In this document: positions 1 to 42,086 of the stretch, in pieces | How the letters are laid out: each line of letters opens with the position of its first letter | Numbering within the stretch: position 1 is the stretch's first letter | Assembly: GCA_902613795.1 (NCBI GenBank) | Contig: CACMIP010000001.1 | Location: forward strand, 1-42,086 | Reading direction: 5' to 3' | DNA: 42,086 nucleotides | Source: an uncultured OCS116 cluster bacterium | GTDB lineage: Bacteria > Pseudomonadota > Alphaproteobacteria > Rhizobiales > TMED25 | The notes under the pieces: model-generated | The model's input: only the letters and a program-made list of their open reading frames with translations | What the model was told of the DNA's origin: nothing | Database searches by the model: none | Translations under genes and position numbers: made by a program

Positions 1-2303
1 GCATATAGACGTTCTTGGAAATCTATGAATAGTTTTTGAATTTCTTCTGCACTGCCTAGCTCTTCTTGTGCCTCTGATAAACTGCCATATTTTACGGTTA
101 ATGAGGTACTCAGTTTTGATATATCAAGTTCATCTACCCCAACTTCAATATAATTCCCAAGTACGTATTTAACAAAATCTCGCTGATTATCATCCAGTAA
201 ATTATAAATATTATCACTATTTGTTTTAACGCGCGCTGATCTTGAAATTGGTGATTTGGCGTAAGCGATATATTCCAAGACATCGAATAAATCACTATCC
301 TGCGCTTCAATAAGCTCTTGCAGCTTTTCTAAATCATCCTTGTGACAGCCGACATCTTCCAACTTTTTTAGTAATTCCCTTCGTGTCATTGGATTTGCCC
401 ATAGCTCACGCAGACGTTCTTCGCTTTCCAGTAACTCTGGTAATTTGAGTACATCAAAAAGGCGCTTTAGAAACTCTTCAGCGCTGATTGGTTTGCCATC
501 AACATAGAAGTAAGTACTGCTCATACTCTGTATCTCACGCACCTTACCATCACTGAGTTTAATTTTTAGTTTAGTTTTCGGTGGATCTTCTTCACCGCCT
601 CCTGGGCTACCGCCACCCGTCACTCCACCGCTTCCCCCAGGGATATGTTCGCCGCCTTCGGGTTCAACTGGTTCGCCATCCCACTCATCGTCATTGAACA
701 TTTGATAAGCATTCACAAAATCGATAATCGTAAAGTAGTGTTTGCCATCAAATAAGCGTGTACCTCGCCCAATGATTTGCTTGAATTCGATCATACTATT
801 TACGGGACGCATAAGCACAATATTACGAACATTACGGGCATCTACACCTGTCGATAGTTTTTGACTAGTGGTAAGGATGGTGGGTATTGTTTTGTCGTTA
901 TCTTTGAATTGATTTAGATAAGTATCACCGATTGCCCCATCATTGGCCGTTACACGCACACAATAGTCAACACTGGGGCTATTTACGTTTTGGTTAATTA
1001 AATCGCGTATCATCCCGGCATGAGCTTGGTTGGCGCAAAACACCAATGTCTTCTCATTCTGATTGATGGCGGAAAGCATGTCTTCAACACGCCTTTTTTC
1101 TCTCTCTTTTATAACGATGGTCTTATTAAAATCTTTTTCAGTATAAACGTACTTTTCATCTACCTCACCCTCAATAACTTCATCGTCAGGCGTATAAATG
1201 TACTCATCAATCGTCGTTTGAATGCGCTTGACTTTAAAAGGGGTGAGAAAGCCATCCTGTATCCCCTCTTTCAAACTGTACGTAAAGACTGGTTCACCAA
1301 AATAAGCATATGTGTCTGTGTTATCTTTTCGCTTAGGTGTAGCTGTAAGTCCCAAATGTACGGCTCCTGAAAAGTAATTGAGGATATTGCGCCAATTACT
1401 CTCATCATTGGCGCCTCCTCTATGACACTCATCTATAATGATTAAATCAAAGAAGTCTGGCTCATATTCTCCAAAATAGGGTTCACCATCTTTACCGCTC
1501 ATAAAGCTCTGAAAAATGGTAAAAAATACACTGCTATTTTTTGGGACCTCACCGCGTTTTGCTATATCACTTGGAGTGATGCGAACTAGCGCTGCTTCAT
1601 CAAATGCTCCAAAATCTAGAAATGCTTGATTCGCTAGTATATTCCTGTCTGCAAGGAATAGGATCCGTGGCTGCCGCTTGCCATCACGTTGTAATGTCCA
1701 ACGGCTTTTAAATAACTTCCAAGCAATTTGAAATGCAATGAAGGTTTTCCCGGTTCCTGTTGCAAGGGTTAGTAAAATACGTTGTTTTTCTTCTGCGATG
1801 GCTTGGACAGCATTGCTAACAGCGAGTTGTTGATAATAACGGGCCTGGCGCGTGCCATTGAAATCCTCAAAGGGCACTTGGCTAAACTTATCCAGCCATT
1901 CACTACCACTGCCATAAACACGCTGCCAAAGCTCTTCTGGTGAAGGGAAAGCATCAACTTCACCCTCTGTGCCATTGGCGTGGTTAATTTCGTAGATGGC
2001 TTTTCCATTAGCAGCAAAGCTGGTTTTTAAGCGGAGTTTCTCTGCATAGAGCTTGGCTTGCGCCACACCCTCAGATACATCTAGCTCATTGCTTTTTGCT
2101 TCTACAACAGCAATCTTAGTGTTTTTGTACTCAAGTATGTAATCTGCGATCAGTTGTCCTGTACGAATGCCGCTGGAACGAATTTCACCGGCATTGATTT
2201 TATATTCCCGTCTTACGCGCACACCTGTTTCATTACTGGTAATCCAACCAGAAGCCTCAAGCTGTTTATCTATATATTCTGCACGGGTATCAGCTTCGTT
2301 CAC
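1..2303 (-). CDS. hsdR: Type I restriction enzyme R subunit HsdR (C-terminus off the left edge)
   Basis: Motor and nuclease subunit of a type I restriction-modification complex: it translocates unmodified DNA using ATP and then cleaves it. About 767 codons are open to the edge with no stop. The N-terminal nuclease shows Asp54 and Glu68-x-Lys70 (PD-(D/E)XK type). Walker A is ATGTGKT at residues 181-187, and the DEAD-like box DECH lies near 290. Further on are SATs-like LTATPK and the helicase motif IGRGTR. A glycine-rich linker around residues 541-572 joins the motor to an EcoEI-type C-terminal domain. The start is GTG, sharing the four bases GTGA with the hsdS stop, so translation is probably coupled. 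The family is usually near 780-800 residues, so little is missing. Base composition is clearly less AT-rich than the rest of the window, which fits an acquired island. Confidence 0.93.
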   Translation of the reverse strand, partial: MNEADTRAEYIDKQLEASGWITSNETGVRVRREYKINAGEIRSSGIRTGQLIADYILEYKNTKIAVVEAKSNELDVSEGVAQAKLYAEKLRLKTSFAANGKAIYEINHANGTEGEVDAFPSPEELWQRVYGSGSEWLDKFSQVPFEDFNGTRQARYYQQLAVSNAVQAIAEEKQRILLTLATGTGKTFIAFQIAWKLFKSRWTLQRDGKRQPRILFLADRNILANQAFLDFGAFDEAALVRITPSDIAKRGEVPKNSSVFFTIFQSFMSGKDGEPYFGEYEPDFFDLIIIDECHRGGANDESNWRNILNYFSGAVHLGLTATPKRKDNTDTYAYFGEPVFTYSLKEGIQDGFLTPFKVKRIQTTIDEYIYTPDDEVIEGEVDEKYVYTEKDFNKTIVIKEREKRRVEDMLSAINQNEKTLVFCANQAHAGMIRDLINQNVNSPSVDYCVRVTANDGAIGDTYLNQFKDNDKTIPTILTTSQKLSTGVDARNVRNIVLMRPVNSMIEFKQIIGRGTRLFDGKHYFTIIDFVNAYQMFNDDEWDGEPVEPEGGEHIPGGSGGVTGGGSPGGGEEDPPKTKLKIKLSDGKVREIQSMSSTYFYVDGKPISAEEFLKRLFDVLKLPELLESEERLRELWANPMTRRELLKKLEDVGCHKDDLEKLQELIEAQDSDLFDVLEYIAYAKSPISRSARVKTNSDNIYNLLDDNQRDFVKYVLGNYIEVGVDELDISKLSTSLTVKYGSLSEAQEELGSAEEIQKLFIDFQERLY

Positions 2304-3385
2304 ACTGCCTCACTTTGTAATTCTTGTGTAAGGATTGCAGATTTGAGAGATTCATAATTTGCTTTCTTTCTCCTCAAAGCAATTTTTGCTATGCTAATCT
2401 CAGCAAAGGCGCTATCAAGTTTGGCTACGATGCTTTGCTGCTCTTCTGGTTGGGGAAGAAAAAAATCAAATTCTAAGATAGCATTCATGTTCGCACGGGG
2501 CATCCTAGCCCCTGTGCTTGTGTTTTCGATTTTGTCAGCAACTATTGGAGATAACAGCCAATAAGCAAGAAATTTTCGATTTAAATTTGGAGATGGCTTT
2601 AGGCAAAAAATCTCAGTGCTACACTGCCCTTCAAAGTTTGGAACGAAAACCTTTTTTAAGTATGGACGCAACCTCCCATAAAGTACATGCGTCTTGTCAA
2701 ATTTGAAAGTTGAACTGGTGGATTCTGGAACCTCCAATTCATTGACAATTTGCATCGTCTCTGAAGAAATGTTTTCCATCCCCAAGTAAGGAAGTGAGCT
2801 ACCTTGTGCATTCACTTTTTCATAATTTACCACGTCCTTCAGCTTAACATTGCTCCACATCAACCCATTGTCTTTAAAACTGTTTGAAAGTAACGAAGCG
2901 CTTAGCCACACTACCTCCTCTTCCTTTCCGTTAGCTAACCTAATAGCCTCATCAATTTCAGCAAAGGCGGCATCAAGTTTCGCTACGATGCGTTGCTGCT
3001 CTGCGAGTGCGGGAAAGTGCGGGATTTCAAAATTTTCAATGTCCCCTTTTGAAATAAACGGCTGAGCAGCACCCCTTTTTGGTAATTCAATCGCAGTGAT
3101 GAGATAGTACAAGAATTTACTAAAAACTACATCTGCGTTAGGGGTAAGAGTGATTGTGTTTTTAATCGCTGTGAACCGCTGCTCGGGAAAAAACATTTTC
3201 CCACATTGGGCACCAATAGCTGACAATACGCAAACATCAGCTTCATGTTCATAATGGTTTAGCCTACCGTCAGCTCCAGTAGCTGATACTGCGAGATACA
3301 CACCGTCATCTACATAAGATTTTTTTGTTAACGCTGTGTTGCCCCAATCAACCTTACAAATATCACCCAATGTCGTAGCCATCAC
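2300..3385 (-). CDS. hsdS: Type I restriction enzyme specificity subunit HsdS
   Basis: DNA-recognition subunit that sets the target site for both methylation and cleavage. The 361 residues show the expected duplicated layout: target recognition domain 1 (about 1-125), conserved helix 1 starting AEQQRIVAKLDAAFAEID (about 128-148), domain 2 (about 175-310) and conserved helix 2 starting EEQQSIVAKLDSAFAEI (about 314-330). The near-identical helices form the spacer coiled coil of the family. The first start is GTG at 3385, directly followed by ATG at 3382; the hsdM stop TGA overlaps both, so either start keeps hsdM and hsdS coupled. At 361 residues it is somewhat short for a two-domain HsdS but appears complete. 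The bipartite recognition sequence cannot be predicted by eye. Confidence 0.92.
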   Translation of the reverse strand: MMATTLGDICKVDWGNTALTKKSYVDDGVYLAVSATGADGRLNHYEHEADVCVLSAIGAQCGKMFFPEQRFTAIKNTITLTPNADVVFSKFLYYLITAIELPKRGAAQPFISKGDIENFEIPHFPALAEQQRIVAKLDAAFAEIDEAIRLANGKEEEVVWLSASLLSNSFKDNGLMWSNVKLKDVVNYEKVNAQGSSLPYLGMENISSETMQIVNELEVPESTSSTFKFDKTHVLYGRLRPYLKKVFVPNFEGQCSTEIFCLKPSPNLNRKFLAYWLLSPIVADKIENTSTGARMPRANMNAILEFDFFLPQPEEQQSIVAKLDSAFAEISIAKIALRRKKANYESLKSAILTQELQSEAV

Positions 3386-4836
3386 AGCAACTCCTTAATT
3401 GCCTGCAATGCTTGTGCCGCTTGTGCATCAAGCTCCTCAATCTCTGCAATAATTTCTGCTGGAGTACGGTTATCAACTTCCTCAACACGATTGGGGTTGT
3501 TAACTGTCAAATCCCATGAGTCTGAATTGATGTCAGCAACATCTACTAGCCAACTATTTTCACTCAGCTCCTGTGTTTTTGACATCTCAACAAACTCAGC
3601 CAAATCCCTCTCGTTTAGCGGATTTTTTTTGCCCATGTTCCTACCAACATCCAGCTGGTAATACCAAATCTTGTCCGTTGGTTTACCCTTCTCAAAAAAT
3701 AGGACAACAGTTTTAACACCTGTGCCAATAAAGGCACCACTTGGTAAATCCAGCACTGCGAATAGATTACATTCCTCCATCAACTGCTTACGAAGGGCGA
3801 TGCTGGCGTTGTCTGTGTTGCTTAGGAACGTATTTTTGATAACCACACCACAGCGTCCATCACTTTTTAGAATTTTGATAAAATGTTGCAGGAACAGATA
3901 GGCAGTTTCACTGGTTTTGACGGGGAAGTTCTGCTGTATTTCTGCCCGCTCTTTGCCACCAAAAGGAGGATTGGCAAGTACCACATCAACTCTGTCCTTT
4001 TGCTGAATATCAGTAATATTTTCTGTGAGTGTGTTGCTGTGAATGATATTGGGTGCTTCAACACCATGCAGTATCATGTTCATAATACCAATCACATAGG
4101 CGAGTGATTTTTTCTCTTTGCCAATAAAAGTGTTGTTTTGCAGTTGCTCATAGTCAGCCGCGCTCAATTCACCATGCCCACGCATCCATGCGTATGCCTC
4201 ACAAAGAAAGCCCGCACTGCCTACAGCACCATCGTAAACAGTTTCTCCAATCTGCGGGTTTATGACTTTTACAATGCTTTTGATGAGGGGGCGTGGTGTG
4301 TAGTACTCTCCGCCGTTTCGCCCAGCATTACCCATGTTTTTGATTTTGTCTTCATACAAACTGCTCAGTTCGTGTTTATCCTCATTGCTGAGGAATTGCA
4401 GCTCATCCACCTTGTTGATAACATCACGTAAGGCATAGCCGCTTTGCAGCTTATTGCGGACTTCACCAAATATCTCACCAATTTTATATGTGATGTTGCG
4501 TGGGTTTTCAGCAGTCTGTTTAAAGCTGGCGAGATGTGGGAACAGTTTGAAGTTCACAAAATCCCGTAAGTCATCTCCAGTCATTGCTGAATTGTAATCG
4601 AGTGTTCGGTCAGCTTTTTTAGGAGCTGCCCATTCAAGCCAGCGAAATTCTCCGTCGATAATCCGACTGTATGTTTCACCATTTAGCATTGCTGCAGTTT
4701 CCTTGTCAGACTCAAAATCATCTAAGTACTTAAGGAATAGTATCCAGCTGGTTTGCTCTATGTAATCAAGCTCGCTACTACAACCAGCGTCTTTCCATAA
4801 GGTGTCATCTATTGATTTAAATACTTGATCAAACAT
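3382..4836 (-). CDS. hsdM: Type I restriction enzyme methyltransferase subunit HsdM
   Basis: N6-adenine methyltransferase of the type I complex, using S-adenosylmethionine. With the start at 4836 the protein has 484 residues and begins MFDQVFKSIDDTLWKDAG, the usual HsdM N-terminus. A longer frame opens at 4923, but its 29 extra residues are hydrophobic and not family-like. GEYYTPRPLI lies at about 176-185. The SAM motif I is DGAVGSAGF at about 202-210, with Gly where the classic motif has Pro. The catalytic motif NPPF lies at about 289-292. First gene of hsdM-hsdS-hsdR, overlapping hsdS. The ribosome site is weak (GGAA about eight bases upstream). No convincing promoter was found. Confidence 0.93.
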   Translation of the reverse strand: MFDQVFKSIDDTLWKDAGCSSELDYIEQTSWILFLKYLDDFESDKETAAMLNGETYSRIIDGEFRWLEWAAPKKADRTLDYNSAMTGDDLRDFVNFKLFPHLASFKQTAENPRNITYKIGEIFGEVRNKLQSGYALRDVINKVDELQFLSNEDKHELSSLYEDKIKNMGNAGRNGGEYYTPRPLIKSIVKVINPQIGETVYDGAVGSAGFLCEAYAWMRGHGELSAADYEQLQNNTFIGKEKKSLAYVIGIMNMILHGVEAPNIIHSNTLTENITDIQQKDRVDVVLANPPFGGKERAEIQQNFPVKTSETAYLFLQHFIKILKSDGRCGVVIKNTFLSNTDNASIALRKQLMEECNLFAVLDLPSGAFIGTGVKTVVLFFEKGKPTDKIWYYQLDVGRNMGKKNPLNERDLAEFVEMSKTQELSENSWLVDVADINSDSWDLTVNNPNRVEEVDNRTPAEIIAEIEELDAQAAQALQAIKELL

Positions 4837-4916
4837 TCTAATTTTCCAGAAAAATAGTAACATTAGGTCGGTTGCGATACAATTTGTTTTGTGTAAAAAG
4901 TATACAAAAGAAATAG

Positions 4917-5042
4917 AAGACATCGACTCTAGCTCAGACTGCCAAAAATGAGCTGCTTGTCGATTTTGGTGATGGCAAATTGACCAAGCTCGAACCGACC
5001 GGAAACATCAAAATATACAAGGTAGATTACATTGGCCTGTAA
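4917..5042 (+). pseudogene. Orphan C-terminal coding fragment, unidentified
   Basis: An open frame of 41 sense codons ending in TAA at 5040-5042, with an in-frame TAG at 4914 just before it and no convincing start. The translation contains NELLVDFGDGKLTKLEP and ends NIKIYKVDYIGL; it reads like a real beta-rich C-terminus, and its composition matches the GC-richer island. It lies upstream of and divergent from hsdM, between that gene and the tRNA-Asn fragment. The likeliest reading is the tail of a gene lost when the island formed or rearranged. Chance is not excluded at this length, and I do not recognise the family. Confidence 0.35.
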
Positions 5043-5161
5043 ATGTTTATTTATGCATTTGCCCTCCCACAGCCACTTCACAAAATAAATTAAAGATTAA
5101 CTTGTAATTAAGGTCTCTTGCATTATTATTTTACCACGTAAGCAATTGTGTTTATTTTGGA

Positions 5162-5191
5162 TGCCAACAGGCTGCCAAAAATATGCCAAAA
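5162..5191 (+). repeat. Three TGCCAA direct repeats at 11-base spacing
   Basis: TGCCAA begins at 5162, 5173 and 5184, exactly one helical turn apart; the last two copies extend to TGCCAAAA. A fourth copy, TGCCAAAAAT, stands at 4940-4949. Phased short repeats close to an attachment core resemble the arm-type binding sites of tyrosine integrases or excisionases. That role is inferred from position and spacing. Confidence 0.5.
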
Positions 5192-5205
5192 CTAGAGTAC
5201 CAACT

Positions 5206-5221
5206 GTTCCATAAATGGAAC
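5206..5221. repeat. Perfect 16-base palindrome
   Basis: GTTCCAT-AA-ATGGAAC: seven-base arms around AA, with no mismatch. It lies between the TGCCAA repeats and the tRNA-Asn fragment and has no T-tract, so it is more likely a protein-binding site or recombination element than a terminator. Confidence 0.5.
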
Positions 5222-5273
5222 ACTTTCGCTCTAAAACGTTGCTCACCAATCGATACAGGAAAATCATTGAGGC

Positions 5274-5318
5274 CTGTTAATCAATTGGTCGGGGGTTCGA
5301 ATCCCTCCTCCGGAGCCA
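5274..5318 (+). repeat. Partial tRNA-Asn(GUU) 3' end: probable island attachment site
   Basis: The sequence matches a tRNA-Asn from the anticodon loop onward: loop CTGTTAA (anticodon GTT, 5274-5280), 3' anticodon stem TCAAT (5281-5285), variable bases TGGTC, T stem and loop GGGGG-TTCGAAT-CCCTC (5291-5307), acceptor strand CTCCGGA (5308-5314), discriminator G and encoded CCA (5316-5318). There is no D arm or 5' acceptor strand (expected TCCGGAG), so it cannot be a working tRNA. Upstream, ATTGA then GGC precede the loop, so the anticodon stem is also interrupted. Integrases that use tRNA genes leave such a 3' copy at the far end of the inserted element; the intact gene should lie left of the window. 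Confidence 0.75.
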
Positions 5319-5348
5319 GAAAGAAAATTATATCCCTGCGTTCTATAA

Positions 5349-5870
5349 TCAACCAATAATTTTTTTGTATTGCCTTGTGACATCATCTATATAACTCTGT
5401 AGTGGCTGTGTGTTATAATCTAGTATTTTGCATACCGTATAAAACGTGGAGTCTTCAGTTGCCAGTTGCAGAGATAGTGTCGCTTGATCTATCGAGTGAG
5501 ATATCATCGTGTTCCCCTCATGAAGCTCACTTAGCGTTAATTTACCCATGCCATCCAACTCAGCAACAGTAATTTCTCTCGGATAAGTCGGGCTAACCTC
5601 TAATTCCATTTTTGACTCGCTAACCACAAATCTGACAATTCTGGAGTCAATATCATCCGAGTTTGATATTCTTAATATTGTAATAGCATTAAAATATTTA
5701 TCTAGTCCAAAGCGGAGTATTTTCTCAGCATCAGTATTTCTGGTATTGTTCGCACTGAAGTCTAGATTCAAATAGCATTTTAATGTGATATTGGGTACTT
5801 CGCTCGAGACTCTATCCACAGCAACTAGATGAATAATGAAAGCCAATGCAATTAACAATAATTTTTTCAT
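5349..5870 (-). CDS. Secreted protein of unknown function with a cysteine pair
   Basis: 173 residues with an N-terminal signal peptide (MKKLLLIALAFIIHLVAV, likely cut near residue 23), so probably periplasmic or extracellular. The mature part has Cys32 and Cys147, a possible disulfide, alternating hydrophobic strands, and a C-terminal helix ending QYKKIIG. No known domain is recognised. It resembles the protein at 6477-6992: same strand, nearly the same length, first cysteine at 32, and a C-terminal Y-x-x-C-K-x-L element followed by a helix ending K-I-I. It is the first gene inside the conserved chromosome next to the island boundary, and its composition is typical of the AT-rich host. Confidence 0.7.
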   Translation of the reverse strand: MKKLLLIALAFIIHLVAVDRVSSEVPNITLKCYLNLDFSANNTRNTDAEKILRFGLDKYFNAITILRISNSDDIDSRIVRFVVSESKMELEVSPTYPREITVAELDGMGKLTLSELHEGNTMISHSIDQATLSLQLATEDSTFYTVCKILDYNTQPLQSYIDDVTRQYKKIIG

Positions 5871-5974
5871 ACAAAACTATATCACTCGACTGAATATTTG
5901 ACAAACCTACTATATGATACATATTTATCAATGGAATAAAACTTAGTTGCGTACTAATATGTAGGCAACAAATT

Positions 5975-6050
5975 GCCGTAGTAACTCAGTTGGTAGAGTG
6001 CTTAATTCGTAATTAAGAAGTCACAGGTTCAAGTCCTGTCTACGGCACCA
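5975..6050 (+). tRNA. tRNA-Thr(CGU)
   Basis: A complete 76-base cloverleaf with encoded CCA. Acceptor GCCGTAG (5975-5981) pairs with CTACGGC (6040-6046); D stem ACTC/GAGT; anticodon stem CTTAA/TTAAG around loop TTCGTAA, giving anticodon CGT, which reads ACG threonine codons; T stem ACAGG/CCTGT with loop TTCAAGT; discriminator A. It stands alone between two minus-strand genes. Confidence 0.96.
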
Positions 6051-6051
6051 C

Positions 6052-6087
6052 AAAAAAAATTAATTCATGACGTTACTTGGCATGAAT
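6052..6087 (-). terminator. Probable terminator of the DUF3764-like gene
   Basis: Read on the minus strand, a perfect seven-base stem ATTCATG/CATGAAT with an 11-base loop (6063-6087) is followed by TAATTTTTTTTG. It lies 21 bases past the stop of the gene at 6109 and would also keep its transcript out of the tRNA-Thr gene. The stem is AT-rich, so the call is moderate. Confidence 0.5.
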
Positions 6088-6108
6088 GGCTATTCGACTT
6101 AAATAGTT

Positions 6109-6384
6109 TTAGTCAGTGCATACACTAATAATATTAGAGTCTGGGCTTGGATCACCACCTGCTTCTGCTATTTTTTCAGACTCATTTTGCATATGCTCCT
6201 GAAGAGCTTCCATGCTTGGTGTATATAGAACGACATGTATGGTTGACTCATCGGCTAATTCATGACCACGGTATATTGTTTTTATACCATATTTGGACTC
6301 TCTGAGCTCTCCCACTTCATCAAATACTCTCACCCAATGATTATATTCTTTTGTTATCTTCCCTTTTATTACTAATGTTGGCAT
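6109..6384 (-). CDS. DUF3764-like small alpha/beta protein
   Basis: 91 residues, no signal peptide or membrane segment, so cytosolic. Features: an opening strand TLVIKGKI, then HWVRVFDE, GIKTIYRGHE, a strand IHVVLYTPS followed by the helix MEALQEHMQN, and the acidic tail EAGGDPSPDSN. This order resembles the DUF3764 family, a ferredoxin-like fold related to ABM domains and mostly seen in marine bacteria; its function is unknown. The match is from memory of the pattern. It has its own probable promoter and terminator, so it is likely monocistronic; a GGAG ribosome site lies just upstream of the ATG. Confidence 0.7.
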   Translation of the reverse strand: MPTLVIKGKITKEYNHWVRVFDEVGELRESKYGIKTIYRGHELADESTIHVVLYTPSMEALQEHMQNESEKIAEAGGDPSPDSNIISVCTD

Positions 6385-6413
6385 TTAAAATCTCCGTTTA
6401 ATTAATATAATAA

Positions 6414-6443
6414 AATGTACTCAAAGATAAATCATATTGTCAA
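6414..6443 (-). promoter_or_regulatory. Candidate sigma-70 promoter for the DUF3764-like gene
   Basis: On the minus strand: TTGACA (6438-6443), 18-base spacer, TACATT (6414-6419), about 30 bases before the ATG at 6384. The -35 box is perfect and the -10 box is moderate. Confidence 0.45.
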
Positions 6444-6476
6444 GAAGACCATCACCTATTTCTTGTAAATTTGGGG

Positions 6477-6992
6477 TCAGGAAATAATCTTATTGCTTAG
6501 ATCTTTAAGTTCTTGTAATTCAAAGATACGCTCTAAAATTAGATCTTCGAATGATAGATTATTGTTTAGTTGTTTGCACTGATAATTAAGAGTTTCCCTT
6601 GAATATATGTCTTCAATATTCAGTAAATATGTTTTTCTATCCATCGTAAATTTATGTGGAAATTTAGCTGAATCTCTATTTATATAGAATCTATTTTGAA
6701 TTACCTTTATGTCAAATGAGTATACTAATTCAGCTGATACATCGCCATCGCTCCATGTATTGAAAGCGATAATGTCAGCATATCCATGATTTTTTTCTCT
6801 TAATTTTGAATTTCTTTCCACCATGTTCAGGCTTTCAGGGGAAATTTGAAGATAGAAACCTTTATCTGTTACAGCACCTGAGGAGTCTGTGTAATGACAT
6901 GAGAATTTACCATGACTAACTTCGGTTAGAGCAGTGTCTGAGAAGTGAGTATGACAAAACATTATAAAAACGGTGATTATAAGCTTTTTCAT
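6477..6992 (-). CDS. Secreted protein of unknown function with a cysteine pair (possible paralogue)
   Basis: 171 residues. The signal peptide begins MKKLIITVFIMF and probably ends near residue 21. Cys32 (in FSCHY) and Cys139 (in NYQCKQL) could form a disulfide in the periplasm; the extra Cys13 is within the signal peptide. The C-terminus is a charged helix ending SNKIIS. Length, strand, Cys32 and the C-terminal Y-x-C-K-x-L plus helix match the layout of the protein at 5349-5870, so the two may be diverged copies of one family. No known domain is recognised. The genes are separated by tRNA-Thr and the DUF3764-like gene, so they are not one transcript. Confidence 0.7.
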   Translation of the reverse strand: MKKLIITVFIMFCHTHFSDTALTEVSHGKFSCHYTDSSGAVTDKGFYLQISPESLNMVERNSKLREKNHGYADIIAFNTWSDGDVSAELVYSFDIKVIQNRFYINRDSAKFPHKFTMDRKTYLLNIEDIYSRETLNYQCKQLNNNLSFEDLILERIFELQELKDLSNKIIS

Positions 6993-7006
6993 AAAAAAAT
7001 TTACAG

Positions 7007-7135
7007 CTAACGGTAAAGAAAAGCTATTAATAATATGATTGAAATTGCAACGGCATAGTACTTAATTAGAAACTTTGACTGCCTATTGTGAACGCCTAAG
7101 TATTTATCAAATAGCTTCTTCATTGTCGGAGTCAT
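7007..7135 (-). CDS. Small single-span membrane protein (42 aa)
   Basis: A 42-residue frame: a basic N-terminal half (MTPTMKKLFDKYLGVHNRQS) followed by one hydrophobic segment (YYAVAISIILLIAFLY) and a final Arg. It has no ribosome site of its own, but its ATG overlaps the TGA of the 16-codon frame upstream (shared ATGA), so it could be translated by re-initiation. A basic stub plus one span suggests a small inner-membrane protein with the N-terminus in the cytoplasm. Not recognised; short enough that chance cannot be excluded. Confidence 0.4.
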   Translation of the reverse strand: MTPTMKKLFDKYLGVHNRQSKFLIKYYAVAISIILLIAFLYR

Positions 7136-7182
7136 GATTTATTGGCTTGTTTCGCAAAATTCTTCACTACAATTGAACTCAT
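7132..7182 (-). CDS. 16-codon leader-like ORF coupled to the small membrane protein
   Basis: Encodes MSSIVVKNFAKQANKS. A GGAG ribosome site stands at 7190-7193, seven bases before the ATG. Its stop overlaps the start of the 42-residue frame (ATGA at 7132-7135), the arrangement of translational coupling. It could be a leader peptide, a tiny protein, or the real initiation point whose frame shifted. No function is proposed. Confidence 0.35.
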   Translation of the reverse strand: MSSIVVKNFAKQANKS

Positions 7183-7304
7183 GTAATATCTCCTAAGTAT
7201 ATATATACTATTAGAAACTTTGTGATTTAGTCAAAGCAATTATTAGTAATATTATAATCTAATATGTTAATGATTACGTAATAATTATTTAATAAGGTAT
7301 TATT

Positions 7305-7712
7305 ATGGAAAATCTTAATCCAAAAATTATTGTAAAAGCCATCGAAAAAATATTACTTGCGACAATTGCTATTTTGACAATTATTGCCACGGTCCAGGAA
7401 ATAATAAAAATTTACGAGATTGGTACTGTCACACTAGCAGATCTTCTTTTGTTATTTATTTATACCGAAGTGCTTGGTATGATTGGTGTTTTCTACGCAA
7501 GTAATAGGATACCAATTACACTTCCACTATTCATTGCGATGACGGCTATTTCAAGATTGATTATATTACAAGGAAAAGGGATGGATGCTTCAGTATTGCT
7601 GTACGAGGCTGGTGCAATCCTTATAATTGCGTTTGCTTGTCTTGTTATACGCTACCGGCCAAACAATCAGTATGAATATCAAGGTGAGCCTGTAATTGAA
7701 AAAGATGATTAA
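7305..7712 (+). CDS. PsiE-family membrane protein
   Basis: 135 residues with four predicted membrane spans (about 15-32, 44-64, 69-86, 95-116). The pattern ATVQEIIKIYEIG followed by LADLLLLFIYTEVLGMIG matches the phosphate-starvation-inducible E (PsiE) family: a conserved acidic residue sits at the end of span 1 and an E-[VL]-x-x-M element in span 2. The molecular function of PsiE is unknown; in E. coli the gene responds to phosphate starvation and cAMP-CRP. An AAGG ribosome site precedes the ATG by seven bases. The DUF4149-like gene follows 43 bases later and may be cotranscribed. No Pho box was evident by eye. Confidence 0.8.
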   Translation: MENLNPKIIVKAIEKILLATIAILTIIATVQEIIKIYEIGTVTLADLLLLFIYTEVLGMIGVFYASNRIPITLPLFIAMTAISRLIILQGKGMDASVLLYEAGAILIIAFACLVIRYRPNNQYEYQGEPVIEKDD

Positions 7713-7755
7713 TTATCATTTTTTTGTGCCTATTATTAATATTCATACTTTTTAA

Positions 7756-8157
7756 ATGATGTTATACCTCATAGCAAATAACCTAATAATAGTAAGCTTT
7801 GGCGTTATAGTATTCTTTTCCTTCATTGTGGCCCCGATAACATTTATCACACTTGACTTAGACAATGCGGGTACATTTATCAGGAAACTCTTTCCATTCT
7901 ACTATGGTTTCAATTTATTTTGTCTTGTTCTATCCCTCCTAATCGCATTGGTTGATGGGTCATTTGCTGTTCGCTATCATATTGTATTATTATGTGTATT
8001 TTTATTTCTATTTACTCTTTTCTACTTAATGCCGAAAATAAACAAATACAGAGATAATTCCAACGATAGGATGTTTAAAATCTCACACAGGCTTTCTGTG
8101 ATAATAAATTATATTCAGCTCGTCCTACTCGCAATCATCGCTTCGGGATATTACTAA
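7756..8157 (+). CDS. DUF4149-like membrane protein
   Basis: 133 residues with four membrane spans (about 3-25, 45-66, 74-92, 110-130). Features fitting the DUF4149/TMEM205-like family are the first-span pattern FFSFIVAPITF, a loop with IRKLFPFYYGFN after it, the PKINKYRD stretch, and HRLSVIIN before the last span. Family function is not established. There is a double ATG at the start and a poor ribosome site, so expression may depend on the PsiE-like gene upstream. Confidence 0.72.
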   Translation: MMLYLIANNLIIVSFGVIVFFSFIVAPITFITLDLDNAGTFIRKLFPFYYGFNLFCLVLSLLIALVDGSFAVRYHIVLLCVFLFLFTLFYLMPKINKYRDNSNDRMFKISHRLSVIINYIQLVLLAIIASGYY

Positions 8158-8230
8158 ATCTGGCCCGATATCTAGGTTGATTTTTTAATCAAAAATACTA
8201 TCTTATTAAAGTAAACAACGGTTATAATTT

Positions 8231-8953
8231 ATGGATACTTACGTTTTAGTACATGGTGCTTGGCACAACGGTGATCTACTAAAAGATGTTGCGGAGGCTA
8301 TCGAGTTAGATGGTCATAAAGTCCACTTACCAACGCTGAAGGGTAATCAAGACGGTGACTCAAAGAATGTAGGGCTTGATGATGCAATAGACTCACTTAT
8401 TTCCTATATCAACACAAACAACATCGAGGATTGTATACTAGTGGGTCATTCTTATGCTGGAATGGTCATTACTGGAGCATTTGACAGATTAGGTAAAAAA
8501 TTCATAAAGAGATTAGTTTACTGGAATGCGTTCGTACCGAACCCTGGTGAGTCACTAAATGATATGACACCTCCTGAGTATATTTCACTATTTGATCAGA
8601 TTGTTCATAAAGATGGAAGCGTCCTTTTGCCATTTCCCATTTGGCGTGAGGCCTTTATTAATGACGGCGATCTTGAATTAGCTCAATCAACTTATGAAAA
8701 GCTTAACCCTCATCCATACAAAACCTTTACAGATCAAATTCAATTATCTCAAACACCTGCCGAGATGCAAGTTGGCAAATCTTATATTGTTTGCCAAGAT
8801 GATATTGCATTGCCTGCTAGCCTACCTTGGCATCCGCGATTATCACAAAAACTTGGTCTATATAGACTCGTATCGATGCCGGGAAGCCATGAATCTTGTT
8901 TTACAAATCCAGCTCTATTAGCAAGGAAGATGATTGAAGCTGGTCGAGACTAG
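8231..8953 (+). CDS. Alpha/beta hydrolase (esterase-like)
   Basis: 240 residues, cytosolic. LVHGAW near the N-terminus is the oxyanion-hole HG motif of the fold. The nucleophile elbow is GHSYAG with Ser74, the acid is Asp190 or Asp191 in QDDIALP, and the catalytic His220 lies in PGSHESCF, so the triad is complete. The overall shape (VLVHGAW, GHSYAGMVI, YIVCQDD, PGSHE) is that of the small plant methylesterase/hydroxynitrile-lyase-like branch and its bacterial esterase relatives. Natural substrate unknown. No strong ribosome site precedes the ATG. The next gene converges from the right. Confidence 0.88.
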   Translation: MDTYVLVHGAWHNGDLLKDVAEAIELDGHKVHLPTLKGNQDGDSKNVGLDDAIDSLISYINTNNIEDCILVGHSYAGMVITGAFDRLGKKFIKRLVYWNAFVPNPGESLNDMTPPEYISLFDQIVHKDGSVLLPFPIWREAFINDGDLELAQSTYEKLNPHPYKTFTDQIQLSQTPAEMQVGKSYIVCQDDIALPASLPWHPRLSQKLGLYRLVSMPGSHESCFTNPALLARKMIEAGRD

Positions 8954-9029
8954 TATACGCTAATTGCATTTCAATCAATAAGCACCTTGTGGTAATGTTA
9001 CTTATGATGAGATAAGTGATGTATCTACG

Positions 9030-10937
9030 TCAATTGGTAAGGTGAGTTTCATTATAGAGGTTTTCAAAGTAAGCGTATAAGCCTTCGCCCCTATTTTCAA
9101 GGACCTCACGAATACATTCAAAAATTGTAATGTGTCCTTGTTGCTTCGTGAAATTGCTTACCTGCATTGAGTTGAAACCATTATTAATTAAATTTTGATC
9201 AATAGAATCAATTATTTGTCTTAATTTCTTCATATTAATATCATACCAAATTTTACCTAAATCACTGTAACTATCCGGAAAAATATAGTGACCATCATTC
9301 AGTTGTTTTAAATGAAGTATTCTTTCTGCAATTTCTTGAAGAACTGGTATTCCACCAATTGCGGTAATGGCGTCTCTAATATCCAATAAATAGGTTTTTC
9401 CATCAGATGATATCCTTTTTTTATCTGCTGAAATTGGCTCCGAGGCATAGAAAGGGAGATCTGGCGTAGATTGAGGTTTATTTTCGCCTTTATGCACAGC
9501 CAACACATGATCTATATCTCCAAGGAGAAGGTATGAGAGCTTCTGGCGTGTTGTTGGGCTTGCAATACCAGCATGAATAAGGTCCCTTTCTGCTTTTTTT
9601 AGCATGTCTTCCCGTTTCATAGAGCTTTGATATTCTACAACTTTTTTAAGACCCTTCTGGTCAAGGGCTTTCGCTACCAACTCCTTGTTTACACTATCTG
9701 GAACCTTGCCATGCATTCCAATCAAATAATTTATTATTCCAGGATACAGTGTTGAGTATGGTTCCCTACCCTCTAAAACGTTCCACAAGGATATTGCAGC
9801 CTGCCCTGTAGTATTCGCAGCATATGGAGTTACTTGAGTTGGCTCCCCTAAATCCTCTAATATTTTTTTCTGTTGTTTGTATATATGAGATTGTATTTTT
9901 TCCCATTTATCTGACTCATTTTCAAGTTCTAAAATTCTAGCGAGGTTATCGACAAGACCCGGTATCGATTTAAGAGTAGAAGAAGCACCACCCGGCACCC
10001 TCGCCTCATACATTGTGTCCAATAGCTCTTTATCATATGCAGTTTCGTATTCTCTATAACGGAATCTTAATTTTAAAAGTGACTCTAAACTGTCTTTGAT
10101 TGCTTTAGTGTTTAACTCTGGTGCGTGGATATTTACACTCGGATCTGGGTAGTTCGACACTAGCTCTGCCATTTTTGTCATACTTGGTTGCGCAGTGGAG
10201 CCTGAAAGCGCGGGATGCTGAACATCAATTGTTATAGGTTTTTTATTTAATAACGCTGCGAGAATTGCGGAAATATAACAAGCGGGCGCCTCTCCATATG
10301 TGGAGTGTGCATGAATAGTAATTTCTTGATCCGGAAACCTGTTTATTAATTGCGATGTTAACATATATACAAATTCGGGATTCAATCTTCCACTTGCAGA
10401 TTTTAAATAAAAACCCTCATGCCCGAGATCTACTAACTTTTGTGCAAATTTAAGACAATTAGAAATAGTTATATTAGGATTATCTTCAATACAGATAGTC
10501 CCATTAGCTATCACATTATAACCCTTTTCTTGTGCTTTTTTTACGGCCTCACATACACCAATGAGCGGTATATGATCATTCATGCCATGAAAATTATGGA
10601 AAACATTTACTCCCATCTTTGCGAATTCTAGGATAACCCCTTCTACCACGTCATATGAGTAGGGTTCGTAACCAAAGAGAAAATCTCCTCGTACTAGCGC
10701 AGATTGCCTTACATTATGCTTACTAAAGTGAGTAATAATCTTTTCTACCTCAGCCCACTCATCACGACCCTTTTTTGCAAATAGGTCAAAAAAGGTCCCG
10801 CCTGCTGTCTGTACCATGTCACAATTTGTTTGATGGGCAGTTGGATATGCTTGAATTATTTCATCAGCTGATGGATTTGTACCCATTAGTGATTGAATAC
10901 CATCTCTGAGAACATCATGAAAACGTATGAGTTTCAT
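9030..10937 (-). CDS. Biotin-type carboxyltransferase (OadA/pyruvate carboxylase-like) without a biotin domain
   Basis: 635 residues. An HMG-CoA-lyase-like TIM barrel comes first, followed by a conserved carboxylase domain. Barrel residues match the biotin-dependent carboxyltransferase site: Asp12 in RDGIQS, the carboxylatable Lys179 in FYLKSASGR, His209 and His211 in IHAHST, then HPALSGSTAQPSM and VPGGASSTL, the element before the carboxylase domain. Family members move CO2 between biotin and a 2-oxoacid such as pyruvate or oxaloacetate. Oddities: LKSASGR replaces the usual IKDMAG, HAHST replaces HTHDT-like sequence, and there is no C-terminal biotinyl domain with an MKM motif. A separate biotin carrier would therefore be needed, or the reaction differs. 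It stands alone on this strand, divergent from the deacetylase-like gene. Substrate unassigned. Confidence 0.85.
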   Translation of the reverse strand: MKLIRFHDVLRDGIQSLMGTNPSADEIIQAYPTAHQTNCDMVQTAGGTFFDLFAKKGRDEWAEVEKIITHFSKHNVRQSALVRGDFLFGYEPYSYDVVEGVILEFAKMGVNVFHNFHGMNDHIPLIGVCEAVKKAQEKGYNVIANGTICIEDNPNITISNCLKFAQKLVDLGHEGFYLKSASGRLNPEFVYMLTSQLINRFPDQEITIHAHSTYGEAPACYISAILAALLNKKPITIDVQHPALSGSTAQPSMTKMAELVSNYPDPSVNIHAPELNTKAIKDSLESLLKLRFRYREYETAYDKELLDTMYEARVPGGASSTLKSIPGLVDNLARILELENESDKWEKIQSHIYKQQKKILEDLGEPTQVTPYAANTTGQAAISLWNVLEGREPYSTLYPGIINYLIGMHGKVPDSVNKELVAKALDQKGLKKVVEYQSSMKREDMLKKAERDLIHAGIASPTTRQKLSYLLLGDIDHVLAVHKGENKPQSTPDLPFYASEPISADKKRISSDGKTYLLDIRDAITAIGGIPVLQEIAERILHLKQLNDGHYIFPDSYSDLGKIWYDINMKKLRQIIDSIDQNLINNGFNSMQVSNFTKQQGHITIFECIREVLENRGEGLYAYFENLYNETHLTN

Positions 10938-10973
10938 TTTAACAGAACCTAACTGAGTTTGACATACAAATAG

Positions 10974-11002
10974 CTTATAGCATAGACAAAGTGATTGAGC
11001 AA
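10974..11002 (-). promoter_or_regulatory. Candidate promoter of the carboxyltransferase gene
   Basis: On the minus strand: TTGCTC (10997-11002), 17-base spacer, TATAAG (10974-10979), ending 36 bases before the ATG at 10937. The -10 box matches five of six consensus bases; the -35 is weaker. It lies in the 167-base divergent region shared with the deacetylase-like gene. Confidence 0.4.
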
Positions 11003-11104
11003 ATAGGTGATACAGTCAACTATCTAATAAAGCCTCTTTAAAAAGGCACTTGAATATTTATTTTTTAAATTTACTTTTTGTAAGTTTTCAAACATATATA
11101 GAGA

Positions 11105-12019
11105 ATGAAAATACCATGGATCTTTCATAAAGATTACGACATCCCTTTACCAGAAAATCATAGATTTTCATCTTCTAAATTTGGCGACTTATATACTCTT
11201 TTAATTGACTCAGAGTTAGCAAAATCCGCAGAAGTTTTTACTCCAAGTATGGCTAAGGATGGCCAGCTTACAAAAGTGCATACAATGGATTACATTAATA
11301 AGATAAAGAATGGAAATTTATCTAAAAAAGAGGAAAAAATACTGGGCCTACCCTGGTCAGAAACCTTATCAAAGCGCTCATACTTAGCGGTTAATGGGAC
11401 ATATCTTGCTGCAAACTTAGCACTCATTAATGGTATTGCCTGCCACATTGCGGGTGGTACACATCACGCTCATGCAAATTATGGCTCAGGTTTCTGTGTT
11501 TATAATGACTTAGCGTATGCTGCTAAAAATATTATTTCGGATGGGAAATGCAAGAAAGTACTAATTATTGATTGCGACGTTCACCAAGGAGATGGTACTG
11601 CTGAAATTTGCAAAAATGATACAAATATTTTTACCTGCTCTGTCCATGCCTCAAATAATTTTCCAAGTCTAAAGGCAAAAAGTGATTTAGATATTAGCCT
11701 AGATGATAAAATTTCTGATGAAAATTACCTTGAAAAAATTAAATTTGCCCTCGCTACATGCAGTAAAAATATCGAGCCAGATCTGGTATTGTATGATGCT
11801 GGCGTGGACGTCCATAAAAATGATAAATTAGGTCGATTAAACATTAGCGGCAAATGCATACTTGAGAGAGACTTAGAGGTGCTCAATTTTTTTAAGAGAA
11901 AAGACATACCTGTTGCAACTGTCATTGGCGGTGGATATTCAACTGATAATATTGAACTCGCTGAAAGGCATACTCTAATTTTTCATGCAGCTGCCCAAAT
12001 ATTTACTTCCAAAGCATAA
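11105..12019 (+). CDS. Histone-deacetylase-superfamily amidohydrolase
   Basis: 304 residues. Zinc-dependent deacetylase fold with all expected active-site parts: His120-His121 dyad in GGTHHAH, zinc ligands Asp158 and His160 in DCDVHQGDGT, third ligand Asp235 in AGVDVHKNDKLG, and the catalytic Tyr278 in GGGYSTD. Bacterial members deacetylate small amines such as polyamines or lysine side chains. The compact size and THHAH pattern resemble the class IV (HDAC11-like) branch. First gene of a likely operon with the ABM protein (70 bases on) and photolyase (11 bases further). The ribosome site is weak (AGAGA directly before ATG). No clear plus-strand promoter was found in the divergent region. Confidence 0.92.
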   Translation: MKIPWIFHKDYDIPLPENHRFSSSKFGDLYTLLIDSELAKSAEVFTPSMAKDGQLTKVHTMDYINKIKNGNLSKKEEKILGLPWSETLSKRSYLAVNGTYLAANLALINGIACHIAGGTHHAHANYGSGFCVYNDLAYAAKNIISDGKCKKVLIIDCDVHQGDGTAEICKNDTNIFTCSVHASNNFPSLKAKSDLDISLDDKISDENYLEKIKFALATCSKNIEPDLVLYDAGVDVHKNDKLGRLNISGKCILERDLEVLNFFKRKDIPVATVIGGGYSTDNIELAERHTLIFHAAAQIFTSKA

Positions 12020-12080
12020 ACTATCAAAATGCTAGTGGGTTGCAAGTTCAAGGTTGGTGCATATATATACTATAACAATT

Positions 12081-12084
12081 GAGG
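12081..12084 (+). promoter_or_regulatory. Ribosome binding site fixing the ABM protein start
   Basis: GAGG lies five bases before the ATG at 12090. It supports this start over the upstream in-frame GTG-type start at 12054, whose 12 extra residues are not family-like. Confidence 0.65.
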
Positions 12085-12089
12085 ATATT

Positions 12090-12392
12090 ATGCATATAGT
12101 TATGAATAATTTTAAGATCAAAATAGGTCGCGAAGAAGAATTTGAAGAGGTTTGGAGAAACCGTGACAGCCATCTTGAAGGCGTCCCTGGTTTCTTAGAT
12201 TTTCATTTAATTAAGGGTCACACCCACTCTGACCACACAATGTATGCGTCACATAGTACCTGGGATAGTCAAGATTCATTTTATAATTGGGTGCACTCCG
12301 AGTCATTTCGGCTAGCCCACAAAGATGCCGGAAAACATTCTGATTTATATCTTGGTCCACCCCACCTTGTAGAATATTCTGTAGTTATATAA
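12090..12392 (+). CDS. ABM-family monooxygenase-like protein
   Basis: 100 residues from the start chosen by the GAGG site. The layout is that of a dimeric ferredoxin-like ABM domain: strand MHIVMNNFKIKIG, helix REEEFEEVWRNRDSH, the loop VPGFLDFHLIKG, strand TMYASHSTWDS, then FYNWVHSESFRLAHKDAG. The W-x-S plus W-x-x-S-x-x-F-x-x-x-H pattern is that of the heme-degrading/antibiotic-biosynthesis monooxygenase group; HmoB/IsdG-like activity is possible but not shown. It sits between the deacetylase-like and photolyase genes on the same strand, 11 bases before the latter, so the three are probably cotranscribed. Confidence 0.82.
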   Translation: MHIVMNNFKIKIGREEEFEEVWRNRDSHLEGVPGFLDFHLIKGHTHSDHTMYASHSTWDSQDSFYNWVHSESFRLAHKDAGKHSDLYLGPPHLVEYSVVI

Positions 12393-12403
12393 TACGACAA
12401 ATA

Positions 12404-13840
12404 ATGACTGATATAGTTTGGTTTAAAAGAGATCTCAGGGTCAATGATCATGAACCCTTGTATCGGGCTTCTCAAAAAAATAAGATAATACCACTTTATA
12501 TTGTTGAGAGAGACTTTTGGAAGCAACCAGATGTTAGTGATCGACACTATAAGTTTTTAACAGACTCAATCACAGATTTAAATTCTGCATTACATGATTT
12601 AGGGCAAAAATTAATAATAAGAGTTGGCGATGCGGAGCAGATCTTTTCAGAGCTAATAGAGGAGTATGCAGTTGAAACGATTTGGTCCCATGAAGAAACG
12701 TGGAATAATTGGACTTACCAAAGAGATATAAAGTTACGAGCAATGTTCGATAAAAAAAATGTGAAATGGCAAGAAATTCAAGTCAATGGTGTATTTAGAG
12801 GATTAAATGATAGAAAATCTTGGTCTAAAATGTTTTATCAAGAGGTCAATAAGGTGCCTTTTGATAAACCAAACAAGCTAAATAATATAAATATAAAATC
12901 TGAAAAATTACCAAGCGCAGATGATCTAGATATAAAATCGATAGAATGCCCCTACATACAAATAGGCGGTGAAAAAAAAGCACATGATGTGATGCATAGC
13001 TTCATCACATCAAGATCTTATGATTATTCTAAAAATATATCATCTCCATTATACTCGCATGAGTCATGCTCGAGATTATCTACATATCTGGCTTTTGGAA
13101 ATATTTCACTAAAGCAAGTTTTCCATTTCACTAAATGCGCAACAGATAATTTTAAGGCCAATAGAGAACATGTGAATATTATGAATCTTCGTTCCATTAA
13201 CGCCTTCAAAAGTCGGCTTAGATGGAGGTCACACTTCATACAAAAACTTGAAGATCAGCCAAATATCGAAAGTCAAAATCTTCATGAGGCTTACAACAGT
13301 ATAAGAAATGATTCATTTAACGAAGACTTTTATCAGGCATGGAGAGATGGCCAGACAGGTTTTCCCCTTATTGATGCCTGCATGCGGTCATTAATAAAAA
13401 CTGGTTGGATTAATTTTAGAATGAGAGCAATGTTAGTAAGTTTTGCAAGCAATAATTTATGGCTTGATTGGAGAAAATTTGCGCATCATTTATCAAATAT
13501 TTTTACTGATTATGAGCCTGGGATCCACTACTCACAAATACAAATGCAATCGGGAACGACAGGTATTAATACAATTCGTATATATAATCCAATCAAACAA
13601 AGCTACGATCAAGACAAGGATGGTGTTTTTATTAAAAGATGGGTAAAAGAACTTCAGGACTGCCCAATTGACTACATACATGAGCCATGGAAATGTGAAA
13701 CAAAAAAAATTAGGTATGCACCACGAATAATCGATGAGATTGAGACGCGTAAAAAGGCATCGAGTCAGTTGTATTCAATAAAATCTAAAATACGATATTC
13801 TGAAACTACAAGAAAAATACTTAAGAAGCACGTGAGTTAA
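12404..13840 (+). CDS. Cryptochrome/photolyase-family protein, probable deoxyribodipyrimidine photolyase
   Basis: 478 residues. The N-terminal antenna domain (about 1-130) begins DIVWFKRDLRVNDHEPL. The FAD domain shows SHESCSRLSTYLAFGNIS (about 218-235), RLRWRSHF (about 271-278), GQTGFPLIDACMRSL (about 316-330), TGWINFRMRAMLVSF (about 333-347) and IRIYNPIKQSYDQD (about 391-404). These are the flavin-binding elements of enzymes that repair UV-induced pyrimidine dimers with blue light. The GTTGINTIRIYNP stretch differs from the usual GxDAxPYFRIFNP, so this belongs to a less studied branch. Whether it repairs DNA or acts as a light sensor is not decidable here. Last gene of the deacetylase-ABM-photolyase set. 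Confidence 0.93.
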   Translation: MTDIVWFKRDLRVNDHEPLYRASQKNKIIPLYIVERDFWKQPDVSDRHYKFLTDSITDLNSALHDLGQKLIIRVGDAEQIFSELIEEYAVETIWSHEETWNNWTYQRDIKLRAMFDKKNVKWQEIQVNGVFRGLNDRKSWSKMFYQEVNKVPFDKPNKLNNINIKSEKLPSADDLDIKSIECPYIQIGGEKKAHDVMHSFITSRSYDYSKNISSPLYSHESCSRLSTYLAFGNISLKQVFHFTKCATDNFKANREHVNIMNLRSINAFKSRLRWRSHFIQKLEDQPNIESQNLHEAYNSIRNDSFNEDFYQAWRDGQTGFPLIDACMRSLIKTGWINFRMRAMLVSFASNNLWLDWRKFAHHLSNIFTDYEPGIHYSQIQMQSGTTGINTIRIYNPIKQSYDQDKDGVFIKRWVKELQDCPIDYIHEPWKCETKKIRYAPRIIDEIETRKKASSQLYSIKSKIRYSETTRKILKKHVS

Positions 13841-13844
13841 TAGT

Positions 13845-13955
13845 TTATTTTCTTTTCCCAGGTCGACCGGTTCTCGGATCCAGCCTGCCTTTTCTTTTTT
13901 TTATATGAAATTGCTTTCTTTTAGCTCTGCGATACTCTCTAATCTCACTTTTCAT
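13845..13955 (-). CDS. Very basic 36-residue microprotein
   Basis: Encodes MKSEIREYRRAKRKQF continuing to the end RTGRPGKRK; more than 40% of residues are Lys or Arg. A GAGG ribosome site at 13964-13967 stands eight bases before the ATG. It fills the gap between the photolyase (convergent) and the acyltransferase. Strong positive charge suggests RNA, DNA or ribosome binding, but no family is recognised. The good ribosome site is the main argument that it is real. Confidence 0.45.
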   Translation of the reverse strand: MKSEIREYRRAKRKQFHIKKRKGRLDPRTGRPGKRK

Positions 13956-13994
13956 ATAACTATCCTCACGATACTATTGATTTAATGTATTTTT

Positions 13995-15107
13995 TCAGCC
14001 ATTCAAGTGCCTAATTTTAAAAAATGATTTTCGATAGCCATTAACGAGCCAGTTAATAGGTGTAAATTTTATTGTGGTGTAATAGAGTATTACCGTAACG
14101 AAAAAACCAATCAACATTGATAAGATAAAGATACTAATTTGATTTAACCCAAGAATATATAACTCGGCGCTAATGATGGTTACGGGTGCCAGATGTAATA
14201 TATATACAGGGTACGATAGCTCTACAAACCATTTTAAGCCTGAATTATTTGATCTAATATAACGAGTTGAAATTGATATTAAAAAAATAATCCATGTTAT
14301 CGTATTTATTTGTTTTAGGGCATTATTCAGAATGATAACGATTGGATTAAATTCTGCATATTTAAATATCTCGTACATTAAATTATTTACATAGAGAAAG
14401 AGAGAGAAAAAGAAAACCGATAAGAGCCCCGATACAATCACAAACCTCCTAGTATCAAGTGCGTGAAATAGTTCTTGATTTGAATACAAAAGTGCTCCCA
14501 CCAGATAAAATGGAAAATAATAAACAAGAGCTCCAAAATTTACGTCCAAATATGTTTCGGGTGGGTAAAACATCAAAGGTGATAAAGACCCATTTATTAA
14601 AATTGATAATTGCCCAATCATAATTACTAATAGTAATATTCCCACCCATCCACGAAATGTTAATTTCTTTGAAATAATGTTCTGAAAACTGCTAGAGAGG
14701 TGCAGAAAAGAAAATCCAATAATGAATATAAACAAATAGTATAAAAACCATAAATGATTAAGTGTAAGATCAAAATTTCCATCTAAAATATCAAATAGAG
14801 CTGAAAAAAATAAACAGGTAAGACCAATTCGAATAAACCTATCCAGGGTATAACTTTTTAGCCCGATCTTATTGATTAATAAAACTGAAAAAAAACCCGA
14901 CAGAAGAAAAAAAATGGGCATTCTCCAAATAGTAATAAAGTCTAACATAGGCCAAATCCAATTTTCGGCGGGCTCTATATTTTCTATAGCGAATTCAGAT
15001 GCTGCTCCTGGAAAGTAAAAAATGAGTGGAGCATGAACCGCAAGGCCCAAAAGCATTGCTATTGATCTTAGAAAGTCAAAACTATAGTATCGAGTTTGTT
15101 TAACCAA
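13995..15107 (-). CDS. Acyltransferase-3 family membrane protein (OpgC/MdoC-like)
   Basis: 370 residues with about ten hydrophobic spans, an inner-membrane O-acyltransferase. Family signatures: YYSFDFLRSIAMLLGLAVHA at the N-terminus, with the catalytic-type His26 in the first span; IWRMPIFFLLSGFFS in span 2; LNHLWFLYYLFIF mid-protein; and YPVYILHL near the C-terminus. Its pattern is close to the glucan-succinylating OpgC branch, but acceptor and acyl donor cannot be told. The gene lies 31 bases downstream of the secreted EF-hand-like protein on the same strand and could share its transcript. Confidence 0.88.
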   Translation of the reverse strand: MVKQTRYYSFDFLRSIAMLLGLAVHAPLIFYFPGAASEFAIENIEPAENWIWPMLDFITIWRMPIFFLLSGFFSVLLINKIGLKSYTLDRFIRIGLTCLFFSALFDILDGNFDLTLNHLWFLYYLFIFIIGFSFLHLSSSFQNIISKKLTFRGWVGILLLVIMIGQLSILINGSLSPLMFYPPETYLDVNFGALVYYFPFYLVGALLYSNQELFHALDTRRFVIVSGLLSVFFFSLFLYVNNLMYEIFKYAEFNPIVIILNNALKQINTITWIIFLISISTRYIRSNNSGLKWFVELSYPVYILHLAPVTIISAELYILGLNQISIFILSMLIGFFVTVILYYTTIKFTPINWLVNGYRKSFFKIRHLNG

Positions 15108-15138
15108 TTGATCTGACCTGACTCATAATTTGATAAGA

Positions 15139-15981
15139 CTAATAATAGATACCATATTTTTTATCTGATAGCAGCTCCACCAAATCAGGAGCTGTGTCTT
15201 GCATTTTTTCTGGGTCAGTCAGTTTCCATTCTTCCCTTATTTCTCTAGCCCTGCCCTCTTGCTGACCCCGCAGTGAAGTGATTGCCCAGTATGTAAACTC
15301 GGTAATCTGACAGGAATAAGTGCAGCTTCGATCGTCGTAGGTGTAGTATGCGCCATGAGGATACTTTCTTTTCGCCTTTTCAAAGTATCCGCCACGGGCG
15401 ATATCCATCAATTTTGCAATGTGCGAGTCCTTATTTTGACCAAAAATATCAGGATACGCTTGGGCATAGCCCATATGAGTGATAAGATGCAGACCTTCTT
15501 CAATGGTTGGATCCCAACCACTACCACTTAAATTCATCTCATTTGTGAAAACAGCCAAAAAAGTACCATACTTACTCTCGACAGCATGCATACATTTGTC
15601 TTCCTCATCTCTCTCACAATCCCACCCTTGCGCGTCAAATATTGGCATAAATTCATCGTATACTTCCTCTGGCCAAAAAACGTCTGCGAATTTGCGTTCA
15701 CCTCTGCTGTTACGAAATACCGCGAGCACACTTCCAGTTGATATAACCTTATCTATTGCTGGTTGATTATCAACTATTCCATCATCATTATAGTCAATTA
15801 GCCTACTCATAACGTTCTTTGCATGTTCGAGATACATTTGATCCACATCAGGCATGGCGCATATCTTTACGCCAAAACTTTCTGTCATCTTTAAATCAGT
15901 TATGTCTGGGCAGCTCGCAAATACAGTTTTACTAGAGCATAGAACCAAGATAATGATTGCTGGTAGATATCTAATATTCAT
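15139..15981 (-). CDS. Secreted protein with an EF-hand-like loop and HxxxH motif, function unknown
   Basis: From the ATG at 15981 the product has 280 residues and a clean signal peptide (MNIRYLPAIIILVLCSSKTVFA, then SCPD). The frame is open to an ATG at 16065 and has further ATGs at 16014 and 16011; none has a good ribosome site, so the start is uncertain. The mature part shows DYNDDGIVD (about 63-71), a calcium-binding-loop pattern D-x-N-x-D-G, and EEGLHLITH (about 161-169) with His165 and His169, followed at about 228 by a glutamate in TEFTYWAIT. Two His plus a distant Glu could bind a metal as in a zinc peptidase, though no classic HExxH is present. Six cysteines in the mature chain suggest disulfides. 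Exported; role unassigned. Confidence 0.72.
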   Translation of the reverse strand: MNIRYLPAIIILVLCSSKTVFASCPDITDLKMTESFGVKICAMPDVDQMYLEHAKNVMSRLIDYNDDGIVDNQPAIDKVISTGSVLAVFRNSRGERKFADVFWPEEVYDEFMPIFDAQGWDCERDEEDKCMHAVESKYGTFLAVFTNEMNLSGSGWDPTIEEGLHLITHMGYAQAYPDIFGQNKDSHIAKLMDIARGGYFEKAKRKYPHGAYYTYDDRSCTYSCQITEFTYWAITSLRGQQEGRAREIREEWKLTDPEKMQDTAPDLVELLSDKKYGIYY

Positions 15982-16175
15982 AACAATTATATGCCGTAAA
16001 AGAATAATCATCATGTTACAGGATTTAATGGAGTATGCAAATGTTACTGCACATATAAGAGGCAATTAATAAGTTAAATGCAAAATAACTAAGCATAATC
16101 TCAGTTTGTTCGTCCTAAATCAAATATAAAATTATCAAAAATTACACTTACTGTGGATAAACTAGCTTGGTTATT

Positions 16176-16181
16176 TTGACA
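16176..16181 (+). promoter_or_regulatory. Possible -35 box upstream of the RidA-ABC operon
   Basis: A perfect TTGACA in the 277-base gap between the divergent genes, about 78 bases before the RidA start. No good -10 box stands at the right distance, so this is a weak call. The gap shows nothing else that I can support. Confidence 0.2.
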
Positions 16182-16258
16182 AATAATAGTAATCGTGCTT
16201 CAATTAGTTTAATACCAATTTTTTATTTAATATGTAATTATATTCTAGGAGTAGTTTT

Positions 16259-16711
16259 ATGTTAACACGGAAGTTTCTAAGTCCAGAAAATGTCTGGCAA
16301 AGGGTCCAAAAAACAGATCAATGTCCAGAAGGTGAACTTTTGTATGTTCCAATAACATTAAACATTGATGAATCTCGTACTTTTATTTACCTCGCAGGTC
16401 AGACGGCGCGACTACCTGATGGATCTGTTGAAAGTGATGATATGCGTGATCAATTAAGGCAGACCTGTGAGAATATTGGGATCTGCCTAAACTATGTTGG
16501 TGCAACATTTGATGATGTAGTAACTTCCAAAACATACGTACTAGATCTACAGGAATATTATGGAGTATCTGACGAAAGATTCAAATATTTCAAGAACAAT
16601 AGGCCCGCTAGTACGCTTTTGCAGATCTCAGGATTAGGTTTTCCTAAATGCAAGATCGAAATTACTGCAGAGGCTATAATCGAGACAAGTAGACTGACGA
16701 TCGATTATTGA
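16259..16711 (+). CDS. RidA-family enamine/imine deaminase
   Basis: 150 residues, cytosolic, one RidA (YjgF/YER057c/UK114) domain. RidA hydrolyses reactive 2-aminoacrylate-type enamines and imines released by PLP enzymes. The catalytic arginine (Arg105 of E. coli-type RidA) is present as Arg115 in NRPASTLLQISGL, and the partner glutamate is Glu134 in KIEITAEA. LAGQTA (about 45-50) matches the SGQ strand. The N-terminus is about 25 residues longer than the classic 128-residue form. A TAGGAG ribosome site precedes the ATG. First gene of the ABC-transporter operon, 61 bases before the binding protein, suggesting that it detoxifies an intermediate from the imported compound. Confidence 0.9.
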   Translation: MLTRKFLSPENVWQRVQKTDQCPEGELLYVPITLNIDESRTFIYLAGQTARLPDGSVESDDMRDQLRQTCENIGICLNYVGATFDDVVTSKTYVLDLQEYYGVSDERFKYFKNNRPASTLLQISGLGFPKCKIEITAEAIIETSRLTIDY

Positions 16712-16736
16712 TTTTTTTACTTTATTAAATTCTGAA

Positions 16737-16755
16737 ATTGGTCTCATTAACCAAT
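16737..16755 (+). repeat. Short inverted repeat before the binding-protein gene
   Basis: ATTGGT (16737-16742) and ACCAAT (16750-16755) are perfect complements with a seven-base loop, directly upstream of the ribosome site GAAAGG of the binding-protein gene. It could stabilise or modulate the mRNA; six base pairs are too few to be sure. Confidence 0.25.
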
Positions 16756-16772
16756 GAAAGGAAATTAATCTA

Positions 16773-17906
16773 ATGTATAAGATTACAAAAATATTAGCGG
16801 TTCCATCCTTATTGGTCTTCAGCGTGTTATTATTAGGTATCACAACTACACCAAGTCTTGCAAAAGCTCCTGGCGCATGGATTATTGAGGTAGATGAAGA
16901 AAGATGTGCCGACCCAAGGGTTGCTCAAGCCAATAGAGAGGGCGAGTTACTTGTTGTGGCAAGTATTTACGAGACTCCTGAAACCACAAAAGCTCATAGC
17001 GAAGGATTTAAAAAGTATTGGTGCCTAGATGATGATTTTGAAGTAAAGTTTGAGATCAGAAATACACCAGGTACTATTGCAAGACTTGAAGCTGAAGCAA
17101 GTGAGGGAGTTCCCATATCAGGTGATGTAACAACGATGCCTGCAATAACATGGTTTATGGATGCTGTAGATAGAGGGCTTATTATGGCTTATAATTCGCC
17201 AAATTATGCAGAAATGAAACTTCCAGAAAAAATTGGACTGAATAATGTACCATATTGGACATCTGATATGTACATGTTTGTGCCAATGTGGAACAGTAAT
17301 GCATTGCCAGACCTTGAGATTAACAGCTGGATGGATCTTCTTGACCCGCAATTAAAGGGTAAGATGAGTATACTTGATGGTTCACTGCAACAATCTGTTG
17401 CTCTTGTTTATGATTACATGAAGAAGAGTGGTAAACTTCCTGATGATTATTGGGAAAGACTTGCAGATCAGGATGTACTAATATCATCCACCTCATCCTT
17501 ATCTATCGATATGATGATGTCTGGTGAACGTCCAGTATCAATACTAGGCGTATCAGCTGATGCTTGTGTGCTTCATAGTCAAGGAGCAACATTCATAAAA
17601 ACAGCCGCACCTGTAGAGGGCGTAATGTTGCAAGAACAAGCTTCTGCTGCATTTGCAAGCGCCCCTCACCCTAATGCTGCCCAACTATGGTTAGATTTCT
17701 TGAGAAGTCATGAAGGCCAAACCATATTTGAGTATCATGAAGGTCGTGTGCCTGGTAGAGCTGGTGTTCCAAGTAGTTGTGCAGTTACACCGAACAATGA
17801 TGATTTGATGGACTCAGCCTTTGCTCCTGATTATGAGGCAATGGTAAAGGACGCAGATCTTGTTGCTAATGCACAGGCAGAGTTTGGAGCATTATTTGTA
17901 AATTAA
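16773..17906 (+). CDS. ABC transporter periplasmic binding protein, AfuA/FbpA class
   Basis: 377 residues with a signal peptide (hydrophobic about 8-28, likely cut after SLA-K-A near 31). The mature part follows the type II binding fold of the Fe3+/thiamine/phosphonate/polyamine group: GELLVVASIYE at the start, then NTPGTIARLEAEAS, PNYAEMKLPE, WMDLLDPQLKGKMSI, QSVALVYDYM and FLRSHEGQTIFEYHEGRVPGRAG near the end. FbpA-type ferric binders carry an adjacent Tyr-Tyr pair for iron; I see no YY in this protein, which argues for an organic or other anionic ligand. Four cysteines in the mature chain. The ATPase and permease follow after a strong hairpin. Confidence 0.88.
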   Translation: MYKITKILAVPSLLVFSVLLLGITTTPSLAKAPGAWIIEVDEERCADPRVAQANREGELLVVASIYETPETTKAHSEGFKKYWCLDDDFEVKFEIRNTPGTIARLEAEASEGVPISGDVTTMPAITWFMDAVDRGLIMAYNSPNYAEMKLPEKIGLNNVPYWTSDMYMFVPMWNSNALPDLEINSWMDLLDPQLKGKMSILDGSLQQSVALVYDYMKKSGKLPDDYWERLADQDVLISSTSSLSIDMMMSGERPVSILGVSADACVLHSQGATFIKTAAPVEGVMLQEQASAAFASAPHPNAAQLWLDFLRSHEGQTIFEYHEGRVPGRAGVPSSCAVTPNNDDLMDSAFAPDYEAMVKDADLVANAQAEFGALFVN

Positions 17907-17933
17907 TAATTCATATCAACTCTGAAATAAATT

Positions 17934-17977
17934 ATACATTGCTTTGCATTTTATCATGCGAAGCAGTGTATTTTTTT
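17934..17977 (+). terminator. Strong intra-operon hairpin with T-tract (attenuator)
   Basis: A 16-base-pair stem (17934-17949 with 17956-17971, two G-U pairs, loop TTTATC) is followed by a run of seven T. It lies 28 bases after the binding-protein stop and before the ATPase. As a partial terminator it would let the binding protein be made in excess over the membrane components, as is common in binding-protein operons; it also protects the upstream mRNA 3' end. Confidence 0.8.
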
Positions 17978-18011
17978 AACAAAGTATAACTTTAATGGGA
18001 TTTGCTAAGGT

Positions 18012-19097
18012 ATGAGCGCATTTTTAAAAGTGGAAAATCTATCAAAAAGATATGGCAACCATCAAGCAATAGATAATGTTAGCTTTGAGATCGAAGAAAA
18101 AAAGCTTTTTGTGCTATTAGGTCCAAGTGGTTGTGGAAAAACAACAACATTGAGATGTATAGGCGGATTAGAAAAACCTGATACTGGTATCATAAGCATT
18201 AAAAATGAAACTATATCTAATAATGAAGATCAAATTTTCGTAGCTGCTGAAAAGCGTGGAATGGGCATGGTGGCTCAGTCATATGCAATTTGGCCACATA
18301 TGAGTGTATTTGAGAATATTGCGTTCCCGCTTCGAATGTCAAAGTTTGATAAGAATTTGTTAGCTAATCGAGTAGAAGAAGCGCTCGATATGGTTCAGTT
18401 AAAAGGTCTCGGAACAAGAAATGCAACAGATTTATCAGGGGGCCAGCAACAACGTGTAGCGCTTGCACGTGCAATTGTGGGCCGACCCAAATTATTACTA
18501 TTCGATGAGCCACTTAGTAACCTCGACGCAAAACTTAGAGAGCAAATGCGATATTTACTGAAAGAAATACAGACAGAAATTGGTATTACGGCTGTGTATG
18601 TTACACATGATCAATCGGAAGCAATGGGTCTTGGTGATGAACTCATAGTAATGAACAACGGCAAAATAGAGCAAAGCGATCAAGCTAGGAGCTTGTATAA
18701 TAACCCTAAAACAAAGTTTGTTGGTGAATTTATAGGAACAGCAAACATGATAGAGGGTCACATAATTCAGAGAGAGTCCAATTCTTGTAAAATAACTTTA
18801 AAAAATAAAAATAGTGAACAAATAATAAAAGCCCGACTATCTCGCCATACAGACTCAGAACAAGGCGTACTCCTGTTCAGGCCAGAGTGGATATCCATTC
18901 AAAAAGGTATAAAAGACAAACAAGAAAATTCCATTGATGGCGTTGTCAGAACATATCAATACTTAGGAGATAGATCTGAGTTAATAATAGAAACAGAATT
19001 TGCAGATATAAAGGCCTCTGTAACAGATGATGAGGAATATATCGTTGGAGATAAGGTCGTAATAAAAATAAATGAAAATAAAGCAATAGTCTTTTGA
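18012..19097 (+). CDS. ABC transporter ATP-binding protein (FbpC/PotA type)
   Basis: 361 residues. Energises import by the permease that follows. Walker A GPSGCGKT (37-44), Q-loop QSYAIWPHMSVFENIAFPLRM (about 89-109), signature LSGGQQQR (141-148), Walker B LLLFDEP (161-167) and the switch His in VTHDQSEAM. The C-terminal 130 residues form a TOBE-type domain (GEFIGTANMIEG, then a RPEW element), as in importers for iron, polyamines, sugars or 2-aminoethylphosphonate. Conserved sites are intact. The permease starts 10 bases after the stop. The ribosome site is weak (TAAGG). Confidence 0.95.
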   Translation: MSAFLKVENLSKRYGNHQAIDNVSFEIEEKKLFVLLGPSGCGKTTTLRCIGGLEKPDTGIISIKNETISNNEDQIFVAAEKRGMGMVAQSYAIWPHMSVFENIAFPLRMSKFDKNLLANRVEEALDMVQLKGLGTRNATDLSGGQQQRVALARAIVGRPKLLLFDEPLSNLDAKLREQMRYLLKEIQTEIGITAVYVTHDQSEAMGLGDELIVMNNGKIEQSDQARSLYNNPKTKFVGEFIGTANMIEGHIIQRESNSCKITLKNKNSEQIIKARLSRHTDSEQGVLLFRPEWISIQKGIKDKQENSIDGVVRTYQYLGDRSELIIETEFADIKASVTDDEEYIVGDKVVIKINENKAIVF

Positions 19098-19107
19098 ATG
19101 TAAATAC

Positions 19108-20802
19108 ATGACATTGTCTAATCAAAACACCTACATAAATAATATTATTCGAAATATATCAATCGAGAAATCTCTTTTTTGGGTAACCGCAGCACTGATG
19201 TTAGTTGCTATCTTGTATCCAGCTTCCATGGCAATAAGGGCTGCATTTTTTGAGAATGATATATTTACACTCGCAGGATTTGAGAGGATTCTTCAACTAG
19301 ACACAATAGTATCTGACATTTGGAACACACTCATATTTTCAGCAGGTTCAATGTTTGGGGCAACTGTAATAGGTGTTTCCTTGGCATGGGTAAATGCAAG
19401 AACAGATGTACCAGGTGTTAGAGCAATCGAGGTTTTCTGTGTTATTCCGTTTTTTTTGTCCGCTTTTGTCGGAGCCATTGCTTGGCGACTACTTTTTGTA
19501 CCTAATGCAGGTATGATTTCTATGTTTCTTACCAAATACGGTTTTCCAGAATTTTTACTCCCCGATATTTACTCACTAGGGTCAATGGTTTTTATCCAGT
19601 CGGTTTTCTATTCTCCATTTATGTATCTCTACGCAGTGGCGTCATTCAGACAGATGGATCCGACACTTGAAGAGATAGCAAGGATACATGGCGCCGGTAA
19701 CTGGAATACTCTTCGAAAAATTACTCTTTCCGTAAATGGGCCAGCATTATTATCCGGAATGATCCTTGTATTTGTTATGTCCGTTGGAACACTTGAAGTG
19801 CCAATGGCGCTTGGCTCTGCTGGAGGTAACTACGTTTTATCAACAAGAATTTGGGCACTCATGAATAATATGCCCCAGGATGTAACTGCTGCATCAGCGC
19901 TTGGTATGATAGCAATTCTTATTGCAGCGATTGGCATCATTATACAAAGAAGATTGCTAGGTAATAGAAAATTTACAACAGTTACAGGAAAGGGTTACAA
20001 ATCGAAGAAAATATCGCTTGGGCGTTGGAAGTGGGTCGTTTTTACGCTTGCTATAACGTATATCATATTTGCCGTCATTATGCCGATTGTAACATTGATA
20101 CTCGTAGCACTACAAAAGTTCTGGACAGGCTCATTTAGTATGCAATTCTTTACTTGGGCTAACTTTACAACCGTTCTCTTTGAATATGATGTTACCGCTA
20201 GAGCAATAAAAAATAGTTTATTCGCTTGCTCTGTTGCTGCCACAATTTCTGTAATTTTTGCATTAATTCTATCCCAAATTCGATCACGTAATGCCGAAGC
20301 ATTTATGGGGATGTTAGTTTTATTGCCAATTGTAATACCAGGTGCTGTTTTCGGGATGATGGTGCTGTTTGCATTTGTAAAAACACCTATTTATAATACA
20401 ATTTTCATTATAATCTTTGCATATGTTATCGCCTATTTTTATCTAGCGTATAGGACAATATATTCTGTCCGTCTATCTATTCATCCTGAGCTTGAGCAAT
20501 CAGCACGAATACATGGAGCAAGTTGGTTTCAGTCAACTCGGAGGATACTGACTCCACTATTAAAGCCAGGGATTGTATCTGCATGGCTCATGTCGTTTAT
20601 ACTATTTATCAGGGAGTTTTCTTCTGTGATGTTCTTATACCGACATGGGACAGAAGTAATGCCAGTTGTTTTTTTCATGTTAATGGAGAGGCATTCAGCA
20701 AGATTAGCAGCATTCATGGTAATCCAGACAGCAATATTGTTGTTAATCATGATTATCTATCAACGCTTCACTAGCAAAAATGCTACCGGAGCAGCTTTTT
20801 AA
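19108..20802 (+). CDS. ABC transporter permease, two fused permease domains (FbpB type)
   Basis: 564 residues with about twelve membrane spans: two BPD_transp_1 domains in one chain, so a single molecule can form the whole channel. Each half has its EAA coupling loop: LEEIARIHGAGNWNTLRKI (about 190-208) and LEQSARIHGASWFQSTRRI (about 463-481). Single-chain double permeases are typical of the Fe3+/2-aminoethylphosphonate-like class, agreeing with the binding protein and ATPase. The gene is seven bases upstream of the frame that leads into the triple-RidA gene. Confidence 0.95.
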   Translation: MTLSNQNTYINNIIRNISIEKSLFWVTAALMLVAILYPASMAIRAAFFENDIFTLAGFERILQLDTIVSDIWNTLIFSAGSMFGATVIGVSLAWVNARTDVPGVRAIEVFCVIPFFLSAFVGAIAWRLLFVPNAGMISMFLTKYGFPEFLLPDIYSLGSMVFIQSVFYSPFMYLYAVASFRQMDPTLEEIARIHGAGNWNTLRKITLSVNGPALLSGMILVFVMSVGTLEVPMALGSAGGNYVLSTRIWALMNNMPQDVTAASALGMIAILIAAIGIIIQRRLLGNRKFTTVTGKGYKSKKISLGRWKWVVFTLAITYIIFAVIMPIVTLILVALQKFWTGSFSMQFFTWANFTTVLFEYDVTARAIKNSLFACSVAATISVIFALILSQIRSRNAEAFMGMLVLLPIVIPGAVFGMMVLFAFVKTPIYNTIFIIIFAYVIAYFYLAYRTIYSVRLSIHPELEQSARIHGASWFQSTRRILTPLLKPGIVSAWLMSFILFIREFSSVMFLYRHGTEVMPVVFFMLMERHSARLAAFMVIQTAILLLIMIIYQRFTSKNATGAAF

Positions 20803-20814
20803 ACAATAAGTGAA

Positions 20815-20820
20815 AGGGGA
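20815..20820 (+). promoter_or_regulatory. Ribosome binding site fixing the triple-RidA start
   Basis: AGGGGA seven bases before the ATG at 20828. It lies inside the longer frame that could open with GTG at 20810, so it favours ATG 20828. Confidence 0.7.
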
Positions 20821-20827
20821 ATTGGTT

Positions 20828-22111
20828 ATGACAACGAAACTCAAATACCTGAAAGAAGATAATAATATTTATCCTGTAGCAGTAAAAGCAGGCGATCTAA
20901 TTTTTATTAGTGGACAAATGGCTTATGAAAGCGGAGTTGGGGTTCCAGATAATTTAAAATTGCACGAGGGTATGCCCTATCATGGATCGCTTATTGAGAA
21001 ACAACTAAAATTTATTTACAATAAGCTTGATACTTCCCTGGATGAGGTTGACACTTCCCTAAAACACATTTTGAAAATTAACTCCTTTCATATGCATGGC
21101 GAAGACGTTGATATGGCATTGAGAGAAAGAAGAAATTGGTTTAGCAAAGATAATCCCCCTCCTAGCACTTTAGTTTTTACTCCAGAATTACCTGTTCAAG
21201 AGGCAAGGGTATCATTAGATATGATAAATATTTCAAAATCAGCTAAAATGCCAATTGAGTCGGTAAAGCTGACTAAATCACCTGATATTGCTCAGGTAAA
21301 ATCGATTGGTTGGGCAGTCTTTTCCCAAGTTTTAAAGGGTGCTGGATTTATTTTTACCCGTGGAACAACAGCACATAACCAAGATGGCCCACTCAAGGAG
21401 ACACTTCCAAATTATCCATTTCCTTATGATAATAATATTGTCAAATATCAGCTTCGTTATGAGATTGAGAGAATGAAAGATCTACTAGAAGATGCTGGCG
21501 CGTCTTTGGAGCATGTTGTGAGAGCAGAGTTACATATGACCAATATGGAAGATATTGCAATAGTTGATGAATTATGGGCGGAATACTTCCCCGTTGACCC
21601 CCCAGCGCGTGTTATAATCCCTGTGCCTTTAGTAGTGCTTCCAATGCGAATAGAGTCAGAGTTTATTGCTGTTGACCCAAGCGGACCATACAAAAAAGAG
21701 ATTATAAATTGTAAGGGTGTACCAGAACCAATAAGTCCTGAGTCTACCGCTGTAAAAGCTGGGCCATTCGTATTCCTATCTGGGCAGCTTGCTACAGACT
21801 TTAAGCATGGTCTAGCACCGGAAGCTACCGTGAACCCAAGTTTTCCATATCACAGTAATCAAGCACGCCTTGAAGCAGAATATATAATAAGCAAGGTATC
21901 TAGAATTTGTGAGATTGCCGGCACATCAATTGAAAATTTAGTTAGAAGACGCGTTCATTTTGTTGACATGGTAGACATCCCGTTAACAGAAGATCTGTGG
22001 GTGAATAGATTAGGAGATAAAATGCCTGCAAGCACACTCTTTAAAACTTCCGGGCCACTACCAATCCCTGCCTGTAAAATCCAGTATGATCTTACTGCAT
22101 TTATTAAATAA
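20828..22111 (+). CDS. Protein of three tandem RidA-like domains
   Basis: 427 residues, cytosolic. Three consecutive RidA folds: about 12-136 (VKAGDLIFISGQMAY to EARVSLDMI), 155-283 (VLKGAGFIFTRGTT to MRIESEFIAV) and 300-426 (VKAGPFVFLSGQLAT to CKIQYDLTAF). RidA is normally one 130-residue domain working as a trimer; a triple repeat could form the trimer from one chain. In each domain the RPAS position carrying the catalytic arginine is altered: PPPST (110-114), PPARV (258-262) and MPAST (399-403). Imine hydrolysis by the known mechanism is therefore unlikely. Last gene of the ABC operon, before a clear terminator. It might bind the imported ligand or a metabolite, or be a deaminase with another mechanism. 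Confidence 0.85.
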   Translation: MTTKLKYLKEDNNIYPVAVKAGDLIFISGQMAYESGVGVPDNLKLHEGMPYHGSLIEKQLKFIYNKLDTSLDEVDTSLKHILKINSFHMHGEDVDMALRERRNWFSKDNPPPSTLVFTPELPVQEARVSLDMINISKSAKMPIESVKLTKSPDIAQVKSIGWAVFSQVLKGAGFIFTRGTTAHNQDGPLKETLPNYPFPYDNNIVKYQLRYEIERMKDLLEDAGASLEHVVRAELHMTNMEDIAIVDELWAEYFPVDPPARVIIPVPLVVLPMRIESEFIAVDPSGPYKKEIINCKGVPEPISPESTAVKAGPFVFLSGQLATDFKHGLAPEATVNPSFPYHSNQARLEAEYIISKVSRICEIAGTSIENLVRRRVHFVDMVDIPLTEDLWVNRLGDKMPASTLFKTSGPLPIPACKIQYDLTAFIK

Positions 22112-22224
22112 TTTTTCCTCTTGATATCATCTACTATGATATTGTATTCCGGTAAAATGAGTGATAAAAGATAATCGAGTTTTTAAATAGAAAATTGGTA
22201 TTTATTATTTAAACTACTCCGAAG

Positions 22225-22250
22225 AAACCAGCCTTTAGGCTGGTTTTTTT
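22225..22250 (+). terminator. Rho-independent terminator of the RidA-ABC operon
   Basis: Stem AAACCAGCC / GGCTGGTTT with a TTTA loop, followed by T residues: a textbook intrinsic terminator 113 bases after the triple-RidA stop. It separates the operon from the DMT transporter gene. Confidence 0.92.
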
Positions 22251-22308
22251 GTTTACTGAGTGTATTTTTATTGCTCTAATCAGTATATATTTATAAAAAT
22301 GGTTTAAC

Positions 22309-23229
22309 ATGTTAGGCAGTCTTCTAGCGCTTCTATCTGCAATGTCATTTGCGTTTAATGACGTAGCTGTACGACGCGGGATATTATATAATTCTGTTTA
22401 TAAGTCAATTGCAGTGACAGTTCCAATTGGGGTACCATTGTTCATAGCCGCAATGATTGTATTTGATTGCCACGAAGCGTTAAATAGCCTTACAATTCGA
22501 TCTATTTCTTTCTTTGGTATAGCAGGCATCATTCATTTTATCTTTGGGAGATACTGTAACTACAAGTCTATTGAGTACCTAGGGACAACTCTTGCAGGTC
22601 CCGTAATGCAAATTTCACTATTGATTTCAGTATTTTTTGCATTCTTTATCTTGAATGAAATATTTACCTATCTGCATTTCCTTGGAATTATATTAATCCT
22701 CCTTGGTCCTATGATTATACTAGCTGGTAGCAGTAATAATGTAACAAAATCAGGTATTAAAATTGACTATACTCGTGGCTTTATGTGGGGAATTCTATGT
22801 TCATTTTCTTATGGCACAAGTCCTCTTTTAATAAAGCTAGGATCAAATGGTGGTGGAATAAAAGATAATATTGTAGGCGGATTTGTCTCTTATTTCTCAG
22901 CATCAATGTTATTATTTATAATATTTCTAATTGTTAAAATACCCCTTAAAAAAATATATAAATTGGAGCCATCAGGAAGAAAATGGTTTCTCATAACAGG
23001 GTTTATGGCTTTCATATCTCAACTGCTAAGATACATGGCGCTCGCGTTGCTTGCTATGTCCATTGTGGAGCCAATTCAGAGATCGTCTGCTGCTTTTCGA
23101 GTATTATTTGGATATTTAATAAACAAAGAGCATGAGATCATAAATTCAAGAGTTTTAGCCGGTATCTTAATATCATTGATGGGTGTATACGTTCTCATAT
23201 CCCAATTGGGTAGTTTTGTTATGCCTTAG
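22309..23229 (+). CDS. EamA-domain (DMT superfamily) transporter
   Basis: 306 residues with about ten membrane spans in two EamA repeats. Repeat 1 starts SLLALLSAMSFAFNDVAVRRG; repeat 2 starts RGFMWGILCSFSYGTSPLLIK. Features such as LGTTLAGPVMQ at the end of span 4 and VEPIQRSSAAFRVLFGYLIN in repeat 2 fit drug/metabolite transporters, which usually export amino acids or metabolites. A terminator stands before it, so it is transcribed apart from the ABC operon; no good ribosome site is visible. Its stop overlaps that of the converging lyase-like gene by four bases. Confidence 0.88.
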   Translation: MLGSLLALLSAMSFAFNDVAVRRGILYNSVYKSIAVTVPIGVPLFIAAMIVFDCHEALNSLTIRSISFFGIAGIIHFIFGRYCNYKSIEYLGTTLAGPVMQISLLISVFFAFFILNEIFTYLHFLGIILILLGPMIILAGSSNNVTKSGIKIDYTRGFMWGILCSFSYGTSPLLIKLGSNGGGIKDNIVGGFVSYFSASMLLFIIFLIVKIPLKKIYKLEPSGRKWFLITGFMAFISQLLRYMALALLAMSIVEPIQRSSAAFRVLFGYLINKEHEIINSRVLAGILISLMGVYVLISQLGSFVMP

Positions 23230-24116
23230 TCGACCGGCATTAATTTAGGATTAATATTGAAATCTACTTCTGTAATTGAATTACCTCGTCTAATTTCATC
23301 ATAATATACAATTTGTGTTGGTAGTTTAGCTTCTTGACCTATAGTTTCTTTCCAATTTTTATAGCGACTCACAAAGCTTCTATATATTCCATACTTAAAA
23401 TACGTAGACTCAGGTGCAAAATTAATTGGCGAGTTTGCTATTTCATGTTTTTTATTACCATTTACCCACACTTGCATAAGTTCATCTTCATAGTTCAAGC
23501 AAAATGATATGTCATTCCACTTCTCAACCATATCATTTATATCCAATAAGTAATAATTAATCCCTTCATCTATCACATTTGTTGGAGATCCAGTTAGGGA
23601 ATGCCATTTGAAATAGAATTTTCCTCTCTTGGCTGACATCTGAATAAGCGGTGGTAATGATACATACCCGCCAGCTTTTCCAGATGGCCCACCCTTTTGA
23701 TGGATTTGACCCAAGTCTGTATTTGTTGGATGGACATCAATAAAATCTTTATCCAGTTTTATACTATAAGCAAAGCATTGATTACCACTTGGGTCTTGTC
23801 TGGGCCTGGATGAAAATTCGACTCGCTCTCGATCATTCTTGCAATCATTCCAAGTATCATCACCAAAACAATCACCGTCTCGTAATTCAAATCTTTGATA
23901 GAATTTTCCTCTCCTAGCAGCCATTTCATCTTCTATATATACATAATTATAGCTATTTTGACTCATATAGTTGGTATGAGTTTTGAAACCAGAATACTCA
24001 GGCACACTTAATGCCAGTTTGCCTTTATCGTCTGTATATATTTTTGATTTAGCATCATTTGGTAAAATGAGTACGATAAGTAAGCACAATAGTACTGATG
24101 TGCGTATGAAGGTCAT
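23226..24116 (-). CDS. Secreted polysaccharide-lyase-like protein (heparin lyase I-type fold)
   Basis: 296 residues with a signal peptide (hydrophobic about 7-19, cut near residue 24). The body has the pattern of the polysaccharide lyase family PF14099: ERVEFSSRP (about 96-104), QIHQKGG (about 137-143), MQVWVNGNKKHE for a beta-sandwich strand, FKYGIYRSF (about 244-252), and a final IVYYDEIRRG, a strand common in this jelly-roll fold. Relatives cleave uronic-acid polysaccharides by beta-elimination; catalytic residues cannot be confirmed by eye. Paired cysteines in CFGDDTWNDC suggest a disulfide. Alone on its strand, converging on the DMT transporter gene. Confidence 0.75.
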   Translation of the reverse strand: MTFIRTSVLLCLLIVLILPNDAKSKIYTDDKGKLALSVPEYSGFKTHTNYMSQNSYNYVYIEDEMAARRGKFYQRFELRDGDCFGDDTWNDCKNDRERVEFSSRPRQDPSGNQCFAYSIKLDKDFIDVHPTNTDLGQIHQKGGPSGKAGGYVSLPPLIQMSAKRGKFYFKWHSLTGSPTNVIDEGINYYLLDINDMVEKWNDISFCLNYEDELMQVWVNGNKKHEIANSPINFAPESTYFKYGIYRSFVSRYKNWKETIGQEAKLPTQIVYYDEIRRGNSITEVDFNINPKLMPVD

Positions 24117-24230
24117 TCCTAATAATTACAGGTACCAAGAATATTAGTCAATATTCAATAAATTTTCTCTTCACCAATTAGTTTAATTATGCAATGATAT
24201 TAATATTGCAATTGCATATTAGGGATTAAG

Positions 24231-24911
24231 ATGTTTCGTGAAATAAAAAATATAAAAACACTATTTTATATAATTATCTTTGCGACTTCATTATCGGCAT
24301 GCAAAATTGATTTTGAGGGTGATATTTACACATCTGATCTTATGGATGTACTTAATAATAGAACTCAAATTGACATCCCAATGATTGTTAGCTTTCAAGT
24401 ATCATCTTGTGATGAAGACTTATATGATCTTCATAGCACATTGAGTGATTATTTTTTAGAATATAGCTACATTGGCTGTGAAGTTGGTAATGACTTTATG
24501 TCATATGTAGCGTCAAGAGTTCGGGTGCCAATCAATTCTTCACAAGATGATTTTGAAAATACAGATAGCTTAATAGGCTATTTAGTTCAAGAATTTGATG
24601 ATGGTATTTATGTTTACACAATGCTAAATCAGTTATCATTTGATATGTTAAGTAATTATGTTGAGTCACAAACATTTCAAAGCCTTGATCTAAGTGAAAG
24701 CACTTTAATCGTTAATGTTCATAATGATCTACGTTATTTAAATTTATCCGTTTTTCCTGGATTTGTTGATGGTGATCCAACTGTTTATGTTGAAAATTAC
24801 GAAATGGAAAAAAGGGATATTTTAACTATACTGAATTCTGACTCCAGTGCAGCACATCTTCAAATATATGGCTGGTCACCAATATTTTATATACAAAATA
24901 ATCAAATTTAG
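24231..24911 (+). CDS. Predicted lipoprotein, function unknown
   Basis: 226 residues. A lipoprotein signal peptide ends in the lipobox LSAC with Cys24; Lys-Ile at +2/+3 gives no obvious inner-membrane retention signal. The mature part is acidic and beta-rich, opening IDFEGDIYTSDLMDVLNN; Cys60 and Cys83 could form a disulfide. No known enzymatic motif. An AGGGA ribosome site precedes the ATG. It starts 114 bases from the divergent lyase-like gene, and the cysteine-synthase-like gene follows 72 bases later; no functional tie is evident. Confidence 0.7.
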   Translation: MFREIKNIKTLFYIIIFATSLSACKIDFEGDIYTSDLMDVLNNRTQIDIPMIVSFQVSSCDEDLYDLHSTLSDYFLEYSYIGCEVGNDFMSYVASRVRVPINSSQDDFENTDSLIGYLVQEFDDGIYVYTMLNQLSFDMLSNYVESQTFQSLDLSESTLIVNVHNDLRYLNLSVFPGFVDGDPTVYVENYEMEKRDILTILNSDSSAAHLQIYGWSPIFYIQNNQI

Positions 24912-24983
24912 CCCATTAGAATGAGATTCCAAGCTCCTATAAATTAATTTGTTTTTCCGTGTCTGAACTATTATAAATAAAGT

Positions 24984-25982
24984 ATGAATATAATATCTCA
25001 AATTGGGAATACGCCCCTCATATACTTAAAAGAGGTGTCAGAACTCACATCTTGCCATATTTACGGAAAGGCTGAATTTTTGAATCCGGGTCTATCAGTA
25101 AAAGATAGAGCTGCACTAAGCATCATTGAAAACGCCGAAAAACGAGGTGATCTAAAAAAAGGTGGTACAATAGTTGAGGGTACTGCTGGTAATACCGGAA
25201 TAGGAATAGCGCTTGTTGCTAATGCTAAAGGGTATAATGTCAAAATTATAATTCCAGAAACACAAAGCCAAGAAAAATTTGACACGTTAATTGCACTTGG
25301 AGTTGAGCTCATAAAAGTTCCAGCTGTACCATTTTCAGATCCTAATAACTATCAACATGTTGCAAGGAGAATTGCTGATGAGGAGATGAAAACGAATCCA
25401 AATGGTGCAATTTTTGCAGATCAATGGAACAACCTAGATAATATGATAGCACACTACAGTACTACTGGTCCTGAGATCCTAGCGCAAACAAATAAACAAA
25501 TAGACGGTTTTATTTGTTCAGTTGGAACTGGGGGTACACTCTCAGGTGTTTCAAAATTCTTAAGGGAAAACAAACCTGATATTCAGATTGGTCTTGCCGA
25601 TCCAAAAGGAGCAGCAATGTATAATTTTTTTCAGAATAATAGAGTTGAACCATCCGCAGGTAATTCTATTTCAGAGGGTATCGGTCTTGGAAGAGTAACT
25701 CCCATAATCGAAGAAATTGAAAAAGTGGATTATTGTTATTCAATTGAGGACATCGATGCCTTACATTATATCTATAATCTTGTGAAGAATGAGGGTGTTA
25801 TTCTCGGTGGATCAAGTGCAATAAATATCGCTGGGGCAGTTAATCTGGCGAAGGATATCGGTAAGGGAAAAACAATAGTTACGATATTATGTGACCATGG
25901 AAGCCGATATCAAAGCAAAATATACAATCAGAAATTTCTTAAAGAGAAGAAGTTGCCTGTACCAAATTGGCTAAAAAATTAA
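24984..25982 (+). CDS. Cysteine synthase family PLP enzyme (CysK-like)
   Basis: 332 residues, fold type II PLP enzyme. Lys40 in LSVKDRAA is the Schiff-base lysine; EGTAGNTGIG (65-74) is the substrate loop, differing from the classic EPTSGNTG; SVGTGGTLSGV (about 179-189) binds the cofactor phosphate. Usual role: O-acetylserine plus sulfide to cysteine. The GTAGNTG variant and the C-terminal tail (about residues 300-332) occur in a longer branch that also includes Cds1-type cysteine desulfhydrases, so the reverse or a related reaction is possible. Its TAA overlaps the stop of convergent lolD by four bases. A ribosome site is not obvious. Confidence 0.88.
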   Translation: MNIISQIGNTPLIYLKEVSELTSCHIYGKAEFLNPGLSVKDRAALSIIENAEKRGDLKKGGTIVEGTAGNTGIGIALVANAKGYNVKIIIPETQSQEKFDTLIALGVELIKVPAVPFSDPNNYQHVARRIADEEMKTNPNGAIFADQWNNLDNMIAHYSTTGPEILAQTNKQIDGFICSVGTGGTLSGVSKFLRENKPDIQIGLADPKGAAMYNFFQNNRVEPSAGNSISEGIGLGRVTPIIEEIEKVDYCYSIEDIDALHYIYNLVKNEGVILGGSSAINIAGAVNLAKDIGKGKTIVTILCDHGSRYQSKIYNQKFLKEKKLPVPNWLKN

Positions 25983-26680
25983 TTCTCAACAAGCTTTCCG
26001 TCAATTATTTTTATTATTCTATCAGATTTTTCGGATAGTTTCGTATTGTGGGTTGCGAGTAATACGCTAGTATTATTTTTTCGAGCAAGAGATATAAACT
26101 GTTCAAAGACAGTCTCCGCAGTTTTACTATCGAGATTACCCGTTGGCTCATCCGCGAGTAATATATCTGGATCATTAGCCAAGGCACGGCATATAGATAC
26201 TCTTTGTTGTTCGCCACCAGAAAGCTGCGAAGGTAAATGATTTATTCTATCTTGTAAGCCCAGATTATCCAGTAGATCTTTGGCTCTACTCTTGGCGGAT
26301 GTTTTCTCTAAGCCTGACAAAAGCATGGGTATTGCAACATTATCGATTGCTGTAAAATCGGAGAGTAAATGATGAAATTGATAAATAAAGCCAATAGACA
26401 CTCTTCTTGTAATTGTACGATCAAAATCGGTCATTTTAGAACATTTCACCTTATTTATAAATATTTCACCACTATTTGGTTTTTCAAGAAGTCCTGCGAT
26501 ATGAAGCATAGACGATTTACCAGACCCTGAGCTACCAACCAAGGATATAATTTCCCCCCTTCTCATATCCAAATTTATCTTATTTAAAACATTTATTTTA
26601 TTATCCCCTTGTAGATATACTCTTGATATATTTTCTAAGGATAATACTACATCTAACTGATTTATATCATTATTATTCAT
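25979..26680 (-). CDS. lolD: Lipoprotein-releasing system ATPase LolD
   Basis: 233 residues. Drives release of outer-membrane lipoproteins from the inner membrane to the LolA carrier, together with the LolC/E-type membrane component. Walker A GSSGSGKSS (49-57), QFHHLLSDFTAIDNVAIPML after the Q-loop, signature LSGGEQQ (153-159) and Walker B ILLADEP (173-179) are intact; the LSDF-x-A-x-x-N region is typical of LolD. It overlaps the end of lolC by eight bases and is the last gene of the long leftward operon. In many Alphaproteobacteria dnaE follows; here a convergent cysteine-synthase-like gene takes that place. Confidence 0.95.
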   Translation of the reverse strand: MNNNDINQLDVVLSLENISRVYLQGDNKINVLNKINLDMRRGEIISLVGSSGSGKSSMLHIAGLLEKPNSGEIFINKVKCSKMTDFDRTITRRVSIGFIYQFHHLLSDFTAIDNVAIPMLLSGLEKTSAKSRAKDLLDNLGLQDRINHLPSQLSGGEQQRVSICRALANDPDILLADEPTGNLDSKTAETVFEQFISLARKNNTSVLLATHNTKLSEKSDRIIKIIDGKLVEN

Positions 26681-27944
26681 TTCTTAAAACCTCAACTGGA
26701 TCTATTTTTGAGGCCTTCCATGATGGATATATTGACGCCAATATTGAAAATGACAAAGCCATAGTAATAACAGATAGTAATTCGTAATTATCAATCTCAG
26801 CTGGTAGCTTGGCCAAATAGTACATTTCGGGGGAAAAAAGTTCAGTTCCCGTTATTTTTGAGATAAATAAACGAATTGCATCTATATTTTTACAAAATAT
26901 CACCCCAATTATCACACCCAGAGTCGTTCCTGCAACGCCAATAGAAGATCCTGAAATAAAAAAAATCCGGATTATCGAGCTTTTTGATGCACCGATTGTT
27001 CTTAGGATTGCAATATCAGAGTTTTTGTCTTTCACCAGCATGATCAGGCTAGATATGATATTTAAACCAGCAACTAAAACAATTAGTGAGACTATTATAA
27101 ACATTAAGTCCCTCTCCACTTCTAGCGCGGTAAAAAAGGTTTTATTCTGCTCTTTCCAAGAAGATACATAGGCTACTCCATCTACAATTTCTCGTATCTT
27201 TATTAATGCAGGATCGAGCTCTTCGGGTTTATCTAAAAATATCTCTATTGTATTTACTTTATCTTTCTTACTAAAGTATTTTTGGGCCTCTTTTAGGGGC
27301 ATATATACAAAATTCGAGTCATACTCTGACATACCGATATTGAATATACCTGTTATGGGATAAGACTTTATCCTTGGCGTTGTCCCAAATGGGGTTTGCG
27401 AGCCTTTTGGAGAGATTAGGGTAAGTTTGTCTCCCATACCCAGCATTAGATTACGTGACATACCTGAACCGATGAGTAGCCCCTCAATTTCGCTATAACT
27501 ATCTAAATCTAAGCTTTGATCTATTTTTGGAATATTCGAAATATCATTGTAATCTATTGCTTTAACAATAGCCCCGGCTGTTTGTTCGCCCGATGACACC
27601 ATGACCTGAGAGTAAATTGTTGGCACAACTGAATAAACATTATCAATAAGCTCGATATCATCTTGTATTTGGTCATAGAACGCAATATCTGAACTGTATG
27701 ATTGTATAGTTATATGACCATTAATACCAAGTATTTTATCTAATAATTCTGATCGAAAACCATTCATAACAGCAAGGACGATAATTAAAGTGGCAACGCC
27801 CAACATAATGCCGACCAATGAAAACAAACTTATAATTGATATGAAACCTTCTTTCTTTTTGGAGCGTAAGTATCTGAATGCTATCTTCCACTCAAACGAT
27901 GCAAATGGACGGGTCTGTTGATTTGATTTAATCTTTTTAACCAT
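26673..27944 (-). CDS. lolC: Lipoprotein-releasing system permease LolC/LolE type
   Basis: 423 residues: one N-terminal span (about 35-60), a large periplasmic MacB-like domain, then three C-terminal spans. [23 protein letters not shown] at the N-terminus and [17 protein letters not shown] and [18 protein letters not shown] near the C-terminus are hallmark LolC/E sequences. Alphaproteobacteria generally encode a single such protein that acts as a homodimer (LolF-like) with LolD. The start overlaps the proS stop region by eight bases and lolD overlaps its own end, implying coupled translation. Confidence 0.93.
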
Positions 27945-29253
27945 TATTAAATTGCTTCAGGAACTCATCAATTTTTATTACTTGCACTTTTCCTGAAGAC
28001 CTCTCTTTCAATTCGAGTGTATTATTCTGGATAGAATTTTTACCAAGTATTATTTGCTGTGGTATGCCAATTAGATCTGCTTTGTTTAGTTTTTCACCTA
28101 CAGAGCTGGTGGTGTCATCATAGAGAAGGCTATTATTTTGAGATATTTTTTTGTAAATCATTTCCGAGAGTTTAGCCAAATTTTCATCTTTCGGGCTAAG
28201 ATTTAGAAGCACGTAGTCAAACGGTGAAACGCTTTTTGGCCAAATAATACCTTTATCATCATGGCTTGCTTCAATTATTGCTGCAACCAGGCGTGAAACC
28301 CCAATACCATATGAACCAGATTGAATTGGATTTATTTTTCCTTCACTATCTTGAACATTTGCTTTGAGTGGCTTTGTGTATTTATCACCAAAGAAAAATA
28401 CATGACCAACCTCAATACCCCTCATTTCTAATCTATTTTCCTGACCAACCTTTTTCTCATAAGTCTCCTGATCATACATATCATCTGTTACAGAATAATA
28501 TTGTGTCCATTCCTCAACGATATTTTTTGAGTCATTTTCGTAATCAACATTGTCTTCAATTTCTAAGTCTAATATCCTCTTATCAATATAAACCTTACTC
28601 TCACCAGTATTTGCTAATATTATAAACTCATGGCTTAAGTTGCCACCTATAGGCCCCGACTCAGCCTCCATAGGAATTGCCTTTAATCCCATTCTTTGAA
28701 AAGTCTTTAAATAAGATAAAAACATCCGACTGTATGATATTCTCCCCTCTTCTTCGCTAATATCAAAAGAATATGAGTCTTTCATTAGAAATTCTTTGCA
28801 ACGCATCACACCAAAACGAGGGCGTATTTCGTCTCTGAACTTCCATTGAATGTGAAATAGAGTTTTTGGAAGATTTTTATAGGATTTAAAGTAATGGCTT
28901 GATATATCTGTGATTTGCTCTTCATTCGTTGGTCCATATAGTATATCTCTATCATGCCTATCTTTCATTCTAAGCATCTCGGCGCCGTAGTCATCATACC
29001 GACCACTTTTTCTCCATAAATCTGCAGATTGTATTGTTGGCATTAATAATTCAATAGCCCCTGCGCGAACCTGCTCTTCTCTCACAATTTGTTCAATTTT
29101 CTTCAAAACTGCATAACCAAAAGGTAACCAAACATAAATACCAGAACTTGCTTGGCGAATCATGCCTGTGCGTAGCATCAACTGGTGCGAGATAATCTCA
29201 GCATCTTTTGGAAATTCCTTTAAAGTTGGCAAAAAATATTCACTTAATCTCAT
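27937..29253 (-). CDS. proS: Prolyl-tRNA synthetase, short alphaproteobacterial form
   Basis: 438 residues. Charges tRNA-Pro with proline. Class II motif 2 region [21 protein letters not shown] (about 138-158) and motif 3 region [16 protein letters not shown] are present; the anticodon-binding domain fills the last 100 residues. The roughly 180-residue editing insertion of the E. coli enzyme is missing, as is normal for the alphaproteobacterial type, so Ala-tRNA-Pro clearance would rely on a separate protein. The gene is seven bases downstream of the DUF1467 gene and overlaps lolC. Confidence 0.95.
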
Positions 29254-29260
29254 AACTAAC

Positions 29261-29518
29261 TCAATTAATACCCAATATTCCGTCTATTGTTAAAATATTA
29301 AAATAAAAAATTACGACTAAAATTAATAATATAATAAATGTAACAAATGTTGTAACAATGATTTTAAAGAGTAGATTCGGATTGATCGGTACGCTTCCAT
29401 GTATTCCCTCAACGTCTATACCTTTATCCATATGAGTGGTAATATTTAAAGGCAGGACAATAAAGAACACTATCCACCATAAAATAAAGAAAATACCGAA
29501 TAATGTGAAATAATTCAT
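29261..29518 (-). CDS. DUF1467 family membrane protein
   Basis: 85 residues with two membrane spans (about 4-24 and 50-76). The loop contains [30 protein letters not shown]; the G-[ST]-x-P-x-x-P-x-x-x-x-K element after the first span is the DUF1467 hallmark. Function unknown. It is nearly always found between RNase J and proS in Alphaproteobacteria, which supports both the call and the taxonomic placement. Confidence 0.9.
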
Positions 29519-29530
29519 ATTAAAATCACC

Positions 29531-31207
29531 TTATACAAATGTTAAACAAACCTTTATAAAAGGCTTTTTACCCCATATTGAAAATAAATGGTTTCTTATA
29601 TTTTTCTCAATATATCCTATCAGATAATCATCATCTGATTTTTTTGCTTTAGGAAGCGAGTCAAGCGCATCATCAATTTTATATTCTATAAATTCTAAAA
29701 CATTATCTATATCATCCATTTTATTTGGTATTCCAAACGTTTCAACTATTGGATCAACATAAAGAATAAAATTTTTATCTAAAACAAGATTTATGAAAAC
29801 TACACCTGACTCCTGAAGCCTTCTTCTGTCTTTTAACGCTCTATCATTTGGTGTAATAAATATATCACCATCTCTAAGGTAAAAATTTGGCTCGTTTTGA
29901 TCCCAAAGCATTGGACTATCTGGATATAATCTTACAAGGTCACCATTTTTTGCAAAGATGGGATTCTTTATGTTATTTTCTCTAGCAACTTTTATATGCT
30001 CTGCCAAATGAAATAATTCACCGTGCATTGGTATGAGTGTATTGGGCTTGAGTAGGTTATACAATTTTTCAACTTCAGGTCTTGACGGATGACCTGTCGT
30101 ATGAATGTCCTGTGTTGAGTCATCGATTATACTTGCACCATATTCTATAATTTTATTTTTTAAAAAACCTATTGAATTTTCATTACCTGGTATGGTCTTA
30201 GAAGAGAAAATTACTGTATCATCTTTCGCTAACTGAACTATATTATTCCTACCATTGGCAATTTTACTTAGCGCAGCGTTTGGCTCACCCTGACTTCCTG
30301 TACAAATAAGTAAAATATCTTTTTTTGAATTCTTGTGAATATCCCTTTCATCTATAAAAAAAATGTCCTTATCTATATAGCCGCATATCTTTGCAACCTT
30401 AACAAATCTTTTTATTGATCTGCCAGATAGGACAACTTTCCTTTTATTACTGTGCGCTGCATTTATTATAGATATTAGGCGCGAAACATTTGACGAGAAA
30501 GTTGTTACAATGGCCATACCTTTTATACCTTTTATAGCCTTCTTTAAGTTTGAGGCAACCTTCGTTTCAGTAATTGATGGCTCACTTCTAAGTATATTTG
30601 TAGAGTCACATACAAGGATATCGCATTTATTATTTCCAATTTTTTTAAACTTTTCGAGATCCGTTTTTCTGTTTATTACTGGTTTTTCGTCAATCTTCCA
30701 ATCAGCTGTATGGATAATGCTTATATCACCTATAGTTATATTAATTGCATTCGGCTCCGGAATAGAATGTGCAACATTAATCAAATTACACTTAAACTTA
30801 CCAATAGTGAAAGCGGCGTTATCTTTTAATATTTTAATATCAAGATAATTTTCAGAATAGTCTTCGGATATTTTTTCTTTTAGAAGTTCTGATGTAAATT
30901 TTGTACAATATATTGGGACATCAATCCTATTGTTAATTATTGAACTAACCGCACCATAGTGATCTTCATGTGAGTGTGTTAATATTATCGCCAATAAATT
31001 ATTTTGTTTATTATTAAGAAAGTCGATATCTGGTACCATAATATCGATCCCTGGATAGTAATCATCAGCAAATCCGATACCACAATCAACCATTATCCAA
31101 TTAGTCTCGTTATTTGGAAGCTTATAACCATATAAATAAAGGTTCATACCAATCTGACCAGCCCCACCAATAGGACTGTAAAAAACTTCCATTTTATCTT
31201 GTGCCAT
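29531..31207 (-). CDS. rnj: Ribonuclease J
   Basis: 558 residues from the ATG at 31207. Metallo-beta-lactamase/beta-CASP exo- and endoribonuclease that processes and degrades RNA from the 5' end. THSHEDHYGAV (about 77-87) is the zinc-binding HxHxDH motif; VDCGIGF (about 41-47), the later CDSTN and CTGSQGEPNAALS, and GHPSRPEVEKL (beta-CASP motif B region) complete the family pattern. A longer frame opens at 31261 inside birA but gives 18 non-family residues, and an AGGAG site supports the shorter start. Seven bases separate it from the birA stop. Confidence 0.93.
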   Translation of the reverse strand: MAQDKMEVFYSPIGGAGQIGMNLYLYGYKLPNNETNWIMVDCGIGFADDYYPGIDIMVPDIDFLNNKQNNLLAIILTHSHEDHYGAVSSIINNRIDVPIYCTKFTSELLKEKISEDYSENYLDIKILKDNAAFTIGKFKCNLINVAHSIPEPNAINITIGDISIIHTADWKIDEKPVINRKTDLEKFKKIGNNKCDILVCDSTNILRSEPSITETKVASNLKKAIKGIKGMAIVTTFSSNVSRLISIINAAHSNKRKVVLSGRSIKRFVKVAKICGYIDKDIFFIDERDIHKNSKKDILLICTGSQGEPNAALSKIANGRNNIVQLAKDDTVIFSSKTIPGNENSIGFLKNKIIEYGASIIDDSTQDIHTTGHPSRPEVEKLYNLLKPNTLIPMHGELFHLAEHIKVARENNIKNPIFAKNGDLVRLYPDSPMLWDQNEPNFYLRDGDIFITPNDRALKDRRRLQESGVVFINLVLDKNFILYVDPIVETFGIPNKMDDIDNVLEFIEYKIDDALDSLPKAKKSDDDYLIGYIEKNIRNHLFSIWGKKPFIKVCLTFV

Positions 31208-31211
31208 GCGA

Positions 31212-31216
31212 CTCCT
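31212..31216 (-). promoter_or_regulatory. Ribosome binding site fixing the RNase J start
   Basis: AGGAG on the minus strand, four bases before the ATG at 31207 and overlapping the end of birA. It decides against the longer frame starting at 31261. Confidence 0.75.
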
Positions 31217-31952
31217 AACTAAATATTTCTCCAGTATTAATAATTTCTTTCTTGCTTCCAACCCTAAGTATCAAGTTTCCTTTATCATCAATGTTTTCAA
31301 ATACACCTTCGATAATAATATTTTTTTTCTTTGCTTTAATTACTCTCCCATGATCACGTGTTAGCATTAACCAATAATCCTTGAAATATGTGAATGATTC
31401 ACCATAATTCCATATATTTATCATTTTATTAAAATTTATAATTAATTTATTTAAGCACTCTTCAACAGTAACATTCTTTTGAACCTCCTGTAAGTAAGAA
31501 AAAAATGCTTCATTCTTATCATGGGTATATCTAACATTTATACCAAAGCCGACAATCAAATAAAATTTATCCTCAATGTAAACGGACTCCAATAAGATTC
31601 CGCAGAGCTTTTTTTCATCTAAAAATACATCGTTTGGCCACTTCAACTTTATTTTATTTTTCCCAATTATATCCTCTATGGTTTTGGCAGCTACTACTGC
31701 ACTTAATATACTTAACTGACTGACATGTGAATAATCTAATTTAGCATCACTTATAACTGTTGTTGCATACAGTCCGCCCATTGGTGATGACCAAATATTC
31801 CCTCGTCTGCCACGCCCATCTCTTTGTTGATCGGCAATAATCCAATTGAAATATTTCTTATTCTTGAGAAGGTTGATAGCAGTTTCATTAGTTGAGTTAA
31901 CTGAACTCAATCGCTTAATTAATAATTTATTTGGAGGCCATGAGGTCATCAT
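31215..31952 (-). CDS. birA: Biotin--[acetyl-CoA-carboxylase] ligase
   Basis: 245 residues (244 if the second ATG at 31949 is used). Attaches biotin to carrier proteins through biotinyl-AMP. GRGRRGNIWSSPMGGLY (about 43-59) is the biotin/ATP loop, LKWPNDVFLDEKKLCGILLE (about 103-122) the catalytic Lys strand, and VGFGINVRY follows. There is no N-terminal helix-turn-helix, so it is a ligase only, not the repressor form. It overlaps nuoN by ATGA. Its presence implies biotin carriers elsewhere in the genome, relevant to the carrier-less carboxyltransferase at 9030. Confidence 0.94.
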   Translation of the reverse strand: MMTSWPPNKLLIKRLSSVNSTNETAINLLKNKKYFNWIIADQQRDGRGRRGNIWSSPMGGLYATTVISDAKLDYSHVSQLSILSAVVAAKTIEDIIGKNKIKLKWPNDVFLDEKKLCGILLESVYIEDKFYLIVGFGINVRYTHDKNEAFFSYLQEVQKNVTVEECLNKLIINFNKMINIWNYGESFTYFKDYWLMLTRDHGRVIKAKKKNIIIEGVFENIDDKGNLILRVGSKKEIINTGEIFS

Positions 31953-33379
31953 ATAAATAGAGAGGCAGATGCAGTGCCTGCAAAATTTATAAAGATTGAA
32001 GGTCTTAGAAAGAATAAGAGTGTGATTGCTGTTAGCAAATAAATAATAGTCTTTAATCTCTTTGATATCGGATCAAATGAAATTGCAGACTCTTCAAAAT
32101 ACATTACCTTGATAATTCTGAGGTAATAAAATGCGCTGATGACACTTGATAAAACACCAAATATTGCAAGATAATAAAGTTTTGCATCGATAGCCGCATA
32201 CAAAACATAAAACTTGGCAAAAAACCCAGCTAATGGGGGTATGCCTGCCAATGAGAAGAGAAGTATGGATATTATTAAAGCCATAACAGGATTTATTTTT
32301 GCAAGCCCCGAAATATCTTCGATATTCTCAATATGTTCGTCATTAGTTTTGAGCGCAATGATTGATATAAACAGAGCAAGCGACATCACAAGATAAATTA
32401 GCATATAGAGAGATAGGCTTCTCACACCATCAAAAGATCCATTAATCACACCCATCAATGCAAAACCCATATGACTAATTGATGAGTAAGCCAATAGTCG
32501 TTTTAGGTTACGCTGCCCAATTGCAGAAAATGCACCAAGTAACATAGAAAATATAGATAGTAAAATAAGTATTGACTGCCAATCCGCTATTAAGTTTGGC
32601 ATAGCAGTAATTAGTATTCTGACAATTAGACCAAGGGCTGCAATCTTTGGAGCAACAGCGAAGAATGCGGTAACTGTTGTTGGTGAGCCTTCATAAACAT
32701 CGGGCGTCCACATATGAAAAGGAACTGCCGAAATTTTAAATGCAAAACCAGCAAGAGTGAAAGCAACACCAATTAAAATACCAACATCATATTCTGATAA
32801 ATTTGATGCAATCTCATTATAATATATTGATCCCGTATACCCATATATAAGAGATAAACCATAGAGGAGTATGCATGAAGAGAGAGCACCAAGAACAAAA
32901 TATTTTAATCCAGACTCTGTTGATTTTGATGATTTATTACGGATTGATGCCAAAACATAGAGAGGCAGGCTTTGTAGTTCTATAGATAAGTAAAGCGAAA
33001 TTAGATCATTGGATGAAACCATAATCATCATTCCAACAACGGAAAGTAAGACTAAAATAATATATTCAAACTTAAGTAGGTTAATATTTCTCAGATAGAT
33101 GTTTGATACAATTAATATTATTATTGAAGATGTAAGTATTAATGTTTTCAAATATAAAGAGAAAGAGTCTGTAATTAATGAGCCCCCAAAACTAACTCCT
33201 TTCGGAACACTTCCTGAAAATATTAAAAATAAAACTACTAATAGGCTAAGAATTGCCAAATTAGAAATTGTAGAATAAGTTTTTTCATTTTTTTTGAAAA
33301 CACCAATTATTAATAGAAACATAGATACAATTGTTATGGCTATTTCCGGTAAAACTGGTGTAAATATTAAAAGATTCAT
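31949..33379 (-). CDS. nuoN: NADH-quinone oxidoreductase subunit N
   Basis: 476 residues, about fourteen membrane spans. One of the three antiporter-like proton-pumping subunits of complex I. FAGFAFKISAVPFHMWTPDVYEGSPTTV-type sequence is present in shorter pieces: FKISAVPFHMWTPDVYEG (about 213-230), with the pump lysine, and RNLKRLLAYSSISHMGF (about 288-304), a second-half lysine/His helix. LAGIPPLAGFFAKFYV (about 378-393) is typical of NuoN. It lies one base after the nuoM stop; birA overlaps its end by four bases. Confidence 0.96.
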   Translation of the reverse strand: MNLLIFTPVLPEIAITIVSMFLLIIGVFKKNEKTYSTISNLAILSLLVVLFLIFSGSVPKGVSFGGSLITDSFSLYLKTLILTSSIIILIVSNIYLRNINLLKFEYIILVLLSVVGMMIMVSSNDLISLYLSIELQSLPLYVLASIRNKSSKSTESGLKYFVLGALSSCILLYGLSLIYGYTGSIYYNEIASNLSEYDVGILIGVAFTLAGFAFKISAVPFHMWTPDVYEGSPTTVTAFFAVAPKIAALGLIVRILITAMPNLIADWQSILILLSIFSMLLGAFSAIGQRNLKRLLAYSSISHMGFALMGVINGSFDGVRSLSLYMLIYLVMSLALFISIIALKTNDEHIENIEDISGLAKINPVMALIISILLFSLAGIPPLAGFFAKFYVLYAAIDAKLYYLAIFGVLSSVISAFYYLRIIKVMYFEESAISFDPISKRLKTIIYLLTAITLLFFLRPSIFINFAGTASASLFI

Positions 33380-33380
33380 T

Positions 33381-34907
33381 TTAAGTGCCTATTTCCAGAT
33401 TAACGCTAACCAAATGGGATTGGTACTGTTCAATTGCATAATTATAATTGTCAATTAAGTTCGTTGTGCTTGTAGCAGTCAAATCAATTACCATATTTGG
33501 GTAAACACCGAATAAAATTATCAGCAATACGAATGGTAATAAGATTATATACTCTCTTAGATTTAGGTCTAATAACTTTTCAACTTCATCATTTGTAATC
33601 ACACCAAAAATAACTCTTTTGTATAACCAAAGAGCATAGGCTGCAGATAGTATGACACCCGTGGTTGCAAAAAATGCAACATACAAATTCACTTTAAATG
33701 CGCCAAGTAGTGTTAAAAATTCACCGACAAATCCGCTCGTTCCAGGTAAACCAATATTTGCCATTGTAAACACGAGGAAAAAGGCTGCATAGATTGGCAT
33801 CTTCTTTACAACACCACCATACACTGCAATCTCTCTTGTGTGTAATCTGTCATAAATAACACCAACTGATAAAAATAAAGCTGATGAGATAAGTCCATGG
33901 CTAATCATTTGAAATACACCACCTTGAATTCCTTGGTCAGTGAATGTGAATATTCCCATTGTCACAAAACCCATATGCGCAACAGAAGAATATGCAATGA
34001 GTTTTTTTATATCTTCCTGCGCAATTGCGATAAAGGAAGTATATATAATTGCGATCACAGACAGAACAAAAACAAGGTCAGTAAAAACAAATGATCCAAT
34101 TGGAAATAGTGGGATAGAAAATCGCAATATACCATAACCACCCATTTTTAGTAAAACACCTGCTAAGATTACAGACCCTGCAGTTGGAGCTTCAACATGT
34201 GCATCAGGAAGCCAAGTATGCACGGGAAACATTGGCATTTTAACAGCAAACGAAATAAAAAATGCTAACCAGAGCCAGTTTTGGATTGAATAATTAAAAT
34301 CATATCCACTAAGAATTGTGACATCCGTTGTACCAGTGACTATATAAATATAAATAATTGCAATTAACATTAAGACAGACCCACTTAATGTGTATAAGAA
34401 AAATTTGAATGTTGCATAAACACGCCTAGCGCCACCCCAAACACCAATAATAAGGAACATAGGAATAAGACAGGCTTCAAAAAAAAGATAAAACACTACA
34501 AGATCTAAAGCGCAAAATACTCCAATCATCAAAGATTCGAGTATTAAGAATGCAACCATATAATCCTTAATTTTATTTTTAACGTTAGTCCAGCTTGCCA
34601 AAATACAAAATGGCATCAGAAATGTAGTAAGTATTATTAAAAACAGTGAAATACCATCAATCCCGACATGATATGTTATATTTTCTGCCAGCCATGCGTA
34701 TCGTTCAATGAATTGAAATTCAGAAGATAATTTATCGAAATTGACCCATAAAAAAATTGAAGCTAGAAAATTAACAATACACGTATATAAAGCAACAATT
34801 TTTATATTTCTATTACCAATCTCATCCTCGCTATTTATTAGCAAGATTGTTAAAGATCCAAGTAAAGGGATCAGAATTATAGTCGATAATATTGGCCAAT
34901 CCATCAT
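33381..34907 (-). CDS. nuoM: NADH-quinone oxidoreductase subunit M
   Basis: 508 residues, about fourteen membrane spans, the middle antiporter-like subunit of complex I. GIDGISLFLIILTTFL near residue 80, ESLMIGVFCALDLVVFYLFFE (the essential Glu before span 5), FAVKMPMFPVHTWLPDAHVE, EDIKKLIAYSSVAHMGF and GLPGTSGFVGEFL are signature stretches. The first ATG (34907) overlaps the nuoL stop as ATGA; a second ATG three bases on is equally possible. Confidence 0.97.
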   Translation of the reverse strand: MMDWPILSTIILIPLLGSLTILLINSEDEIGNRNIKIVALYTCIVNFLASIFLWVNFDKLSSEFQFIERYAWLAENITYHVGIDGISLFLIILTTFLMPFCILASWTNVKNKIKDYMVAFLILESLMIGVFCALDLVVFYLFFEACLIPMFLIIGVWGGARRVYATFKFFLYTLSGSVLMLIAIIYIYIVTGTTDVTILSGYDFNYSIQNWLWLAFFISFAVKMPMFPVHTWLPDAHVEAPTAGSVILAGVLLKMGGYGILRFSIPLFPIGSFVFTDLVFVLSVIAIIYTSFIAIAQEDIKKLIAYSSVAHMGFVTMGIFTFTDQGIQGGVFQMISHGLISSALFLSVGVIYDRLHTREIAVYGGVVKKMPIYAAFFLVFTMANIGLPGTSGFVGEFLTLLGAFKVNLYVAFFATTGVILSAAYALWLYKRVIFGVITNDEVEKLLDLNLREYIILLPFVLLIILFGVYPNMVIDLTATSTTNLIDNYNYAIEQYQSHLVSVNLEIGT

Positions 34908-36862
34908 GACCCCCTACCCACGATTATATAAAATGTTATTATAAAAGTTAGACCTATTATCATAGAGAAGGCATAATGATATATTAACCCAGATTGAAGC
35001 TGGACAATTTTTTTGGTTATTTTTACAACTTGTTTGGAAATCCCATCAGGGCCAAACCTATTTATAATATTTTCATCCCCCCTTTTCCAAAATATCTTAC
35101 CGACTAAAACGGCTGGGCGTACAAAAATATAATTATAAATTTCGTCAAAGTACCATTTGTTTAAAAGAAAGCTATATAGAACCTCTTGGTCTTTTGCAAT
35201 TTTTTGAGGAATATGTGGATTTCTGATGTATAGGTAATATGCAAAGGTAACACCGATGATCATCATGATTGTTGGTGACCATTTAATGAGATATGATACG
35301 TCATGAAGCTCTTTTAATATGTAGTTGTCTTTTAAGATAAATATTGAACTTGCCCAAAATTCTTTAAATCCTGCATAAATGAATGAGTCATAGAACGCAT
35401 ACCCTGAAAGAATTGATCCAATAACTAATATAATTAATGGAATTAACATAATATTTGGACTCTCATGCAAATGCGACATCACCTCTTTTGATGCGCGTGG
35501 TGTTCCATGAAAAGTCATAAATATGAGCCTCCAAGAGTAAAACGATGTCATTAATGCTGCGACTAGAAGCATGGTGAATGCGTACGAGCCTATGCTGATA
35601 CTTGATACATAAGCCGCTTCAACGATTGCATCTTTTGAATAAAATCCTGCCATTCCAAACAGGCCAGGAACACCAAATCCAGTCAATGCCAATGTTCCTA
35701 CCAGCATGAGTATATATGTTTTTGGTATAAACTTCCTAAGACCACCCATATGCCTCATGTCTTGCTCATTAGACATTGCATGAATTACAGAACCCGCACC
35801 CAAGAACAATAGAGCTTTAAAAAAAGCATGAGTAAATAGATGAAAAATTCCAACCTGATAAGCGCCAACCCCGAGAGCAACAAACATATAGCCAAGTTGT
35901 GAGCACGTGGAATAGGCTATAACTTTCTTAATATCATTTTGAACCAAGGCAACAGAAGCTGCAAAAATAGCAGTTGTTGCGCCAATAAATACTATTAACG
36001 ACATTACAGATGGCGCAAGCTCATACAGAGGTGAGCATCTTGCAACTAGAAATACACCGGCGGTTACCATTGTAGCGGCGTGTATTAATGCAGAAACAGG
36101 CGTTGGACCCTCCATGGCATCTGGTAACCAAGTATGCAGAAGAAATTGTGCTGATTTTCCCATTGCGCCTATAAAAAGCAGGAAACATATAAAGGAAATG
36201 GCGCTAATAGAGTAACCAAATATATTAATCTTTTTATCTACTAGATCAGATGCATTTGAAAATACAGTATTAAAATCAAGTGAGCCAAAGAAATAAAAAA
36301 TACAAAAGATACCGAGCGCAAATCCAAAGTCGCCCACTCTATTTACAATAAACGCCTTTATTGCGGCATTGTTTGCGCTTTCTTTATGATGCCAAAAACC
36401 AATGAGTAGATAGGAAGCTAATCCAACCCCTTCCCAACCAAAAAATAACTGAAGAAAATTATTTGATGTCACAAGCATTAACATTGCAAATGTGAATAAT
36501 GATAGATAAGAAAAAAATCGTTGCCTAGATGGGTCGTTGTGCATATATCCGATAGAATAGAAATGAACAACAGCAGAAACAGTGTTTACCACCACCAACA
36601 TAACTGCGGTTAGCGTATCTACACGAATCGACCAACTTAAATCCAATGCTCCTGAAGTAAGCCACTTTAAAATAACAATAACTTGATCATTCTTGCCATT
36701 AACCCAACCAACATTCAACAAAACGTACCACGATAACAATGCAGAGATAGCAACCAATGTAGAGGTTATTAATTCAGATTTTCTAGCACCGATTGTTTTA
36801 CCAAAGAGTCCCGTTAATATTGCACCAATGAGCGGCAAAAAAACAATTGATGAGTATAGCAT
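34904..36862 (-). CDS. nuoL: NADH-quinone oxidoreductase subunit L
   Basis: 652 residues, about sixteen membrane spans, the distal proton-pumping subunit with the long lateral helix near its C-terminus. Recognisable parts: WSIRVDTLTAVMLVVVNTVS, FFGWEGVGLASYLLIGFWH, GKSAQFLLHTWLPDAMEGPT, NDIKKVIAYSTCSQLGYMF and FGMAGFYSKDAIVE. Length is normal. It begins five bases after the nuoK stop and ends overlapping nuoM. Confidence 0.97.
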   Translation of the reverse strand: MLYSSIVFLPLIGAILTGLFGKTIGARKSELITSTLVAISALLSWYVLLNVGWVNGKNDQVIVILKWLTSGALDLSWSIRVDTLTAVMLVVVNTVSAVVHFYSIGYMHNDPSRQRFFSYLSLFTFAMLMLVTSNNFLQLFFGWEGVGLASYLLIGFWHHKESANNAAIKAFIVNRVGDFGFALGIFCIFYFFGSLDFNTVFSNASDLVDKKINIFGYSISAISFICFLLFIGAMGKSAQFLLHTWLPDAMEGPTPVSALIHAATMVTAGVFLVARCSPLYELAPSVMSLIVFIGATTAIFAASVALVQNDIKKVIAYSTCSQLGYMFVALGVGAYQVGIFHLFTHAFFKALLFLGAGSVIHAMSNEQDMRHMGGLRKFIPKTYILMLVGTLALTGFGVPGLFGMAGFYSKDAIVEAAYVSSISIGSYAFTMLLVAALMTSFYSWRLIFMTFHGTPRASKEVMSHLHESPNIMLIPLIILVIGSILSGYAFYDSFIYAGFKEFWASSIFILKDNYILKELHDVSYLIKWSPTIMMIIGVTFAYYLYIRNPHIPQKIAKDQEVLYSFLLNKWYFDEIYNYIFVRPAVLVGKIFWKRGDENIINRFGPDGISKQVVKITKKIVQLQSGLIYHYAFSMIIGLTFIITFYIIVGRGS

Positions 36863-36867
36863 AACTA

Positions 36868-37173
36868 TTAACCCTTCATCTCGGTAATATCCTCAACTGC
36901 TATTGAGCCCTTATTTCTAAAATAGATGACTAATATAGCAAGACCAATTGCTGCCTCCGCAGCCGCTACTGTAAGAACCAATAGGGAAAATACCTGTCCT
37001 GTAATATCATTTAGATAAGTTGAAAATGCTACCAAGTTAATGTTTACCGCTAGCAGCATTAACTCAATCGACATCAGTATGATAATTATATTTTTTTTAT
37101 TTAGAAAAACCCCAAAAATACCAATTACAAATAATATTGATGCAAGTGCTAGATAGTTATTGATAGCAATCAT
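36868..37173 (-). CDS. nuoK: NADH-quinone oxidoreductase subunit K
   Basis: 101 residues, three membrane spans. The conserved membrane glutamates of the proton path are Glu37 ([13 protein letters not shown]) and Glu73 ([12 protein letters not shown]). Standard length. Its ATG overlaps the nuoJ stop by four bases (ATGA). Confidence 0.97.
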
Positions 37174-37778
37174 ATTCCACTTCCTGGTTTCATGTCTATA
37201 TTTTTAATGGAGCTTTCTGCGTCTCTTTCAACTTGCTTATTAATATCTTGCCTTTTAGCAGAGGGCCGGTGATTAACCGTCAGTACAATTGCACCTATCA
37301 TGGATGCCAAAAGTATCAAGCCAGCTAATTGAAAGAATAAAATATTATCCGTGTATAGGACTAAGCCGATTATTTCTGTATTTGAGTATTGCTTATCTGT
37401 GGTTATACTTAAATTGTCTGTAACCGAATAATCACGCTTCCATGTGAATAATACCAGCATAAGCTCGGCCAGTACAATAACCCCAATAGTCAACCCAATC
37501 GGTAGATAACTTATCACTGTTGATGAAATTGATTTAAATTCAACGTCCAGCATCATTACTACAAATAAGAAGAGAACTGCAACAGCTCCAACGTAAACTA
37601 TAACTAGTATGAAGGCTAAAAATTCAGCACCGAGTATGAGAAATATCCCTGCGGAATTGAAAAAACATAAAATTAAGAAAAGGACAGAATGTACTGGATT
37701 ACGCGATAATATCACCATGAAAGCGGAAGCTATCATAATAAATGAGAACAGATAGAATAATAAGCTCACTACGATCAT
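37170..37778 (-). CDS. nuoJ: NADH-quinone oxidoreductase subunit J
   Basis: 202 residues from the ATG at 37778, with five membrane spans. [20 protein letters not shown] near the N-terminus and [25 protein letters not shown] (span 3 with the pi-bulge region of complex I) identify NuoJ. An in-frame ATG at 37802 would overlap nuoI by 20 bases; the start at 37778 has AGGT seven bases upstream and begins four bases after the nuoI stop, so I prefer it. The C-terminal tail is hydrophilic. Confidence 0.93.
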
Positions 37779-37782
37779 TTTT

Positions 37783-38274
37783 TTACCTATATTTTGCGTC
37801 AAGCTCTATGTTTTTTGAGATTGCCTCTTCCCATCTGTCTCCATTCGAGAGCAGTCTCTCTTTGTCGTAATATAATTCTTCTCGGGTTTCAGTTGCAAAC
37901 TCAAAATTCGGACCTTCGACAATGGCGTCAACTGGGCATGCTTCTTGACAATACCCACAGTATATACACTTTACCATATCAATATCATAACGAGTTGTTC
38001 TTCGGGTGCCATCATTTTGACGTGGGCCTACTTCGATTGTAATCGCCTGCGCTGGACATATGGCCTCGCACAACTTACAACCAATACATCTCTCTTCACC
38101 ATTTGGATATCTTCGAAGTGCATGCTCTCCTCGAAACCTTGGGGATAGTGAACCCTTCTCAAAAGGGTAGTTAATTGTCGCTTTGGGCTTAAAAAAGTAT
38201 CGCATTGCAAGCCTAAATGCACGAATAAATTCAATTAATAAAAAACTTCTAAAAACCCTGATTACTCTCTTCAT
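37783..38274 (-). CDS. nuoI: NADH-quinone oxidoreductase subunit I
   Basis: 163 residues, peripheral-arm subunit holding clusters N6a and N6b that pass electrons towards quinone. Two 4Fe-4S motifs: [11 protein letters not shown] (Cys63, 66, 69, with Cys73) and [11 protein letters not shown] (Cys103, 106, 109, with Cys113), each followed by Pro. The basic amphipathic N-terminus packs against the membrane arm. Fourteen bases separate it from nuoH. Confidence 0.97.
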
Positions 38275-38288
38275 ATCTTTCTCTTATC

Positions 38289-39296
38289 CTATTTAAAAAA
38301 TACAACGAATGTTGCCGTTACCGCAACCATCACAAGTGATAGAGGCAGAAAAACTTTCCATCCTAATCTCATTAACTGGTCATACCTGTATCTAGGAACC
38401 ATCGCTTTGACCATTGCGAACATAAAGAACATAAAACAAACTTTTATAACAAACCAAACGAAACCAGGAATAAAGTCGAGAATGGGTAGAGGTGCATGCC
38501 ATCCACCAAGAAATAAAATGGTTGCAAACGCGCACATTAGAACAATCGATACATATTCACCGAGCATGAACATCAGGTATGGCGTGGATGAGTATTCCAC
38601 CATAAAACCAGCAACAAGTTCTGACTCAGCTTCAGGTAGATCGAATGGAGGCCGGTTCGTTTCGGCTAAAGCAGAAATAAAAAATACTACAAACATTGGA
38701 AACAGTGGGATAAAGTACCAGTTTAAAATTCCATAATCACCCGATTGGGCGTTTACAATATCAGTTAAATTGAGCGAACCACTCAATAAAATAACTGTAA
38801 TAATTACAAATCCAATGGAGACCTCGTATGATACCATTTGCGCTGCTGATCTGAGGGCGCCGAGGAAAGGATATTTGGAGTTAGATGCCCATCCCCCCAT
38901 GATTATCCCATAAACACCCAAAGATGAAATTGCAAGGATATACAATACCCCTATGTTGATATCAGCCAAAACAATACCTGCATCAAATGGAATTACAGCC
39001 CAAGCCGAAATCGCGAAGACAGTTGTAACAAATGGTGCAAGTAAAAAAACTGCCTTATCTGCTTTAGACGGGATAATAACTTCTTTTAGTACAAATTTTA
39101 ATAGGTCTGCAAAAGATTGCAAAAGACCGAATGCGCCAACAACATTTGGGCCTCGTCTCATTTGCACTGCCGCCCATATCTTACGATCTGCTAACAATAA
39201 GAATGCTATTGTAATTAATAGTGTAGTTATCAAAAAAACACTCTTTGCAGCGATGATCGCCGCTGGATAGAGATACATTGATAATATATTATCCAT
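38289..39296 (-). CDS. nuoH: NADH-quinone oxidoreductase subunit H
   Basis: 335 residues, about eight membrane spans, the subunit lining the quinone chamber. [18 protein letters not shown] (near residue 38), [44 protein letters not shown] and [16 protein letters not shown] are NuoH hallmarks. The frame is open to 39407, but the 37 extra residues would lie inside nuoG and are not family-like; ATG 39296 gives the normal N-terminus and overlaps the nuoG stop by eight bases. Confidence 0.95.
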
Positions 39297-41343
39297 TTTT
39301 AATCTCGATGCTATTCTTTTGCATGCTACATTCCCCCATAACCTTGCTTGATCTTGCAATAGAATTTGTAAGGTAATAGTCTGTAATGGTATTTGAGAAT
39401 GCATCACCGTTTAGCTTCTGTTTTTGATCAGATAGTTGATCTAAACACTGAAAAGTGTCACTTTCAATATGATTGATGTTTGTGAATATAGGATACTCTT
39501 TTCTAAGACCAGCTCTAACATCCTCAAAATTAGTGTAGTTAAGTGATTTTTTGACTCTTTTTGATATCTCAACAATTATCTTCCAATTATCTCGGGCGTC
39601 TCCAGGTGGGAAGACCGCTCGGTTTGTCTCCTGCAATCTGCCCTCTGTATTCATATACAAACCATTTTTTTCTGTATAGCAGGCACCAGGAAGAACTATA
39701 TCAGCATTAGTTGCACCTCTATCTCCATGACTCCCAATATATACAGTATGTTTATTTTTGGCATCGATTTCATCCGCATCGAGAAGAAATAATAATTCTA
39801 TCTCACTTGATGACGCCATCTTTTGAGCGGTATGTTTTTCATCTTGAGGTAGAAAGTCGAGATCTAGGCCGGCAACTCGCGATGCGTATTTGTGTAAAAC
39901 AGCCACCCCATTCCAATCGTCACGGATTGCACCAGTTTTTTCTGCGCAGTCAATAACCTGGGATAGAATATCCATTCCATCATCTCTTAAAAACACGTCA
40001 TCACCCAGTAGCCAGATGATATTTTTAGAGCCATTCAATGGAATATTTTTGAGATTTATACTCTTTGGTGAGTCCCCAATGAAAGTATAATCATAAGTCA
40101 GGTCATGCTCTTGACCAACAACATATATATTCAAATTCCCAGTCAGCCATCTTTTGCGTATCCGAGCATTCAAAACAGGAGACTCCATTCTTGGGTTTGA
40201 ACCTATAATAACTATTGCGTCGGCATTTTCAATACCAGCTATTGTTGGATTAAAAATGTATGATGACCTCCCATATTGATTACCCAAAATTGACCCATCT
40301 TGTCTACAGTCGTACTTATTTGAACCGATCTTTTCCATTAATTTTTTCATAAGAAACATTTCCTCAGCCGAGACCATATCACCTGCTATGGCTCCGATCC
40401 TACCTGGGTCAGTTTTTTTTATGAGCTTTGTTAGCAATGTTAGTGCCCTATCCCATGATACCGCGATCAATTTACCATTTTCACGAATGTATGGGGTATC
40501 AATCCTCTGAGTTTTTAAGCCATCCCAAATAAATCTTGTTTTATCGGAAATCCACTCCTCATTTATTTCCTCATTGTACCTAGGCATAATTCGCATCACT
40601 TCGGAACCTTTTGAGTCGATCCTTATGTTAGATCCTATACCATCCATAACATCTATGGATTCAGTTTTCCGGAGTTCCCAAGGTCTTGCATGATATTCAT
40701 AAGGTTTTGATGTTAGAGCGCCAACTGGGCAAAGATCTATAATATTTCCTTGTAACTCTGAAGACATTCCCTTTTCTAAGTAGGTTGTTATCTCCATATT
40801 TTCTCCCCTATGGATTGCCCCCAACTCTTCAGTGCCGGCGACCTCTGATGTAAATCTTACACATCTTGTACAGTGTATACATCTGGTCATTGTTGTTTTT
40901 ACAAGAGGGCCAATATTCTTGTTATCAACAGCTCTCTTATTTTCTTTGTACCTGCTCTTATTTATTCCATAGTGCAAGGCTTGATCCTGTAAGTCACACT
41001 CACCACCTTGGTCACATATAGGACAATCCAATGGGTGGTTAACCAAGAGAAATTCCATCGCACCCTTTCTTGCATTATGAACCTGATCTGTATTTGTTAG
41101 AACCTCGGGTAACTCTCCATTTGGGCCTGGCCTTAAATCAGACAAGGAGAAATGACATGAGGCAACCGGTTTTGGGGCACCCTTAACCTCAACTAGGCAC
41201 ATCCTACAGTTCCCTGCTATTGATAATTTATCGTGATAGCAAAATCGTGGAACCTCTATATCTGTTAATTCGAGGGCCTGAATTAGAGTTAAATTTTCCT
41301 CAAATTCGTATTCCCTGCCATTTATTAATATTTTTTTTGACAT
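39289..41343 (-). CDS. nuoG: NADH-quinone oxidoreductase subunit G
   Basis: 684 residues, the large iron-sulfur subunit. N-terminal 2Fe-2S ferredoxin domain with Cys35, 46, 49, 63; His-ligated 4Fe-4S site His103, Cys107, 110, 116 in [15 protein letters not shown]; 4Fe-4S site Cys155, 158, 161, 205 in RCIHCTRC and [11 protein letters not shown] molybdopterin-oxidoreductase-like domain without cofactor follows from about 215. Length fits the alphaproteobacterial/mitochondrial type rather than the 900-residue E. coli type; I see no extra N7 cluster. It lies eight bases after nuoF. Confidence 0.96.
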
Positions 41344-41351
41344 TCTAACTC

Positions 41352-42086
41352 TTATTTACTTATTCTGTTTTCAATTTCATGCCTGAAATGTCTAATTAGA
41401 CCTTGAATGGGCCAAGCAGCAGCATCTCCAAGAGCGCATATGGTGTGACCTTCAACTTGCTTTGTAACCTCTTGTAGCATATCAATTTCATCGATACTGG
41501 CATCACCTTTCGTCATTCGATCCATCACTCTCCACATCCAACCGGTTCCTTCACGGCATGGTGTGCATTGACCACAACTCTCATGCTTGTAGAAATAGCT
41601 CAGCCTAGCTATTGCCCCAACAATATCTGTTGATTTATCCATAACAATAACTGCTGCGGTACCAAGTCCAGAATTTAACTCTTTGAGGGTATCAAAATCC
41701 ATTGATAGATTCTGACATAGATCAGCGGGTAAACATGGCACAGAAGAGCCGCCAGGTATTACGGCAAGTAAGTTATCCCATCCACCCCTAACACCACCAG
41801 CATGTTTTTCGAGCAACTCACGAAGAGTTATTCCCATTTCTTCTTCAACATTACACGGCGTATTGACATGACCAGATATGCAGAATAATTTAGTGCCTGT
41901 ATTGTTTGGCTTTCCCAATGAGGAAAACCATTCGGCTCCCCTTCTCAGTATTTCAGGTGTTACCGCTATTGACTCTACATTGTTTACTGTTGTAGGACAT
42001 CCATAAAGCCCGCAATTCGCTGGAAATGGAGGTTTAAGTCTTGGCATTCCTTTTTTACCTTCAAGGCTCTCTAGTAATGCGGTTTC
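41352..42086 (-). CDS. nuoF: NADH-quinone oxidoreductase subunit F (N-terminal part off the right edge)
   Basis: The C-terminal 244 codons are present; the frame stays open to the edge, starting [13 protein letters not shown]. NuoF oxidises NADH through FMN and cluster N3. Seen here: [36 protein letters not shown], and the N3 site [11 protein letters not shown] with the fourth Cys in [12 protein letters not shown]. About 190 N-terminal residues with the FMN/NADH-binding loop are missing only because of the window edge. First visible gene of the leftward nuo-birA-rnj-proS-lolCD block. Confidence 0.97.

Follow-up and report, generated by a model that had tools for sequence, protein, structure and literature searches.

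A fused three-domain Rid protein with one RidA-type arginine, encoded next to ABC importer genes in an OCS116 cluster bacterium

A 42,086-nt contig of an uncultured OCS116 cluster bacterium (CACMIP010000001.1, assembly GCA_902613795.1, positions 1 to 42,086 of the forward strand; the whole stretch is referred to as the window), from a source genome of 1.32 Mb, carried a gene encoding three Rid domains in one chain. This locus raises the question of how many of the three domains retain the catalytic arginine, and what such a protein might do beside importer genes. The gene, designated 3x-Rid, ended a run in the order single-domain Rid (starting at nt 16259), substrate-binding protein (SBP), ATPase, fused permease, and 3x-Rid. 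The features were as follows, with pocket positions named after the residues of E. coli TdcF.

16259-16711, plus strand: single-domain Rid, first in the run (PF01042, E 1.5e-17; S118 at the Arg105 position, E134 retained)
16773-17906, plus strand: ABC substrate-binding protein (SBP_bac_11/8/6; weak PhnS2 match)
18012-19097, plus strand: ABC ATPase with a TOBE domain (PotA/PhnT-like, under curated cut-offs)
19108-20802, plus strand: fused ABC permease (two BPD_transp_1 stretches; PhnU2 match under cut-off)
20828-22111, plus strand: 3x-Rid, 427 aa, three Rid domains (ORF and translation, three PF01042 stretches, AlphaFold)
20828-21247, plus strand: Rid domain 1, aa 1-140 (profile alignment: S113 at the Arg105 and S129 at the Glu120 position; Y15 and G29 retained)
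21248-21685, plus strand: Rid domain 2, aa 141-286 (R261 at the Arg105 and E276 at the Glu120 position; G179 retained)
21608-21610, plus strand: codon of R261, the equivalent of TdcF/RidA Arg105 (invariant in 14/14 aligned triple proteins)
21686-22108, plus strand: Rid domain 3, aa 287-427 (S402 at the Arg105, Q419 at the Glu120 and E305 at the Tyr17 position)
22309-23229, plus strand: EamA/DMT-type transporter, 197 nt downstream of 3x-Rid (operon membership possible)

The 3x-Rid ORF, from an ATG at nt 20828 to a stop ending at nt 22111, began 25 bases past the stop codon of the permease gene, and a purine-rich AAAGGGG preceded its ATG by 8 nt. PF01042 matched three stretches of the product (E 4.6e-30; 104.5 bits versus a cut-off of 27.3) and was the sole Pfam family at E <= 0.001; domain 3 by itself scored 23.4 bits, under that cut-off, and NCBIfam TIGR00004 scored 92.4 bits, under its cut-off of 106.25. 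A scan of genome contigs gave 21 related loci, 15 of which matched most of the query, including L077, whose frame was interrupted. P0001 and 13 of these 15 loci (L063 and L077 left out) formed a 14-row alignment (A5), on which AlphaFold predicted a confident three-domain chain (mean pLDDT 87.0, pTM 0.90). Solved Rid chains superposed on each third of the model (residues 1-138, 143-284 and 290-427; Z about 17-19 among the best 50 rows of VIA-align), domain 1 being matched by two of these best 50 rows. A match to designed toroids that phmmer gave for domain 1 was taken as a repeat artefact. Both the PF01042 profile and the fold place the protein in the Rid superfamily. The preliminary description, made from the sequence alone, was thus borne out in its view of one 427-aa chain with three RidA-like domains that are unlike one another, their pairwise identities being 20%, 24% and 27%. 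Superposition of a predicted structure on Rid, which it had proposed as a check, gave the Rid fold three times, while the question of the arginine was decided by sequence alignment.

In TdcF, the inter-subunit pocket is formed by Tyr17, Gly31, Asn56, Asn88, Arg105, Pro114, and Glu120; Arg105 binds the ligand carboxylate and Glu120 extends across the interface (PMC1884159). In the RidA pocket, the arginine and the glutamate come from different subunits, the glutamate being the neighbour's (PMC4960622). Rid proteins bearing the arginine are active deaminases, and replacement of this residue by alanine nearly abolishes the activity of plant and S. enterica RidA, while replacement of Glu120 in the S. 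enterica protein is reported to have little effect (PMC4433059); the R104A variant of RutC, a Rid protein of a catabolic operon, is inactive (PMC8113886). In a profile alignment of 71 domains, including TdcF, RidA and RutC from the E. coli K-12 record, the residues at the seven TdcF positions, in the above order, were Y15, G29, K66, L98, S113, V123, and S129 in domain 1, F165, G179, R215, D247, R261, V270, and E276 in domain 2, and E305, G319, K356, E388, S402, I413, and Q419 in domain 3. An arginine at the Arg105 position was therefore present in domain 2 only, with serine in domains 1 (S113) and 3 (S402). In phmmer alignments to solved Rid proteins, R261 fell on the arginine of PH0854 and 1xrg, and S402 of domain 3 on that of PH0854; R261 was invariant in all 14 rows of A5.

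The claim that no domain carries the catalytic arginine thus held for domains 1 and 3 and failed for domain 2. PPARV of domain 2 had been read as a loss because the first letter of the RPAS motif was compared, which lies two residues upstream of the catalytic Rid position. The single-domain Rid at nt 16259 illustrates the difference, as it reads RPAS, yet has serine (S118) at the catalytic position. An active-site arginine in any domain had been named beforehand as the observation that would speak against the claim, and R261, by sequence alignment, is such a residue; a protein with three sites devoid of arginine is now hardly conceivable, R261 being both aligned with Arg105 and invariant in A5. 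With R261 in domain 2, the main argument for the non-catalytic role proposed at the same time also fell. R261 is not the only Rid arginine of the genome, as another Rid gene (G000:C6:58434-58817) reads HTRTT at this position (placed by eye).

Copies of the window gene with 93-99% identity were found in records of the OCS116 cluster or Rhodobiaceae (L063-L066), in line with a marine alphaproteobacterium. All five aligned OCS116 copies had the pattern Ser-Arg-Ser in domains 1 to 3; in the OCS116 proteins, the Glu120 position was occupied by Ser in domain 1 and by Gln in domain 3. The pattern Ser/Gln-Arg-Ser/Thr was observed in L067, L071, and L074. Among 22 triple chains classified, several of them closely related and two L078 domains being matched only in part, nine had arginine in all three domains (L068, L069, L070, L072, L073, L075, L076, L032, and L078), six in domain 2 only (the window protein, L065, L066, L067, L071, and L074B, three of them from OCS116), and seven in none (L061, L074A, L021, L022, L096, and two in L097). 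The domains within a chain shared 64-85% identity in L068-L070, L072, L073, L075, and L076, versus 20-36% in the class with arginine in domain 2 only.

A tree of tandem Rid domains, proposed earlier as a check, was built with L065, L078, g76_L096, and TTT_L021 left out. In it, the domain 3s of the asymmetric set (the window protein, L066, L067, L071, L074B, and L074A) grouped with a support of 98/95. Its domain 1s and its domain 2s were each separated from all other rows by a single, weakly supported branch (60/88 and 70/88, respectively). A clade uniting the domain 1s of the symmetric and asymmetric triples, a group named after the tree was seen, was rejected (p-AU 0.0002). Long branches were those of the TTT-type, L074A, and single-Rid rows, including the single Rid at nt 16259-16711. 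The asymmetric set is taken to descend from a single old fusion, separate from the symmetric 3x-RidA, its domains having diverged according to their position in the chain; L074A, which has no arginine, looks like a duplicate of this fusion. A separate origin of each triple group is not claimed, since the domains of L072, and partly those of L073, clustered within their own protein, so that a common ancestry could have been obscured by conversion between domains.

Triples of this kind look uncommon. At E <= 1e-30, six of 384 other genomes sampled from the class were matched, one by a single-domain frame and three by proteins of the arginine-less L096/L097 type, and none of 397 other genomes sampled from the phylum; with mostly four candidates scored per genome in both samples, these counts are lower bounds. 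In a plasmid search, three records, all from Vibrio, covered 80% of the query, and the one that was read was a triple with arginine in all three domains; of two further plasmid searches, one gave no match at 1e-20 and in the other none of 20 matching records covered 80%. The Vibrio triple (L032:7707-9113, Vibrio sp. THAF191d plasmid), with domains sharing 52-55% identity, grouped apart from the alphaproteobacterial triples and had no gene annotation in the table consulted. The arginine-less group comprised L096:8001-9257 and two tandem copies in L097 (5304-6545 and 6583-7857), with a molybdopterin hydroxylase gene about 1.4 kb from the triple Rid in L096. The interrupted frame of the downstream triple in L077 (8001-9251) may reflect a sequencing error or a pseudogene.

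Loss of pocket residues in domains 1 and 3 might indicate a decaying fusion with two domains as dead weight. In the comparison of the window gene with L065 and L066 (dS 0.8-1.4 by domain), dN/dS was lowest in domain 2 (0.01-0.02), followed by domain 1 (0.03-0.04) and domain 3 (0.07-0.08). All three domains are under strong purifying selection, and domains 1 and 3 are not decaying. Decay was rejected on these values (0.03-0.08 in domains 1 and 3) and is, with the Ser-Arg-Ser pattern kept in five OCS116 copies and its Ser/Gln-Arg-Ser/Thr counterpart in L067, L071 and L074, very improbable.

Another explanation is that the protein is a ligand-binding or regulatory pseudo-trimer without catalysis, in which the Rid fold binds the imported compound or a product thereof and R261 merely holds a carboxylate. 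Two of the three sites lack the arginine, seven of the 22 triple chains have none at all, and the arginine-less L074A lies in the same run as the L074 triple with arginine in domain 2. Furthermore, different subunits contribute the arginine and the glutamate to each Rid pocket (PMC4960622), so that E276, which is inside domain 2 itself, should not meet R261, whereas the partner domain would present S129 or Q419. Against this stand the invariance of R261 (14/14) and the strongest constraint being on domain 2, although a binding site would look alike. A binding role is thus possible, with perhaps one chance in several of being right.

The pattern of residue loss suggests which domains may pair. 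In L067, L071, and L074B, the three more distant chains with arginine in domain 2 only, domain 1 retained the Tyr/Phe, Gly, and Glu of the face opposite to the arginine, while domain 3 had Glu at the Tyr17 position, Gln/Ser/Asn at the Gly31 position, and Ala/Ser at the Glu120 position. Since the Glu face is kept in domain 1 and lost in domain 3, only a site combining the arginine of domain 2 with the glutamate of domain 1 would be complete in these proteins, a pattern that suggests domain 1 as the partner of R261. The own glutamate of domain 2 was retained in five of the six chains with arginine in domain 2 only (the exception being L067), and domain 2 of L071 and L074B retained Tyr, Gly, and Glu. 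As domain 2 keeps its own Glu face though this would face a pocket without arginine, conservation of a Glu face alone does not mark the active pocket.

An internal trimer, regarded as possible in the preliminary description, is plausible from the model (pTM 0.90) and from its whole-chain matches. The top three were chorismatase entries (PDB 5a3k, 5ag3, and 4bps; Z 26.4, 26.2, and 25.9 in VIA-align, in agreement with Foldseek), superposed over 284-287 residues (model residues 21/22-425) at 2.9-3.1 A with 13-14% identity. Chorismatase is a single chain whose overall shape, as compared with the model, resembles the arrangement of three Rid domains. This likeness, together with the constraint on all three domains, might point to new chemistry in which one of the altered interfaces now acts on the imported compound as another type of lyase or hydrolase, much as chorismatases have a reaction of their own in a similar overall fold. 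However, identity is low, a profile search of solved structures had no chorismatase among the 60 sequences listed at E <= 1, chorismatases catalyse a different reaction, and fold likeness is silent on the reaction and shows no function; new chemistry is therefore considered improbable.

A link of the protein to an imported substrate, as proposed earlier, is suggested by its position in the run, by co-occurrence, and by importer genes next to part of its relatives. In the genus, SBP and 3x-Rid were present as neighbouring genes in the same five of 12 genomes, several of the 12 being incomplete, and an ORF of the length of the EamA gene came after 3x-Rid in L023-L026. No substrate is proposed from the transporter family, the NCBIfam PhnS2, PhnT2, and PhnU2 matches being under cut-off, and Pfam and NCBIfam profiles identified no catabolic gene within nt 16259-23229. 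A terminator-like hairpin of 16 pairs followed by a T run was located between the SBP and ATPase genes (nt 17934-17971); three terminator-like sites were found in the region versus 4.5 expected in shuffles. Intergenic hairpins of this kind can hold SBP mRNA above that of downstream genes. Near the run were genes for a histone-deacetylase-like protein (11105-12019), a DNA photolyase (12404-13840), a polysaccharide-lyase-like protein (23226-24116), and, beyond a minus-strand gene, a cysteine synthase (24984-25982; CysK-like, PRK10717 over cut-off).

Importers of different families accompanied the related triples. By Pfam, L071 carried a set similar to TauABC/SsuABC (NMT1 SBP, ABC ATPase, and BPD_transp_1), the genes of which were matched in L074 and L077; L068 carried BMP-type ABC genes, matched in L075; L069 and L076 carried Liv-type ABC genes, matched in L070 and L073; and L022 carried TctA and TctC, matched in L021. 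L074 (1413-2774) and L077 (1448-2752) each carried a further triple Rid 5' of the TauABC-like genes, so that two triples bracket the importer; this additional triple had no arginine in any domain in L074 and, by eye only, likewise in L077, where an M20 deacylase gene follows it. Genes for an NtaA-family FMN monooxygenase were present a few kb away in L069 (1577-2911) and L076 (1635-2987), both over cut-off, and in L070 (within 1756-4368), as compared with a distant match in one of 20 control loci (L109). Known members of this monooxygenase class cleave C-N or C-S bonds. The queries used found no importer permease or SBP in six of 18 triple loci (L067, L072, L061, L032, L096, and L097).

An ABC ATPase lay within 2 kb at nine of 18 triple-Rid loci versus none of 20 single-Rid loci (Fisher p 0.0003), within 1 kb at five versus none, and within 3 or 6 kb at 10 versus five (Fisher p 0.055), each query being dropped on its own locus. 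A permease or SBP was found within 1.5 kb at 11 of 18 versus one of 20 loci, and in stretches of up to 6 kb on each side at 12 versus four, both counts being biased since the queries came from the triple loci. The triple and control loci are convenience samples containing related members (L071/L074/L077, L068/L075, L069/L070/L076, L021/L022, and L096/L097; two controls share one genome), and some contigs end early. Because the loci are non-independent and four different distances, including 2 kb, were compared, the association with ABC ATPases is a lead, not proof, the excess being marginal at 3-6 kb. The occurrence of triple Rids beside importers from different families suggests a role of some Rid proteins in nutrient uptake pathways.

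The best explanation, held with middling confidence, is a covalent pseudo-trimer with one arginine pocket acting as an imine/enamine hydrolase dedicated to an imported compound. The 3x-Rid protein would reside in the cytoplasm as a pseudo-trimer of covalently fused Rid domains in which a single arginine pocket is canonical. In this pocket, R261 would hold the substrate carboxylate with D247 at the Asn88 position, and the arginine face of domain 2 would lie against the counterpart face of an adjacent domain, probably that of domain 1. The pocket would hydrolyse an imine, an enamine, or a similar carboxylate-bearing intermediate, which may arise in the breakdown of the compound brought in by the ABC importer of the same run, a role comparable to that of RutC in the Rut pathway; the other two interfaces, having lost the arginine, may be kept as structure or as altered pockets. 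The equivalence of R261 with Arg105, purifying selection, the pTM of 0.90, co-occurrence with the importer, and the excess of ATPases within 2 kb argue for this reading, as do the symmetric loci L069, L070, and L076, which hold both a Liv-type importer and an NtaA-like monooxygenase. Against it, Arg and Glu would not be combined in any pocket of the OCS116 proteins, so the domain 2/1 site would not be fully canonical; arginine-less triples (L074A, L021, and L022) also adjoin importers, and importer linkage thus does not require deaminase activity; and for L067, with arginine in domain 2 only, no importer was found within 6 kb. To our knowledge, no activity has been described for any triple Rid of this set.

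Proteins with three tandem RidA domains, presumed to be covalently linked trimer units, have been named 3x-RidA (Niehaus et al. 2015; e.g. EF_0115; PMC4433059), and the triple architecture and its reading as a covalent trimer were therefore already in print. The window protein likewise has three tandem Rid domains fused in one chain. The symmetric triples analysed here have domains 64-85% identical with three arginines, whereas the window protein has domains 20-27% identical with one. The passages on 3x-RidA in that article make no mention of dissimilarity between the domains, of how many arginines a chain carries, or of neighbouring importer genes, and neither "transporter" nor "permease" is present in its main text (PMC4433059). 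The window protein resembles E. coli RidA, TdcF, and RutC in the fold of each domain and in the Arg105 equivalent of domain 2, and RutC also as a Rid of a catabolic gene set; these proteins are single-domain, in contrast to one chain with at most one arginine site and with Ser/Gln at the Glu120 position in domains 1/3. In the Rid4 and Rid7 subfamilies, Trp occupies the arginine position and in Rid5 and Rid6 the residues vary, the functions of the arginine-less Rid4-Rid7 being termed completely unknown (PMC4433059); domains 1 and 3 resemble these in lacking the arginine, but have Ser there, and domain 2 keeps it. The literature titles and opening lines of abstracts listed, which cover few subscription journals, contained no description of an asymmetric one-arginine triple or of a link between Rid and importers. 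Thus, the novelty may lie in the asymmetric subgroup, with Ser/Gln, Arg, and Ser/Thr in domains 1 to 3, as opposed to symmetric 3x-RidA.

In a wider and quite speculative picture, which is doubtful as a whole, these proteins would form an ancient asymmetric branch of fused Rid with three unlike pockets, one bearing the RidA arginine, and would perform the first cytoplasmic processing step for nutrients taken up by dedicated importers. Released by the fusion, the other two pockets would have become available for another reaction, for sensing the substrate, or for taking it over from the transporter. Triples would have arisen on more than one occasion and would repeatedly have been drawn into the neighbourhood of importers that are not related to each other. 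Rid enzymes usually occur as symmetric homotrimers, in which a single mutation alters every active site at once. A chain that is fused by nature and has one arginine site allows each interface to be examined on its own, to learn which pocket residues matter and what the pockets without arginine do, and the 3x-Rid gene provides a handle on the substrate of the OCS116 ABC importer.
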